A DNA stretch of 64,000 bases from Nitrososphaeraceae archaeon (GTDB lineage Archaea; Thermoproteota; Nitrososphaeria; Nitrososphaerales; Nitrososphaeraceae): the NCBI GenBank assembly GCA_031316115.1, contig JALDRC010000004.1, positions 1 to 64,000 on the forward strand. Reading direction: 5' to 3'. Made by a program: the position numbers and the translations under genes. Below the pieces are notes generated by a model. The model made no database searches. It saw only the letters and a program-made list of their open reading frames with translations, and had not been told where the DNA came from. This document shows positions 1-64,000 of this stretch, piece after piece (position 1 is the first letter of the stretch; each line of letters starts with the position of its first letter).

Positions 1-88
1 CGGGCCCGTCGGGAGTTGAACCCGAGACAGCCGGATTTCTTCCATAAAGATAAAAGTCCGGTACTCTACCTGGCTGAGCTACGGGCCC
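1..88 (-). tRNA. tRNA-Lys(UUU) with intron
   Basis: The reverse strand folds as a complete tRNA: acceptor stem GGGCCCG pairing with CGGGCCC, discriminator G at position 1, D arm GCTC/GAGT, anticodon stem CCGGA/TCCGG and T arm TCGGG-TTCAACT-CCCGA. The spliced loop is CTTTTAA, giving anticodon UUU (Lys). A 14-nt insertion at 37-50 sits between tRNA positions 37 and 38, the usual archaeal site removed by the splicing endonuclease. CCA is not encoded. Confidence 0.95.
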
Positions 89-134
89 TTCAGATTGCTA
101 TCTACCTTAGATTCAGTGTAGTGAACACTCATCG

Positions 135-146
135 CTATAAATATTA
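135..146 (-). promoter_or_regulatory. TATA box of tRNA-Lys
   Basis: On the reverse strand an AATATTTATAG-like box lies about 47 nt upstream of the mature tRNA 5' end, consistent with an archaeal promoter plus a short 5' leader removed by RNase P. The rest of 89-664 shows no gene I can support. Confidence 0.45.
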
Positions 147-664
147 TTCTAGTGATTTCAGCTCATTTTGATTCAAATATGCATATATACATCTCAACTC
201 AGCAGGTTTAGAAAATAACATGAAACTAAATAATTTTTTTCTGGTAGTCAATACTTTATTATGTTAAATCTAATATGCAACTAGTTTCTTTTTATTTTAA
301 TATTTTCCTTTCGATTTTTAAGAATTAAAACGCATGTAAAAGAAAGGAACTGAAATTTGAAATAATTGAATGATATAATCGTGAGTATTAAACTAGAGGA
401 CAATATTTATAGTCAGATGGTTGTAGAAATATTCTGAAAGAATTATTTAATTACGTACTTCTCAATGTCATGCATCATATTCTTTTTTAAAATATTGATT
501 GGTATGATATAAAAATTAAGTAAAATAAATTTAAGTTTTTAATATTCCTTGGTAAAAATTCTTTATTAATGGTGATATTTTGATATTTTCAGAATAACGA
601 AAATTACGATACATAAAAAAAATGAAGATTAAAATAAAATGATATTAAAAATGTATTTTAAAAA

Positions 665-1306
665 TCAGTTGATATTGATTTCTTTTCCATTTTTAGTATC
701 CTTTTCTTTTTCAAAAATGATTTCAAGTATTCCATTTTTAAAAGTACTTTTTGCAGTTTTTATGTTAATATCTCCAGGTAATTCTACAGTTTTTTTGTAG
801 CTTTTATTGTTAGAAGGATTAATTGCGGTGATATCAACCTTATCTGGAAATGCATTTATCTTTATTTCATTCTTTTCTACCCCTGGTAATTCAACTACTA
901 TCTTTACTTCTTTTTCAGATTCGGTCAAATCTACTAAAGGTTCTATTTCAGAGGAAAGCTCAGGAAACCATCCTTTAAAACCACTAAAACCTTGTCTTCG
1001 TATGTTTCCAAATTCTCTGACCTTAGGTTTTCCATCCGGGCCTACTGTCATGGAATAGCCATAAACTACCGGACCGAATTCTCTTACTTTTTCTCCTTCT
1101 GGGGTCTTGTATTCTTTAATTAGGTTTTTTGGAATTCTCGATTCAATATCTTTGAATTGTTCACTAAACATTCTTTCAGTTTCTTCACGTATTGAATCCA
1201 TTTCCTTGAAAAGATTTTTACTTCCATATCTTTCACGTGGCCTTAAAGGCATTCCAGTAATACGCCTAAACCATTCCTCAATTTCATCCTGATCCCAAAA
1301 ACTCAT
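665..1306 (-). CDS. hsp20: Hsp20 / small heat shock protein
   Basis: 213 residues. An alpha-crystallin domain spans about 122-203 (VDLTESEKEVKIVVELPG, then KNGILEIIFEK), followed by a C-terminal I-x-I motif at 210-212, which in this family docks into a neighbouring subunit. The N-terminal 110 residues carry the REFGP/VREFG segment seen in archaeal Hsp20 proteins with long N-termini. The protein is expected to be a cytosolic ATP-independent holdase that oligomerises. The ATG at 1306 is preceded by AAGGTG as a ribosome binding site. It stands alone, divergent from the small membrane gene at 1465. Confidence 0.93.
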   Translation of the reverse strand: MSFWDQDEIEEWFRRITGMPLRPRERYGSKNLFKEMDSIREETERMFSEQFKDIESRIPKNLIKEYKTPEGEKVREFGPVVYGYSMTVGPDGKPKVREFGNIRRQGFSGFKGWFPELSSEIEPLVDLTESEKEVKIVVELPGVEKNEIKINAFPDKVDITAINPSNNKSYKKTVELPGDINIKTAKSTFKNGILEIIFEKEKDTKNGKEININ

Positions 1307-1343
1307 AATATTACACCTTATTGTACATTAATATATCAATCAT

Positions 1344-1357
1344 CTTATTTAATTTTT
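1344..1357 (-). promoter_or_regulatory. TATA box for hsp20
   Basis: On the reverse strand AAATTAAATAAGA lies about 40 nt upstream of the hsp20 ATG, leaving room for a short leader that contains the AAGGTG ribosome binding site. Confidence 0.4.
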
Positions 1358-1464
1358 ATATCAAAAAACTAAATAGAGAATAGAATTCAATTCACCAATA
1401 TAGGGTGAAACAACAAAGTATTTACACTTGAATATTTAAGAATGATGATATTAATACTAGGTAT

Positions 1465-1749
1465 ATGGTGCCGATAATAGCTTCAGGAGTAATAGGTTTT
1501 ATAATTGCTGAAATATTAACACATTATTGGAAGAAAAATAATTTAAAAGAAGTTTATATCTTCAACAGGCGCATACATCATGGGGAAATAGGGATATTAT
1601 TATTAACTCTACTACTCTCAAGGGGATTATCTCCATCGCTTTTATCAACTTTTACAGGACTTGGAATAGGGTTAATTAAAGATGATATAAAGGATATTTC
1701 GAAATGGTTTACTTTCAAGGAGAAAGAAAATGAGAATGAAATGTTTTAA
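1465..1749 (+). CDS. small membrane protein, unknown
   Basis: 94 residues. Two hydrophobic stretches (about residues 2-18 and 41-72) are separated by a basic loop with RRIHHGE, and the C-terminus is charged. I do not recognise a named family, though small two-helix proteins of this kind are common in Thaumarchaeota. Its last 20 nt overlap the next small gene (1730), so the two are probably translated from one transcript. A TATA-like AATATTTAAG lies about 32 nt upstream, consistent with a nearly leaderless message. Confidence 0.6.
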   Translation: MVPIIASGVIGFIIAEILTHYWKKNNLKEVYIFNRRIHHGEIGILLLTLLLSRGLSPSLLSTFTGLGIGLIKDDIKDISKWFTFKEKENENEMF

Positions 1750-1852
1750 TTGCTATACAGAATTTCTTCCTAATTTATCTAATCCTGTATGTCCATCATG
1801 TAGTTTCTGTTTTTACTGTAGGGAATTTACTTGTTTCCACAATAATATTTAA
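1730..1852 (+). CDS. 40-residue zinc-ribbon microprotein
   Basis: ATG at 1730, stop TAA at 1850-1852. In only 40 residues it has C5-x2-C8, C21-x2-C24, C27-x2-C30, C35 and H37, enough to bind two zinc ions. A good ribosome binding site (AAGGAG) lies 7 nt upstream, inside the end of the 1465 gene, with which it overlaps by 20 nt in another frame. The spacing of CxxC pairs and the Shine-Dalgarno sequence argue that it is real. The function is unknown; a nucleic-acid or protein-binding zinc ribbon is plausible. Confidence 0.6.
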   Translation: MRMKCFNCYTEFLPNLSNPVCPSCSFCFYCREFTCFHNNI

Positions 1853-1872
1853 GCTATATCGTTTGTTTTGAT

Positions 1873-2579
1873 TGTTCTGTTAAGTTAAAGGAAGGACTAA
1901 CTGTGAATATTCTATTTCTAATCTATGAAAATTAGATTATTAAGTAAAAAATACCTCCAATGAGAGTAATGTGTTCTTTGTTAATATTTTATTTTCTTTT
2001 GCGTACAAAATATATCTAAAGAATGTATTCTTTTAATGATCAAAAATAGAATTAATGGTACTGTAGATATGCAATTGGTTCCAACCAACGTTTTGTTCGA
2101 TTACATATTCCCGAGACAAGAAGATAATCTGCATTATCAGGATGAAAAGATCGCTCAAATTGGTAAACAGTATATTTAGTTGTGGATATGTGATGAATCT
2201 CTAAAAAGGTACTTGGGAGTGATATTACAGACCAAAGGAATAGGTTGATTCAAGAAAACTGTATCCATATTCTGATATCAGAATATGGCAAAGATATTAC
2301 ATGTACTGAACTAGGTTAGTAGTATATTCCAGGTACAGTTTCACATCTAAAACATAGTTTGTACTTTGCTTTAGAAAAAAGTTGGATAGAAATAGTTATA
2401 CAGTATTTTAAAGATAACCTAGTATCATTTTATGCTAGTTAATGCCTATCCATAGTATAAGTGCATTTGTGTTCATAAATATAAACAATTGGATAAAATT
2501 CTTAGTTTATTTGTATAATGTAAAAGGTAAAATAAATTTTATACAAATTCAAGTTAAAGTAGTCTGAGATTAACCTGAC
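1873..2579 (+). mobile_element. decayed IS6-like element
   Basis: The left end TGTTCTGTTAAGTTAAAG matches the terminal repeat of the intact copy at 23234-23957. The following 40 nt (TATTCTATTTCTAATCTATG) match its transposase start region. Fragments of the DDE transposase can be followed (IAQIGKQYI, LWICDESLKRYLG, YFKDNLVSFYAS) but are broken by many stops and shifts. The total length (about 707 bp) is close to the 724 bp of the intact copy. It is dead. Confidence 0.75.
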
Positions 2580-2670
2580 TATTTTGATTATCATTATGTA
2601 TTTTTTATTATATATTATATGATTTTGTTCTAGTTATTTAATTAGTATAATGTTTTCATAAAATAGGAAA

Positions 2671-3090
2671 TTATTCTCCTAAAACTTTTATCAACACTCT
2701 TTTCGCTCTACGGCCATCAAACTCACCATAAAAGATCTGTTCCCAAGGACCAAAATCTAATTTTCCGCCGGTAATAGCTACTGTAACTTCACGTCCCATT
2801 ATCTGTCGTTTTAGATGGGCATCTGCATTGTCTTCTCCAGTATCATTATGTCTATATTGTTCAATAGGATCATGTGGAGCCAATTTCTCTAACCACTTTT
2901 CAAAGTCATGATGAAGTCCATCTTCATTGTCATTTATAAAAACACTGGCAGAAATGTGCATTGCATTAACAATACATAGTCCTTCTTTTACCTGACTTTC
3001 GTCAACTACTTTTCTCACGTCTGGAGTTATGTTTATAAAATCTATTCTATTAGGAGTATTAAATGTAAGATATTTCGTAAGTACTTTCAT
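2671..3090 (-). CDS. yjbQ: YjbQ family protein (UPF0047)
   Basis: About 139 residues, the normal length of this single-domain family. The recognisable core includes [34 protein letters not shown] and [19 protein letters not shown] with the closing [13 protein letters not shown]. Some bacterial members have weak thiamin-phosphate synthase activity; the physiological role in archaea is unsettled. Two in-frame ATGs are possible (3099 and 3090); [10 protein letters not shown] from 3090 matches the usual family start. Monocistronic, and it does not overlap the DUF167 gene at 3203. Confidence 0.9.
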
Positions 3091-3202
3091 GAATCTCATT
3101 CTTTTCTTTTAAAGGATATAATTGTATCCTAAATTTGTTTTATCATCCAGAATTATTTTACGATTCATTTAAAAAGCTAATTAAATGTATCCTAAAAAGA
3201 AT

Positions 3203-3421
3203 TTATTTTTCTATTTCCACTATTTTTTTTCTGGAATTTAAACCTGATATTATTGTAATATTTTCTGTTGAAACTCTAAAATATCTTGACAATATTTTTA
3301 TTAATTCTCTATTAGCCTTACCACGCTCAGGTTTATTCTTAAGAGAAACTTTGATTTCATCATTATTAGAAATCTCAAAAAATGACGATGAACTAAATTT
3401 GATAGTGATATAATATCTCAC
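3203..3421 (-). CDS. DUF167 / UPF0235 protein
   Basis: 72 residues. The sequence shows the family signature EIKVSLKNKPERGKANRELIK followed by LSRYFRVSTENITIISGLNSRKKIVEIE. Members are small alpha/beta proteins of unknown function. The start is GTG at 3421. It lies 113 nt upstream of and on the same strand as yjbQ, so the two could be co-transcribed. It is somewhat shorter than bacterial homologues (about 95-100 residues), mostly at the N-terminus. Confidence 0.85.
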   Translation of the reverse strand: MRYYITIKFSSSSFFEISNNDEIKVSLKNKPERGKANRELIKILSRYFRVSTENITIISGLNSRKKIVEIEK

Positions 3422-3500
3422 TTTGTAAACAGTAATTTATAAAAATACTCTATATTTATCTTGAAATGTTTGTGAAATCAAACTTGAAAGATATCTGAAT

Positions 3501-3510
3501 TTTTAAATAT
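3501..3510 (+). promoter_or_regulatory. TATA box for CPBP protease gene
   Basis: TTTTAAATAT ends 27 nt before the ATG at 3538, the distance expected for transcription starting at or next to the start codon (leaderless mRNA). Confidence 0.5.
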
Positions 3511-3537
3511 AATATTTGAGTTCAAGAATAGCATATA

Positions 3538-4161
3538 ATGGTAACACAACTTATCCATTCTTTGATCAAAGATTTTAATCCAAAAAATTGGATATCTCCT
3601 TTTCAGAGTACATCGATTCAGTATTTAATTCTAATGTTCTTAGTCTTTCATGGGATAGGTGTAATCGCTTCTATAATAGGTGCTTCTATAATAGAGAACA
3701 CCGTTAAAGATTACCAGGATCCATCCTTACCTCATTCCTTAATTCCGGTTATTATGGCTGGGCCAATTGAAGAATCACTTTTTTTTGGAATCCCCTTTTA
3801 TTTATTTGGAAATAATTATCTCCCTCTCATAGGTGGAATTATATGGGGCATGTTACATATTTTTAACACAAATACAATCGACATAAATCAATTAGACTAT
3901 GCCAACTGGTTGTTTGTTATTCCATCGTTATTTTTCAGCCTAAGAACATGGATAAGCAGAAAAGGATGGTTTGCTATAATAGCTCATTCATTATGGAATG
4001 TGATATTCTTTAGTTTAAGTTGTTATACAAAGGAAATTATGTGTTCATTTCATTTTAATAACCAAGATATAAGTACAATTTTATTAGCTACGATATTGTT
4101 AACTATAACTTATTTACTAGTCAAAAGGATGAGAAGTAGGAAGTTATTAAACAAGGTCTAA
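3538..4161 (+). CDS. CPBP-family intramembrane metalloprotease
   Basis: 207 residues, polytopic. The three CPBP (Abi/CAAX, PF02517) motifs are in order: PIEESLFFG with E78-E79, GMLHIFN with H107, and AHSLWN with H150 and N154. These residues form the glutamate/histidine active site in the family. The enzyme should act in the cytoplasmic membrane; archaeal substrates are unknown. A basic C-terminal tail (KRMRSRKLLNK) faces the cytoplasm by the positive-inside rule. It converges with the unknown gene at 4192. Confidence 0.85.
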   Translation: MVTQLIHSLIKDFNPKNWISPFQSTSIQYLILMFLVFHGIGVIASIIGASIIENTVKDYQDPSLPHSLIPVIMAGPIEESLFFGIPFYLFGNNYLPLIGGIIWGMLHIFNTNTIDINQLDYANWLFVIPSLFFSLRTWISRKGWFAIIAHSLWNVIFFSLSCYTKEIMCSFHFNNQDISTILLATILLTITYLLVKRMRSRKLLNKV

Positions 4162-4191
4162 TTAAAAAATAAAATTGAATCTTCTGTATTA

Positions 4192-4734
4192 TTATCCGTA
4201 AGAAGAATATCTCATTCTTAATTTTTCCTTCATTTTTGAAGAAATTTGTTCTGATACTTTTTGATTTGTTTTATCAAAATTGGGAAGTCTTTTTTCCGTA
4301 AAAAGGAATGGACCGTATATGTAATCCTTGCCTGCAATAGGTTTTACAGGTTCTATTGAAGATAGTAACGAATTAAGTTGTGTGTTAACTTCACTTTCTT
4401 TGATTGAATTAGAATTTTGTTCCATTGACAGGTTTTTAAGAAAATTCATTATTTTATTTGTCTCTAAATTTCGATATCCAAAAGAGGTTGTAGTGTTGAA
4501 ACGTTTTTCAACTCTTGAGAGATCATTATCAACCTTAGCCCCCATGATTATAGGATTTGGTTTATAGATAGAGTCGATCTTTAATTGCCAAATTTCATCA
4601 GGATTTGAAATTATAGCATCAAAAAATGAATCATGAACTTGGGATAAAGATATAATAAAATTCCAATTCTTTGGTTTCAAAGAATATCTATTAAACAAAT
4701 ATCGTGCTAATTCAGATTCTTGTAAAATTTCCAT
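4192..4734 (-). CDS. hypothetical protein
   Basis: 180 residues, soluble, no signal peptide and no motif I recognise. The N-terminal half (about 1-75) looks compact, with aromatic and acidic residues (LKPKNWNFIISLSQVHDSFF). The second half is polar and contains a YIYGPFLFTEKRLPNF segment before a basic, helical C-terminus. Start ATG at 4734. It is separated by about 80 nt from the Rieske gene upstream on the same strand (4818-5126), so it may be the downstream gene of a two-gene unit. Confidence 0.7.
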   Translation of the reverse strand: MEILQESELARYLFNRYSLKPKNWNFIISLSQVHDSFFDAIISNPDEIWQLKIDSIYKPNPIIMGAKVDNDLSRVEKRFNTTTSFGYRNLETNKIMNFLKNLSMEQNSNSIKESEVNTQLNSLLSSIEPVKPIAGKDYIYGPFLFTEKRLPNFDKTNQKVSEQISSKMKEKLRMRYSSYG

Positions 4735-4817
4735 ACTATTATCACTTTATAAAAATTACATATAACTGTTATTTGTTAAAAAACTAAAAATTATGTAGTT
4801 AAAATATTTTTAAATAG

Positions 4818-5126
4818 CTATATTTCCACATAAACAGTATCCTGTTCGATACTTGTAGGATAACTACCCACTGGGTTAAGATTTTGTGGAAACCAGATAA
4901 GATTTCCATTGGTAATATCCCATTTTGCGCCATGCCACGGACATCTTAATTCTTTACCTTGCAATTCACCTTCATGTAATTCAGCTCCTGAATGCGTACA
5001 TGTATTACCTATTGCATAGTAGATTCCATTGATGTTTGCAACCACAATCTCTTTTCCTCCTGCAGTTATATGTATCATTTTGCCCTCTCCAAGATCAGAT
5101 TTTTTACCGACCATGAACTTTACCAT
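4818..5126 (-). CDS. Rieske [2Fe-2S] ferredoxin-like protein
   Basis: 102 residues, a single Rieske domain. The two cluster-binding motifs are C43-T-H45 (NTCTHSGAEL) and C62-P-W-H65 (RCPWHGAKWD). This is the soluble ferredoxin type, with no membrane anchor and no catalytic oxygenase domain, so it probably shuttles electrons in the cytosol. Start ATG at 5126. It shares a strand with the unknown gene at 4192. Confidence 0.93.
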   Translation of the reverse strand: MVKFMVGKKSDLGEGKMIHITAGGKEIVVANINGIYYAIGNTCTHSGAELHEGELQGKELRCPWHGAKWDITNGNLIWFPQNLNPVGSYPTSIEQDTVYVEI

Positions 5127-5324
5127 AGAAGAATATGCGAATCTATCTTTATAATCTTTTAAAGAGAGTAAATAGTAAATGTCAATCTTTATAAAATTAA
5201 ATTCAATAATCCATTTAAAATTTGATTTGTGTTTAATACCTACACACTCTTAGGATATCATAGTAGTATAATAAGTTTCAAATTTAAACAAATATGAAAA
5301 ATATAATTTTATACTATGTATCTA

Positions 5325-5447
5325 TTATATCTGAACGTTAAAATTCCTGACTTGCCAACCATTTATACTGCAATCTAATCTATGTAGCATATCCTCTAAA
5401 TAATTGAATTTCAGGTTATTCCTAAATTCTAGTCTATCGAAGATCAT
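5325..5447 (-). CDS. possible 40-residue protein
   Basis: ATG at 5447 and stop at 5325; the product begins MIFDRLEFRNNLKF and ends VRNFNVQI. There is no motif and no clear ribosome binding site. It is the only coding-like stretch I see in the 818-bp interval 5127-5944; the rest shows no gene I can support. It may equally be a chance ORF. Confidence 0.25.
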   Translation of the reverse strand: MIFDRLEFRNNLKFNYLEDMLHRLDCSINGWQVRNFNVQI

Positions 5448-5944
5448 AACCAATAGAAAAAAAATATAATAAATTGGATAAATCTGTCACAAGTAATGGA
5501 TTTATATTTTACAAAACATTCATGAATAATATCAAGAAATAAGATTATTAAGTAAAAATCATACATCCTTCAAGCATAACTTCATATTCAGGAAATAGAT
5601 TCAAATTTATTTTTCATCAAAAAATCAAAGTATTCTTCATGTTATAAAAATAATATTCTCTAGATCCACTCTTTCTTTCAGGATAATAGATAATCTAATG
5701 ATTATAAAATCTAGAATATATAGCAAAAGAAAAATGGATCATTATACTTTACCATGTTTTTAACTATATCGAATTAGAAATAACACCACAAGATAACTAT
5801 TAAAGATCATTCGATAAGAATCAAGAGTAAAATAGCTAGCAAGATAAATCAAAAACGATCATTAGTTTTAGATATATAAAGAAATGAAAATGAAAATGAA
5901 AATTGTAAATTTACGCTCCTGTTATTTTTATAAGATTAAAAAAG

Positions 5945-6328
5945 TTACATATGTACTAGGGCATCGACTGGTTGTATGGAAATAACCCCGATTTTTTTAT
6001 CACTACTATCATTTACATGTTTGAGTTTTTCTATTAATTCCTGTAGAATGTCAGACTCTGCTATAGTAACAATAGTCTTACGTGTTGTTGATACTATGGC
6101 AGTCTGTCCTCCTGCTTTTCCTGATCTTATCCTTTGTTTGGATTTTCCATATCCATGTGAATCATATACTGTTGCTTCTAGCTGTAAACTCTCAATCTCT
6201 GTAATTATTTCGTCAACCTTTTCTGGACTTACAAAAATTTCTATCTTTTTTAAACCTGCTGTAACTTGATTTTTAACATTTTTGTCCGATTCTACTATTT
6301 CAAATGGTAAATTGGATTTCGCACTCAT
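5945..6328 (-). CDS. PII-like nitrogen regulatory protein
   Basis: About 127 residues from ATG 6328 (an upstream in-frame TTG at 6340 is less likely). From residue 27 the GlnB/GlnK fold is clear: KKIEIFVSPEKVDEIITEIE, the T-loop region GYGKSKQRIRSGKAGGQ, then TIVTIAESDILQELIEKL and the final KIGVISIQPVDALVHM. PII trimers sense ATP/ADP and 2-oxoglutarate and control transporters or enzymes. The T-loop lacks the Tyr that is uridylylated in bacteria and differs from AmtB-partner GlnK, so its partner cannot be inferred. No ammonium transporter gene is adjacent. Confidence 0.82.
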   Translation of the reverse strand: MSAKSNLPFEIVESDKNVKNQVTAGLKKIEIFVSPEKVDEIITEIESLQLEATVYDSHGYGKSKQRIRSGKAGGQTAIVSTTRKTIVTIAESDILQELIEKLKHVNDSSDKKIGVISIQPVDALVHM

Positions 6329-6586
6329 TATAAATAGCAAATAACAGAATATTATATAAGATTTGTTCTTTTGTAACTACCTAGTTATATACTGAGCCGT
6401 ATTCGAATATATGAATTTTAAGAGCAAGACTAAACATTACAACTCTTAAATAATAAATCAAATCAATAAGGCATATGTTCTGTTGGATATGGATTATAAA
6501 AAACAGAAAACAGCAGCTAGTAAAATTTCTTTAAAAAAATATCCTTTACTTACGACATATTGTTTTTTTGAAATCATCGATAGGAA

Positions 6587-6688
6587 ATGACAAATTCTAT
6601 CGATAGATATACTCAGAACATAGAAGGAATTAGTAATCTCATACCTTTAGATGCAGAAATGCAATGGCAGAGAAATTATGAAAAGTAG
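6587..6688 (+). CDS. possible 33-residue protein
   Basis: ATG at 6587, stop TAG at 6686-6688; MTNSIDRYTQNIEGISNL then a hydrophilic end. It sits just upstream of the photolyase gene on the same strand and could be a leader ORF of that transcript. There is no recognised motif. The rest of 6329-6749 holds only the photolyase promoter. Confidence 0.3.
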   Translation: MTNSIDRYTQNIEGISNLIPLDAEMQWQRNYEK

Positions 6689-6724
6689 TTAAAAATCGAG
6701 TTTTCAGGTTAGATATCTAATGAA

Positions 6725-6734
6725 ACTATATAAG
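6725..6734 (+). promoter_or_regulatory. TATA box for photolyase gene
   Basis: ACTATATAAG ends 15 nt before the ATG at 6750. This suggests a leaderless or nearly leaderless transcript. Confidence 0.4.
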
Positions 6735-6749
6735 TACTAGGTAAATTAC

Positions 6750-8351
6750 ATGAAAAACGAAGAAAAATTGATAAGACCGTTATATAAGAAAAGTATTTTT
6801 ATTTTTAGACGAGATTTAAGGATTGAAGATAATACAGGTTTAACAAATGCTATATTATCTTCAGATTTTGTATATTGTTTTTATATTTTAGACAGTAATA
6901 TACTATCCACAAAATCTTCGTATACTTCTTTTTCTTTACCAATAGATCCTCATATTCTTTTAAGAAGAAGACAGCAGAGAATACATTTATTAAATTTCTT
7001 AAGAGAATCGTTATTGAATCTTCAAAGGCAATTTGAAAAACCGATTTTTAAAAATGAGAAAACAAAAAAAAGCGAGAGAAATTTTAGCGTGTCTAAAAAA
7101 TTAGTTTTTGTATTTGGAGATGTATCATCAATAATAAAAAAAATAATTCAAATAGATAAGGATATTGAGACAATATTTGTTAACAGGGATTATACACCAT
7201 ATAGCAGAAAGAGAGATAATATGATTAAGAAAATTTGTGAATCTTTTAATATTAAATTTATAGAATGTAAAGACATACTCATCAATGAACCGGAAGAAAT
7301 TTTGAATGTTAACAATAAACCGTATAGAATATTCTCTCAATATTATAATAAAGCCATAGAGTTACCATTAAAAAAAAATAATTCTCTTGATATGGAAAAA
7401 CTCTTATCTAATGTTACTATCTTTGATGATGCAAAATTAAGAAATATTGTTAACATAAAAGTTATTTATGATTTAGATAAATTCTTTTCTTTAATTAACC
7501 CTAGACAGAAAGATAGCTTTTATAATTCACAAATATTGGTAGGATCAAGAGATAGTTATCTTAGATTGGTTTCTAAATTAATATCCACAAATAAAAAATA
7601 TGACATTAATAAAACAAAATATTCATTTTATAGATCGGCAAGTTATTTTTCTTCCTACCTCAAATTTGGATTATGTTCTATTAGAGAAGTATATTCATCA
7701 ATACATAATGGATTAGGACAGAATCATCCTCTACTACGACAATTATATTGGAGAGATTTTTTCGTATATATTGGGTTTCATTTTCCATTTGTGTTTAGTA
7801 ATAATTTTCAAGAAAGATATAGTGGAAAAAATACTATCAAATGGAAAAATGATCCTATGGAATTTGAAGCATGGTGTAAGGGAAAAACAGGATTTCCTAT
7901 TGTTGATGCAGGTATGCGAGAGTTAAATGAAACAGGATTTATGCATAATAGGGCACGGTTAATAACAGCTTCATTTTTGGTAAAAGATCTACATGTTGAT
8001 TGGAGATATGGAGAAAGATATTTCGCATTAAAACTTGTAGATTACGACCCTGCCATAAACAATGGCAATTGGCAATGGGTAGCTTCAACTGGATGTGATA
8101 CTCAACCTTTTTTCCGAATATTTAATCCATGGCTACAACAAAAAAAATTCGATCCTAATTGTATTTATATAAAAAAATGGATTCCAGAGCTTCGTGAAAT
8201 ATCCAATGATACAATAAATAACTGGCACAAAGATGATTTGTCTATAGATAACTTTACTAATCCACCACAGTCTATAAATTATCCTAAACCAATAGTTAAT
8301 CACAAAAATGAGATCATAATCACCAAAGAAATGTATAAAACTTTAAAATGA
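6750..8351 (+). CDS. phrB: deoxyribodipyrimidine photolyase (cryptochrome/photolyase family)
   Basis: 533 residues, slightly longer than typical class I CPD photolyases (about 470). The N-terminal antenna-binding Rossmann domain starts with IFIFRRDLRIEDNTGL; the C-terminal FAD-binding domain has LRQLYWRDFFVYIG, KGKTGFPIVDAGMREL, MHNRARLITASFLVKDL and NGNWQWVASTGCD-TQPFFRIFNP. It should repair UV-induced pyrimidine dimers using blue light. Family membership is certain; CPD rather than 6-4 specificity is inferred. A charged, Lys-rich insertion near residues 95-118 adds length. It is alone between intergenic DNA and a dead IS6-like element. Confidence 0.95.
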   Translation: MKNEEKLIRPLYKKSIFIFRRDLRIEDNTGLTNAILSSDFVYCFYILDSNILSTKSSYTSFSLPIDPHILLRRRQQRIHLLNFLRESLLNLQRQFEKPIFKNEKTKKSERNFSVSKKLVFVFGDVSSIIKKIIQIDKDIETIFVNRDYTPYSRKRDNMIKKICESFNIKFIECKDILINEPEEILNVNNKPYRIFSQYYNKAIELPLKKNNSLDMEKLLSNVTIFDDAKLRNIVNIKVIYDLDKFFSLINPRQKDSFYNSQILVGSRDSYLRLVSKLISTNKKYDINKTKYSFYRSASYFSSYLKFGLCSIREVYSSIHNGLGQNHPLLRQLYWRDFFVYIGFHFPFVFSNNFQERYSGKNTIKWKNDPMEFEAWCKGKTGFPIVDAGMRELNETGFMHNRARLITASFLVKDLHVDWRYGERYFALKLVDYDPAINNGNWQWVASTGCDTQPFFRIFNPWLQQKKFDPNCIYIKKWIPELREISNDTINNWHKDDLSIDNFTNPPQSINYPKPIVNHKNEIIITKEMYKTLK

Positions 8352-8385
8352 ACGTAATAATTATTTAGCGATTGAAATTATCTTA

Positions 8386-9105
8386 GGCTCTATTAATTTA
8401 AACAATAAAAGATACAGCTAAGAACAGCTTATTTTTAATACGAATAAAATTAAATTTGAAAAAAATAAAAATTTAAACTATATTATACTGTATTCTTTTT
8501 ATCTATATTTTCTAGGTGCAAGTTGACGTAATACATCTATAGCGTTGATCGTATTTATGGATAAGAGGAATTACATGTCTGTTTAGAATTGGATACAAAG
8601 GTTGGTTTCTCTCAGATCTACAAAAGGAAACAAATATCCGTTTTTATCATAGATGACACTGTTATACAGATTGGTAATCAATATTTCTATTTATGGTTCT
8701 GTATTGAACCAGTACATAGCATTGTGCTTCGAATCTATCTATCTTTCAGGGGGAGGAAATGCTTGTTGCAGAAAAATTCATAAGATTTCTTGCACCAGAA
8801 TATGGAAAACATATTGTTTACACAGATGTAGGTACATGGTAAGGTGAAGAATGGAACATAATTGGATTGAAACACCATCTATATTCTTCAATAGAGAAAA
8901 GTTTGATGGAAAGGGTGAATCATTATCTGAAAGACAGAATAAAAAGTTTTGATGATTACAATACTGGTAGACAAAAGGAATGTAAACTATTTCACACATC
9001 TAACTGATTACAATGCTTTGTATCTATATATAACGATATTGTAGTAAATAAAAATATTGATTATTTTGGATTAGAGGAGATCAATATCATCCTAAATTAA
9101 GATCC
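8386..9105 (+). mobile_element. decayed IS6-like element
   Basis: About 720 bp, nearly the full length of the intact 724-bp copy. The left end reads GGCTCTATTAATTTAA. Transposase pieces follow in order: RKQISVFIIDDTVIQIGNQYF, LWFCIEPVHSIVL, VYTDVGTW, and EKSLMERVNHYLKDRIKSFDDY, with stops and frameshifts between them. The right end CCTAAATTAAGATCC is degenerate. It is not functional. Confidence 0.8.
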
Positions 9106-9347
9106 TTATTATACATCTAATTTATATTTAGTGACCATATTTGATTCTTTTTTCTTATTTATTTTTTATTTATAACTCTATTATATGCTTTTTATCCATA
9201 TTCTATGAATTGTTTTATTTTTAGGATTAAATTAAATAAGGTCAATGCTGGGTCTGTTCCTATGCAAGAATTTTTTTAATAACAAAATTTAAAAATTTTG
9301 AGATTATTATAATATTACTACTCCATTTTAGAAGTATATTGTTTGAG

Positions 9348-9584
9348 CTACTCGTATATTGGCGAATGACCTTGCATGCTTTTAGATAAGATCTTCCTTC
9401 CTTTGTTTTTTAATTTTCTTAAATGGATTTTTTTTTCTACTATTTCATTAGATTTATTAACTGATTTTTCATCATTTGATTTTGCTTTTCGTATACTGTT
9501 TAAACTTTCATCTTTAATAAAAGTATACTCTTCATTCCGATAATCATTTGTGTTTATTATTCTTATTTCTTTTTTTTTACCCAT
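9348..9584 (-). CDS. small basic hypothetical protein
   Basis: 78 residues, very rich in Lys, Asn and Glu, starting MGKKKEIRIINTNDY and ending HSPIYE. It is hydrophilic throughout, probably disordered or helical, with no domain I recognise. A start preceded by AAGGCAATGAAAA gives a plausible ribosome binding site. It stands alone between IS debris and a 560-bp intergenic region. Moderate support only, from length, codon use and start context. Confidence 0.5.
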   Translation of the reverse strand: MGKKKEIRIINTNDYRNEEYTFIKDESLNSIRKAKSNDEKSVNKSNEIVEKKIHLRKLKNKGRKILSKSMQGHSPIYE

Positions 9585-10145
9585 TTTTCATTGCCTTGTC
9601 GTTTATATATTTACCTAGATATTATCCTTAGGTAATAAATTAAATGCATTTGGATATGGATTCCTATTTAAAAGTATATAATTTAAAAGAGTGGATATAA
9701 TGGTCGCTAAAAATGGATATATCATCTAATGAGTTTATAAAAATCAGAACTAAATCTAATCATTTCTTATACTATTTTCAAAATGATTTTCTAGAATCAA
9801 AACTAGTTTAATTTTAGAAAAAGAATTATTGTAAGGATACAATGATCTCAACTAACAATTGTGTTTAATTACGTAACCGGAATAAATAAGAAAAGTCATA
9901 AAAAATAATCAAAAACAACATGATTCAAATATAATTCAATATAAAGCTATGATATGTATTAAATGAAAATAGCTTTTTATACTTTATTTAATGGTTTTAG
10001 ATCTTTAAAAGAAATCTACATACAATCTCTACTCGTGAATATTATATTAGACATACAAATGTATTAATTTTTATCAAGATTTATTATTTATGTCCAATTT
10101 CATATCATTTATATTTTCTATTTTTGAAAAAATAGATGTATTTAT
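9585..10145. other. intergenic, nothing recognised
   Basis: 561 bp of very AT-rich DNA with no supported ORF, IS end or RNA gene. It includes the 3' side of the alcohol dehydrogenase gene and T-runs that could act as archaeal terminators. Confidence 0.5.
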
Positions 10146-11150
10146 TTAAGTATTTCGTAAAACAATTCTATATCGAGCTTTCCTAGATTCTAGATGTGCC
10201 AAAGCTTCGTTAACAGATGATAAAGGGAATTCTTCTACAGTAGGTGAGATATTATGACGACTACAAAAATCAAGCATTTTAATAATTGTAAAAGGACTTC
10301 CAATTGGAGACCCCCCTATTGATTTTTCACCGGAAATTAAAGGAAATATTTGCATATTTATCTGCGGGGCAGCACCTACTATGTGTAGTTTACCTCCAAC
10401 ACGAAGTGTACTAATATATGCATCCCAATCCAGATTCACGTTTGAAGTAACTAGAATCATGTCAAATGTATTTTTAGCTTTTGTTAAATGAGTTTTATCT
10501 TTTGAATTCAAAAAATTATGAGCGCCAAATTCTTTAGCTTCATTTTCTTTTTCAGGAGTGGTAGACATAGCTGTAACTTCACATCCCCATGCGTTCAAGA
10601 ATTTAAGCGCTAAATGTCCTAAACCACCTAGACCCACCACCGCTACATGGTCGGTAGGTTTGGTGTTATTTTGGATAAGAGGATTAAAGACGGTAATACC
10701 TCCACAAAACAATGGACCAGCGCTTTTAACATCTATATTTGGGGGTAAAGGAAATGCCCACACAGATTGACATCGTACTTTATTTGCAAAACCTCCATGT
10801 CTTCCAACAATTACATCTTTTCCCCTCAAACAACGATTATGTTGTCCAGTTAAACACTGATCACAAATCATGCACGACCGTGCACGCCAACCTACTCCAA
10901 CATATTGTCCAACTTTCAAATGTTTGACCTGGTGTCCTATATCAGATATTTTACCAATTATTTCGTGTCCAGGGACAAGAGGATATTTGGTAAATCCCCA
11001 TTCATTGAGAAGCATACTTTTGTCACTATGACAAATCCCACAATACTCAATATCGATCTCCACTTCATCTGGATTCAAGGAACCTAATTCATATTCGAAT
11101 GGTTCTAATTTTAGACCTGGTTTATGAGCTGCATAAGCTTGAACTTTCAT
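10146..11150 (-). CDS. zinc-dependent alcohol dehydrogenase (CAD/YahK type)
   Basis: 334 residues, medium-chain dehydrogenase. Catalytic zinc ligands are C40 (GICHSD), H62-E63 (PGHEIIG) and C149. The structural zinc lobe has C93, C96, C99 and C107 (SCMICDQCLTGQHNRC). The Rossmann motif is GLGGLGH at 173-179. Family members use NADP(H) to interconvert aldehydes and alcohols with broad specificity; the in vivo substrate cannot be told. Start ATG 11150. Monocistronic. Confidence 0.93.
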   Translation of the reverse strand: MKVQAYAAHKPGLKLEPFEYELGSLNPDEVEIDIEYCGICHSDKSMLLNEWGFTKYPLVPGHEIIGKISDIGHQVKHLKVGQYVGVGWRARSCMICDQCLTGQHNRCLRGKDVIVGRHGGFANKVRCQSVWAFPLPPNIDVKSAGPLFCGGITVFNPLIQNNTKPTDHVAVVGLGGLGHLALKFLNAWGCEVTAMSTTPEKENEAKEFGAHNFLNSKDKTHLTKAKNTFDMILVTSNVNLDWDAYISTLRVGGKLHIVGAAPQINMQIFPLISGEKSIGGSPIGSPFTIIKMLDFCSRHNISPTVEEFPLSSVNEALAHLESRKARYRIVLRNT

Positions 11151-11896
11151 GAAGATAAATAGAATTGCAGAGATTTAAATAGTTAAGGTTTAATAACAAT
11201 TTTTTGAATCAGTAACACTCTAATTTTATTTTTACAGATTTGAAAGTAAGACTTAATAGATTATCTGAATAAAGCAATGATTTCCAGGAAATATACTGAA
11301 TAAATCAAATATTTGATATGTATCACTAAACAAGACATAATTTGTTTCGTATTGTTTGGTTTATGAGGCCTATATGTGTGAACTCTAAATTTTAAATATT
11401 AATAATCTTCAATAAATATCAAATTTATTCATGTATGAAATATATTGAATTTTTGTAGTTAGTGTAAATTTAATAATAAACATAATAACCATGATCAACA
11501 CACAGATGACATAAAATAACAAGAAATAAGATTACTGTAAGTCATTATAAAATTCAGAAACGCCTCAGTGATAATAATTATTGATATGATTTTAGTAATC
11601 ACAGCTATTCCATTCTTCTTAGATTTGCAGATCAACATTTACAATATGTCAATAGAAAAATAACAGATAAACGAAATAAGCAAAGGATAGATTTATTTAC
11701 ATTTTTCCATTTCCCCTTACCACATCAATTGATTTGGATATCGCTTTTATTGAATTTCTTTTAATAATTTTTGCAACTATAATTCTAATTATAGTTATAA
11801 TGACGTTATTGTTTAAACTATTTTAAATAAATTTTAGCAAAATAATAAAAAATATATCTTCAACAGATCATAGTATAAGTATAAACTTGAGAGGAT
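11151..11896. other. intergenic; one possible 30-residue membrane peptide
   Basis: 746 bp without a clear gene. On the plus strand an open frame ending at 11826 encodes a hydrophobic stretch (LLIIFATIILIIVIMTLLF) reachable from a TTG at 11734. It may be the tail of a lost membrane protein or a chance ORF. Confidence 0.35.
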
Positions 11897-12169
11897 CTAT
11901 CCATATTGTTTGTGTAAATAACACCATTTCCAGGATCTATTTGGTATTTCAATCATAATTGGATGTCCCGTTTTTTGATGATGTTTAGTTGCGTGAATAC
12001 CTACTGAAGAATCGCAACATCCTACATGCCCACATATCAGGCACATTCTTAATGCTACCCAGTTAGAACCTTCTTTTTCACATTCTTCACACCCTTTGGT
12101 ATTTGGATGAACTTTACTTTCTTGTATTCCTTGAAAATGTTCACAATCTTGCATATAACCATTTGACAA
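11897..12169 (-). CDS. UBP-type zinc finger protein
   Basis: 90 residues from TTG 12169, or 85 from ATG 12154. The fold is the ZnF-UBP domain (PF02148): CEECEKEGSNWVALRMCLICG, HVGCCDSS, then HATKHHQKTGHPIMIEI and W-KWCYLHK. In eukaryotes this domain binds the C-terminal GG of ubiquitin. Stand-alone archaeal and bacterial copies are common and their ligand is unknown. It forms a single-gene unit. Confidence 0.9.
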   Translation of the reverse strand: MSNGYMQDCEHFQGIQESKVHPNTKGCEECEKEGSNWVALRMCLICGHVGCCDSSVGIHATKHHQKTGHPIMIEIPNRSWKWCYLHKQYG

Positions 12170-12323
12170 CTATTCTATTTAAAATATACACCTACCAGTA
12201 GGCATTCAAACTTTTAATAACAAATAAACTAAAATAAAATAAAAAATATTTGCTAGATATGCATTCTAATATTGGTGGTTAGCATCGTAAACTACTAAAA
12301 ATAAAGTGGTTGGATATATTATA

Positions 12324-12473
12324 TCATCCCATCAGTATCTCACTTGCTATGATTCCGAAGGTTACAGCCCAGATCCCGGACCATAAGCCCAACCCACCCC
12401 AGCATTTGATAAATTAACTCCATCGTTTTGGACTTTCGACCCTGTTTTGATTTTCAACGGATCTATTTTCCAT
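12324..12473 (-). pseudogene. small membrane protein gene with in-frame TAA
   Basis: Reading from ATG 12473, 50 codons are open except for TAA at codon 20. The first part is polar (MENRSVENQNRVESPKRWS) and the second is a single Trp- and Gly-rich hydrophobic helix (GLGLWSGIWAVTFGIIASEI). The stretch is visibly more GC-rich than its surroundings. It looks like a recently broken small membrane protein gene. The remaining part of 12170-12765 shows no other gene. Confidence 0.4.
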
Positions 12474-12765
12474 ACCCTTTCGTAAAGTCATACCTATATA
12501 CAATATCATAACCATAACCATTAGATTTTATGGAATGAATTTAGCAAAAATAATAAGGTTAGATTTGTATTCCGATATCTTCTAATGTTATCTTCTTTAC
12601 GAACTTATCGATCTCTAACATCTAGTATATTGTGAACTTGTAAATATTGTCCTTAAACCTAAAAATCAATACTTGGAACAGTGACTACTATTGATTCTTC
12701 TTACAATACCCCCTCTCGCCAAAGTTCTCCAATGAATATATCAGTGTATATTTTTGCTATTAAGA

Positions 12766-13281
12766 ATGGGTAGAACGATTCCTTCATTTAGAATTGCTCT
12801 AATGTTAGAAGAACAAAGATGGAAATCATTTAAGTCTGAACTTGGAAAAGATGACAAAAAAATATTCACTTCGATGTTTTCAATTCCTTTACTCTATAAT
12901 ACTGCTTGTACTTTGTCTGTAAAACCAATTAGAATACAACCCATTTTGATGTCTATAACACTTTATCTTTATAAACAACTTGAGGAACGAAAAGAAAACA
13001 ACAGAAACCAGTTTAATAATACTCAAAATAAAATCAATACAACTTTAGATAGTTATTTCGATCAACCTCTTGATAGTGTAATACTATCAAAAGAAATACA
13101 ATCATGGCAGAAATTTTCAATGGGTCTACGAAAAAATGACAGAGAATTATTCAGACAGATGTTAAAGTCATGTTATGAATATTTATCTTCCATCAAAGCA
13201 ATGGGAAGTGAACGTTCAACAGAATCATTATTTCTAACAATATTATTTGAACAACACAAACAATTGAGGATTTTATCTTAA
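12766..13281 (+). CDS. hypothetical protein with tandem repeat domain
   Basis: 171 residues from ATG 12766 (an upstream in-frame TTG at 12754 is less likely). Two halves align with each other: W-K-x-F...KDDKKIF..MF....Y (residues about 20-75) and W-Q-K-F...KNDRELF..ML....Y (about 110-168), each ending in a KQL segment. It is soluble and helical, with no enzyme motif. It probably represents a conserved thaumarchaeal family of unknown function that arose by internal duplication. Confidence 0.7.
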   Translation: MGRTIPSFRIALMLEEQRWKSFKSELGKDDKKIFTSMFSIPLLYNTACTLSVKPIRIQPILMSITLYLYKQLEERKENNRNQFNNTQNKINTTLDSYFDQPLDSVILSKEIQSWQKFSMGLRKNDRELFRQMLKSCYEYLSSIKAMGSERSTESLFLTILFEQHKQLRILS

Positions 13282-13339
13282 TCTCATTATTAGAGGAATA
13301 TAATACTAATTTAAATCTTCATTTGTTCCTCTTAGATAG

Positions 13340-13660
13340 TTATAATAATACAAATACTATATTTGGAACTAGCCAGAATGTTAAAGTAACCTTGTTTGGT
13401 ATATTATTCTGTAATTCATGCCTATATTTATGTATGTCAATAAAATCCCCGATATGAATGAGGGAATATCCAAAATTACACATACATCTACTAATAAATT
13501 TGGAGTAAGATATATCAACAATTTCTTTAGAGAAAAGTTTTATATTGCTTGTTAGAAGCACAAAACATGGAAGCGATAAAAAATATCATGAAAAATTCAA
13601 TATAAAACCGGATTGGATAACTGAATTATCTAATGTAATGCAATATAATAGATAAATTTC
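13340..13660 (+). pseudogene. decayed coding fragment, unknown
   Basis: On the plus strand two coding-like pieces in different frames follow each other: one containing YVNKIPDMNEGISKITHTS and, after a shift near 13550, one containing HGSDKKYHEKFNIKPDW and ending VMQYNR-stop. An antiparallel open frame at 13340-13561 is probably a shadow of this. The family is not recognised. The remainder of 13661-14106 shows nothing. Confidence 0.3.
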
Positions 13661-14106
13661 GAGATAGAAAATATAAAAAATACTTTAAGTTTAAGGTTGA
13701 CTAATTAGATTTGTATTTTAATATCAAGTTCTATCTTCTTATTCTTTACTAGATTGTATTGTTTCAATATTATTAATCCAGAATATTAGTTATCAAATCC
13801 TCTGGTATTGTCATTTTCAACGGTCCATAAACTAGGATCATTAATTAAAGAATTGTAATAATTAATTAATTTCTTGTTAATAGTAACGCATAAAAAAATG
13901 TTTAAGTTATTTTTAGTTAAGCAAAATATTATTCTAATTATTATTCTAAAAAGAGTCTAGAGTTGAAATTTTCGTAGTTTTTTTGTATTTTAATGCAAGG
14001 TTTCTAATGTTGATATTATTAACCTTTTATATATAATAATACGATCCAGTTTCAATTAAAAAATTATATTATAGCTGACCAAAGATAATTTAGATTATGA
14101 AATATT

Positions 14107-14421
14107 TCATGCTAGAATATATAGAACAATTAATTCATTACTATGTGATTGAAACGAATGAGGGATTTTTCTTGGAATATAAATTACTTTGCCTGGACAG
14201 ATATCATTTTTAGTTCCATCTATATCTAATGATCCATTTCCACTAATAATATAATAAATTTCATCAAAATCATGAGGTTGTTGAGTATCTTGTTGGTTTT
14301 TTTTCAGCTTTATTACCCCTACCTCCATATTAGAGGTGGTTAAAATATTACGAAAATAATCAGATTCAGGTAAATTTAACAAGAGTGAATATATATCAAA
14401 AATTTGAGAATCAGATGTCAT
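14107..14421 (-). CDS. cupin-domain protein
   Basis: 104 residues from ATG 14421 (an upstream TTG at 14427 is in frame). It is a single conserved beta-barrel: motif 1 around PHDFDEIYYIISGNGSLDIDG and motif 2 PGKVIYIPRKIPHSFQ. The His/Glu residues of these motifs usually hold a divalent metal. Small cupins of this type include isomerases, sugar-binding and regulatory proteins; the role here cannot be fixed. Monocistronic. Confidence 0.85.
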   Translation of the reverse strand: MTSDSQIFDIYSLLLNLPESDYFRNILTTSNMEVGVIKLKKNQQDTQQPHDFDEIYYIISGNGSLDIDGTKNDICPGKVIYIPRKIPHSFQSHSNELIVLYILA

Positions 14422-14927
14422 ATACAAAATAGGTTTTAATAAAATATATAAATTTTATTTATGAAATACTCTATGTTATATCCCTAATTTCTCTCCACCA
14501 AAATATAGTAGAAGAAATAAAACCAACGATATTTTTATATCGAATATTCATAAGGATCCTCATGATTTTTCTTAATAATAATCCTACTTGATTTTTACAC
14601 TTGAAATCCTATTAAATAACTCTTGTTAGAGTTATAGAATTCTAAATTTTTATTATTCTTCACTTTATAAGATAAAAAAGTAATTAGATTAGTATTTTTA
14701 TAATTTAAATTTGAAATACATATAATTGATGGTAAAGAAAAAATATATTTTGAATATTTATATGTCTTTCTAGAGATAACAAGTCTAACTATTAAACAAA
14801 CAATTGTATATGTATATATGACTTTATATCAATATTTGCTGTTGATATTTATTTTTATAAGTAATTAAATTGATTTATATCTGAATATAACTTTTCATAG
14901 GCAGTATTAGAAAAGAATATTATTAAA

Positions 14928-15038
14928 ATGATGGAAACATTGATTCGAGTTTTAGATAGCAAGGATTTTTCTCATCAAATATTTATTATCTTCAATGATA
15001 ATCCATACCAATACCATGAGAAAAGTATAGTTAAATGA
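14928..15038 (+). CDS. possible 36-residue protein
   Basis: ATG at 14928 followed at once by a second ATG; MMETLIRVLDSKDFSHQIF then a polar end. It has no clear ribosome binding site and no motif. It is the only coding-like stretch in 14422-15143 and could be a remnant. Confidence 0.25.
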   Translation: MMETLIRVLDSKDFSHQIFIIFNDNPYQYHEKSIVK

Positions 15039-15112
15039 TGGGCATACTCAATTTCTAGATTGCCTTATAATTCTCTACATAATAAATGGTATAATCTATA
15101 ATTTGGTAAGGC

Positions 15113-15122
15113 ATATTTAAAT
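15113..15122 (+). promoter_or_regulatory. TATA box for DCC protein gene
   Basis: ATATTTAAAT lies 22-31 nt before the ATG at 15144, consistent with a leaderless message. Confidence 0.45.
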
Positions 15123-15143
15123 AGAATATAGGGTATATAACAT

Positions 15144-15569
15144 ATGTTAACAATGTCATTTATTTTTTATAAACCGTTATTGATATTTGATAATAGATGT
15201 ATTTCTTGTATCAAATTCGCGAAATTAGCAAATAAATTTTCAAATGGATGGATAAGTACTATCGGACATTTTGATTCTAATGAAATAACAAATATAAGAA
15301 AAATGATTTTCCCAGTAAATTACGATCCGACAAAAATGTTTTGGCTTATCAATAAAAATGGAATATATGGAGGTAGAAAAGCATTAATTCCTCTACTAAA
15401 GGAGATAATTACGGGTATGTTAAATAATAGATCATATAATATCGATAATTTTAAATTAATATGTGACAGTATTAATCAACGTTCATGTGATAATTCGATT
15501 AATATTGTAAAAAGAACTTTTAATGTATTTAGACATGGAGAAAGTTTTTCTTTTAAAGATTATTATTAA
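15144..15569 (+). CDS. DCC-family thiol-disulfide oxidoreductase (DUF393)
   Basis: 141 residues. The family's thioredoxin-like start is FDNRCISCIKFAKLANKF with a C-x2-C pair (C23 and C26, counted from the first Met) in place of the usual DG-x-C-x2-C. It is followed by FWLINKNGIYGGRKALIPLLKEI, which matches the conserved GxxA-x-L region. Members are small redox proteins of poorly known function. There are two possible starts, 15144 and ATG 15153. Isolated gene with its own promoter. Confidence 0.72.
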   Translation: MLTMSFIFYKPLLIFDNRCISCIKFAKLANKFSNGWISTIGHFDSNEITNIRKMIFPVNYDPTKMFWLINKNGIYGGRKALIPLLKEIITGMLNNRSYNIDNFKLICDSINQRSCDNSINIVKRTFNVFRHGESFSFKDYY

Positions 15570-15761
15570 TTTAAAATTCTGTTAATCTAATCAGCAAACA
15601 ATTATAGATTACAATAATCTAATTATCTTGCTCTGTCAATTTAAGATAATACTCACCTCCAATAACCAAAAATCATTATTATTTTATATAATGTTATTAT
15701 CCATGGAACTAAAGAATTGTATATGGATGTATATTAAAGATATTACAAACCTTTCTTTGCA

Positions 15762-15860
15762 GACATCGATAATAATTATCAAAAGATTCTATTCTGTCTT
15801 CAAATAGTATTTAGTTCGTCCCAAACTTTTTTCTAATGGAGAATGTAAATATTGTTATAA
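15762..15860 (-). mobile_element. IS6-like fragment
   Basis: About 100 bp (TCAAAAGATTCTATTCTGTCTT and onward to GGAGAATGTAAAT) matches the stretch of the transposase around the catalytic Glu in the intact copy (ATCAAAACATTCTGTTCTATCC). It is only a short relic. The rest of 15570-16130 has no gene I can support. Confidence 0.5.
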
Positions 15861-16130
15861 ACCAATTACAAAAAGCATTAAGTACTTATTGTTCTTATAA
15901 TAGGAAGCTAATTAGATCTGTATTATATTTATAATTTTTCGGCGCCGAAATTATTTTTTATCTTGTTTTTAATCTCGTGGCAAGATACTATTCTATTAGT
16001 TTAGGTTATTGTGTATTTTAAAAAATGAATAAAATTCGTATGTTTTTTCCGAAATTTATTCTAGAATAATTGTCCAAATAGTATGAAAATTATTTTATAT
16101 TAAAAAGTACATATAGTATTGAAGAAAAGC

Positions 16131-16370
16131 ATGATGAAAAATAGGTCCTTTAGCGCAATTCCGTCACTATTGTTTGTAATGATGACATTTGTATATGCAT
16201 TACTATCGTCTGCCTTCTTAGATCTAGACCAAGTTATAGGAGAAGAAGACTTTACTGTTGATTTTTTGGCTGATAATATCAATAAGATACCTTCCCAACA
16301 GATAATCTACATGTCCTGTGAATCTCCTTGTCCTCCAAGTGCAGAGATGTGTATTCAAATGTGTGCATAG
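16131..16370 (+). CDS. small Cys-rich membrane-anchored or secreted peptide
   Basis: About 79 residues from ATG 16131 (TTG 16119 also in frame). An N-terminal hydrophobic segment (IPSLLFVMMTFVYALLSSAF) acts as signal peptide or anchor. It is followed by an acidic linker and a Cys-rich tail CESPCPPSAEMCIQMCA, with four cysteines in two C-x3-C pairs. Such a tail could bind a metal or form disulfides outside the cell. The family is not recognised. Confidence 0.55.
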   Translation: MMKNRSFSAIPSLLFVMMTFVYALLSSAFLDLDQVIGEEDFTVDFLADNINKIPSQQIIYMSCESPCPPSAEMCIQMCA

Positions 16371-17190
16371 TATTCATAAGATAGCAATCCAATAGATAAC
16401 AATTTTTTTTATTTTTTATTTCTAAACAGGATTATAAAATACTATTTTTTTCAAAAATAGAATTAAGTTAATCAACCAAGATAAGGTTTTGAATAAATGA
16501 CGAGCCCAAGGAATATACTGACTCAGAGGTCTGGAAGCATTTTTGCTTTTATTCTAGTTCTCAATTTATTGTTAAAAATAAAAAATACCGCGATAGATCT
16601 AAAATAATACTAGTTGTTCTAAAGTAACCCTGATCATGAAGAGTTAGAAACAACGAGTAGGATTAGAATTTATGGCATATTTGAGAATTTATACCGTTAA
16701 AATTAACTAAATATGATGTTTATATCTAAATCAAAATTCAGTATTTAAACCTGGATTAAAATCAGAATTGTTCAAATTATTTTCCGTTTTCCGGTAGTTT
16801 GGGTGTTATTCTTCTTTACGGTAAAGAAGGATCCTTAAATACAAATAGATTTAATCATAAATATTCCTTATAAGCAGTTGGTTCATATCATCTCTTAATC
16901 CTAATTATACAATAACAAAAACCATTTGAATATATTATTTAACATCATTATTAAAAATCAAATAATCTTACCCGAAATTAACTTGGAATTATTTTTACCA
17001 AAATGTAAAATTCTTTAGTCTTTTTAGTACTATATTTCCAAATACCAAGCTGTTTTACAATTTTTGAGATTAGGTACATTTTTTTTTATATAGGATTGAT
17101 AAGAGAATTGTTTACTAATTAGGTGGGGAATTTCAATATATATGATATATATTAATCTATAAATAGATAATAAGTAATTATTAATTTAAC
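16371..17190. other. intergenic, nothing recognised
   Basis: 820 bp of AT-rich DNA without a supported gene or IS end. A few stretches of higher complexity around 16500-16560 may be old gene debris, but I could not assign them. Confidence 0.45.
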
Positions 17191-18210
17191 ATGTCCATTT
17201 TATCAGCTTCTTCTAGCATAGACAGTATACCCCTAAATGAACATGTAATGTTACTCTATAACGATGATCATGAACGTAATAATGCTGCTATAAATTATTT
17301 AAATGAGGGTTTAAAAAAAGGATATCATTGCATTTATGCATCTATCGATGCTTATGATAGCAAAAGTAGCTCTAATATTTCGGCTTTATCCTCTAAAATT
17401 GATAATTATAAAGAAAATATTGAAAATGGTGATTTACAAATTGTTGATTTTAAGTCTTATTATGAATCAGCATTACATCTAGATCTTACACCTTTTAAAA
17501 ATTTAAAGAAAGAAATGGAAAAAACTCTACAGAATCGCAAATCTCAAGGAAAGAAAGACGCAATATTAACATTCGCCGATGCAGCATGTTTTTTGTCATA
17601 TAATAATCACTTGGCAGAATGTGAAGTATTAGAAAGGTGGTGGCATGAAACTACAACTGAATGGATACAAACTCAACAGAATATTACTGTGGTATGTCCT
17701 CACCCTCGATGTGTGCTTGATAATCCTTCACTATTAGATACAAAATATCATCTTAATAGGATGCATACAATAACTATTGATTCGAGTGAAAATATAGAAA
17801 ACAAAAAGAAGAAAAAAGAAAAACGAATCCTTATAGTAGAACCAGAACCAGATATTCGGTGTTTGTATTCTATATATACAAAATATCTTGATTTTCTAAT
17901 ATCAGATGTAAAGCTTGTAGAGAATGGTAACAGCTGTCTAGAGTATATTTTTTCTAATCCAAATGACAACAATGATGATTATGATATCATTATATTAGAT
18001 ACCCATTTAAGCGATATTTCTGCTTTTGAAGTTGCACAAAAAATTCGTAATAGATATCCACATAAAAGAATCATATTTACTACAACCAATTCACTAAATA
18101 ATATAAGAAAAATAATAGATCCAATGGGAATAAAAGATGAAAATGTGCTTTTAAAACCCTTTGATATTTATGATTTTGTTTCTATTATAAATAAACCAAG
18201 TAGTTGCTAA
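17191..18210 (+). CDS. MEDS sensory domain - response regulator receiver fusion
   Basis: 339 residues. Residues about 15-195 form a MEDS (DcmR-like) sensory domain: EHVMLLYNDDHERN at the start, AILTFADAACFL in the middle and VVCPHPRC near its end. After a Lys-rich linker (204-211) comes a CheY-like receiver domain with acidic residues at EPEPD (217-221), phospho-acceptor D270 (IIILDTHL), T297-T299 and K322 (LLKPF). There is no DNA-binding or kinase output domain, so it probably signals by protein contact. No histidine kinase is adjacent. The order MEDS then receiver resembles other thaumarchaeal sensors. Confidence 0.88.
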   Translation: MSILSASSSIDSIPLNEHVMLLYNDDHERNNAAINYLNEGLKKGYHCIYASIDAYDSKSSSNISALSSKIDNYKENIENGDLQIVDFKSYYESALHLDLTPFKNLKKEMEKTLQNRKSQGKKDAILTFADAACFLSYNNHLAECEVLERWWHETTTEWIQTQQNITVVCPHPRCVLDNPSLLDTKYHLNRMHTITIDSSENIENKKKKKEKRILIVEPEPDIRCLYSIYTKYLDFLISDVKLVENGNSCLEYIFSNPNDNNDDYDIIILDTHLSDISAFEVAQKIRNRYPHKRIIFTTTNSLNNIRKIIDPMGIKDENVLLKPFDIYDFVSIINKPSSC

Positions 18211-18365
18211 CAGAACAATGCAAACCATTATGAAATAACATTGAGATAGTTTTCTCATGTTATTTTTATTATTAAAAAAAACATGTTTATTATCTTTCTC
18301 TTTAATTACGATCAAAGATGTATAGCATAACTTGTTTATAATCAAACCAATAAGAAATAAAGTCA

Positions 18366-18460
18366 TTGATGGTAACTTAAGATTGATGCACCTCCAATTT
18401 TGATAGAATCGTGCTTTTGATTCTTGTATCTTATAGGCATAGATGAATGAATAGAGTGAT
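18366..18460 (-). mobile_element. IS6-like end fragment
   Basis: GGTAACTTAAGATTGATGCACC followed by TCCAATTTTGATAGAAT and GATTCTTGTATCTTATA match the right end of the IS6-like copy at 40942-41656 (same orientation). The remainder of the element is missing. The antisense 126-codon frame across this region is therefore not a gene. Confidence 0.55.
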
Positions 18461-18471
18461 CGATAAATACA

Positions 18472-18661
18472 GAATGTTCTTGGTACACTCTCACAAGCAA
18501 TGGAAGATATATCAGATGGCAGATTTGTCATGTTAAAAGGATTACCTTTAGGACATCATACTCTCTATGCCAGTGGATTTTTAGCAGACTTTACTACAAT
18601 TAGTACACTCAATTTTGTATTGGAAGTTATGTATGATTTAAATATAATCCCACGACAATAG
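18472..18661 (+). pseudogene. C-terminal remnant of a secreted thaumarchaeal protein
   Basis: An open frame without a start reads ISDGRFVMLKGLPLGHHTLY, then ASGFLADFTTIS and ends VLEVMYDLNIIPRQ-stop. The 'DGR-V-LK-LPxGxHTxxxxG' pattern is the C-terminal beta-sandwich segment of a common exported protein family in Thaumarchaeota. The N-terminal portion is absent and its place is taken by the IS6-like fragment, so the gene is truncated. The interval 18662-19010 shows nothing else. Confidence 0.5.
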
Positions 18662-19010
18662 TCTTTTGTTACTAATAAATTATAATTTATATACAAATAA
18701 CTGAATACAAGTAAGAAGCCTTGCCATATTGGACACCTATTTTCGCACCGCTATCGATATTACTCCCGACCTACCAGTAGTTAAGTCTCACTAATCTGAG
18801 TAAAGAATATTCTGTATTTTATATTTCTAAAATTATGGGGAATGCAGACTTGAGTAAATACAAACCTTTGTTATTATAATCGATCTTGTAATATTTTCAT
18901 TCAAAATTGATGCTCTTCATAAATAATCAAAGTAATCTGTCCAAAATCGTTTAGTAAATCAACAGTTGTGGAATTATCTTGAATTACATCATACTCTAAT
19001 GTCTTTTTAT

Positions 19011-19310
19011 TTATATCATAAAATGGATTAAATAATTCAATAATAATGATATCTTGTTTTCTGACTGATCTACAGCTAATACATCATTATGAGCATCAAC
19101 TGCAAAACTATCTACGCCTATAGACCAATTATCTGTAATGTTTGTTGTATTTTCTGTTTTTACAATTCTATCTAGTCTATAAGAGAACAAAATAGTCTTG
19201 TCTGACAAATCATTTAAGTTATAATAAGTTGTATTGATTTCTGAAATTGAACCTGAATAAGTATGTTGTATTGCAAAGACTTTATGTTGTGAATTATTTA
19301 GGTTTAAAGC
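19011..19310 (-). pseudogene. beta-propeller (NHL-like) gene fragment
   Basis: On the minus strand the frame is open from 19310 to a stop at 19011. It shows blade-like repeats: KVFAIQHTYSGSISEINTT and DSFAVDAHNDVLAVDQSENK. There is no start codon at the left edge and only about 100 codons remain of what is normally a 300-residue domain. It is probably a relic of an exported propeller protein; its relation to the broken propeller gene at 24464 is not clear. Confidence 0.4.
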
Positions 19311-19484
19311 TTATTTTTGCTACTTTTTATATGACTTATTATTAGTAAACATCTTCAAAGAGGAAAAAATTCCTTAAATCATAAATTCTGATAATTTTTT
19401 TATTAATAATATTATGTAAGAGGACCTTATAATAAATTTAAATCTAATACAAAATATAAAAAGAAGAATTAGATACTATTAGTT

Positions 19485-19892
19485 ATGTTAGGTTATTTAA
19501 TATATGAAGGAAAAAACAGAACTACAAATTCAAGAGTATTAAATGCAGACGAAAATAAAATCGAACACACTTTTACAGAAGAAGGAAAATTTAAAGATAT
19601 CGAAATAACAATGGTAGCAACTTTTTGGACTATTCCTGTAGGTAAAGATGTAGTTTATGCTGAGGGAAAACATATTATTACTACCCAAAATGGTCAGGAA
19701 ACTGCTACCATTAGGGGATTTGGTATAGGAAGAGTAATCAATCAATCAATCAGTACTAGTTACCGTGGATCATTCTTTTATAAAACATCTTCACAAGACA
19801 AACTTGCTTTCTTAAACAATATGGTAGGAATATTTGAAGCAGAAGTAGATGAATCTGGTAATGGTGTTGTAAAGGTTTGGGAATGGACATAA
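19485..19892 (+). CDS. hypothetical protein, paralogue of 27659-28069
   Basis: 135 residues, soluble, rich in beta-strand. It starts MLGYLIYEGKNRTTNSRVL and closes with LAFLNNMVGIFEAEVDESG-N and a Trp-rich end (KVWEWT). It aligns over its whole length with the minus-strand gene at 27659-28069 (MLGELVYEGKGK..., LAFLNNLVGVNEYELEESGN, KIWEWKYE). The size and EGKG/SGxGIG pattern suggest a small barrel of lipocalin-like dimensions; ligand and role are unknown. Own promoter region; no partner gene. Confidence 0.72.
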   Translation: MLGYLIYEGKNRTTNSRVLNADENKIEHTFTEEGKFKDIEITMVATFWTIPVGKDVVYAEGKHIITTQNGQETATIRGFGIGRVINQSISTSYRGSFFYKTSSQDKLAFLNNMVGIFEAEVDESGNGVVKVWEWT

Positions 19893-20004
19893 TTTCTAAT
19901 TTTTCTACATTTTTACTATATTTATTAAAAAATGAAAATTTAAACATTATATGTTTTAGAGGTTAAATTAAAAGACCTAAAATCTAAAATCTATTTACTA
20001 TGAT

Positions 20005-20719
20005 GTCTCTGTTAAGTTAAGCAGTAAAAGCTACAGTTAAGAAGGTTCTAAATATGATGTGAATAAAATTAAAATGGAAAGAAATAAAACATTCACTTTT
20101 ATTGTTATGTATTCTCTTTATCTATGCTTTCTAGGTTTAAGTTTACGTAATAAAAGTAAACCATGCATTGATTATATCTAGAGAAGAGAAGTTATGTTTC
20201 TGTTTGGAACTGAATTCGATGATTAGGTTCCTGTCAGATCTACAAAAGAAAAAGAGTAACTGCTTTAATTATCGATGAAACAATTATCCAGATCGAAAAA
20301 TAGCAGTTCTGGATATGGATGTATATAGAACCAGTAAATAAATCTGTACATAGAATTTACATTTCCCAAGAGATAAACATATTTGTAGCTCAAAAATTCA
20401 TCAGATCTCTTGTATCAAAATATGGAAAACATACCGTCTATACAGATGCTGTTCCGTGATATGATGAAGTCTGTAATATAATTGGATTGAAACACTATCT
20501 ACATTCTTCAATAGAGAAATGTTTGATTGAAAGAGTAAACCAGTATTTGAAAAACAGGACAAAAACTTTTGATGATTATTATCATTGTATCAAAGAAGTG
20601 CAAGATATTTCATGTATATAACTGGATACAATTCTGTGTTTCTATCTATAATGATACGATATTGAATAATAATGATGGTTTTTTAAAGGAGGTGAATATT
20701 ATCTTAAATTACCACAGAC
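20005..20719 (+). mobile_element. decayed IS6-like element
   Basis: 715 bp with recognisable ends (GTCTCTGTTAAGTTAAG on the left, its degenerate complement ACCACAGAC on the right). Transposase pieces: YSLYLCFLG, KRVTALIIDETIIQI, HRIYISQEINIFVAQKFIRS, VYTDA, EKCLIERVNQYLKNRTKTF. The sequence between them contains stops and frameshifts. Non-functional. Confidence 0.82.
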
Positions 20720-20973
20720 TGTTAATTAATTGAAGTTTCTAACAATAAACTCTATATACAAGATTCTAGAATCTAAAAACACAGGTATTGTTTTGTATTT
20801 TTGACATATCTCTAAATGATATATTCCAATTCTAATTTTAGAATATTCATATAAATTTGGTTTACTTACTGATATTTATTAAAACCAAAAGTTTTTTAAT
20901 TATATATTGATACTTCTTTAGTGGCAAGAGATATCAGAATAGATATCTAATTGAGAAAAATCTTCATTTTGAA

Positions 20974-21621
20974 TTAACTTTCAATAGGAATTGGATGTGG
21001 CGAATTATAAAATACCTTATTAGTCAAATTTTCTGATTTATAGTTATAAATTTTTGAATAAATAGCATTTACAAATTCGAAAACATTATCTCTTGATAAT
21101 GAATTTATATTTTTAATAGGTTTAATCATCAAATACATCTCTTCAGGATGTCCTCCAATTTGAGATGGAAGCAAGTAATTTATACCATTCAGACATTTAC
21201 AACCTAAATTTTTATAAAATTTAATTCTTCTTTTTCTAACCTCATTTTCATTAATTTTTTGCACATTATCTTTTTGAATTTCCATCAAAAGTCCAATCCC
21301 ATCAGGGATTTTTGAACTAAATATCTTAAATGTAAAACTAAAAAGTTTTGTTCCTATTCCTTTTCTTTGGAATTCGTTTATAATTGCCATATAATCTAAT
21401 AATCCAAATTTTAAAGATGGAAATAAATATAGTAAAGAAATACCTATTACTTTGTTATCTTGTAATGTTGCAATAATATGATAATTATTATCTTTTTCTA
21501 TCATTGAGATAGTTTTTTCCAAAGGTCTAGTTTCTTGAGGTGGGAAATAAGTCAAATAAATATCTAAACTTTGTTTTAACAATTCATTGTCATTGTAAGT
21601 AATCTCCTTGAATTCTAACAA
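20974..21621 (-). CDS. GNAT-family N-acetyltransferase
   Basis: 215 residues from TTG 21621. The acetyl-CoA binding motif A is QRKGIGTKLF at 85-94, preceded by LDYMAIINEF. The beta4-beta5 part FYKNLGCKCLNGINYLLP follows. A C-terminal extension of about 45 residues is not part of the core fold. It should transfer an acyl group to an amine; the substrate cannot be predicted. Isolated gene between IS debris and a broken secreted-protein gene. Confidence 0.8.
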   Translation of the reverse strand: MLEFKEITYNDNELLKQSLDIYLTYFPPQETRPLEKTISMIEKDNNYHIIATLQDNKVIGISLLYLFPSLKFGLLDYMAIINEFQRKGIGTKLFSFTFKIFSSKIPDGIGLLMEIQKDNVQKINENEVRKRRIKFYKNLGCKCLNGINYLLPSQIGGHPEEMYLMIKPIKNINSLSRDNVFEFVNAIYSKIYNYKSENLTNKVFYNSPHPIPIES

Positions 21622-21936
21622 ATTCTATACTTGTTTGATTCTAGATTATTTATAATGTTTCTCTAAATATATAATAATTTAGCAAATTTATTTATATCCA
21701 TTGCATAAAAGAGGGATATAGTTGTAAGATCTCTAAATATAAGGGTCTATTAGAGTTATTTTGTTATAAAAGTACTATCGATTTTTATAGTCCTTATTAG
21801 GATTTTTGATTTTCAATAAATTAAAGTAAAATTTGTAAAAATAGAATTATCTAATTTTTTATAATAAGATATATGATAATGATAGTAACAACTGTTCTTT
21901 CTATACATATAAAAGGAATATAAAAAATTAGTACAT
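21622..21936. other. intergenic, nothing recognised
   Basis: 315 bp. A TATAAAAGG-like box near 21907-21915 could serve the following small exported-protein gene. Nothing else is supported. Confidence 0.4.
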
Positions 21937-22212
21937 ATGTCGAATACAACGAAGCTTATGACCATGGGTATGTTGACTTTAGCAATGGTTTTTTCACCAT
22001 TAGATGCATTTGCTTATGCAAATCAAGAAGGAAATTTTTTAGATCTAAAGAAGGCGGTATTGGATATAAGTGATAAAGTACTAACAGACATTCTAGTTGC
22101 GTGAACAGGATTACTTTTCCTCAATGGAATAAGAGATCTAGTAATTGACTCAACTTCAGAGATTTCGCCTGATGTCTACATGAGTATCTCAAATTCATAT
22201 TCATACCTTTAA
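21937..22212 (+). pseudogene. small exported protein gene interrupted by TGA
   Basis: ATG 21937 opens a frame with a clear signal peptide (MTMGMLTLAMVFSPLDAFAYA). At codon 56 a TGA (22102-22104) interrupts it; the same frame continues (TGLLFLNGIRDLVIDSTSE) to TAA at 22210-22212, 91 codons in all. A single TGG-to-TGA change would explain it. The mature part is acidic with no known motif. Either a recent pseudogene or a 55-residue truncated secreted protein. Confidence 0.55.
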
Positions 22213-22772
22213 CCTAGAAACATATTTAACGAGGATCAGTGTAATTCAATTGTATTTATTTGTTAGATTACATTCAAAATAAAATAAGTTGAGAGATCTT
22301 TTGATATGCCTGGAGTGACACCTATAGTTGTTCTAAAATAGAAGTCTAACAAATCGAGATTACTCATTGTATTTAGATTTTATTATTGGGAACCTATTTG
22401 TTAATTAATCGAGTAAAAAAGATAGCCGAATTCAGATTTAATTTTTTATCTTAGTAGTGTATGATGTATAGAAAGATGAGCCAAAAATAATCATAGGTAT
22501 AAACCCATTAGGAGATTCAAGTCATGCATAGAGATCTGCCAAGAAATATTCTGGTATTGGCCTATAGTAGTCGACCATTGGGATGAAGAATAGTACTTAT
22601 GACCAAAGTATGGATATGTTATTACTAAACGATCGGGGTGATTTACATCGGTTAATCTTTGTTGCAATAAGAAGGTATGTTGAACTGTAGTCTGAGTATC
22701 ATTCTCTCCATTGAGTATTTGTATGCCTGTTGATTTGCAGATATAACCAAATATACTTAAATTGGGTATTAG

Positions 22773-23039
22773 ATTAAAATCCGAACGGAATCACAGAGAA
22801 CAACGTTTAATATCATTGCATTTGGACATATATTTTCACATAACTTTAGTACTATTCATAATTCGGATAATCTTTACCCAACATGCCAATCATGCAATGC
22901 TAAACTTTCTGATAACTTTTTTGATATAGGATTAAAAGAATAGATTCTAAAAAGAAGTCGTACAAGAGATGATTGGATAGGAGAATTTGAAGACGAAATT
23001 AGAAAATTTAAATTATCATTTTTTAACTCCCCGGCCTAA
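22773..23039 (+). pseudogene. HNH endonuclease remnant
   Basis: An open frame without a start codon contains FGHIFSHNFSTIHNSDNLYP and TCQSCNAKLSDNFF, the His...His/Asn...NL-x-P-x-C-x2-CN pattern of an HNH nuclease. It is interrupted by one TAG after IGLKE and then continues WIGEFEDEIRKFKL to a stop. The upstream half of the gene is not readable (22213-22772 shows no supported gene). It is adjacent to the intact IS6-like insertion. Confidence 0.5.
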
Positions 23040-23225
23040 ATCAACTATTATTGGGTTAATCAATCTATGTTTAGAATTCGTATAGGTACTCTTTACCAAT
23101 ATTTGTTTTCAGTTATTTTTACATTTCCGAAAATTTCCATTCAATACTTTCGTACTTGATTCAGTAAAGTTAAGATTATTAAATCTCTTTTTGCACTCTT
23201 CAGGTAGAATTATTATTATCTAACT

Positions 23226-23233
23226 GTATTATC
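23226..23233. repeat. left 8-bp target duplication of IS6-like element
   Basis: GTATTATC immediately left of the element; the same 8 bp recur at 23958-23965 immediately right of it. Eight-bp duplications are characteristic of the IS6 family. Confidence 0.95.
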
Positions 23234-23957
23234 GGTGCTGTTAAGTTAAGGGTATTTCACCTCCAATTTTGAATAAAATAATATTTCTAACTTTTGAATT
23301 ATATAGATAAACAAACAATTTCATCCAATTGTATACATGTAGTAGATCACATTTTATACCATTATTCTTGGTACACGGATAGTAATCATCAAAACATTCT
23401 GTTCTATCCTTAAAGTACTGCATCACTCTTTCCATCAGACTTTTCTCAAAAGGTGAATTCAATCTATGTTTTAGATGTAAAAAGTTACATACTTGTGGAT
23501 ACCATGTACCTACATCTGTGTAAACTGTATGTCTACCATATTTGGATACAAGAGAACTGATAAAATTCTCTGCTACAAACATGTTTCTCTCTTTGGATAT
23601 ATGGATTCCAAGCACAGATCTCTGAACTGGTTCAATACAAATCCATAACCAAAAATGCTGATCACCAATCTGAATAATTGTTTCATCTATAATAAAAGCA
23701 GTTACTCTTTTTCTCTTAAAAATCTGCAATGAACCAAAACGTTGAATCCACTCCCAAATTGCAACATAACTTCTTTTTTGATCCTTGAACAGTTCCAGTG
23801 CTTTAGACGTATTTCGTAGACTGAGACCAAGAAAGTACAAATACAAAGAATACATTACTATACATGTGGATATTCTGTTTCTTTCAAATAATCTAATGAC
23901 CATAGATTAGAAATAGAACATTCATAGCTTTAGCTCTTTCGCTAACTTAACAGCACC
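23234..23957 (-). mobile_element. intact IS6-like insertion sequence
   Basis: 724 bp with terminal inverted repeats GGTGCTGTTAAGTTA... and its complement TAACTTAACAGCACC, both starting with GG as in the IS6 family, and a perfect 8-bp target duplication GTATTATC. It carries a single uninterrupted transposase gene. This is the reference copy for the many broken relatives in the window. Confidence 0.95.
23241..23903 (-). CDS. IS6-like DDE transposase
   Basis: 220 residues, the usual IS6 size. An N-terminal helix-turn-helix (GLSLRNTSKALELFKDQKRS) is followed by a DDE catalytic core: D73 (FIIDETIIQIG), D130 (VYTDVGTWYP) and E158 (EKSLMERVMQYFKD). The gene fills the element almost end to end and is the only full-length member in this window. 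IS6 enzymes move by replicative transposition, giving cointegrates. Confidence 0.92.
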   Translation of the reverse strand: MVIRLFERNRISTCIVMYSLYLYFLGLSLRNTSKALELFKDQKRSYVAIWEWIQRFGSLQIFKRKRVTAFIIDETIIQIGDQHFWLWICIEPVQRSVLGIHISKERNMFVAENFISSLVSKYGRHTVYTDVGTWYPQVCNFLHLKHRLNSPFEKSLMERVMQYFKDRTECFDDYYPCTKNNGIKCDLLHVYNWMKLFVYLYNSKVRNIILFKIGGEIPLT

Positions 23958-23965
23958 GTATTATC
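23958..23965. repeat. right 8-bp target duplication of IS6-like element
   Basis: GTATTATC, identical to 23226-23233. The following 23966-24463 (498 bp) holds no supported gene; an antisense 61-codon frame there has no coding features. Confidence 0.95.
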
Positions 23966-24463
23966 ATACACAACAAGATAATTTATATATAAAATTAATG
24001 ATAATATAGTAAGATTCTAACAAATAAAATCTATATGCAAGTTAGTAGAATCCTACTACATGGAGGATTCAACTGCCCACGGGCCAGATGATTTTTAGAT
24101 TGCCAATTTTATTAAAAATACTTACAATCCATATCTCATGTAGCATATAATAAAGATTTACATATACTCATAATCCTGTGTGTGAGATAAATACCTGAAT
24201 GAATTAAACCGTAATGATTGTCTGTGATACCTTTCGATAATATACAATCGTTATTCTTATAGGTTAAGATATTTGGAAGGATATATTGTATTAATAAAGT
24301 AAAAAAGATGAGGGAATACATTAGATAATAGTATACTTATTTTATTGAAATGTATTTAATTAGTCACGAAACACCATTAATATTTTCTATGGATAGATAC
24401 AGAAAATCATAGAAATGTATAAATTATAATCTGTGTATTTTTGTAATGTTGAAATCCTATATA

Positions 24464-25352
24464 ATGATAAGTTTTATTGTATCAGTATTTTTTATATTCT
24501 CATTAATGAATTCAATATCTGCACAACCTTTATCTATAGAAGAATTGTGAGTTACTCAACCTGAATTTTCTCAACCAGAATCTGTACTTTATAACCCTCA
24601 AAAAGATGTTTTTTATATTTCCAATATTGCTGGTACACCGAATGAGAAAAATGGTATGGGTTTCATATCAATAATTTCATCTGATGGAAAGACCATTGAC
24701 AAAAAATGGATTGAAGATCTGAATGCACCAAAAGGTATGGCTATCTTTTCTGATACATTGTATGTCTCAGATATAGATAATCTAGTTGAGATAGATATAG
24801 AAAACGGTACTATAACAAATAGACATAATGCATCTAACAGTATTTTTTTAAATGATGTCACAGTAGATAATGAAGGAAATGTTTTTGTTTCTAATATGTT
24901 GACAAATACTATATATCAATTGCATCAAGGTAAATTAAAGCCGTGGATTCAGGATAAAAAATTGGAAAATCCAAATGGCATTATATTTGAAGATAACAAG
25001 TTGATTGTAGCATCATGGGGGGCAAACCCAGATAAATATTTTACCACAAACGTTCCAGGTCATCTGAAAGTAATTAATTTTGCAGATAAATCTATTCGTA
25101 ATTTAGGCAAAGGTGATTCAATAGGTAATTTAGATGGTCTTAGGTCAGATGGTAATGGAAATTACTACGCAACTGATTGGATGGATGGAGCGCTTTTTAT
25201 TTATTGACTCTAATGGTAATTTTCAAAAATTACTTGATTTGAACCCAGGTTCCGCAGATCTTGAAGTGATAAACGATCTAAACATGATAATTATTCCTAT
25301 GATGAACAACAACATTATAACTGCATATAAAATTTCTCAAGATCTAAAATAA
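24464..25352 (+). pseudogene. exported SMP-30/NHL-like beta-propeller, broken
   Basis: ATG 24464 starts a signal peptide (MISFIVSVFFIFSLMNSISA). TGA at codon 29 (24548-24550) interrupts, after which about 215 codons encode a beta-propeller (LNAPKGMAIFSDTLYVSDID, NDVTVDNEGNVFVSN, NLDGLRSDGNGNYYATDWMDG). Near 25190-25200, in a T-run, the frame shifts by one and resumes as FIDSNGNFQKLLDLNPG to the stop at 25352. The fold is that of SMP-30/gluconolactonase-like lactonases. The two lesions make it a pseudogene. Confidence 0.75.
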
Positions 25353-25668
25353 TTAAATTATTTTTTAATATTATATGTAGAAACTACATAACACCTAACA
25401 AAATAATTGAGATAAATACTGCCATTTCAACTAAAACTGAATGATTAAAATTTCAATATTTATTAAATAATGTTTATTGTGTTAGTATTTCAGACTCCCT
25501 TTTTCGTATCCCTATTGATATTACTGAAAAGTAGTTTCTAACAGCTCAAATTTTATGATAAATTGTAAAATTAATAAACAGTAAATAATAATCATCAGAT
25601 TGTCAGTTTAGAAAATTTTCAAGATCTTAATATATTATCGAAATTCATAATTTAGATTGTTCTAACAA

Positions 25669-26862
25669 TTGAAACGCTCTGAAGGATTGAAAAATATATT
25701 GTATATGGGCATTGTTAGTTTCTTTACAGATTTTTCTACTGAGATGGTAATGTCGGTATTGCCTTTATACATCGTCAAAGATTTGAATTTATCAAGGACA
25801 GTTTTAGGAGCCATAGAGGGTTCTGGTGAATTTATAAATTATATATTTCGAATACCTTCAGGATATATTTCTGACAAAATCGGTAAAAGAAAAATTATTG
25901 TTATAATTGGATACAGTATATCAACTTTCAGTAAACCGTTTTTTATATTTGTAACTGGTTTTATGGATACTTTTATGGTTAGAATTTCTGATAGGATAGG
26001 TAAAGGTATTAGGACTGCACCTCGTGATGCATTAATTGTTGATTCTGTTGAAAAGTCTGATTCTGGAAAAGCGTTTGGAATTCATAGAACATTAGATCAG
26101 ATGGGTGCCATTATTGGTCCATTCTTTGCCTTTTTGATATTGGAATTATTTGGGAATATTCAGTATATTTTTCTGATTTCAATAATACCAGGTATAATTG
26201 CTATTTTTATTTTGATTCACTTTGTAAAAGACAAACTTGTGATACACGATAATAATAAAACCCTTATCAAAATTACATTCTATTCTAATTTAAAAAATCT
26301 TTTTATAGAAAATAAATCGTTTGTGTTTATAGTTATAATATTAGGAATTTATAGTCTTGGAGTGTTTAACTATTCTTTTGTACTTTTAAAATCTTCTGAT
26401 TTAGGAGTTACGCAAGGTCTAGTCCCAATAATATACGCTTTGATAAATATTTCTCATACTATTATTGGAATTCCAGCAGGGATACTCTCTGATAAAATAG
26501 GCAAAGAAAAAGTTATGATAATTAGTTTTCTGTTATTTATTATTTCTCTAATTTTGATGTATTTTTCAGAAAAAGATAATCTGATATACATTGTTTCAAT
26601 TCCTTTAATTTATGGTTTATACTTTGGTATCTCTGAAACCATGCAAAGAGCATTGATTTCGAATTACATATCTGAACATAATAGAGGAACCGCTTTTGGG
26701 ATATATGGTCTGATAGTTGGTGTCTGTCTTTTAATAGGAAACATTACATTTGGTTATTTGTGGGATAACTATCACATTAACATGGCTTTATTATATAGCA
26801 CTGTATTATCCATTATAGCCTTATGCTCTTTGTCTGTCTTTATGAAAATCAAGAAAAATTAA
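25669..26862 (+). CDS. MFS transporter
   Basis: 397 residues, about 12 membrane helices, starting at TTG 25669. The MFS motif A is GYISDKIGKRK (loop 2-3), repeated as GILSDKIGKEK between helices 8 and 9. The segment DRIGKGIRTAPRDALI with FGIHRTLDQMGAIIGPF is characteristic of a prokaryotic MFS subgroup often annotated as drug or small-molecule exporters. Substrate unknown. The N-terminus FFTDFSTEMVMSVLPLY also fits that group. Monocistronic; the interval 25353-25668 before it holds only promoter-like AT DNA. Confidence 0.9.
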   Translation: MKRSEGLKNILYMGIVSFFTDFSTEMVMSVLPLYIVKDLNLSRTVLGAIEGSGEFINYIFRIPSGYISDKIGKRKIIVIIGYSISTFSKPFFIFVTGFMDTFMVRISDRIGKGIRTAPRDALIVDSVEKSDSGKAFGIHRTLDQMGAIIGPFFAFLILELFGNIQYIFLISIIPGIIAIFILIHFVKDKLVIHDNNKTLIKITFYSNLKNLFIENKSFVFIVIILGIYSLGVFNYSFVLLKSSDLGVTQGLVPIIYALINISHTIIGIPAGILSDKIGKEKVMIISFLLFIISLILMYFSEKDNLIYIVSIPLIYGLYFGISETMQRALISNYISEHNRGTAFGIYGLIVGVCLLIGNITFGYLWDNYHINMALLYSTVLSIIALCSLSVFMKIKKN

Positions 26863-26908
26863 TTCATTTTTGTTTTTTATTATTTTTAATCTAATTTCAT
26901 ATTCTTTA

Positions 26909-26930
26909 GGCTCTATTAAGATAAGCTAAT
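26909..26930 (+). repeat. solitary IS6-like end
   Basis: GGCTCTATTAAGATAAGC shares 12 bp exactly (GGCTCTATTAA plus flanking TTA) with the left end of the decayed copy at 8386, but no transposase sequence follows. It is probably a leftover end. Confidence 0.35.
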
Positions 26931-27058
26931 ATTTAATCTCCTATATTACAGATTGAAAACTAGATACAGGTTTTTATTCAATATTAAGTCTTATTAAATT
27001 AACTTAGACACAAACAAAATAAATTAACATTTATAAAGTTTAGTCGATATTAATAGAC

Positions 27059-27361
27059 ATGGGTCTGTACGGAATATATGGTAGTCATACTACAGAAGCC
27101 TGTCCACTGAATAGCTCTGAAACTCGAAAATTAATAATAGAAAAAGGTCCTTTAATAAATCAAGAGGCAAGGAATAATAACATTAAGATCGTAAATCAGT
27201 ATCATTCGGCTTTAGAACATACTTTTCTATGGGTTGTTGAAGCTGATGATGCACATTTAATACAAACATTCTTTGCGACAAATTTAGCTAGATTTAATTC
27301 CTTGAAAATAGTACCTCTAATCACATTCTCTGATGTCATAGAACACTGTAAAAAATTATAG
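27059..27361 (+). CDS. conserved small protein (alpha/beta-barrel-like)
   Basis: 100 residues. MGLYGIYGSHTTEACPLNSS, a helical part, then HSALEHTFLWVVEADDAHLI and LKIVPLITFSDVIEH. This is the pattern of a short conserved archaeal family resembling DUF3303-type ferredoxin-like dimers. A conserved Cys (C15) and the QYHSALEH segment suggest a binding site, but no function is established. It has an AT-rich promoter directly upstream and no operon partner. Confidence 0.65.
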   Translation: MGLYGIYGSHTTEACPLNSSETRKLIIEKGPLINQEARNNNIKIVNQYHSALEHTFLWVVEADDAHLIQTFFATNLARFNSLKIVPLITFSDVIEHCKKL

Positions 27362-27658
27362 TAACATTCCTAAAATTTTTTATAGGCTTATTTCATTCAA
27401 AATCTTCAAAATTTTCAAATCTAACGTTTTTTCAAATACATTCAGTATCCACAGTAAAAAATATGGAAAAATCTTGTTATTTATTCTAACATCTTCCTAA
27501 CAAGACAACACTTAAATCCTTATAATTAAGTTGTTAATTGTAGTATGAGATTATGATATTAAATGCATATCATATTTATATATAATTATTTTATTTGTTA
27601 GTCCAAAACGATGAGATTGTTAATTTAAAATAACAAATAAAAGATATTTTATTTCTTC

Positions 27659-28069
27659 TTATTCATACTTCCATTCCCAGATTTTATGTACATAATTCCC
27701 TGACTCTTCTAATTCATATTCATTCACGCCAACAAGATTATTTAAAAATGCCAATTGGCTATTGATATCTGCATTAAAATAAACAGAACCTGGATATCGC
27801 ATTTTACCCGAGTTTTTAAAAGGACCTATTCCATGTCCTGATGCTGTAGCTACTATGCTTCCATCATTAGTTGATAATATACACTTTCCTGTACAAAATA
27901 CTAAGTTATTTGGTTTAGGTTCAGTTATATATGTCCACATTTCGGTGACTTCAATATCTTTAAATTTTCCTTTTCCTAAAATAGTTATTTCTATGATTTG
28001 TGCTTCTGAATCTAAAACTCGTTGACCGGTAATCTTACCTTTACCTTCATAAACAAGTTCACCTAACAT
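27659..28069 (-). CDS. hypothetical protein, paralogue of 19485-19892
   Basis: 136 residues from ATG 28069. It shares MLGxLxYEGK, RVLxxE, GKFKDIE, LAFLNNxVG, E-ESGN and the final WEW with the gene at 19485. The open frame continues upstream to 28126 into the IS481-like element, but that part (MCVSTSSSYLYG) is element end plus flank and is not expected to be coding. The insertion lies about 40 nt upstream of the start and may have displaced the promoter. Confidence 0.72.
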   Translation of the reverse strand: MLGELVYEGKGKITGQRVLDSEAQIIEITILGKGKFKDIEVTEMWTYITEPKPNNLVFCTGKCILSTNDGSIVATASGHGIGPFKNSGKMRYPGSVYFNADINSQLAFLNNLVGVNEYELEESGNYVHKIWEWKYE

Positions 28070-28102
28070 AAGTAATAATAAAGTATTCCTTCCATATAAA
28101 TA

Positions 28103-28108
28103 ACTAGA
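28103..28108. repeat. left flank hexamer of IS481 copy 1 (ACTAGA)
   Basis: ACTAGA directly left of copy 1. Its partner is not on the right of copy 1 but beside copy 2 (42185-42190, TCTAGT on the plus strand). See the inversion finding. Confidence 0.8.
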
Positions 28109-29158
28109 TGATGTACTTACACACATAGGTTACAATTTCATTTACTGACATGGGTAACACTCTCTAGCTCTGCTAGGAAGTTTATAGGAAATAGATTTAC
28201 AAACAAAATATAATTTACTTCATGAAAAAGAATGGCCTGGAGATACTGTAATTGATATCTGTATTAGATATCAGATATCTAGAAAGATATACTACAAGTG
28301 GAAAAACAGGTACCTAAAGTATGGAATAGAAGGTTTACATGATAAAAGTACAAAACCTCATAATATCCAACCTGGAAAAGTAACAAAAGAGATAGAACAG
28401 GAAATACTAAATTTACGTACAACAAAAAGATTTGGATGCAATCGTATAAAATTCAGATTAAAAAGACTAAAGGAGGTATCACTAAGTACCAGAACCATAT
28501 ACAATATACTGAAAAGACATGGTTTGAATATCTTTTCATGTAAAATCAGACACAGAAAATACAAAAGATTTGCAATGAAAAAACCTAATCAAATGGTACA
28601 GATGGACATTTTAGGACCATTTTACATAGAGAATTGTGCTCAAAAGAACTATGTTATCAGTTGTGAAGATGATTGTTCAAGAAAGATAGCAAGTGAATGG
28701 ACTGAGAGAAAAAGGAGTGTAGATGTAATAGATGTACTGGAAGACTACATAGTAGATAATGGTAAACCAGAAAAGGTAATGCATGATAATGGTAAACAGT
28801 TTACATCCAAGATATTCAGACGTTTTCTACGACGTAACAATATAAAAGATAAATCCATACCTGCTAGATATCCACAATTACAGGGAAAAATTGAAGCATA
28901 TAACAAGATTGTAAAGAATGAGTTTCTAGCAGTAGAAAATATTCCTAATGTAGAAGATGGAAAAATAATGTATTCCATGTTTGTCAAAGCATACAATGAA
29001 GAAAGAGAACATGGTGGTATAGGTGGTCATACACCATCTGAAATGTTTCTTATAAAAGGAAGATTAAATAGTTATAATGGTAACAAGAAAATCAAGCAGA
29101 TAAAAAGTGTTACCCATGTTGGTAAGTGAATCTGTTACCTATGTATACAAGTACAACA
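28109..29158 (+). mobile_element. IS481-like element, copy 1
   Basis: 1,050 bp, with imperfect terminal inverted repeats about 47 bp long (TGATGTACTTAC... at the left against TGTTGTACTTG... read inward from the right, both with CATGGGTAACACT inside). It is identical in length and in every stretch compared to copy 2 at 42191-43240, which is in the opposite orientation. Confidence 0.92.
28524..29129 (+). CDS. IS481-like transposase (integrase core)
   Basis: 201 residues from TTG 28524, covering the rve/DDE core: D28 (QMVQMDILGPF), D88 (VMHDNGKQF) and E124 (GKIEAYNKIVKNEF). The same frame is open back to 28188 and encodes the expected helix-turn-helix part (WPGDTVIDICIRYQISRKIY), but that 112-codon stretch contains no ATG, GTG or TTG and is preceded by TAG at 28185-28187. 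Translation either starts at 28524, giving a core without its DNA-binding domain, or the 5' end is damaged. Confidence 0.85.
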   Translation: MNIFSCKIRHRKYKRFAMKKPNQMVQMDILGPFYIENCAQKNYVISCEDDCSRKIASEWTERKRSVDVIDVLEDYIVDNGKPEKVMHDNGKQFTSKIFRRFLRRNNIKDKSIPARYPQLQGKIEAYNKIVKNEFLAVENIPNVEDGKIMYSMFVKAYNEEREHGGIGGHTPSEMFLIKGRLNSYNGNKKIKQIKSVTHVGK

Positions 29159-29164
29159 ACTAAT
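29159..29164. repeat. right flank hexamer of IS481 copy 1 (ACTAAT)
   Basis: ACTAAT directly right of copy 1. It differs from the left flank ACTAGA but matches the flank of copy 2 at 43241-43246 (ATTAGT on the plus strand). Confidence 0.8.
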
Positions 29165-29194
29165 AATGACAATTTTCTTTGAGTACTTTAAATA

Positions 29195-29400
29195 AGGCTT
29201 TTCTACTTCTAAACTATTTATAATTCAGATAGGAAAAGAGCATTTCTGGTTATTGATATGGATTAAACCAATACATAGTTCTATCCTCGGATTCTATATC
29301 ACAGAAAAGAAATAGTATAACTGCTTAAATTTACCAGATCTCTTATTTCAAGATATGGAAAACATACCATCTAAAGTTATTTAGTAATTTACTATAGGAT
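29195..29400 (+). mobile_element. IS6-like internal fragment
   Basis: Encodes IQIGKEHFWLLIWIKPIHSS, then ILGFYIT and a broken RYGKHTI region: the middle third of the IS6-like transposase. Neither end is present. The remaining DNA to 29498 is AT-rich with no gene. Confidence 0.6.
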
Positions 29401-29498
29401 AATACTTCTCAGTATGTAGTAAAATATTATTAAATTTCCTTAGGAGATTGAATTTTTTTTTATTAAGCAGAACTGATTTCAATACTATTATATATCTA

Positions 29499-30296
29499 TT
29501 ATTTTTTGTATATCCCTATTAAATACCCACTCCAGAACCTAGAATTAATTTTTTTCAAACAATTCAATTTAGAAGAAAAACTCAATATCAGTCCTTTAAC
29601 AATGAAATTCAGAAAACGATTAGTCAAATTATTTTTTTCTATTTTTAGCATTATTCTTGGATCAAAACCGCCAATATAACCTTTAAACAATGGTATCAAG
29701 TTCAATTCATTTTCGAACTTTTTCCAGTTATTAATTTTCATTGAATTTGTGTTATGCATAGCTAAAAGCTGGGGTGCAGTTTTTTTGAGAAATAAGCTAT
29801 ATATGCCTCCTAGATTAGGTACTCCCAACAAAAGAATCCCGCCAGGTTTTAAGAGTTCGGTATGTTTTTTTACTACAATATTAAGGTCATCAAAATGTTC
29901 TACAAAACCCAATGAATAGACTATATCAAACAATTGCATATCTTTATTGAAATTCTCAGAAAATAGATCTCTCTCATAAACTTTTATTGGAAATCCTGCC
30001 GCTTGCATATTCTCAATTGTTTGCTCATTGCCAATCTTTGAATAATCCAGTGAATGAAGATGATATTTGAATTTCTTTGCCATATATATTAAATAATGAC
30101 CTGGCGATCCACCAATTTCTAATATATGAAAGCTTGAATTTTCAGGTAAATATTTATCAAAGATATTTAGTATTGAATTGACTGTTGACATCCGTGTTGT
30201 TCGTTTAATTTCTGATACTTTACCATTCCGGGCTTTCCAATAATTTTTCCAATAGTTATCCCAGAATTCTTTTTCAGTAAGTTTGTTGGTATTCAT
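29499..30296 (-). CDS. class I SAM-dependent methyltransferase
   Basis: 265 residues. SAM-binding motif I is LEIGGSPGHYL at 59-69, the acidic residue after beta2 is in LHSLDYSKIG, and motif post-I/IV is FDIVYSLGFVEHFDD. LLKPGGILLLGVPN is motif VI. The protein begins with KEFWDNYWKNYWK, as in methyltransferases acting on sugars or lipids. It lies in the same block as two epimerases and a glycosyltransferase, so modification of a surface glycan is a reasonable guess, not shown. Confidence 0.85.
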   Translation of the reverse strand: MNTNKLTEKEFWDNYWKNYWKARNGKVSEIKRTTRMSTVNSILNIFDKYLPENSSFHILEIGGSPGHYLIYMAKKFKYHLHSLDYSKIGNEQTIENMQAAGFPIKVYERDLFSENFNKDMQLFDIVYSLGFVEHFDDLNIVVKKHTELLKPGGILLLGVPNLGGIYSLFLKKTAPQLLAMHNTNSMKINNWKKFENELNLIPLFKGYIGGFDPRIMLKIEKNNLTNRFLNFIVKGLILSFSSKLNCLKKINSRFWSGYLIGIYKK

Positions 30297-30479
30297 CTAT
30301 GGACGTCCTATTTAACCGATGTTCAATTTAAATATATGTTATAGATATTTTGCTTATTTTAACAAAATCTACACTTATTTTTCATTACAATCAATGAGTT
30401 ATTAGCTGAGTAGAGTATATTATTCTATAGTTAACTAGATAGAAAATATATATATAGTTTAGTCATATATTCACTCTTT

Positions 30480-30660
30480 TTCTGTATTTGCTATCAATCA
30501 GGACAAATTTTATCCACTAGATGGTGTGTTCTAGTATTATTAGATGTCTATTATGTCTTTTTGATGTTTTTCCTTTCTCTTTTGGTATATTCACTATGAT
30601 GTTCCTTATTTGGTCGTAATATAACTCATCAGTAAATCCTTTTCTAATTGGGGGTTAAAC
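30480..30660 (-). pseudogene. decayed transposase-like fragment
   Basis: Minus-strand frame reads RKGFTDELYYDQIRNIIVNI, then EKGKTSKRHNRHLIILEHTI before a stop. The order 'lT-eqy-xI..., KG-R-skxxxR-xin' resembles the N-terminus of IS4/IS5-type transposases. There is no catalytic part and no ends. From 30661 to 31592 only scattered coding-like pieces remain (for example LGQVLLKLPEFGFDLPSNRI near 31230-31290), with no assignable gene. Confidence 0.3.
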
Positions 30661-31592
30661 AATATCAGAATAATTTTCTACTCGTGGGGGAGGTGTTATC
30701 AAATTTTCGTATTTGTAAAATTCAAAATCAGATTTGTTATTTATATTGTTAATTTGCTTTATCCAATATTCTTCATTCTTTATTTATTATGTATTGTGTC
30801 CTTAGAATATTAACCTTCAACTTACCTTAACATTTTCCTATCTTGTTTTTAGATCTCTTAATCTCCTTTTCCTGTTGAATATATGAATTCTTAAAATACT
30901 ATAAAGTATATTTCTAATTTTCCTGTATTTCTCACCATGCTCATAATATTGTAGGACTCTAATATAATGGAATAAGCCTTTTTGCTAGGAGTTATATATA
31001 TCGTATATCTATATATCAATTGCTTTGATCTGGAACAAATAACAAAACAGAATGTGTAATTGTTATGTAACATATATCGTAGAGAAGTTAAGAAATCCGT
31101 TTCATATCAGATTGTATATTTGAAATGTCTTCCTGGCCCTGTATTTGATGTTTTCGCATTTCATTTTGATAAATAGTTTATCTTTTATTCTCTGTATCTA
31201 TATTCTATTACTTGGTAAATCAAATCCAAATTCAGGTAATTTTAATAAAACCTGACCAAGACTGGTTTTAGATAACATTGCAGAATTGAGCGATTATGGA
31301 TTGAAAATATCTAATAAATGAAAGATTATTTAATCTTACTAATTATAAAAAAATCTATTTATGATTGTTAAATATAAATTTGTTAATTATACAATTGGCG
31401 TCATATCTCTTATTGTATATAAAAATTTGACAAATCTTTGTACTAAAAGAGTTATTATTTCATTTAATAAATCATAAAAAATTAGATAAATTTGAGTTAT
31501 AATTTAAATACGAAATAATTTGGTTGAATAGAGGTACAATTAATATATGCTAAAGTTATAAATTATGACATAAATTTAGGATAAAATATAAC

Positions 31593-32489
31593 ATGGTCAA
31601 CATATTTAATATACTTATTACTGGTAGCAAAGGTTTTGTAGGGGAAAATATTTGTAAAAGTTCCTTTAATAATAAATATAATTTAATAACAGATAATCAC
31701 AAAGATGATCAAATAAATGATATAACAAAATTAGAATATTTCGATAATTTTAGTGATAAAATAGACTTAATAATTCACCTCGCTGCAAAAACCTCAATAA
31801 ATGATTCATTAAACAATCCTTATGAAACTTATTATAAAAATATAGTAGGTACTTTAAATCTACTTGAATTTGCTAAACGAAAAAATATAACCAATATTAT
31901 TTTTTTAAGTACATATGTATATGGAAAACCACAATATCTTCCAATAGACGAAAATCATCCTATTAATCCTCATTCTCCTTATAATAAAAGTAAAATAATA
32001 GCTGAAAGTTTATGCGAAGATTATTCGAAAATCTTTGGAATTGATATTGTTATTTTGAGGCCATTTTATTTATATGGTTATAATAGAAAAAAAAACACAT
32101 TGATTAGTTCTATTTTGGATCAAATTAATACTAATAAAATAATAAAACTTAGTAATAAAAAAACTAGCAGAGATTTCCTGTACATTAGTGACTTTATTGA
32201 ATTATTAAATAATATAGTAAATGCATTCCCGTCAGGGTATAATATCTATAATGTTGGATCTGGTACAAGCTATACTTTAACGGAAATATCCATGAGAATT
32301 GCTAATTTATTAAATAAAAAAGTACGGATCTGCTATGACGAGTCAATACGCAAACAAGATATAAATGAGATGGTTGCTGATATAACCAAAATATCTAAAG
32401 ATTTTGATTGGAAACCTAAAATAGATATTGACCAGGGCCTATCATTAACAATAAAAAGAAGTAACGATGAAAAAGAGAACGGTAAGTAA
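31593..32489 (+). CDS. NAD-dependent sugar epimerase/dehydratase (extended SDR)
   Basis: 298 residues. Nucleotide-binding motif GSKGFVG at 11-17, HLAAKTS after beta4, catalytic Ser/Thr in STYVYG at 106-111, Y130-x3-K134 (YNKSK) and LRPFYLYG. This is the UDP-glucose 4-epimerase-like branch of extended SDRs. It is shorter than GalE proper (about 320-340) and has a reduced first 40 residues. It presumably makes a nucleotide sugar for surface glycan assembly together with the enzyme at 35186 and the glycosyltransferase at 33061. Confidence 0.85.
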   Translation: MVNIFNILITGSKGFVGENICKSSFNNKYNLITDNHKDDQINDITKLEYFDNFSDKIDLIIHLAAKTSINDSLNNPYETYYKNIVGTLNLLEFAKRKNITNIIFLSTYVYGKPQYLPIDENHPINPHSPYNKSKIIAESLCEDYSKIFGIDIVILRPFYLYGYNRKKNTLISSILDQINTNKIIKLSNKKTSRDFLYISDFIELLNNIVNAFPSGYNIYNVGSGTSYTLTEISMRIANLLNKKVRICYDESIRKQDINEMVADITKISKDFDWKPKIDIDQGLSLTIKRSNDEKENGK

Positions 32490-33060
32490 CTACCCATTTT
32501 CAACGTTATAATATATAAATGATTATAAAAGAATTAAAACGAAATAGATAAAGAATCAATTGTATATTCTTAGAATTAGTTTATTTTTTATTTCTAACAC
32601 TCCCTAATGCAATCACCGTTTCCATATCTATCCCAGTACTCTGACTAGTATCTATGATCATCAAAATCAATAAACAACTTAAATTCTGATGCCATATTGG
32701 TATAAATTACAAAATGTATAAAAATTATATCTGGTCTTATTTTATTCTCTTGTTGAATTGCTTTTTATTTACAAGAACAATAGTAAGGTAATCCTCCTAT
32801 GAAATAGTTAGTTCACTCCAGATTATAAATTTTTGAAAAAAAATTTGAATCATAAAATTTCTCATACTAGTTCTTTACTTTTAAAAATGCTTTTTCTTAT
32901 TTCCAAGCAGTAAGAGAACTTTCAGAATAAAGGAATATTCATTTAAGCCAAAACAAAGGGTCGACTATAAAGGAACTGATAAATAAGAAATAAAAAAAAG
33001 ATTTAGTATGACAGTAATAGATTAGTAAAAAACAAATTTAACTTACAAATGTATTGCATT
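32490..33060. other. intergenic, nothing recognised
   Basis: 571 bp of AT-rich DNA without a supported gene; some stretches near 32600-32720 look like old coding debris that I could not assign. Confidence 0.4.
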
Positions 33061-33951
33061 GTGAAAATAGCTCATATTAATAATACATCTGGACTTGGCA
33101 CAAAAATTTCAAAAGAGCAAGAAAAAAAATATAATCACCAGACCAAGGTTTTCGTTTTTAGTGATATTGTATCCAAACAATTTGGAGGTGAAAAATATAA
33201 TTATAATTCAAGATTTTCAAAATTTAAATTTTTCAATGAAATAAAAAATTTCGATGTTTGGCATTATCATTATCCATATGGATCATTAAAGTCTAGTTTA
33301 GAAAAAAAGAAAAATAAGGACAATAATAAAATTTTGATAAAGCATTATCATGGTTCGGACTTGCGTGGAAAATTTGAAGATGAGCAATGTTTTGTTTCAA
33401 CTCCAGATCTCTTAAAATTTGCACCAAATGGCATATGGATTCCTATTGCTATTGATGTAGATGAAATACTCAGGTATGATAAAAGACTGAAAAGGAACAA
33501 CGAGGTTAAAAAAATTGCACATTATCCATATTATAAAATCAGAAAAACACATGGAGATAACTATAGTAAGACACTTAATATAATCAAGAATGAATACAAC
33601 TGTGAGATTGTAGAAATTATTAATGTTAAACATAACGAGGCAATATCCCTAATTTCTGAATGTGATATTGTAATAGGGAAAATCATGCCAGAAATGGGAT
33701 GGTTTAGTACATTTGAATTAGAAGGAATGTTACTAGGAAAACCGGTTATTGCATATGTTTCTAATGGATTATATGAAAAATATAAACCACCAATATACAT
33801 AACAACAAAAGATACTTTTGAAAAGGATCTTGTTAATCTATTAGAAGATGAGAAAATGCAAAAAAAATTAGCTGTAGAGGGAAAGACATATGTTTGTAAT
33901 ATGCATGCAGTAGACAAAGTTGTAGATATGATAGAAAGATACTATAGATAA
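33061..33951 (+). CDS. glycosyltransferase (GT-B, group 1-like)
   Basis: 296 residues from GTG 33061, which gives the typical start (V/M)KIAHINNTSGLG; an in-frame ATG lies 12 nt upstream at 33049. The N-terminal part has WHYHYPYG and KHYHGSDLRG, the C-terminal part has GKIMPEMGWFSTFELEGMLLGKPVIAY, the donor-site loop of GT4-like enzymes, then KDLVNLLEDEKMQKKLAVEG. The acceptor and sugar are unknown. It is flanked by two epimerase genes in the same orientation, forming the core of a small glycan locus. Confidence 0.8.
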   Translation: MKIAHINNTSGLGTKISKEQEKKYNHQTKVFVFSDIVSKQFGGEKYNYNSRFSKFKFFNEIKNFDVWHYHYPYGSLKSSLEKKKNKDNNKILIKHYHGSDLRGKFEDEQCFVSTPDLLKFAPNGIWIPIAIDVDEILRYDKRLKRNNEVKKIAHYPYYKIRKTHGDNYSKTLNIIKNEYNCEIVEIINVKHNEAISLISECDIVIGKIMPEMGWFSTFELEGMLLGKPVIAYVSNGLYEKYKPPIYITTKDTFEKDLVNLLEDEKMQKKLAVEGKTYVCNMHAVDKVVDMIERYYR

Positions 33952-35185
33952 TTCTACATTTGTCAAATTTCTGTAATTAAAAATTATCAATCCGCTAATC
34001 AATTTATTTATTAATTATGTTCCAAGCATGTATTTGATTGCTTTGGATTGTCTTTGTTAGTTTTACAATTATGATGTACGAGTATCTGATATAGAATCTC
34101 TGAAAATAGTAAGCACACAGCACATCCCATTTTTACAATATTCTCTTTATGTAATAGATTTATCCTAAAGAAGGTTGTATGTGTTTTATGAATTATTCAT
34201 TTGAAGTACCTCTGAGGGAATAAATAGTATGTCCGAGGTTATATTCTTAATATTCCCTCTCTTTTATCTTGTCTGAAGATATATTTCGATATTATCTTAC
34301 ACAACATATCAACAGAATAAACAAATGTTCCATGATTGTTCAAATCATGATCATAATTTGCCATCTATAAAGTTCTTTTATTGTCAAAACAGACCTTTGA
34401 TCCTATTATTTATTATAAATAGGAGTCTAGTATATATGCAGTTGTAAACTCAATCACCAGAAATACAAGAATAGAACCTATAGTTCTGTATCTGTGAAGT
34501 AATTTGTATCCAAATACTTAATTCTTTGCGTGACTGAATTCCTACACTCTTTCAGTATCGGAACCAGAACATGGTAATACTTTTTTCATAAGATATATTG
34601 TAATATATAGGATCTTTAACTTTACAATATTACTCCATGTTTCTAGAATAGACAAAACTGTTATGTGACCATCAACAAAAAAGTTAATGTATTGCAATAG
34701 ATCTATTTTTAATATCTTTAGATATTACAGAAGTGCATCAAATGTATATCTTGGTTTTTTGGATAGTCCAATTCCTTTATTTATCTTCCCATTTTGCGTT
34801 ATTTCAATTGGACTGCATTTATGGAAAACTCTATGTGAATCTAATTTAAAGCAAAGCTATATTTATAAGATCTCATAAAAGTTGGAGGATAAACATACCG
34901 TCTAACAAATCTCGTTTCTTCTCTTGCTGTTATATTGACAACAAAACAAACTAACCAATATAAAACTCCATTTAGAACAAAGCAGATCTTTTATTCTGTG
35001 GTACTTAGATTTGGATTATAGTTTTCACAAAGACACCATACAACGATAGCCTAACTTTATTTCTTATGAAACAAGAATAATTATGACAAAGCCTAATATG
35101 ATCATAATGGTTTTTTAAAGTATTTTAGATTTTTTTACATAAAGAGAAAATATTTTAATTGCCTATTATCTCTATTTTCAGAAGT
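33952..35185. other. 1.2-kb intergenic, unassigned debris
   Basis: No gene can be supported. A 63-codon frame at 34687-34878 is hydrophobic but lacks a ribosome binding site, and its neighbourhood has the look of decayed DNA. No IS6 or IS481 ends were seen here. Confidence 0.4.
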
Positions 35186-36154
35186 ATGAAAATTCTTATT
35201 ACGGGAGCTGCCGGTTTTTTGGGAAGTCATTTATCCGAAAAATATGTAGGGGAAGGACACACAGTATATGGGATTGATAACATTAGTAATGGAAATTTGA
35301 ATAACATTCGAACTCTTTTACATAAAAAGAATTTTAAATTCATTTATGATGATATCAGAAAAAGTGATATATATACTAAAATTCCAAATGACCTAGATGC
35401 AGTTATCCATCTAGCTGCTCAAATTCATGTGGACAGATCAATTGTTAATCCTGAAGAAACTTTTGAAATAAATGTAAATGGGACATTAAAGATATTGGAA
35501 TATTGCCGAACTAATGATATCGATAAAATCTTGTTTGCATCTACAAGTGAGGTATATGGTTCAGCACAATATGTACCAATGGATGAAAAACATATCCTTG
35601 GTGCACAACATCCATATGGAGTAAGCAAAATAGCTGCAGATAGACTTTGTTATACATACAATGAAACATATGATCTAGGAGTAGATATAATTAGATGTTT
35701 TAATTTTTATGGACCTAGACAAAAAGATACTGGTTATGGTGGAGTAATCGCGATTTTTATCAACAGAGTGTTACAGAATAAACCTCCTCTGATATATGGA
35801 AGTGGCGAACAGACAAGAGACTACACTTACATTAGTGATGTAATAAATGCATATGATTTAATTCTTAAAACCAAAGGTAATCCGGGCAAAAATGGAATAA
35901 ATTTCGGTTCAGGAAGCGAGATATCTGTAAATAAAATAGCAGAAGTAATTATAGATAAATCTGGGATGAACAATAACCAGAAATTGAAACCCCAATACTT
36001 AGAATCGCGTCCTGTTGAAGTTCAAAGATTATTTGCTGATATAACTCGCTCAAAAGAATTATTGAATTTTAAACCTATGATATCATTTGAAAACGGAATC
36101 GAAATGTTAATTGAATGGTATAAAAACTTCAAATCAGAATTATGGACGTTTTGA
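35186..36154 (+). CDS. NAD-dependent epimerase/dehydratase (GalE/RmlB-like SDR)
   Basis: 322 residues from ATG 35186; the frame is open upstream to a TTG at 35159, but MKILITGAAGFLG is the family start. Motifs: GAAGFLG at 7-13, D31-N32 after beta2, HLAAQIHVDRS, S119-T-S-EVYG and Y144-x3-K148. RCFNFYGPRQ and GSGEQTRDYTYISDV are typical of UDP-sugar 4-epimerases and related dehydratases. It is full length, unlike the shorter SDR at 31593. Together they point to at least two nucleotide-sugar conversions. Confidence 0.92.
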   Translation: MKILITGAAGFLGSHLSEKYVGEGHTVYGIDNISNGNLNNIRTLLHKKNFKFIYDDIRKSDIYTKIPNDLDAVIHLAAQIHVDRSIVNPEETFEINVNGTLKILEYCRTNDIDKILFASTSEVYGSAQYVPMDEKHILGAQHPYGVSKIAADRLCYTYNETYDLGVDIIRCFNFYGPRQKDTGYGGVIAIFINRVLQNKPPLIYGSGEQTRDYTYISDVINAYDLILKTKGNPGKNGINFGSGSEISVNKIAEVIIDKSGMNNNQKLKPQYLESRPVEVQRLFADITRSKELLNFKPMISFENGIEMLIEWYKNFKSELWTF

Positions 36155-36670
36155 GGAAATCCTAATTTTGTTAATTTTATGTAACTATTAATAAATTGAA
36201 AATCATTATAAATTTAACTATAAATTTATTTACTAATTTTGCAGAGTATAAATATTTTCAATCATCGATTTCAATATTTTCTAGAATTTAATTATCGCTT
36301 CTTTTTCAATCTAACAATTTGATAAAAGGTATGATAATACTTGAATATCCTAAATACCAATTTTGTAAATGAATCACTTTACCTTACCTACGGATCGAAT
36401 AAATAGAAGAATATTTGAAATAGGATATTGGGTTGTATCCTCCGTTGGATAGGATTCTACTACATTGTGTATTGCTATTATAAGAAACTTAAATTAAAGG
36501 AAATATTCAAAATATATTAAATCCTTAAGAACTTTTCTAAGGAAAGAATAAAATCGATAGAGGTATAAAACTCAATTTCACCTTAGCAAAATAAATAGTC
36601 CAATTTATACGATAGATTAAAAACTTAAAAAAAATAAAGTTTTGAGATTTAAAAACTAATCAAAAAAAAT
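36155..36670. other. intergenic, nothing recognised
   Basis: 516 bp between two convergent genes, AT-rich, no supported feature. Confidence 0.45.
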
Positions 36671-37366
36671 TCAAGACCTTACTTTCCCTCTACTTCGATC
36701 GTAAAGAATCTTGTTCTTGTTTGCTGCAACGTGATCCATTACCGGTTCTTTGTCATTAAGTGTTATTTTTTCAGGTGTTTCTTGACTTGTTGTCGTATCA
36801 CCAGAAAATGTAGGACTGTGATCTTGTAGATTTCTATCATTTAATTCATTCTGTACTAACTCTCTTACTTGACTTGCAGTAACAATCACTTTTTCTGGCT
36901 CGTTCTTTTGTTTTATTTTTGTTTTTTGTTTAGTTGAAACTAATGAAGAAGATCTCTTTTGTTTTTGGTTTTGTTGTTGTTGCTTCTTATCTGTTGGTAT
37001 TTTCTTCTCTGTAGTTCTTCCTGTTGATTTATTTTGAACGGATTTTGTTATTTTCTTTGTAACTGATTTTGCTATGTCTTTTGCTACAGGAAATGAAACG
37101 CCTGCCCTACTTACAGTTTTAGTAAGCCTATCTGTATCAAATTTTTCCTCTCTACCAGTTGATCTTTTTACATAGATAGATTTACTCCCTTTAGAATTGA
37201 TTTTTGATTTAGTATCTGTAGTATTTTTAGTTTTTTTGGTTTTATGGCTATTTGGAAAATTAGAAGTTAAATTAGATTTTGATACTTGTTTCTTTTTGTT
37301 CTTGGTATTATTTTTTACTTTTTTTTCTTTTCCACTATTTTTTTGTTTTGAAGTCTTTTTTATCAA
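36671..37366 (-). CDS. Lys-rich protein with a split ATP-cone domain
   Basis: 231 residues, strongly basic. Residues 1-62 are a Lys/Asn/Ser-rich disordered tail. Residues about 63-106 (YVKRSTGREEKFDTDRLTKT and onward, SRAGVSFPVAKDIAKSVTKK) match the first two-thirds of an ATP-cone (PF03477). Residues 107-159 are a Gln/Lys-rich insert, and 160-179 (VIVTASQVRELVQNELNDRN) match the ATP-cone's last helices. ATP-cones sense nucleotide level in NrdR and ribonucleotide reductases. There is no zinc ribbon or reductase here. The basic tail suggests nucleic-acid binding. Confidence 0.65.
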   Translation of the reverse strand: MIKKTSKQKNSGKEKKVKNNTKNKKKQVSKSNLTSNFPNSHKTKKTKNTTDTKSKINSKGSKSIYVKRSTGREEKFDTDRLTKTVSRAGVSFPVAKDIAKSVTKKITKSVQNKSTGRTTEKKIPTDKKQQQQNQKQKRSSSLVSTKQKTKIKQKNEPEKVIVTASQVRELVQNELNDRNLQDHSPTFSGDTTTSQETPEKITLNDKEPVMDHVAANKNKILYDRSRGKVRS

Positions 37367-38801
37367 TTTTACTTATTATTATAAATTATATTAATTGCAA
37401 ATTTAAGTATTTTTAAAAATAATGTTTATTTATTTTAAAATTAACATTGTCAATATATTGCTAATTAGAAGTCTCAATTTAGAATGAATTCATTCAATAT
37501 AATTTGAGAAATAATATGTATTACATATAATAGTAACTCAATTTAGATAATATGATCTCCGCTCAAAATATATTGCAAGGACTGTAATAAAAATTGTCAG
37601 AACAATCAAAGTGAAACCATTATTAATGGATAAACCTATTAAAAATTAATAAATTCCATTTTCTTGCTTTCCACATCAAGTAGTTTTTTAATACAATGTT
37701 TTTTGATATGTTTAGAAATTTTAACAGAACCATATAAGAAGTAATAACGTTACAATTATTGGTATTCACGATATTGAAATTCAACTTTGATTAATTTATG
37801 GGAAAAGTCTTAATTATTCATAGATCAATTCAAATTGGTGATGCAGAGAACATTACTATCTAAAGTGAGCCTAACTAACATGATTTCCGTATTCAAGGCT
37901 TGATTTGAAGTCATTATATGCTCTTATTGATTGCTTCATCGAGAAGAATGACAGCTATAAAAGGTCTAAATACAGAATAAGCTTCATGTTCTGAATGCAA
38001 ATCTCTCAAAACATAGTGATGAATTGGATCATGTTGAATTTCACATTGATATGATGGATAGAATTCATGTCCGAGATTTAGATATCTGATCAGAATGATT
38101 ATCCAAGTTAGTTTTTGTTGAAGCAACATAACCCTTCAACTGGCGTTTGTTTATCGTTTTACCCATTGAAGAAAAAATACTAGATAAAATGATTGTTCTA
38201 CATCAATAAGATGCAATAAAAATAAGCTAGAGAGAAGCTAAGGAGATGGTGAATAAGATACAAAATGCGTGTAACTAAGGACAAAACCTAACCGATACCA
38301 ACAAAAATATTCATATATGTTGAACCAGAGGAAGTGTTCAAAGATAGAATCATCTGTTTTAGATTAATTAAAAAATTTATTTAGTTTATATGCTTCAACA
38401 TATTATAATTATTTCGCATTTACAAATGTTACATATTGATTAATAGTTTGGTCTGAATTACTCGAATACAAGTAACTATAGGAGCATAAGAGTAACATAC
38501 AACAACATCAGAATTCAAAATTCATTTTTCCAAAAGTGATATTCATCATATCCTTTAAACAAAACCTTTTCCATAAAACTGTTACATTAATTTTCCGAAA
38601 TGACCAGATCTTCAATTAAAGCAATATATCAAAACAAGAAAAAGAAAAAATGATAAAATTAAAGATTACCCATTCTCAGGTTATTTTCTGTCTAGATAAA
38701 TTAAAAGATATTTTTTCGATAATGAAGAAATAATCAAACTAAAGGAAAATGATATTGGAGGCATGAGTAATGCTACTACTATCTATCCTATAACATAAAA
38801 A
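37367..38801. other. 1.4-kb intergenic with unassigned debris
   Basis: A 71-codon minus-strand frame at 37914-38129 (containing HDPIHHYVLRDLHSEHEAYS) has a coding-like composition, but I recognise no family and see no clear start context. The rest shows no gene, RNA or IS end. Confidence 0.35.
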
Positions 38802-39545
38802 TTAGTCATCATCATCTTTATCAATACTTTGCAATTCAAAAGAATTAACTGTATTGTTTGCTGTGTTTAGATAAATAGAAAATTCTATTGGAATTGTTTC
38901 ATATTTTAATGCATATGCTTTATGAAGATGATCTTTTAATTCACTTTTTCCATTATCATCATCAATAACAGTCCAAATTTCCATTACCTTGATTGTTTTA
39001 TCCTTTTCTTTGCCAGTATTATCAGAATAGGTGTAAATTACTTTATATGCAGGTAATTCATCAACCATCACATTCGGATTAGATTCAATTATCTTAAAAT
39101 CAGTCAATTCTAATTTATATGAAGAGATTTTAGAATTGGTATATTGTGCTAAATCCATTTCATCTGGTAAATTATGAACACTTACAGCAAATCTTTTATC
39201 TGAATTATAACATAAAAATGTATTATTGCTGTTACTAACCATTGTCTTAATTTGATCTGATGGAATTTGTTTTAAAGTTGAGTTAGGGCAAAATATTACA
39301 ATCTTATTTATGCCAACCTCGTTATCATTTTTTATTTTCTTTTCAAATTCTTCAATTTTCCAAGTAGAAGGATATTCTATTTTTACTCCAAATATAGAAT
39401 TTTCATATTCCTTCATATTTTCTATTGACTCCTGAGCAAAAATTAATGGTGATGAGTTAATAATACAAAAAACTGTAAATAAAACAGCGACAAGAGCTAT
39501 AATTATATACTCTGCATTAGTTGGATGAGCGTATTTTTTTATCAT
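38802..39545 (-). CDS. membrane-anchored PsbP-like protein
   Basis: 247 residues. One N-terminal membrane helix (AEYIIIALVAVLFTVFCIIN) then an extracytoplasmic domain starting YENSIFGVKIEYPSTWKIEEF. The 'GVkIxYPxxWk' opening and the length are those of PsbP-like domains, frequent in thaumarchaeal exported proteins. The C-terminus is a run of Asp. Role unknown; no photosynthesis is implied. It is isolated, with its ATG at 39545. Confidence 0.75.
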   Translation of the reverse strand: MIKKYAHPTNAEYIIIALVAVLFTVFCIINSSPLIFAQESIENMKEYENSIFGVKIEYPSTWKIEEFEKKIKNDNEVGINKIVIFCPNSTLKQIPSDQIKTMVSNSNNTFLCYNSDKRFAVSVHNLPDEMDLAQYTNSKISSYKLELTDFKIIESNPNVMVDELPAYKVIYTYSDNTGKEKDKTIKVMEIWTVIDDDNGKSELKDHLHKAYALKYETIPIEFSIYLNTANNTVNSFELQSIDKDDDD

Positions 39546-39669
39546 ACTTCTGATAGTGAATTAGACAAGAATTTTAATCATTGCACTTTAAAATTTTCAT
39601 TCACTTGGTATTTATTGTTTGACCTCGTAGATTTGATAATGATCACAAAATTCAGTATATTCAACAAGC

Positions 39670-39960
39670 AATATTAACGAAAGAGCTTTAGCTATTACCT
39701 TTCTATTCTAATAATATATGTTGTTGAAATTTGTAGGAAATAGAACATCCGCTATTGCTGTAATGTATCCAGAGTATTTGTACTTTCTTGGTTTGAGTTT
39801 AAGGAATACGTCTAAAGCACTGGAACTGTTCAAGGATCAAAAAAGAAGTTAGGTTGTAGTTTGGAGGTGGATTCAATGATTTGGATCCTTTCAGATCTAT
39901 AAATAGAAAAGAGTTTCTGTATTCATCATCGAGGAAACAAACATTGAGCTTGTAGTAAAT
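39670..39960 (+). mobile_element. IS6-like 5' fragment
   Basis: The start part of the transposase is readable: YLYFLGLSLRNTSKALELFK and DQKRS, nearly identical to the intact copy at residues 21-45, then stops. The remaining two-thirds is missing. An adjacent left end, ACGAAAGAGCTTTAGCTAT, matches the intact element's end region. Confidence 0.7.
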
Positions 39961-40139
39961 ATTTTTAGCATATATATTGATATGAAATTGTACTCTAGTA
40001 TAGAACAAATGATCCCAGAGATTATTTATACTAGTATAGATAATACTGCTCTTAAATTGGAACGAATATTTTTATCCATCCTTTTCTTTGACTATCAAAA
40101 ATATTATATAAGTTGAACGCCCTACCAGATAAGGTTAAG

Positions 40140-40149
40140 TATTTAAAAA
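40140..40149 (+). promoter_or_regulatory. TATA box for 40168 gene
   Basis: TATTTAAAAA lies 19-28 nt before the TTG start at 40168, fitting a leaderless transcript. Confidence 0.45.
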
Positions 40150-40167
40150 AGATAAGAATTAATAGAA

Positions 40168-40896
40168 TTGTTTCCTTACTTTATTACCATTATTTTAATT
40201 GCTATTGTCATTATATGTACATTATTTGTATTTTCTATAAATAATATTTCATCAGATAATATTGACTCTGGTATAACACTATTTCAAGAAAACAAAATAA
40301 GTGATAGTAAAATTAAAGATTTAAAAAATGATACAAAACTTGTTACCCTTTATAAAACTAACTTAGTTCCTGAAATTCGAGATTACCATGATATTCTTTC
40401 TACTGAAGTAAGTAAAGTCGATAATAATAAACTCCTGTTCACTATAGAATTAGATGAAGATGCTAACTACAATAAAGATTATGAGACGGTATACATTTGG
40501 TTATTGTTTGATGTCATTACTAGTACGATTTCGGATAATGGTAATAGTATAGATGATGATTTTTCTATGTTAAATAAACAAAATCAAGTATATACATTGA
40601 TTATTCCAAATTTTGGAGTAGATTCAAAGTTTGGAAAAGATGTTGGATGGTATTTGGCAATATTCAATAATACAGATAATTCCTATACTCTACCCTTATC
40701 TAGAATTTCTAATATGCCAACAAATAAAGTTCAAGTTTTTATTGATCCTATATTCATTGGAAATCCTTTAAAGTTTAATTATGTTGTTTCCTCTATGATT
40801 AGAGTCAATAATACTTTCTTAGATAAACCACCAGATTATCTGATAGATACTGTTCCTGATAATTATGAATCATTCTGGAAACAATGGTTTAAATAA
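40168..40896 (+). CDS. membrane-anchored extracytoplasmic protein, unknown
   Basis: 242 residues from TTG 40168. An N-terminal signal anchor (FITIILIAIVIICTLFVFSI) is followed by a domain rich in Asn, Asp and beta-strand (LLFTIELDEDANYNKDYETV, YIWLLFDVI, DVGWYLAIFNN), with no cysteine pattern. It is one of several exported proteins of unknown function in the window. A TATA box directly upstream supports the unusual TTG start. Confidence 0.7.
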   Translation: MFPYFITIILIAIVIICTLFVFSINNISSDNIDSGITLFQENKISDSKIKDLKNDTKLVTLYKTNLVPEIRDYHDILSTEVSKVDNNKLLFTIELDEDANYNKDYETVYIWLLFDVITSTISDNGNSIDDDFSMLNKQNQVYTLIIPNFGVDSKFGKDVGWYLAIFNNTDNSYTLPLSRISNMPTNKVQVFIDPIFIGNPLKFNYVVSSMIRVNNTFLDKPPDYLIDTVPDNYESFWKQWFK

Positions 40897-40941
40897 TAAT
40901 TTTATTAATTCGAAACGTAAACATAATTTAGTTAAAAAAAA

Positions 40942-41656
40942 GGCTGTGTTACCTTAAGACTAATTCACCTCCAATTTTAAACAGAATTAGTCTTCCGATT
41001 CTTGTATTATATAAATAAATAGAGTTTAATCCAATTGTATACATGTTGTAGACCTTAATTATTCATACTCTTTTGGTGGACACGTGAATAGTAATCATCA
41101 AAACCTTCTATCCTATCCTTAAAATACTTCATAACTCTTTCAATCAGACTTTTCTTCAAAGGAGAATATGATCTATATTTTAAATGTAAAAGGATACATG
41201 TTTTTAGATATCCTATACCTCCATCTGTGTAAACAATATGTTTTCCATATTTTTTAATTAATGACCTAAGAATTTTTCGACAAAAAGCATATTTCTTTCC
41301 TCTGAGATATAGATTCCAAGTACTGAAGAGTGAATTGGTTCTATGCAAAAACAGAACCAGAAAGGTAGTTTACCCGTCTGTATAACAGTTTCATCTATGA
41401 TAAAAGCAAATACCCTTTTCTTTTTGCAGATCTGAGAGGAACCAAACAAGTGTATCCTATTACAAACAGAAACATGACTTCTTTTATTATCTCTAAATAG
41501 AATTAATGCTTTATATATGTCACTTAGACCAAGAAAATATAGATAAAGAGAATACATCACAATAAAAGAAGAGGTTTTATTCATTTCAAATAATTTTATT
41601 CATATCATATTTAGAACATTCTTAGCGTTAGCTTTGGCTGCTTATCTTAATAAAGA
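40942..41656 (-). mobile_element. IS6-like element with frameshifted transposase
   Basis: 715 bp with both ends still readable (GGCTGTGTTACCTTAAG on the left; the complement of GTCTTTATTAAGATAAG on the right). This is the best preserved of the dead copies. No convincing 8-bp target duplication remains. Confidence 0.85.
41055..41584 (-). pseudogene. frameshifted IS6-like transposase
   Basis: The first part (41258-41584) runs from YSLYLYFLGLSDIYKALILF through FIIDETVIQTG to a stop. The second part (41055-41348), in another frame, carries KKYGKHIVYTDGG and KKSLIERVMKYFKDRI. One frameshift near 41270-41350 separates the first catalytic Asp from the second Asp and the Glu. Confidence 0.85.
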
Positions 41657-42184
41657 CGATTTATCATAAGATGTGAATTTTCTCTTTCTAATTCATCTTA
41701 TCTTTGTACGTGTACTGTTCCAATAATAAAGGAGAATATAAAAAAATACAATCTTAAATATTGCAACTACTACTAACATAAATACAAATAGTGCACTTGT
41801 TATTGTAATCATCACATTTATTATACCTACTATTTAATAATAAATTAAATTGTATCCAACGAACTAATGATTCAAGTTTTTTTTAACTATAAAGTTTTGA
41901 AAAAAAATCTTTTAAAAATAACTGCAGTAATATAACGATCAAGAAAATCTGTATATTCTCATTATTAAGTGATATCAATAAGTTAATTAGTAGACACAGT
42001 CTAGAAAATCACTTACCTGAAGAAGTTGAATAAAAATTACTTCAGTGTTCAAAATTTAGACCTTATACAAAAACAAATGTAATATGATTCCAAAGAACTC
42101 AATTTCTAGTAGATTATCAATAGATTTTGGAGATAAAGTGTTTACTAATTAAAATAAATAAACTTATTATTTATTTAATACTTA

Positions 42185-42190
42185 TCTAGT
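42185..42190. repeat. flank hexamer of IS481 copy 2 (TCTAGT = ACTAGA reversed)
   Basis: Immediately left of copy 2 on the plus strand. In the element's own orientation this reads ACTAGA, the same as the left flank of copy 1. Confidence 0.8.
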
Positions 42191-43240
42191 TGTTGTACTT
42201 GTATACATAGGTAACAGATTCACTTACCAACATGGGTAACACTTTTTATCTGCTTGATTTTCTTGTTACCATTATAACTATTTAATCTTCCTTTTATAAG
42301 AAACATTTCAGATGGTGTATGACCACCTATACCACCATGTTCTCTTTCTTCATTGTATGCTTTGACAAACATGGAATACATTATTTTTCCATCTTCTACA
42401 TTAGGAATATTTTCTACTGCTAGAAACTCATTCTTTACAATCTTGTTATATGCTTCAATTTTTCCCTGTAATTGTGGATATCTAGCAGGTATGGATTTAT
42501 CTTTTATATTGTTACGTCGTAGAAAACGTCTGAATATCTTGGATGTAAACTGTTTACCATTATCATGCATTACCTTTTCTGGTTTACCATTATCTACTAT
42601 GTAGTCTTCCAGTACATCTATTACATCTACACTCCTTTTTCTCTCAGTCCATTCACTTGCTATCTTTCTTGAACAATCATCTTCACAACTGATAACATAG
42701 TTCTTTTGAGCACAATTCTCTATGTAAAATGGTCCTAAAATGTCCATCTGTACCATTTGATTAGGTTTTTTCATTGCAAATCTTTTGTATTTTCTGTGTC
42801 TGATTTTACATGAAAAGATATTCAAACCATGTCTTTTCAGTATATTGTATATGGTTCTGGTACTTAGTGATACCTCCTTTAGTCTTTTTAATCTGAATTT
42901 TATACGATTGCATCCAAATCTTTTTGTTGTACGTAAATTTAGTATTTCCTGTTCTATCTCTTTTGTTACTTTTCCAGGTTGGATATTATGAGGTTTTGTA
43001 CTTTTATCATGTAAACCTTCTATTCCATACTTTAGGTACCTGTTTTTCCACTTGTAGTATATCTTTCTAGATATCTGATATCTAATACAGATATCAATTA
43101 CAGTATCTCCAGGCCATTCTTTTTCATGAAGTAAATTATATTTTGTTTGTAAATCTATTTCCTATAAACTTCCTAGCAGAGCTAGAGAGTGTTACCCATG
43201 TCAGTAAATGAAATTGTAACCTATGTGTGTAAGTACATCA
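42191..43240 (-). mobile_element. IS481-like element, copy 2
   Basis: 1,050 bp, the reverse complement of copy 1 (28109-29158); all stretches I compared were identical, including terminal repeats and the 201-residue product. The flanks are those expected if the interval between the two copies has been inverted. The 530 bp to its left (41657-42184) shows no supported gene. Confidence 0.92.
42220..42825 (-). CDS. IS481-like transposase (integrase core), copy 2
   Basis: 201 residues, identical to the product at 28524-29129, with the same D28, D88 and E124 catalytic residues and the same upstream open frame lacking any usual start codon. Confidence 0.85.
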   Translation of the reverse strand: MNIFSCKIRHRKYKRFAMKKPNQMVQMDILGPFYIENCAQKNYVISCEDDCSRKIASEWTERKRSVDVIDVLEDYIVDNGKPEKVMHDNGKQFTSKIFRRFLRRNNIKDKSIPARYPQLQGKIEAYNKIVKNEFLAVENIPNVEDGKIMYSMFVKAYNEEREHGGIGGHTPSEMFLIKGRLNSYNGNKKIKQIKSVTHVGK

Positions 43241-43246
43241 ATTAGT
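43241..43246. repeat. flank hexamer of IS481 copy 2 (ATTAGT = ACTAAT reversed)
   Basis: Immediately right of copy 2. In element orientation it reads ACTAAT, the same as the right flank of copy 1. Confidence 0.8.
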
Positions 43247-43274
43247 GACTATCACCATTGATATTTTTGTGATT

Positions 43275-43394
43275 ATGATCTCATTTATTCCCATTGCACC
43301 GATATTTGGATTTGTCGCTATCTCACCAATTTTCTTTGTTAGTATAGGATTTATACTATTAACATATGTAGTCAAAACTGAGATAACAAAATGA
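43275..43394 (+). CDS. 39-residue hydrophobic peptide (possible)
   Basis: ATG 43275, TGA 43392-43394; MISFIPIAPIFGFVAISPIF then FVSIGFILLTYVV and a polar KTEITK end: one or two membrane helices. In the reconstructed pre-insertion sequence (29164 backwards joined to 43247) the frame extends 9 codons upstream to a TTG, so the IS481 insertion may have clipped it. Confidence 0.4.
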   Translation: MISFIPIAPIFGFVAISPIFFVSIGFILLTYVVKTEITK

Positions 43395-43560
43395 CTTTTT
43401 TATAAGTTAATAAAAACTTATGACTTTTAACAACAGATGATATTAGAACAACTTCACCATACAACAGATTAATTATTGTCCTAAAATATAGAATACTTTT
43501 GTTAAAAGCCCAAAAGATTGAAGAAATAATCTATAAACTATATCAATACATTATAATAAA

Positions 43561-43705
43561 TATGAAAAAAGAATTTGAATTGCATCAGATTTTTATTTAC
43601 TTTTTTACTATTATAATTATTTCTAAAATTATAAATCCTGTAATAGAAGATGGTTTATTTCAACATTATTTGGTAAATTGGCTAAAATTCTTAGTTTCTG
43701 ATTAA
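43561..43705 (+). CDS. possible 47-residue membrane peptide
   Basis: From ATG 43561: MKKEFELHQIFIYFFTIIII then a polar tail. The frame is open upstream to TTG 43499. One hydrophobic helix and no motif. Low support. From 43706 to 44328 there is no gene; an unusual G-run (GGTGGGCGGGGGG) occurs at 43874-43886. Confidence 0.3.
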
Positions 43706-44328
43706 GACATCTTTCATGTTGTTACCAGGGATATTGAAATTGGTGAAAATACTTTGAGTCAATCAGAACTCTATGAAAGATACAAATGAAAACTTAAAAA
43801 GCTAACATATTATAAAATTAAAAACCAAATAGTTATTATTACTTGTTACTGTCCATTCACATTTTGAAAATCTGGTGGGCGGGGGGAATTAAGATGAAAT
43901 CAATAGAATATTAATTGATTTTATATTATACTCATTTTTAGAAGCAAATTCTTCTATAAAAATTCATCAAACGATTTAAGTGATATTCATTTTGAAGATT
44001 CTATTATCTCGAACTTACTGAGCATTTCCAATATAAAGAGAGATGAAATATAATACATATGACTCATTTTATTTACTAGTCGACTATAAATTGTGATCTG
44101 TTAACACTGTTTACGGTAATTTAAATAAATTGAAAGGGAATACTTTTTGTAGTTGGCGAAGAATAATATAAACTTAGAAATAGCTAAAAATCTAATTGGG
44201 TTAATCTTCACGTTTTTTGTAAAATATAAGAAGCAATTTGATTTGAAACAATATAACAAGACCAAGTGTATTATCATTTTTAACTTACCAACAATATTGT
44301 TGGATGAACCAAAGGAGATGTTGTATAA

Positions 44329-45507
44329 ATGAGAATCCTTATGGTTTGTACAGAATATCCTCCAATGTTAGGAGGTTTAGGTAGATATACTTACAATCTC
44401 ACAAACCATTTAAAGAACCACAATATAGACATATCAACTGTATCCAACCAAGCAGGAAATGGTACATATACAGGACTTTTCCCTGGCAATATCAATAATT
44501 CAGATGCATTTCTTAGATATTGCAAAACAACAAGATCCCAATATTGTTCATTCAACTGAACATGGATTGTACGGTCTATTTATAGATCCTCTAGTCCCAA
44601 ATAAAATTGCTTCTACAATTGATAAATTAATATTATGTGCAAAATACCAATAGTTACTACTTTTCATTCTTCCTATACTTTCAAACAATGGATGAATTTA
44701 CTTATCCTATCAGGAACAATCAGGGAAAAATGAACAAGTTAGATATTGGTTTACAACTGCTATCAAAATATTGGAAACATCTCATAAACTATAGATCTTT
44801 TCATGATTATAACAACTATATAATGAAAAAGAGTCATACAGGAATAGTTTTTCACACTATATGGCAAATCTAATTCCAGGTTAAAGTGATATATCATGGG
44901 GCAGAACCTTGTATTCAATTAATAGATAAAAAAGAAATAAAAGAAAGTTGGTTTACCAGGAAAATGGAAGGATAAGGTGATTTAAAATGGATTTTTAACA
45001 TCTACAAAAGGATGGGATATTATCAAGAAAATGAATATTCCAGATAACTGAGTATAGTGATGAATCATTCAAAAGGTATATTATAGTAATGAAATAATAA
45101 ATTTAAACAAGATAAAATCTACAAAACAATTAACTTGAATGTTTGTTTACCAGATACAGAATTATCTTTGTTACCATATGCATCTGATGTGTTACTACTT
45201 CCTTACAAAGTAACTTCGTGGGATTCAGTGTCGCGTTTGATGGATTAGCACATGGGTTACCTTTTATTGCTTCTTGGATTTAGATTTCTTCAAAGAATTT
45301 TCTAAAAAAGGTTTGGGGATATGTAAAAGAAATGCAGAGAAATTTGCAAAAGCATTAGTGGAAATAGATCAATATTACGAAAAATTTGCGATTAATGTAG
45401 AGATATTCAAAAATATGCTTAAATGGGATTTTCATATGTTTCAACATATTGAGGTTTATGAAAGGGTTATTGCAGACAAGAAACTACAGCTACCACCAAG
45501 TAACTAA
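44329..45507 (+). pseudogene. decayed glycosyltransferase family 4 gene
   Basis: ATG 44329 with a ribosome binding site (AAAGGAGATG) starts the typical GT4 N-terminus MRILMVCTEYPPMLGGLGRY. After about 60 codons the frame breaks. Later pieces in other frames still match the family: HSTEHGLYGLFI, LPDTELSLLPYASDVLLLPY, VTSWDSVS and the tail LDFFKEFSKKGLGICKRNAE to 45507. At least four lesions. The original would be about 390 residues. It lies just outside the inverted block that holds the intact glycan genes. Confidence 0.8.
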
Positions 45508-45957
45508 GCGACATTATTTGAAATAACAAAATATCCAATAATTTTTCCCCATTTCATAAAACCCTGCTAATCATATAATATGAGGTTTAATTCAATGGAT
45601 AAATACATCAGACCAACAATCTGTATAATCAACAATTGTTATAATTCTAAAGTGTATTTATTCTCTTATTTTTATGATTGTTGTCTATCTCATTTATAGA
45701 ATTATAATAAAACTTGTTTATATTCAGATATCAAACAAATCACATAGATTGGATACACTTATAATACTGCCGTGGGACTTCGTAGGTACTTATATACGAT
45801 TATAGAATGTTCGACCTATATTTATTAACTTAAATTAGTATATCTCTAACCTTCGGAAATTGTTATTTTCAAGAATAAAAAACATCATACAGTATGAATA
45901 ATTTGTAATCTAATTTTACGTTAGTTAGTATATTTGATATCATAAAGATACCCGTTG
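45508..45957. other. intergenic, nothing recognised
   Basis: 450 bp of AT-rich DNA with no supported feature. Confidence 0.45.
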
Positions 45958-46680
45958 TACTTAGGTTACAATTTCATTTACAGACATTGATATCACTTTC
46001 TAGTAATCTGCTAAGAAATTTATACAAAAGAGAATTACAAACAAAATACAATTCAATGCATGAAAAAGAATTGACCTGAGATACAAAAACTGATATCAGT
46101 ACTGGGTAATAGATATCAGAAAAATAATACTAATAGAATAATCTGCTCCTAATGTATTCAACAAATGTCTTCAAGGATATAAGTAAAAAACCTCGTAATA
46201 TACAAGCTGGAAATGTAAGACCTAATCTAATGGTACAGATGTATATATTGCGATCATTTTATCTTGAAAAATATGATCAAAAGAACTATTTTATCAGTTG
46301 TGAAGATGACAGTTCAAGACAGATAGCAAGTGAATGATATGCGACAAAAAGAAAGATGGAGGTTCTAGATGGTATTGAAGACCTCATTGTCGAGAACGGT
46401 AAACATGATAAAAAGAATACGTGATAATGGTAAATAGTTTAGGTCCAAAATATGCAAATCCTTTCTTAAAAAGAACAAAATAAAATACAAACCAATCCTA
46501 AAAAGATATTCACAACTACATGGAAAGATAGAAGCATTTAACAAGATAATAAAGAATGAGATTCTAGCAGTAGAAAATATTTCTAATGTAGATGCGAATA
46601 AGAAAATTAGATATTGATTTTACAACTAAAATGAGAGTACTTGAAACCATATCAGGTAAATTATAGATGGATAATACAAA
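45958..46680 (+). mobile_element. decayed IS481-like element
   Basis: The left end TTAGGTTACAATTTCATTTA matches the inside of the IS481 copies. Frames corresponding to the helix-turn-helix (MHEKE), PNLMVQMYIL, YFISCEDDSSRQIASE and KIEAFNKIIKNEI can be followed. About 215 bp between the N-terminal and core regions are deleted at 46218, and stops are frequent. It includes a 198-bp segment identical to one at 52383-52580. Confidence 0.8.
46021..46218 (+). repeat. 198-bp perfect inverted repeat, arm 1
   Basis: Every base of 46021-46218 equals the reverse complement of 52383-52580 (checked ten bases at a time). Identity stops sharply at both edges, although both sides belong to decayed IS481-like DNA. 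Confidence 0.97.
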
Positions 46681-46699
46681 TCATCTGATAGTGCATTCA

Positions 46700-48622
46700 T
46701 TATCTGGCACGTAATGCATTAATAATAACAGCTACATCCATTAATTCTTGAATTATTGCACCTACAGTAGGAGGAATAAATCCGAAACTTGCTATGAGCA
46801 TGAAAATAAAGCTAGCACCTAAACCAACATAAATACTTTGTTTAGCAATATGTATTGTCCTTTTACTAATATTAAGGGTGTCTACTACCTTGGTAACATC
46901 ATCTACTAATAAGACTATATCTGCTGCTTCAGCTGATATTGCAGTACCATGAGCTCCCATTGCTATTCCAACAGTTGCGACAGCTAATGCTGGAGCATCG
47001 TTGATGCCATCGCCAATCATGATAACATTTTTGTATCTTTTTTTAAGTTTTTTTATTGAATTCAATTTATCTTCTGGTAATAGATTTGCTTCAAAACTGT
47101 TAACTCCTATTTCTTGAGCAATAATTTGAGAATTTTCATAACTATCTCCACTTAATATCATTATCTCTTTTACTCCAATTGATTTGAAATTGTCAATCAT
47201 GGACTTTACACCTGTACGGATTATATCACCAAATACTATGATACCTACAGGTCTGTCATCGATATTTACAAATGCCAACATCTTTCCTTTAAATTGGTTA
47301 TTTTTTTTTAAATTTAGTATATTTTTTAACTCTTGCTTTTCAAATATATTTTCTAAAATACTTTGAGATCCTATTACAATATGTTCTCCATTAAGAAATC
47401 CTTCAACTCCGATGCCAGGTATTTCATGAAAATTATCTGGGATTGTCAATTCTCCATACTTTTCTTGGGCTTTTTTAGTAATTACCTTGGCAGTGGGATG
47501 TGATGATAATTGTTCTACACAACCAGCCTTAAGTAAAATATCATCGGAATTAACAGTATTATAAAGTGAAATTATTGTTTCAATGGTTGGAGAACCAAAA
47601 GTTATTGTACCTGTCTTATCAAATACGATAGATTCTGCTTTTCCTACCTTTTCTAGAGATAAACCACTTTTGATTATTATTCCAAGTTTAGCACATTTAT
47701 TTATTCCTCCTATTATTGCTATTGGGGTTGCGAAAATAAGGGAACACGGTGATGCTACAACCAATACTGACAAAATAGTTTCAACTTTTCCAGTGATAAG
47801 GAAACCAAAAAAACTAATAAAAATTGTAATAGGAGTGAACCAGATTGCATATCTGTCTGCAATACGTTGAATTGGAGCTTTTTCTTCCTGTGCTTTTCTA
47901 ACCATCGTGACTATTTTAGAGTATTGACTTTCTTCACTCAATTTATCAGCTATCATTTCAAAAGCATCTCCAACATTGACAGTGCCACTGAAAAGCAGGT
48001 CACCTGCTTTTTTCGTTTTTGGTATTGGTTCTCCTGTTAATGCTGATTCATCTACTACTGATCTGACTATTGTGGCGTTATTATTACCAATAATAAGATG
48101 TCCATCTATTGGTATCAAGTCACCGGGACGTACGACAAGCACGTCACCAATCTTTATGGAATTAACATCAATTTCTTCTATCATATTATTTTTCTTCCTA
48201 TGCGCTTGTCGTGGTGAATTTGCTAAAAGAGCATCGAGAGATGCTGTGACTTTCCTAAATGCGTAATCTTCTAATGCTTTACCTCCTGATTGCATTATTA
48301 CAATTACTACTCCTGGCAGTGCCTCATTAGATAAAATAGCAGTAATTATTGCAAGCATTGCAATAATATCTGTGGCAAAACGTCTATGAATTATGTCACG
48401 TATAGTCCAAAATATAATTGGTATACCCCCGATAAGCAAGGTTCCAATCCAAATCCAATGCCCAATATGCTCATTATAAAACCAATGAAATAAACTTCCA
48501 AAAATTAAACCTATTATTGCGAAAATTGGAATAGGATATCTTTTTATAAATATAAGAAAAAATTTATTGAATGTTAAATTCAAATCCTTTATATTATCAA
48601 AGGGTTTATTGTTGTAACGCAA
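46700..48622 (-). CDS. heavy-metal translocating P1B-type ATPase
   Basis: 640 residues from TTG 48622. Actuator TGE is in DESALTGEP (191-199), the ion-binding helix has SPC at 291-293, phosphorylation site DKTGT (D335), nucleotide-binding HP at 375-376 and hinge GDGINDAP at 537-544. The last helix carries QELMD (625-629). There is no N-terminal CxxC metal-binding domain. SPC instead of CPC is the signature of the P1B-4 (Co/Fe/Ni) group, but the HEGGT partner motif is absent, so the metal is uncertain. Probably exports a transition metal across the cytoplasmic membrane. Confidence 0.92.
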   Translation of the reverse strand: MRYNNKPFDNIKDLNLTFNKFFLIFIKRYPIPIFAIIGLIFGSLFHWFYNEHIGHWIWIGTLLIGGIPIIFWTIRDIIHRRFATDIIAMLAIITAILSNEALPGVVIVIMQSGGKALEDYAFRKVTASLDALLANSPRQAHRKKNNMIEEIDVNSIKIGDVLVVRPGDLIPIDGHLIIGNNNATIVRSVVDESALTGEPIPKTKKAGDLLFSGTVNVGDAFEMIADKLSEESQYSKIVTMVRKAQEEKAPIQRIADRYAIWFTPITIFISFFGFLITGKVETILSVLVVASPCSLIFATPIAIIGGINKCAKLGIIIKSGLSLEKVGKAESIVFDKTGTITFGSPTIETIISLYNTVNSDDILLKAGCVEQLSSHPTAKVITKKAQEKYGELTIPDNFHEIPGIGVEGFLNGEHIVIGSQSILENIFEKQELKNILNLKKNNQFKGKMLAFVNIDDRPVGIIVFGDIIRTGVKSMIDNFKSIGVKEIMILSGDSYENSQIIAQEIGVNSFEANLLPEDKLNSIKKLKKRYKNVIMIGDGINDAPALAVATVGIAMGAHGTAISAEAADIVLLVDDVTKVVDTLNISKRTIHIAKQSIYVGLGASFIFMLIASFGFIPPTVGAIIQELMDVAVIINALRAR

Positions 48623-49923
48623 ATAGAGATATATTTTTCTATTGAAAGATTTATAATTTCTTCGGCTTTATAGAAAAAATCTAGAAGGGACAAACAAATT
48701 TACCATTCTATAAGTATTATGCTTTATTTATCTTTAGAGCGTTTATAGGCACTAACAATTATCCAAAATAATATGAAAATTATCATTTTATGAAAATTAT
48801 GTGTAGGACATATGAAAATCAATTAGCTATTCTAGATTCCTATTAAATATGATTTTATATATTCTTCAAATAAACTTATTATGATAGACATGATGGTCTC
48901 ATCCTTGTTCCCCATGATGGTATAGTATGCTACTGTAACCATGTTTCATCTTCTTTTTATATACACCATTAGTCTTCCAGACAGGTACCTATTCCTACCT
49001 TGCAAGTATGATGATATATCCATGCTTTTTTTCATGTACCCATACATATGGTTTTGCTATTTATCGTATCATTTTTATGCAACTACAGTTGTTTTTTTTA
49101 TTTTCTATATTTTGTTGCAATGGGTGTAAAATTAACATTATCTTCTTTGGTTAGATAGTGTCTTATCTTTACATGGCAGACAATCTGCACTAGTACATCA
49201 ACACCAAAATATATTTTGACATATTCAGTTCTCAATTTTGGCACGATGGTGTAGCATAGTGAGGCACATATGATTTTGTTTCCAATTTTCTGTAGTATAG
49301 TATAATGTGGTATTTTTGATAATTATAAAAATAAGCTAAGAAAAAAATAATTCATTTTGTAAACAACCTATTACTTTTTTCTTCATACTATATAATTGGC
49401 AACAAGTACAATAGATTGCCAACTATTATAGAATTTATTGCTTTTTCTATGCAGATTCAGTGGTACTATATTGTTTTTTTTAAAAATGCGACAACTGTTC
49501 AAATCCTAGATACTTTGATTGTTTTTATTTATTTTACAATAGGTTACTGTAGAATGTTGTCAAATATGATAGTTTCTTAGTGTATCTATCTTTTCAATAT
49601 TATTATCAATCCATGTGAGAGCATAAAGCTTTTGAAAATTATAACAGGTTATAATGGTAGTTTTTTACTGCTATTGGGAGTAAATAAAATAACGAAAGAG
49701 GTATTATCAAAAAATATGCTCAATTAGGGATACAAATTGGATACTATTTTTAATATTTATGTGTATACTTGATATATAGTTATATAAAAGTAACATTGAC
49801 TTTTCATAAAATGGATATTGTTAACTTAATGTTTATTTTTATCGTTGTGATTCTAAACAAACAAAGATTTTATTTAAAAAAATATGAAATCAAGAGTTCG
49901 GAGAATATCCCATTTTAATTCTT
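48623..49923. other. 1.3-kb intergenic, unassigned debris
   Basis: No supported gene. On the minus strand around 48900-49240 there are coding-like pieces (for example YGYMKKSMDISSYLQGRN and SADCLPCKDKTLSNQRR) broken by stops, suggesting an old element I could not classify. Confidence 0.35.
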
Positions 49924-50067
49924 GTGTTTCTTATATTGTATTCATTTTTAAAAAAGAGATATGAAATATTCAATAATAGATTAAAATCTATTTGTATCGA
50001 TATTATCAATAAATTTGATGATCTGATATTTATTGGGATAATCGATGAGAATTCAAGATTATTAACA

Positions 50068-50075
50068 GAAAAACA
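50068..50075. repeat. 8-bp target duplication, left (GAAAAACA)
   Basis: GAAAAACA directly left of the miniature IS; identical 8 bp at 50372-50379 directly right of it. Confidence 0.9.
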
Positions 50076-50371
50076 TGCGTTGTTGTATAACAAATTACTG
50101 CTAATACATTTAGCTGACTTGTTATAGTCATATTATGTGAGACATTGGAATAATTACAATGAATCTCTAATAAGGAGAGGAGAGATATTACTTGATTTTG
50201 ATATTATTGATAATTGGTATATTGAATTAGAAGAGATTAATGAAGGTAAGGAAGAAAGAAAATTTGTATATCCCGGTTCTTTTATCAAATTATTAAGGTA
50301 CATGAGAGTTACATAATTGTTAATTATATGAGAATAAGAAAGATTGTTTAAGCGAGTTGTACAACAAAGCA
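50076..50371 (+). mobile_element. miniature IS5-like element (internally deleted)
   Basis: 296 bp. The ends (TGCGTTGTTGTATAAC and, inverted, TGCTTTGTTGTACAAC) match those of the 999-bp element at 61914-62912, and the flanks are a perfect 8-bp duplication. Inside, only the transposase N-terminus is readable: LIRRGEILLDFDIIDNWYIE, then KFVYPGSFIKLLRYMRV, followed by a jump straight to the right end. It is non-autonomous and would depend on a related transposase. Confidence 0.85.
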
Positions 50372-50379
50372 GAAAAACA
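50372..50379. repeat. 8-bp target duplication, right (GAAAAACA)
   Basis: Identical to 50068-50075. From 50426 to 50891 there is no supported gene. Confidence 0.9.
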
Positions 50380-50891
50380 TGAAAATAACCCCAATAGTTT
50401 GATCGAATTAATTCTCAGGTTATAAACCATGTGCGATCTATAAAGTTTGAGACTTCTAAACGATAATATCGATTATACGAGAATAATAAGGTCAGGGTAT
50501 ATTAGAATAACAAAGAATAAATTAAAACCTATTTTAATTCCAAGACCAAATTACAAAAAGTATCTGTATCTTTACGGAATCTTAGGGATCTACTGATGAT
50601 TTCCTAGATGTAGTACAAGTTTTCAATACGACTTATCTGTTCAAATAATAATTTAAATTAATACAGCCCAACAAAAATCTGATGAGTGGAATATCGAGAA
50701 AATATTCCATCGTTATCAATTTATTAACTATTGAAATTTCGTATCCAAGTAATAACCACTTACTTTTTATAAGCTTAAAGCAGATCCCAGATTGATTTAT
50801 GTTCAATTTGGACTCTATATCTCTATAGAAATTGATGCTCAATTTATTTTATCATATAGTAAAGTTCCAAAATGTACTTAAGGACATCTGC

Positions 50892-52142
50892 TCATATAGC
50901 AGCTATTAACAAATAAGAATTAAAAACAATTATTATTCCTACAAACAATAAGGCTAACAGGTTTGTAATCCTGCGATTTACGAATTCCCCCATCAAATTC
51001 CTATCTCTAGTAAAAATTATCAGTGGTATCATAGGCAGTGGAAGCATAATACTTAATATTACTTGACTGTATACTAGTATATTCAGCGGATCTATTCCTA
51101 AGAATATAGCTATTGTTGTTGGAATAACATTAATAAATCTTGTAACAAATCTTCTAAACCATACATTCACTTTTTTTCCAAGTAATCCTTCCATAATAAC
51201 TTGACCAGCAAGTGTACCTACAACCGATGATGCAATACCTGAAGAAAGAAGTGTAAAGACAAATACTATTCCAGATATTGTTCCAAATAAAGGTATTAAA
51301 GTTCTATAAGCTTCAGAGATCGAAGATACTGTAGAATGAGGGTAAAATGCCGCTGCAGCCATTATCAATATAGCTGCATTTACAAAACCGGCCATGGTTA
51401 ACAGTAGGATAATTTCTAGAAGATGATATTTTCTTAAACGCCTTTTTTCTAAAATTGACTTATTTTCCGATTTGTTCTTTGTGAGCCAAGAATGTAAAAA
51501 GAGTGCATGAGGCATAACAGTCGCCCCGATAATTCCTACTACAAGAAACAGAGAATTACTTGTTGTTAGTGATGGAACAAAAGAATGATACACAACCAGA
51601 TATGGATCAGGAGATACTACAAATAATTCGTAAATATATCCAAATCCTATAATCGAAACAAAAACTATGAAAAGTCTTTCGATTAGATGAAACTTGCGTT
51701 GTGTAGCCAAAGCTAAAATTAAAACTGTATCAACTGCCCCAATTATGGCAGCATAAATCATAGGAATTCCAAATAACAAATTAAGAGCAATAACGGTACC
51801 GAGGTACTCTGCTAAATCTGTAGCAGCAGAAGCTGCCTCTGCTCCTAGCCAATATGGTATGATAAAATATTTTGATGGAAATTTTTTCCTGATTAATTCG
51901 GGTAATGTAAACCCAGTTGAAATTCCAAGTTTGCCAGACAGATATTGAAGTAACATTGCCATTCCACTTGATAACCAAACTATCCAGAGAAGATCATAAT
52001 TGAAAGAGGATCCAGCTTGAATATCTGTTCCATAATTTCCTGGATCCATATAAGCCATACTAACTAATATAGCAGGTCCAGTATATCCCATGAACTGCAG
52101 TAATGATTTTTTTTTAATGGAAAAAAAATTTGAATTTGGCAA
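50892..52142 (-). CDS. mntH: NRAMP-family divalent metal transporter
   Basis: 416 residues from TTG 52142, 11 or so membrane helices. The two metal-binding motifs are present: DPGN in helix 1 (33-36, MDPGNYGTD) and A-x2-M-P-H in helix 6 (207-212, GATVMPHALFLHSWL). Conserved TDLAEYLGT and SSGIASSVVGTLAGQVIMEG are typical. It is expected to import Mn(II) or Fe(II) with protons. The P-type metal ATPase lies 2.3 kb downstream on the same strand; both sit inside the 198-bp inverted repeat. Confidence 0.94.
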   Translation of the reverse strand: MPNSNFFSIKKKSLLQFMGYTGPAILVSMAYMDPGNYGTDIQAGSSFNYDLLWIVWLSSGMAMLLQYLSGKLGISTGFTLPELIRKKFPSKYFIIPYWLGAEAASAATDLAEYLGTVIALNLLFGIPMIYAAIIGAVDTVLILALATQRKFHLIERLFIVFVSIIGFGYIYELFVVSPDPYLVVYHSFVPSLTTSNSLFLVVGIIGATVMPHALFLHSWLTKNKSENKSILEKRRLRKYHLLEIILLLTMAGFVNAAILIMAAAAFYPHSTVSSISEAYRTLIPLFGTISGIVFVFTLLSSGIASSVVGTLAGQVIMEGLLGKKVNVWFRRFVTRFINVIPTTIAIFLGIDPLNILVYSQVILSIMLPLPMIPLIIFTRDRNLMGEFVNRRITNLLALLFVGIIIVFNSYLLIAAI

Positions 52143-52299
52143 TATACGTAATAATACAAAATATTCTACTCTACTATATATTCATAATTTTATTTTAATT
52201 GATATTTCTTTCATGAAGAAATAAACTATTGTACAATCTTTTATAGTTAATCTGATTAGAATTAACTAATGTTTGTTATTTTTGATGTTTTTCATTTGA

Positions 52300-52660
52300 T
52301 CTTTTTGAATTGAATTTAATACCATACTCTTCAAATCCTTTTGAGGTACTTTGATTCAGTATTTCTCATACATTCTTTTTTGTTACATTTCCAGCTTGTA
52401 TATTACGAGGTTTTTTACTTATATCCTTGAAGACATTTGTTGAATACATTAGGAGCAGATTATTCTATTAGTATTATTTTTCTGATATCTATTACCCAGT
52501 ACTGATATCAGTTTTTGTATCTCAGGTCAATTCTTTTTCATGCATTGAATTGTATTTTGTTTGTAATTCTCTTTTGTATACCGTTATAGTTGAATTATTA
52601 GGAAGTGTTACCTATGTTGATAAATGGAATTATTACCTATGTTATCTAGTATAAAATATA
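52300..52660 (-). mobile_element. decayed IS481-like fragment
   Basis: The N-terminal third of the IS481-like element in reverse orientation, with the end GTTACCTATGTTGATAAATGG still comparable to the terminal repeat. It contains the second arm of the 198-bp inverted repeat. The integrase core is absent. The rest of 52143-53056 has no gene. Confidence 0.75.
52383..52580 (-). repeat. 198-bp perfect inverted repeat, arm 2
   Basis: Reverse complement of 46021-46218 with no mismatch. The arms are 6.16 kb apart and enclose the P-type ATPase and NRAMP genes and the miniature IS. Confidence 0.97.
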
Positions 52661-53023
52661 CTTGTAGGAGTATATTAGGCAGTTAGATAGCAAAATACAT
52701 TTTTTAGTAAATAAAAATGGATATGGCCTTTCCATTCTCTACTTTTATAACATCTTCAAAGACTCCAGATTTCTCTTTAAATTGATAGTCTTGATAACAT
52801 GATTATAAAAGAATTGTCAATGAAAACAAAACATATATAAAAAATAAACCCAAAACTCCTAATAAAAGTGATCATTACAATGAAGGAAGAAAACAAGAAA
52901 TGATCGAAAGATGAGATCTTCATTAATTATAGGAGGTTATTTTTGTAATAGTTTAAGCGTTATCTTAATATTTTTCAGTCATGGGAAAAATAATTTCCAC
53001 TTAATTCATTAACAATGTTTACC

Positions 53024-53035
53024 TTTATTTAAATA
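53024..53035 (+). promoter_or_regulatory. TATA box for 53057 gene
   Basis: TTTATTTAAATA lies 21-33 nt before the ATG at 53057. Confidence 0.5.
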
Positions 53036-53056
53036 AATGCTATAATATATCTACAT

Positions 53057-53737
53057 ATGTTAAAAAACGAAGATAATAAAGTAGAAAGTATGAATAACAT
53101 CTTAGTTCTTCGATCTAATGACATAGATTTTAACCAAGACTTAAGGAATTTTATGGAGTATTTGGTCAATGTAAAAGATGAATTGGATTTTAAAACCAAA
53201 ATGGGAATAACAGAATTATTGTTAGAAATTCAAGAAATTTATACAAAAATTGTCAATATAATTTCCCCTTTTGATGAATTAAACAATATCGATTTATTTA
53301 ATACAAAATTTAAGTATAGATATAATAACTTTTTAGGTGAATTTAAAAAAAATGGTATTGATATAGATTATCATTGTAATCAATTAAAAAAATTAGAAGA
53401 ATATATCCTTAAAAATAATAAAATTAACATCCAAAGAAAGAGAAATCTCTGGAATCGTATTTTTAATAAAGATTTTTACAGGAATCTGATCTATCTAAAA
53501 CAAGTCACCCATATTCTTACTAATTGGAATACCCATCACGCTATTATTCACAATCTATTTATTAAATTACCAGAACATCTATTTGATGAACTATCTAAAG
53601 TTGATTCTGTACTTCAAAAAGGAAATATAAATTCTGCATACATACAATTAAAAATAACAATGGAATTGAATAGACATAGATTAGATGATATCAAAAATTT
53701 GTTACGTGCTATAGAGGATATGCTATATAAATTATAA
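53057..53737 (+). CDS. hypothetical helical protein
   Basis: 226 residues, no signal peptide, mostly alpha-helical and charged (KTKMGITELLLEIQEIYTKI, LKKLEEYILKNNKINIQRKR). A coiled-coil tendency is seen around residues 95-125 and 195-226. I recognise no domain. It has a clear TATA box and an ATG start. No neighbouring gene is close enough to form an operon. Confidence 0.65.
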   Translation: MLKNEDNKVESMNNILVLRSNDIDFNQDLRNFMEYLVNVKDELDFKTKMGITELLLEIQEIYTKIVNIISPFDELNNIDLFNTKFKYRYNNFLGEFKKNGIDIDYHCNQLKKLEEYILKNNKINIQRKRNLWNRIFNKDFYRNLIYLKQVTHILTNWNTHHAIIHNLFIKLPEHLFDELSKVDSVLQKGNINSAYIQLKITMELNRHRLDDIKNLLRAIEDMLYKL

Positions 53738-53891
53738 TTTAAACAAACAAAGTTTAACATAATATAATCCCTAGTTTTAATGGTAGAGATAATGTAACTA
53801 GAAAATATTATATTGACTGAACACGAGCATATACAACAGTATAATCTATTATTATCAATAAAATGATTAAAAAAAGGTTTGGGATTTAAAG

Positions 53892-54107
53892 TTAAATTTT
53901 ATACTTGAATGCCTCTTTTATATCCAATGTAAGAAAAACTTCACTTCCGTTGTAAAAATCAATGTATGTTGACGGAATTTTTAACATTTTTCTTCCTTGA
54001 ATAGTCATGTTGGAACCATCTACTGCAATTATATTTCCCAAATCATTTCCATCTTTTGTTCTAACTCCTTTACGGACCAAACGATCCAAGTCATGAATTG
54101 TCGACAT
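53892..54107 (-). CDS. PRC-barrel-like small protein A
   Basis: 71 residues. VRKGVRTKDGNDLGNIIAVD followed by MTIQGRKMLKIPSTYIDFY: the 'G-x-x-V-x-[ST]-x-DG-x-x-[LI]-G-x-[VI]' opening of PRC-barrel/DUF2171 domains, which are small beta-barrels used in RNA processing and membrane complexes. A second copy lies 288 nt upstream on the same strand (54395) and a third at 58195. Function unknown. Confidence 0.8.
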   Translation of the reverse strand: MSTIHDLDRLVRKGVRTKDGNDLGNIIAVDGSNMTIQGRKMLKIPSTYIDFYNGSEVFLTLDIKEAFKYKI

Positions 54108-54394
54108 TTTTATTCATAATAAGTAACTCAATAAAAGAATATAAGCATTAGTTAACTTTGTTAACATCTTTTTATACTTGTTCTATTTAATTACTAAATA
54201 ATATTCAACGAATACTTCAGTTTTGGATATATATACTATTTTAATATCACTTATTTATTAGTTTGAGAAGAAAATTAATATTATTTAAATTTAAAATGAT
54301 TCCAGTAAATTCATCTTAATTTGTAAAAAATATTTATTCATATCAAGGGTTATAATCAGCATATATATGTCTGTATCTTAAAATAGAGTTAGAT

Positions 54395-54613
54395 TTAAAA
54401 GGTTTTATACTTAGTTACCTCATCATAAGATATATTTAAAAGAACTTCACTTCCGTTAAAAAAGTCTATGAACTTGATAGGTATTTTATAAATCCGTATT
54501 CCCTGTACAGTGATATGTGTTTCATCAGTTGCTAACATATCACCTAGATCACTTCCATCTTTTGTTCTAACTCCTTTACGGACTAGCCGTCCTAAATTAT
54601 GTACAGTTTCCAT
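54395..54613 (-). CDS. PRC-barrel-like small protein B
   Basis: 72 residues. It shares LVRKGVRTKDGSDLGDMLAT, YKIPIKFIDFFNGSEV and the overall length with the gene at 53892-54107, so the two arose by tandem duplication. The strongest conserved segment is VRKGVRTKDG-DLG. Own start ATG with an AT-rich promoter region; the 287-nt gap argues for separate transcription. Confidence 0.8.
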   Translation of the reverse strand: METVHNLGRLVRKGVRTKDGSDLGDMLATDETHITVQGIRIYKIPIKFIDFFNGSEVLLNISYDEVTKYKTF

Positions 54614-54718
54614 TTTTGTATTTAATCTTAGTTATATATTATTAATATATAATTATTAGTAAACCTAGTTAACTAAACTTGTAAAGAGAAAAAACTCATT
54701 TATAGTTGATGAGAGTAG

Positions 54719-55500
54719 GGTTCTGTTAAGCATTAAGATCTCTATTCATATGAGAACTAATAAAACATTCTAATTTTTAGCCATATATTATTTGTATTTA
54801 TAATTTTCTGATCTATATAAGACATACACAACTAAAATATTAGATCTTTTGCATAATTAGTAACAATGTAAAATATTATATTTTTCACCTTGTTCAATCA
54901 TAAAAATCTACATTCAATATCCAATAATTTTAATTTTTATATTTATTTTTGTAATATTTTTATCGATTTATCACTACAAAATATCTATTAATGCTCTTTA
55001 AGTACACAAATGAAGTTACACATATGCAGGGAATTCTCTTTTATGACTTATATCATTTCAAATTTACAAAAGAATAATGATAATTGATTTTATTGCATAT
55101 GGAATTATGATTCAAATAGGAAATCGATATTTTTGATTTTGTAAAGATATTACCAAAACATAGTTCTATCTTGGGATCCTATATCACAGAGGAGAGGAGC
55201 ATTATAGTGGGATTAAAATTTAGACCGCTTGTATCAAAGATTAAAACACACAATTTACACGTATGAGGGTACCAAGATGATGAAATATATAATATGATTT
55301 AATTAGAATACTATTTTCATTCCACATTCCGGAAAAGTCTAATAGAATGAGTAAACAAGTTTTTGAAAGAATGAATAAAATATTTTGATGATTACTATCA
55401 ATGTAAGTAAACGAAAAAGAATGCATTCTATTTCATAGACATATCTGGATACAATTATTTTTATCTTATGATAGCTATACTAGCAAATAAGAGCAATTAG
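54719..55500 (+). mobile_element. decayed IS6-like element
   Basis: The left end GGTTCTGTTAAGCATTAAG is followed by a matching leader (TAATAAAACATTCTAATTTTT). Transposase pieces such as IMIQIGNRYF, HSSILGSYIT and EKSNRMSKQVFERMNKIF can be recognised, heavily broken. The right end is not clear. Confidence 0.7.
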
Positions 55501-55582
55501 TTGTATGAGTTACATAGTAATCTTATATTATGGACAATCGTACTTGACTATCAACTACTATACAGGTTAAAAATCTTAATTA

Positions 55583-56401
55583 TCATGAATTGTTAATAAT
55601 TTTTAGGTCTTTCTGAATGATAAAATACTCTTTTGAAACGTTATCTACCACATCATATTCTAAATAATAGTTTCCTGGAGATAAAGGAGAAAAAAGTTCT
55701 ATAGATATTGGTAAGTATAATTCTGTTATTTTATTGTAAGATTTAACAATGGCACTATGTACATCTTCAATACTTGGTATCTCATTGCCTTTTTCATCTG
55801 ATAGGGTTATTGTTGTGGTGATATTGGTTAAATACATATTATTTCCAAATTCATCTTTAATTGCTTTATGTTTGAATCCTATTGGCTCTATATAGAGATA
55901 AATAGGATCTCCTGCAACAAATTCATGAGAATGTTTTTTAAATATTCCATAACCTAAGGTTGAATTCGGTTCTACAAATGTATTAAAACTGGACTGAAAA
56001 GATAATTTATCCCAGTGGGATAAATAATACTCCCGTAACGACTGAAATGATGTTAGGTTTTGAGTTGTACTGTTATTATCACTATTTTGAAAAGACATGT
56101 TCATGGGAAGTGAAGATGATGTTTTATCTTTTATTTCTGTTTTAATAGTATTTTCAATAAAAGGAACATCTTGCTGAAGAGTTTGGGCTTCAACGTTAGT
56201 TTCATTACTATCTGTTACTGAAGTATCGCTTTCGTATAATGCAGATGGAGGAACTTTTGATAGGGATTCTGAAAACAAATTATTTGAAGATGAAAGATTT
56301 TGATTTTTTGAGAAAGTTCCGTAACTGCTATTATATGGATTTAACAGAAAGATCGAAAATAACATAATAATCAAAACAAATATTATTTTTGATGAAAACA
56401 T
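55583..56401 (-). CDS. exported protein, unknown
   Basis: 272 residues. A signal peptide or anchor (IIFVLIIMLFSIFLL) is followed by a long Ser/Asn/Thr-rich linker (residues about 25-120). Then comes a beta-sandwich-like domain: FVAGDPIYLYIEPIGFKHKA, NITTTITLSDEKGNEIP and SPLSPGNYYLEYDVVD. The last part resembles exported thaumarchaeal proteins with an Ig-like end domain. Function unknown. Monocistronic. Confidence 0.7.
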   Translation of the reverse strand: MFSSKIIFVLIIMLFSIFLLNPYNSSYGTFSKNQNLSSSNNLFSESLSKVPPSALYESDTSVTDSNETNVEAQTLQQDVPFIENTIKTEIKDKTSSSLPMNMSFQNSDNNSTTQNLTSFQSLREYYLSHWDKLSFQSSFNTFVEPNSTLGYGIFKKHSHEFVAGDPIYLYIEPIGFKHKAIKDEFGNNMYLTNITTTITLSDEKGNEIPSIEDVHSAIVKSYNKITELYLPISIELFSPLSPGNYYLEYDVVDNVSKEYFIIQKDLKIINNS

Positions 56402-56602
56402 ACTTTTGGTTTACAGATGGCCAATAATAAATTTTTTGATTTATCTTTTTGGGTTTAGTTTTGGATATTTAATATAAAATAAGAAAAAATCAAGTCATGT
56501 TTGCAAACTATATTGAAATAGATTCAAACAAATAATTGTGCAAGTGATTTTCATCTCATTGAACCTTTTTCTAATATTTGGTTGATTTCTCTCTCCACAT
56601 GC

Positions 56603-56773
56603 CTAATCAATTCCTAAATATTTTCCAACCAAAAAATATGCTCTCATACATAAGCGATAGTTTTTCCAATCTATTTTATAATAAATTTTTTTAATCTCTG
56701 CACCATACTCGAATTTAAATTTGTTATACTTATTTTGGATTAGTTTAAACTCTTCTAGATTTATTTCAAATAT
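56603..56773 (-). pseudogene. decayed coding fragment, unknown
   Basis: A 56-codon open frame without a start: LEEFKLIQNKYNKFKFEYGA then YYKIDWKNYRLCMRAYFLVG to a stop. Its composition is clearly protein-like but the family is not recognised. It is the only readable piece in 56402-57278; a hydrophobic plus-strand frame at 56891-57106 is not convincing. Confidence 0.3.
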
Positions 56774-57278
56774 CTAGATTTTTTTCTACTATTTTATGGA
56801 GTTTGCCAATAAACCTTAGGTATCTACTTATCACTCGAAATCTTTAATATTATATGTCATCTTATCGCTAAAAATCATATCTCTAGTTATATGGATGGCA
56901 TCATAAATATTATTTGGTGGATCTCTTATCTTCCTTGGGTAATTTTCAACTCAGCAAATTTTTATTTTTTATTGGAGATGCTTCTGTTACTTCTCTTACA
57001 GATATGTTACTTAATATTCCTTCTTCCCAAAGTTATATCCTTTTCTCAATTTCTATTCAAGGTAAGAAATACAAAGGATAGTCAAGTAACCAAGATATGT
57101 TTATAATTTTTCAAAATAAAGATAAACAGTTAATTTTCAGTTCTATTATATCCATAATTTTTTGACTCAATTCAAATCTAATTTTGATTCAATTTTTTTG
57201 GATATATCAATAATAAAGGAAAGGAGAAAATTGATTAAGGAACAATTGTTGTTTCTGACAAATAAATAAATAAATAAA

Positions 57279-57923
57279 TTATTCAATTTGTCCTCTAATT
57301 TCACCATCTGCATATGATTCAGAATGAACATTGACATATGCATCGCCATTATTCATCAAAGTTATTAGATCAGATATTTGTTTTCCCTCTAATTGTCCTT
57401 TCAAATCTAAATTATCTATTGTTCCGCTGATCATTAAAGAACTTTGTGTATTTCCATTAATCGTAATTGAACTAGAATCAATCTGCGACATCTTTTCCAT
57501 AATTCCATGTTGAAAGATTGAAGTATTACCCAGGTTAAAGATATTGTTCTCCTTAGGTTTATACAAGTTTACTAATACATCTCCATTTTGTCCTTTTTTA
57601 CCCTGATGTATATGAATCCCTGTTACGTTAGGAACGTCTAAAACATTCACTTGATAATGTAATATGTTTTTATCTTTGAGGAGCTCAAAAGATGCTGATC
57701 CGATAGCATTTGTTATAACTGGTGGAACTTGTTCATTTCCATTCAACGTGACGGTAAATTTCGAGTTTGACATACTATTAGTGGTATTATCTAAATTTGT
57801 AGTATTTTGATCCTGGCCATATGCGAAATTATTTCTTTCTGTTTGTAAAAGTGTTAATATTGTCATACCGATTAAAAAAATTATCCCGCCCATAGCAAGT
57901 AAATTTATTTGACTTTTAAGCAT
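57279..57923 (-). CDS. exported CHRD-domain protein
   Basis: 214 residues. An N-terminal signal anchor (about residues 8-26) ending near AYGQ, then a CHRD domain: GNEQVPPV at 62-69, LHYQVNVLDVPNVTGIHIHQ (H104, H106), GDVLVNLY and the closing YADGEIRGQIE. CHRD domains are secreted beta-rich modules of unknown biochemical role, abundant in Thaumarchaeota. The gene starts at ATG 57923 with a TATA box 20-31 nt upstream. Confidence 0.93.
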   Translation of the reverse strand: MLKSQINLLAMGGIIFLIGMTILTLLQTERNNFAYGQDQNTTNLDNTTNSMSNSKFTVTLNGNEQVPPVITNAIGSASFELLKDKNILHYQVNVLDVPNVTGIHIHQGKKGQNGDVLVNLYKPKENNIFNLGNTSIFQHGIMEKMSQIDSSSITINGNTQSSLMISGTIDNLDLKGQLEGKQISDLITLMNNGDAYVNVHSESYADGEIRGQIE

Positions 57924-57943
57924 ATGTACATATTTTTAAGATA

Positions 57944-57954
57944 ATATATTTAAA
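57944..57954 (-). promoter_or_regulatory. TATA box for CHRD gene
   Basis: On the reverse strand TTTAAATATAT lies 21-31 nt upstream of the ATG at 57923, fitting a leaderless mRNA. Confidence 0.5.
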
Positions 57955-58194
57955 CATTAGTTAATCTTGTTAAATCATTTCTATAAGAGTTATTACATAA
58001 TTTGAAATGCTTTAGATTTTAAATATTTTAATATGTTATTTTTTGAAGAAACTATAAATTGTAGAAGAATTAATGAGTATTGTTACCTATAAGGAATTAT
58101 GCAAGAACCAATAAATTCCACTTTTGATTATAGATTAACGATGTTAACTAATGGTTATATATTATTTTATTTTTTGTTATTACTGCAAATAAAA

Positions 58195-58419
58195 ATGTAT
58201 GTAACACATACCGGAAATAATTTAGTTCACATGAGTGTTAGAACAAAAGATGGAAGTGATTTAGGAAAAGTCATTGCTGTAGATAATAGGGATATTACTG
58301 TAGGAGGGAAAAAAACATTCAAATTTCCAATCGAGTTGATTGAACAGTTTAAAAAAAATAACGTTTTCGTAAACATAAACACTAATGAAATATACAGATT
58401 TAAAATTCCTAAAAACTAA
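58195..58419 (+). CDS. PRC-barrel-like small protein C
   Basis: 74 residues from ATG 58195. The frame is open upstream to ATG 58099, but that would add 32 unrelated residues, and the two paralogues are 71-72 long. It shares V-MSVRTKDGSDLGKVIAVD and FKFPIELIEQF with the genes at 53892 and 54395. It is the third member of the local family, on the opposite strand. Confidence 0.75.
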   Translation: MYVTHTGNNLVHMSVRTKDGSDLGKVIAVDNRDITVGGKKTFKFPIELIEQFKKNNVFVNINTNEIYRFKIPKN

Positions 58420-58470
58420 TCTATTTTTATTTTAAGTGAACAGAAGAAGTACCCGCATTAGGCATGATAA

Positions 58471-58632
58471 TATAGATTTTTTCCTAATTATAGAAAACAG
58501 ATTAAAAGAGTATACAACAAGATTCTCGATAATCAAAGAAACAAAGATGAGAATATTGTAATAGCAATAAAAATGTTATTTGATGAATACATAACATCTA
58601 AACAATACGAATGCAAAGAACGAGAGAATTGA
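58471..58632 (+). pseudogene. decayed helical coding fragment
   Basis: A 53-codon open frame with no start codon: QIKRVYNKILDNQRNKDENI, VIAIKMLFDEYITSKQYECK to TGA. It is charged and helical with no family recognised. It lies between the PRC-like gene and the zinc-ribbon gene; the rest of 58633-58941 shows nothing. Confidence 0.25.
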
Positions 58633-58941
58633 CCTTCAGATGTATAGTATACAATGTTCAAAGGATGTTAATTTTATTATTATTCAATGGTTAAGTCGTG
58701 TATATTAGTTGATTTAAAATAATAAGAATTTATTAAAATATATGTATATTTATTGATAAATTGATTCGATAAATTTGTCAAATATTTTTAGGAAGCAAAT
58801 AAATGATTTATTAGCTTTTGAAATCCTGACACAAGTGTTTATTGTTCTTCCAAATAAAATAGTGAGTTTTAATGAATGTTACTGTCTTTGCTATTAACTT
58901 AGTTCACCCAAGTATATATGATTCTGTTGACAATAAACAAT

Positions 58942-59148
58942 ATGTCACTTAATACCTCGAGTCTACAAGTCGTAGAAAAGAAACCAAATCTAGGAAGAGG
59001 TATATACTATAAAAAAAGTGATTGTAAATTTCTGTTATGCGGATCTTGTTTTTGGTGTACTACTCTTTTATATGATGAGCATAACACTAATATTAAAATA
59101 TGTCCAATGTGTAAGAGAAAAAAATTATATAGAACAAAAATATTTTGA
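58942..59148 (+). CDS. small zinc-ribbon protein
   Basis: 68 residues from ATG 58942 (the frame also opens at ATG 58918, preceded by a TATA-like stretch). The Cys pattern is CKFLLCGSCFWCTTLLY then ICPMCKRKK: two or three CxxC knuckles of a zinc ribbon. The lengths and N-terminal segment VVEKKPNLGRGIYYKKSDCK suggest a real small protein. Function unknown. Confidence 0.6.
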   Translation: MSLNTSSLQVVEKKPNLGRGIYYKKSDCKFLLCGSCFWCTTLLYDEHNTNIKICPMCKRKKLYRTKIF

Positions 59149-59550
59149 AACTTATTTTTTATATTTAAGGTTAAATAATTCAAAAGTATCTAATGTATTG
59201 TATAATAATTGTAACTAGAACGATATTTGTGAAAAATAGCATAAGATTTAGGTCTGTGATTGCTGTATTACTAAATATCTAATAATATTATTCTGTTTAT
59301 TCCATTCAAATAATTTATTAAAAAATCTATAGTTTACTTGCATGTAGGATCTACATTCTAATTTTCATAAATATTGAATTAATTTGAAATTCATAGATAT
59401 TAATAAATTTAATAAATACAATAAGATAGAATAAAGACATTAGTTCACGATACTTTCTATCTAAGGACTTAATTAAATTGATTTATATTAAATCGAAAAC
59501 AATTAACTTGGTTCACACATGCTAATAAATGAGTTTAAAATAGTTCTGAT
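59149..59550. other. intergenic, nothing recognised
   Basis: 402 bp upstream of the two-gene unit at 59551-60329. AT-rich, probably holding its promoter; no other feature. Confidence 0.4.
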
Positions 59551-60081
59551 ATGACTACATATAAAAATCATAATAGCAAAAATTTGAATTCAAATGAAAC
59601 AAAAGATATCATTCAAAAAAAACAGGAAGATAACTTGAACTCGGATACAATACTTTCTTTTTGGAATAAAAATAAAGTATCAAGTTACTTTTCTGGATAT
59701 GAATCTATAATGAACCTGTCAAGAGAAACCATAGATAAGGAATTTAGATTACAATCAAGTATTAATAACATATTTAGACAATTATTTTCTAATATACTAA
59801 AAAATTATCTTACTGATAATAAAGGGACAAATAATGAACGATTTAATGAGAAATACTATGATATGATTAAACGACAAACTGATAATAGTGTTTATTTGGC
59901 TAAAACTATTTCCGATATTATTGTAGAAAGAATACAATTATTTAATAAAGTATCTGAATTTTCCTTTAATCATTACATAGATATGTTTCAAAAATATGTT
60001 CAATACCTAAATAATATCAATCAGAATACCCTATCTAATAATTTTTTATATCCTACTTACCAAAGGAGTGATACCATCTAG
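59551..60081 (+). CDS. hypothetical helical protein, operon gene 1
   Basis: 176 residues. A disordered Asn/Lys-rich start (1-32) is followed by an all-helical part: TILSFWNKNKVSSYFSGYES, TIDKEFRLQSSINNIFRQLF, SVYLAKTISDIIVERIQLFN, then MFQKYVQYLNNINQN. The pattern of amphipathic helices recalls phasin-type proteins that coat polyhydroxyalkanoate granules, but this is only a resemblance. Its stop is 2 nt before the start of the next gene, so the two are certainly co-transcribed. Confidence 0.65.
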   Translation: MTTYKNHNSKNLNSNETKDIIQKKQEDNLNSDTILSFWNKNKVSSYFSGYESIMNLSRETIDKEFRLQSSINNIFRQLFSNILKNYLTDNKGTNNERFNEKYYDMIKRQTDNSVYLAKTISDIIVERIQLFNKVSEFSFNHYIDMFQKYVQYLNNINQNTLSNNFLYPTYQRSDTI

Positions 60082-60083
60082 AA

Positions 60084-60329
60084 ATGAATATTGCGGCTAC
60101 TGAAGTACCAGTACAAGTACTTGCTAAAGTTTGCGGTTGCAACAATTATTATAGAAAAGTAATATATTCATTTGTAGATCAATATCATAGTTTATGTGTA
60201 GATAAACTAGATATTTTGTCAGCGCAACTAAACGCATGCAAGATCCTGTTATCCAATACTAATGATATTAATGATAAAAAAATAATCCAAAATGAAATTC
60301 ATCATCTGGAGAAGTTTATCTCAAAGTAA
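60084..60329 (+). CDS. hypothetical protein, operon gene 2
   Basis: 81 residues. Opens MNIAATEVPVQVLAKVCGCN with a C-G-C pair, then helices including VDQYHSLCVDKLDILSAQLN and KIIQNEIHHLEKFIS. It begins 2 nt after the stop of the 59551 gene; a GGAGTGATACC stretch 20-30 nt upstream may act as ribosome binding site. No family is recognised. Probably a partner of the upstream helical protein. Confidence 0.6.
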   Translation: MNIAATEVPVQVLAKVCGCNNYYRKVIYSFVDQYHSLCVDKLDILSAQLNACKILLSNTNDINDKKIIQNEIHHLEKFISK

Positions 60330-60479
60330 GAAGTTAAGTCATGTTAAATTTAATTATTTTGTTGGTAATTAAAGTAGTATAAATGTGTATATCATATATG
60401 CTATCAGATATATAATTTACCAAATATTTTTAACATTCTAAATTGTATAAATGATTTTTTCTACTTATCTTTGGAGATT

Positions 60480-60800
60480 ATATTCAGTTAGATAGCATAC
60501 ATTTTTGATAATTGTTATCCATAGAATCAAATTACATCCTGTATTTCGGATTTATATTCTAAATGATAGGAACATTATAACTGCTTAAAGATTTATCTGG
60601 TTCCTTGCAACTAAATAGTTAATACATATAATTTACAAGAATGAATGAACATTGTATGAAAATGATGTAATATAATTTGATGCAAACAATATCTTAGTCT
60701 AATTATACAAGTTAATCAGTTTTTGACAGAATTGGTTGAATGTTTTTACTCTAAGTTATGTAAACAAAAATAAAGGTATGATGTATTTCATATATTTCAT
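60480..60800 (+). mobile_element. IS6-like fragment, strongly decayed
   Basis: Short matches to the middle of the IS6-like transposase gene (GGAACATTATAACTGCTTAAA as at 29300, TAATACATATAATTTACA) with no readable frame. It lies directly next to, and in the opposite orientation from, the copy at 60985. No gene in 60330-60984. Confidence 0.45.
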
Positions 60801-60984
60801 TGTAAACATATGAAATAATAAATCCTAATTGCTTACAATTCAATAAACAGTATCAGGTTAAAAGTTAGGACTAATAGATAATTGTTTTCATTTAAGTAAT
60901 ACATACAAAAAAATATGATATTATTTTCAAAAATACTTGAATTGTAAAATCTTTCTAGTATTCTTTATAACATAATGCGTTTTT

Positions 60985-61699
60985 TGTTGACTTAATACTC
61001 TTTCAAATCCAATTTTCTATATAATTGTATTTCTGATTATCGTATTATTAGAATAACTGAATAGTTTAATCCAATTGTATACATGTTGCAGATCACAATT
61101 GTTTTTACTCTTCTTGACACAAGAATAGTACTCATCAAAACATTCTGTTCTATCCTTAAAATACTGCATTACTCTTTCAATCAAACTTTTTTCCAATGGT
61201 GAATGTAATCTATGTTTGAGATGTAAAAGTTACATGCTTATGGATACCAAGTATCACCTTCTGTGTACACAACATGTTTTGCAGATTTGGATACAAGAGA
61301 TCGGATAAAATTCTCTGCTACAAACGTGTTTCTATCTTTGCATATGTAGATACCATGCCCTGATCTATGAAGTAGTTCGATACATATCCATAACCAGAAA
61401 TGTTGCTTACCACTCTGAATTATAGTTTCAACTATAATGAATGAGGAAACTCTTATACGCTTGTTATAGAATTGTAAGGATCCGAATCTTTGAATCCACT
61501 TCCAAACTGCAACATAACTTCTTTTATGGTCCTTAAACAGTTCCAGTATCTTTGATGTGTTTCTTAAACTTAGACCAAACAAGTACAAATACAAAGAATA
61601 CATAACTATACAAGTGGATGTTGTGTTTCTTTCAAATTTCAACAACATGTATTATTAGAATAGAACGTTCACAGCTAAATCTCTTTCGTTAACATCGCC
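60985..61699 (-). mobile_element. IS6-like element with broken transposase
   Basis: 715 bp with degenerate ends (GTTGACTTAATACTC on the left; the complement of GGCGATGTTAACGAAAG on the right). Well preserved inside, apart from one nonsense codon and at least one deletion. Confidence 0.82.
61238..61648 (-). pseudogene. truncated IS6-like transposase
   Basis: 136 codons from YSLYLYLFGLSLRNTSKILE through FIIVETIIQSG (the first catalytic Asp is replaced by Val) to VVYTEGDTWYP (the second Asp is Glu) and a TAA where the intact copy has CAA. The rest (EKSLIERVMQYFKDRTECFD) follows in another frame to about 61090. Confidence 0.85.
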
Positions 61700-61905
61700 T
61701 TGAATCTTATCCATATATTTTTCATAACTTAATAAAGTCTCATGTGTTTCCTAGATTTTAGTTTTTAATTTTTCATAATGTTATAAGAGCATAAGAAAAT
61801 ATTACTTTATATTTTATAATTAGAAAGAAAATAATATATCCTTCCGAAAAAAAATACAACATATAGTAAAATAGACTTGAATGAATTATTATTTTTGCAA
61901 GATTA

Positions 61906-61913
61906 AATATCAC
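61906..61913. repeat. 8-bp target duplication, left (AATATCAC)
   Basis: AATATCAC left of the IS5-like element; AATATCGC at 62913-62920 on the right, 7 of 8 identical. Confidence 0.7.
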
Positions 61914-62912
61914 TGCTTTGTTGCGTAATTCATTTAGATAATCAATTTATTCTGTTGTAACTAACAATCATCTAATAGTGATACTTTGGAACAAGTTATA
62001 CAATTATGCTTTTAATTACCTCTTTTATCATATTCTCAAATCAAATAGCAGGAACATATTCTCCAAACATTCTTTTAATACAGGAGAAGACAGTTTCTAC
62101 AATCCATCCTTATCCATAGCTGACGCTATCTTTCCATTAACAAGATCAATTATCTGCATCTTCACAATCTTGTTTCTAAGATAATGATTGGTCTTTCTAC
62201 ATCTCGAATTCTTTCTTACCTTTATTGCTGGCTTGATATTGTTAAATGATAGAAACTGGAATATTTTGTTGTTATCGTATGAACCATCTGCGATAGTCGT
62301 ATCTATTTCTTTATTCTGCTTTATTGTGATATCTTCTATCAGTTTAGGAAATAATCTTCCATCATGTACTTTTTCACTGGTTACAAGTAATGACATTATT
62401 CTCTTACTTTTGATATCTCCAGCAACATGTATCTTTAGATAACCTCTCTTGACATTCCATTTATGTCGTATCAATTCTCCTCTGTTTTAACTTTAATACC
62501 AGTTGCATCAATTGCAATTACAAAATTATCGTTATTTATAATGGATTTATCATCACAAATTTTGATATTTAATTTGTTAATTCTTCTACAGATCCTACTA
62601 TATTCTGGAATAGATGGTAATGTATTTGATGCATGTTTCCTTATTACGCCTTCAGTCTGTCTATATGGTAAATGAAAATATGCTTTCATGTTTCCAAGGG
62701 ATATGATAAATGAATCTGGATAAACAAATATTAGACCTTTCTTGTATTTATTCATCTTTTATAATTCAATAGTCCAATTATCAATAACATCAAAATTAAG
62801 TAATATTTCTCCTCTTTTTACCAGTGATTCATTGTATTTGTTCGAGTTCACATAATATGACTACAATGAGTTAGCTAAATGTATTAGCAATGATGAATTA
62901 CGCAACAAAGCA
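61914..62912 (-). mobile_element. IS5-like element, 999 bp
   Basis: Perfect 20-bp terminal inverted repeats (TGCTTTGTTGCGTAATTCAT and its complement) and a near-perfect 8-bp target duplication. Contains one transposase gene broken by several lesions. It is the parent type of the 296-bp miniature at 50076. Confidence 0.92.
61996..62851 (-). pseudogene. IS5-type transposase, multiply broken
   Basis: From GTG 62851: YNESLVKRGEILLNFDVIDN, then a TAA, then YPDSFIISLGNMKAYFHLPY and AIDATGIKVKT (first Asp). A -1 frameshift at about 62475-62480 leads to RGELIRHKWNVKRGYLKIHV and TTIADGSYDNN (second Asp). A further shift near 62115 is needed to read GWIVETVFSCIKRMFGEY (the Glu). The 62474 TTG overlapping the first part's TGA could look like translational coupling, but the other lesions show it is dead. 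Confidence 0.88.
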
Positions 62913-62920
62913 AATATCGC
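62913..62920. repeat. 8-bp target duplication, right (AATATCGC)
   Basis: Matches 61906-61913 except for one base. Confidence 0.7.
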
Positions 62921-63060
62921 AACAACTTTATTAAAAACAAACACTAGGCATATGAAGTTTAATAATATACAATACATATTATGCGTACTATTTACTCATG
63001 TGGATTGTAAAATCTTGTTATCAATATTTTTCAAATCCTGAGATTAACTTTGTTTACTGT

Positions 63061-63070
63061 CATTTAAATA
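63061..63070 (+). promoter_or_regulatory. TATA box for cupredoxin gene
   Basis: CATTTAAATA lies 33-42 nt before the ATG at 63103. Confidence 0.45.
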
Positions 63071-63102
63071 GTTTAAACACTTAGAAAATCAAGTTTTACA
63101 TT

Positions 63103-63621
63103 ATGAATAAGCGAAACAAAACACTCAGTAAGAAATATCAGAAAAAATTTCCGAAAATAAGAATAGTACTTTTAGGAATAATTCTCACAATTGGAGCTTT
63201 GATAGTGTATGGTGGAATTAATTCTTTAAAATCTTCTAACGGCAATTATTTTTCATCACCTCCAAGAAATATTTTTCTAAAAGCGTTATACTCTCCAACT
63301 CATGGATACGCATATACTAGTCAATCAACTGGTACTGCTAAGATATTAAACAGTGGTGCAGGTGCAAATAGCGGTAGTGGACCAACACACGGTCCTACGC
63401 TGACAATGAATAAAGGAAGAACTTTAGCAATTCATTTAATAAACGAAGATACGGGAAAACATTCCAATCATAATTTAAACATAGATGAATTTAATGTTCA
63501 TACGAAAGATTTAGGATACTTTCAAAGTCAAACAGTAACCTTTACTGCAAACAAAACTGGAACATTTGATTATTATTGTAGTATTCATCCTGAAATGACG
63601 GGTAAATTAATAGTGGACTAA
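63103..63621 (+). CDS. membrane-anchored cupredoxin (type 1 copper protein)
   Basis: 172 residues. A basic N-terminus and one membrane helix (IRIVLLGIILTIGALIVYGG) anchor it outside the cell. A plastocyanin-like domain follows: H123 in HSNHNLNID and the ligand loop YYCSIHPEMTG with C159, H162 and M165, the amicyanin-like C-x2-H-x2-M spacing. It should carry electrons through a blue-copper centre, as the many cupredoxins of ammonia-oxidising archaea do. Start ATG 63103 after a TATA box; the next gene follows by 50 nt. Confidence 0.9.
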   Translation: MNKRNKTLSKKYQKKFPKIRIVLLGIILTIGALIVYGGINSLKSSNGNYFSSPPRNIFLKALYSPTHGYAYTSQSTGTAKILNSGAGANSGSGPTHGPTLTMNKGRTLAIHLINEDTGKHSNHNLNIDEFNVHTKDLGYFQSQTVTFTANKTGTFDYYCSIHPEMTGKLIVD

Positions 63622-63671
63622 ACAAACCAAAATGCAGATAAATAATGCATTTCTAATAAATGCGATGTAGG

Positions 63672-64000
63672 ATGGAAATGGATCGAAATAATATTCTGTC
63701 AATATTAGATGGGTTTATTGAGCAGATAGATAAAATTAGAAAATTTCTTATAGGTGTTTCAATTTCCTCATTAATCCTTGCACCAATAGCAATTTCATTA
63801 GCCTCTTTCTTATTTACTCATCCATCATTCTTTAAGGTTTTGGAAGCAGAAAATGAGTTTGGATTAGGACTTATTTTTTTTATATCCATTGTTTTAGTCG
63901 TATCTATTTTACTTTTTATTGTTGGGATTATACAATATAAACGAATTAGTTCATGGCATAAAAAATATTTGATTTATAAAAAAGAACGAGATGACCGAGA
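63672..64000 (+). CDS. two-helix membrane protein, partial at window end
   Basis: Open from ATG 63672 (a second ATG at 63678 follows GGATGGA) to the last base, with no stop: about 109 residues visible. A short amphipathic start (ILSILDGFIEQIDKIRKF) is followed by membrane helices IGVSISSLILAPIAISLASF and GLGLIFFISIVLVVSILLFI and a basic tail. Not recognised; the topology is common for small thaumarchaeal membrane proteins. It may be co-transcribed with the cupredoxin gene 50 nt upstream. Confidence 0.65.
   Translation, partial: MEMDRNNILSILDGFIEQIDKIRKFLIGVSISSLILAPIAISLASFLFTHPSFFKVLEAENEFGLGLIFFISIVLVVSILLFIVGIIQYKRISSWHKKYLIYKKERDDR

Follow-up and report, generated by a model that had tools for sequence, protein, structure and literature searches.

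Metal-transport genes between two decayed IS481-type copies

The analysed window comprises 64,000 nucleotides (positions 1 to 64,000) of contig JALDRC010000004.1 from a Nitrososphaeraceae archaeon (GCA_031316115.1). The contig has a length of 348,858 bp, the genome consists of 20 contigs with a total of 3.16 Mb. Both the genome search and the relatives of the NRAMP protein point to an archaeon of the Nitrososphaeraceae type. An intact gene for a heavy-metal P1B-type ATPase (46700-48622, minus strand; NCBIfam TIGR01525, E=1.7e-154) and an intact gene for a divalent metal transporter of the NRAMP/MntH type (50892-52142, minus strand; Pfam Nramp, E=1.7e-110; NCBIfam PRK00701 MntH, E=5.2e-135) are located between two remnants of an IS481-type element. 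Both remnants point inward, with their left ends outward. Remnant A aligns to element positions 15-275 (45959-46218) and, after a gap, to 472-846 (46217-46592), remnant B to positions 15-366 (52642-52292). The ATPase and NRAMP genes lie between inverted IS copies; a composite transposon would also have a TSD around the whole, but the outer ends of A and B are too decayed to show one. The two genes do not form a conserved unit. ATPase relatives (57-59% at the amino acid level) were found in only 4 of the 69 other genomes of the family and NRAMP DNA in one of the five other genomes of the genus, while adjacency of the two genes was found in none of the relatives examined, except for a distant Microcoleus pair.

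The intact parent element has a length of 1,050 bp and imperfect TIRs of ~66 bp (79%). Seven full-length copies are essentially identical, and older copies grade down to ~67% identity. Its 313-codon frame matched NCBIfam NF033577 (IS481) over the full length (E=4.6e-64) with 216.7 bits versus a curated cut-off of 224; the second-best family was IS3 (E=3e-33). The Pfam domains rve, rve_3 and HTH_32 were found in this transposase frame, and a D-(35)-E spacing was read from the sequence. The element generates 6-bp TSDs, seen in five other copies (e.g., ACTAAT, GATAAG, ATTAAT, GTTAGG), so that TIRs and short TSDs occur together as in IS481-family elements. The intact transposase frame (28188-29126, 313 codons) has none of the start codons ATG, GTG and TTG in the vicinity of its 5' end; with the TTG at 28524, the first start listed, only 201 aa remain. 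Two older copies, C14:369-1254 and C12:95318-96192, have the same left flank, as in a segmental duplication; the former lies at a contig end, the latter has several small deletions. A degenerate segment to the left of remnant A (44330-45492) recurs at C16:237234-238411 (94%) and C12:110217-111348 (89%) and is, therefore, a dispersed repeat.

Two intact copies of 1,050 bp, identical to each other, are found in the window (28103-43246 with flanks). Copy 1 (28109-29158, plus strand) is flanked by ACTAGA on the left and ACTAAT on the right, copy 2 (42191-43240, minus strand) in its own orientation by ACTAAT on the left and ACTAGA on the right. The 6-bp TSDs are consequently swapped crosswise (ACTAGA/ACTAAT versus ACTAAT/ACTAGA), and the chance of two such cross-matches is ~0.003 when the narrow target motif is allowed for. 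A crossover between inverted copies that inverts 29159-42190 gives exactly this pattern. We infer from the TSDs that this 13-kb block, which holds sugar-epimerase and glycosyltransferase-like genes (assigned by reading translations), was probably inverted by recombination of the two intact copies, and hence that inverted IS481 copies at this locus do recombine. A search of relatives for the uninverted order of the block yielded fragmented, non-syntenic matches only, as the relatives are too rearranged.

A perfect 198-bp patch in otherwise diverged remnants

Direct sequence comparison showed that 46021-46218 in A (plus strand) is the reverse complement of 52383-52580 in B (minus strand) at 198 of 198 positions, exactly as the first-pass annotation had reported; 6,164 nt lie between the two arms. 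The patch covers IS positions ~77-275 in both arms and is 73% identical to the intact element. Its 27% divergence, six in-frame stops and one 3-bp deletion are all common to A and B. Shared decay had already been noted for an in-frame TGA, and the same TGA, the five further stops and the 3-bp deletion were indeed found in both patches. Being so diverged and interrupted by stops, the patch was old and dead before it was homogenised. No third copy was detected in a search of the genome, the next best match being 74% identical.

Outside the patch the remnants are very different. A direct A-B alignment of 261 columns contains 18 mismatches and 2 gaps, all of them in the ~63 columns outside the patch, where A and B are only ~65-70% alike. 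The outer flank of A (45959-46020, plus strand; IS positions 15-76) is 85.5% identical to the intact element and 64.5% to B in a reference-anchored alignment; the outer flank of B (52581-52642, minus strand; IS positions 15-76) is 64.5% identical to the intact element. Inward of the patch, a deletion in A begins precisely at the edge, and the remnant resumes (46219-46592, plus strand) with IS positions ~474-846; its identity to the intact element is 76.8% over positions 490-846. The inner part of B (52292-52382, minus strand) covers IS positions 276-366 (70.3% to the intact element) and is then truncated. This agrees with the earlier description of two remnants of one element that differ strongly beyond the edges of the repeat; both are decayed IS481-type copies. 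A and B go back to two separate IS481 insertions of considerable age, inverted relative to each other and ~6.2 kb apart, each of which decayed on its own.

Using the divergence of the directly adjoining 62 columns (64.5% identity), ~70 differences are predicted per 198 bp, and the probability of finding none is ~2e-38. A chance origin of the identity is excluded. The patch is in register with both flanks in A as well as in B, so that it is a replacement and not an insertion. At the left edge, identity ends at 46021 within homologous sequence (IS position ~76). At the right edge it ends exactly at the deletion junction of A: both remnants read ...GGAAATGTAA up to this point and then continue with GACCTAATC in A and CAAAAAAG in B, while the intact element reads AAAACCTAATC from position 472 onward. 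In A, GTAA meets GACC with a 2-nt "AA" ambiguity. A deletion of 215 bp had been annotated at this edge; its position holds, its size is to be corrected to ~198 bp (IS 276-473) by comparison with intact copies. That deletion and patch are of the same length (both ~198) looks like a coincidence. Near-identity with sharp edges between diverged homologous flanks, as in a conversion tract, was thus found, with 100% identity inside and ~65-70% outside on the left; only the left edge is flanked by shared diverged homology, since homology on the right side stops at the deletion of A.

Scanning the contig for exact repeats and running self-BLAST over 1.15 Mb revealed similar mosaics elsewhere. The strongest within the contig is a second perfect inverted patch of 317 bp, which belongs to another, diverged IS family (61039-61355 versus C15:68006-68322, the latter outside the window), accompanied by 80 bp at 97.5% identity. 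Its arms are 6.65 kb apart, its flanks are 70-78% and 59-70% identical, and flank homology was confirmed by other copies. A direct repeat pair of ~75% identity at 84.8/90.0 kb contains two perfect patches of 114 bp (C15:84881-84994/90122-90235) and 74 bp (C15:85326-85399/90562-90635). The conversion process recurs in this genome. Between C1:449458 and C15 ~128827 a perfect match of 1,391 bp was observed in a 2.1-kb pair that is otherwise ~80% identical, which may represent a further conversion tract or else a recent element. For the first three contigs, patches were found in 4 of 37 close pairs versus 4 of 1223 others (p=4e-5). This short-range enrichment failed on the held-out contig C12 (0/56 close versus 9/1066). 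The pooled value of p=0.0035 comes from pairs which are non-independent, and makes a preference of conversion patches for close pairs no more than suggestive. Four apparent close matches on C12 were discarded as one tandem array, a match at c1 328112/332192 because of non-homologous flanks (57%).

Probable gene conversion and its alternatives

The best explanation for the patch is a recent ectopic gene conversion between the two dead IS481 copies, to which we assign a probability of about 0.8. The first-pass annotation had considered recent gene conversion the simplest explanation. This reading was strengthened by the similar mosaics elsewhere and by missing mismatch-repair families. A search of relatives for the same remnants had been proposed as a check. 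DNA searches with the patch, the NRAMP gene and the ATPase gene found no syntenic locus in genus or family, so the pre-conversion state was not seen there. We are aware of the fact that recombination at ~30% divergence is normally very inefficient, which counts against conversion. MutS and NucS normally restrain recombination between diverged sequences. Searches for MutS_V and NucS_C were negative in this genome, which is 98.8% complete, the same searches being positive in control genomes, and genes of the RadA/Rad51 family are present. Absent mismatch repair may have made recombination permissive, and the repair itself was probably of the RadA type.

In the proposed sequence of events, a break or stalled fork would have occurred recently within one copy and would have been repaired with the other copy as template, by which 198 bp were copied over; a crossover would not be required. 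One edge of the tract would then lie within the shared homology at IS ~76, the other where A-B homology ends, at the deletion in A. This deletion may either be older and have limited the tract or be a product of the same repair event. In a coupled variant, sequence would first have been copied from B, and the new end would then have been joined across the break by means of a 2-nt match. As 0 of 198 positions differ, divergence since homogenisation is at most ~1.5% (95% bound), which would date the event to within less than about 1.5% divergence. The donor was sought via divergence to the intact element, with a non-significant result either way, as the patch is compatible with the flanks of A (p=0.22) and with those of B (p=0.34).

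The coupled variant deserves separate consideration as break repair with end joining. It falls under the main explanation and takes B as the donor: one-ended invasion of B would have allowed synthesis of the patch of A, which would then have been joined by 2-nt microhomology to IS ~474, making patch and deletion one event. We regard it as possible, with the odds somewhat against it. The deletion begins exactly at the last identical base, with the AA ambiguity, as expected for such joining; however, an older deletion would stop any conversion tract at the same point, and the coincidence is not diagnostic. With 85.5% versus 73% for the patch, the left flank of A is much nearer to the intact element, which hints weakly (p=0.06) that the patch is foreign to A, but the comparison across all flanks of A is the non-significant one given above.

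Other accounts of the locus fare considerably worse than gene conversion. Because the genome is a 20-contig assembly, we considered that assembly, gap filling or polishing might have introduced one 198-bp stretch into both remnants. This is improbable: both arms lie deep within a 349-kb contig and keep the register of their respective flanks, several IS copies of 1,050 bp, identical to one another, were resolved within contigs, and the same type of patch occurs at several unrelated places. Polishing would have been unable to homogenise arms that differ by ~30%, since reads would not cross-map. The first-pass annotation had further proposed that the arms enclose the P-type ATPase and NRAMP genes, which is correct, and that they could support inversion of the 6.2-kb block. 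The latter is possible in principle, and no sign of it was found, with no synteny in relatives and with IS ends and TSDs too decayed to reveal a swap. An ongoing inversion of 46219-52382 that switches the metal transporters is slightly less probable still than an artefact. A perfect inverted identity of 198 bp is a usable recombination substrate, and the nearby intact IS481 copies appear to have inverted a 13-kb block; however, there is no evidence for the other orientation of 46219-52382, and the ATPase and NRAMP genes show neither synteny nor co-occurrence in relatives. Moreover, each of the two genes is complete and has an upstream region of its own, the arms lying 240 bp upstream of the NRAMP gene and ~480 bp downstream of the end of the ATPase gene, so that inversion would not obviously switch either of them. 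Nothing suggests that the patch switches the enclosed metal-transport genes. Purifying selection on a functional element (an RNA or a binding site) would hold the patch identical, but is very improbable, with no observation in its favour, given that constraint would not yield 0/198 differences with sharp edges, that other copies of the element are at least 26% different in the same region, and that neither an Rfam match nor a conserved counterpart in genus or family relatives was found.

Significance and comparison with known systems

The probable conversion event is of a known kind and follows an ordinary mechanism, in an unusual and well-documented setting. It documents, cleanly and under natural conditions, recombination between repeats that had diverged strongly, in a lineage of soil archaea related to ammonia oxidisers, for which little recombination genetics exists. 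With the patch and the swapped TSDs next door, sequencing could be used to test how often IS copies undergo conversion and inversion. As a tentative and rather unlikely generalisation, break repair in this genome, with no detectable MutS/NucS homologue, might regularly copy 100-400 bp between dispersed repeats of 65-80% identity, preferentially within ~10 kb, with the consequence that dead IS copies become mosaics and stay recombination substrates.

Literature searches on IS481 or gene conversion yielded no relevant paper for Nitrososphaera. Related processes are known from other organisms. Ectopic (non-allelic) gene conversion between IS copies has been discussed, for instance, for non-functional IS in Wolbachia wBm (PMC3196728). 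The two cases have in common that dead IS copies became identical through copying among themselves; in the present one, homogenisation is confined to a 198-bp patch, the copies were already ~30% diverged, and the host is an archaeon. Ling and Cordaux (2010; PMC3004938) reported inversions that arose by ectopic recombination of inverted IS sequences, TIR-TIR and within an IS. Inverted IS-borne repeats are likewise the recombination substrates in our window; however, the patch itself shows conversion, and a crossover is deduced only for the neighbouring intact pair. Finally, archaeal gene conversion is known from polyploid haloarchaea (Haloferax volcanii), where it takes place between genome copies (PMC11276520). 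In Haloferax volcanii it is allelic, between copies of the chromosome, whereas the conversion proposed here is between dispersed, diverged repeats.
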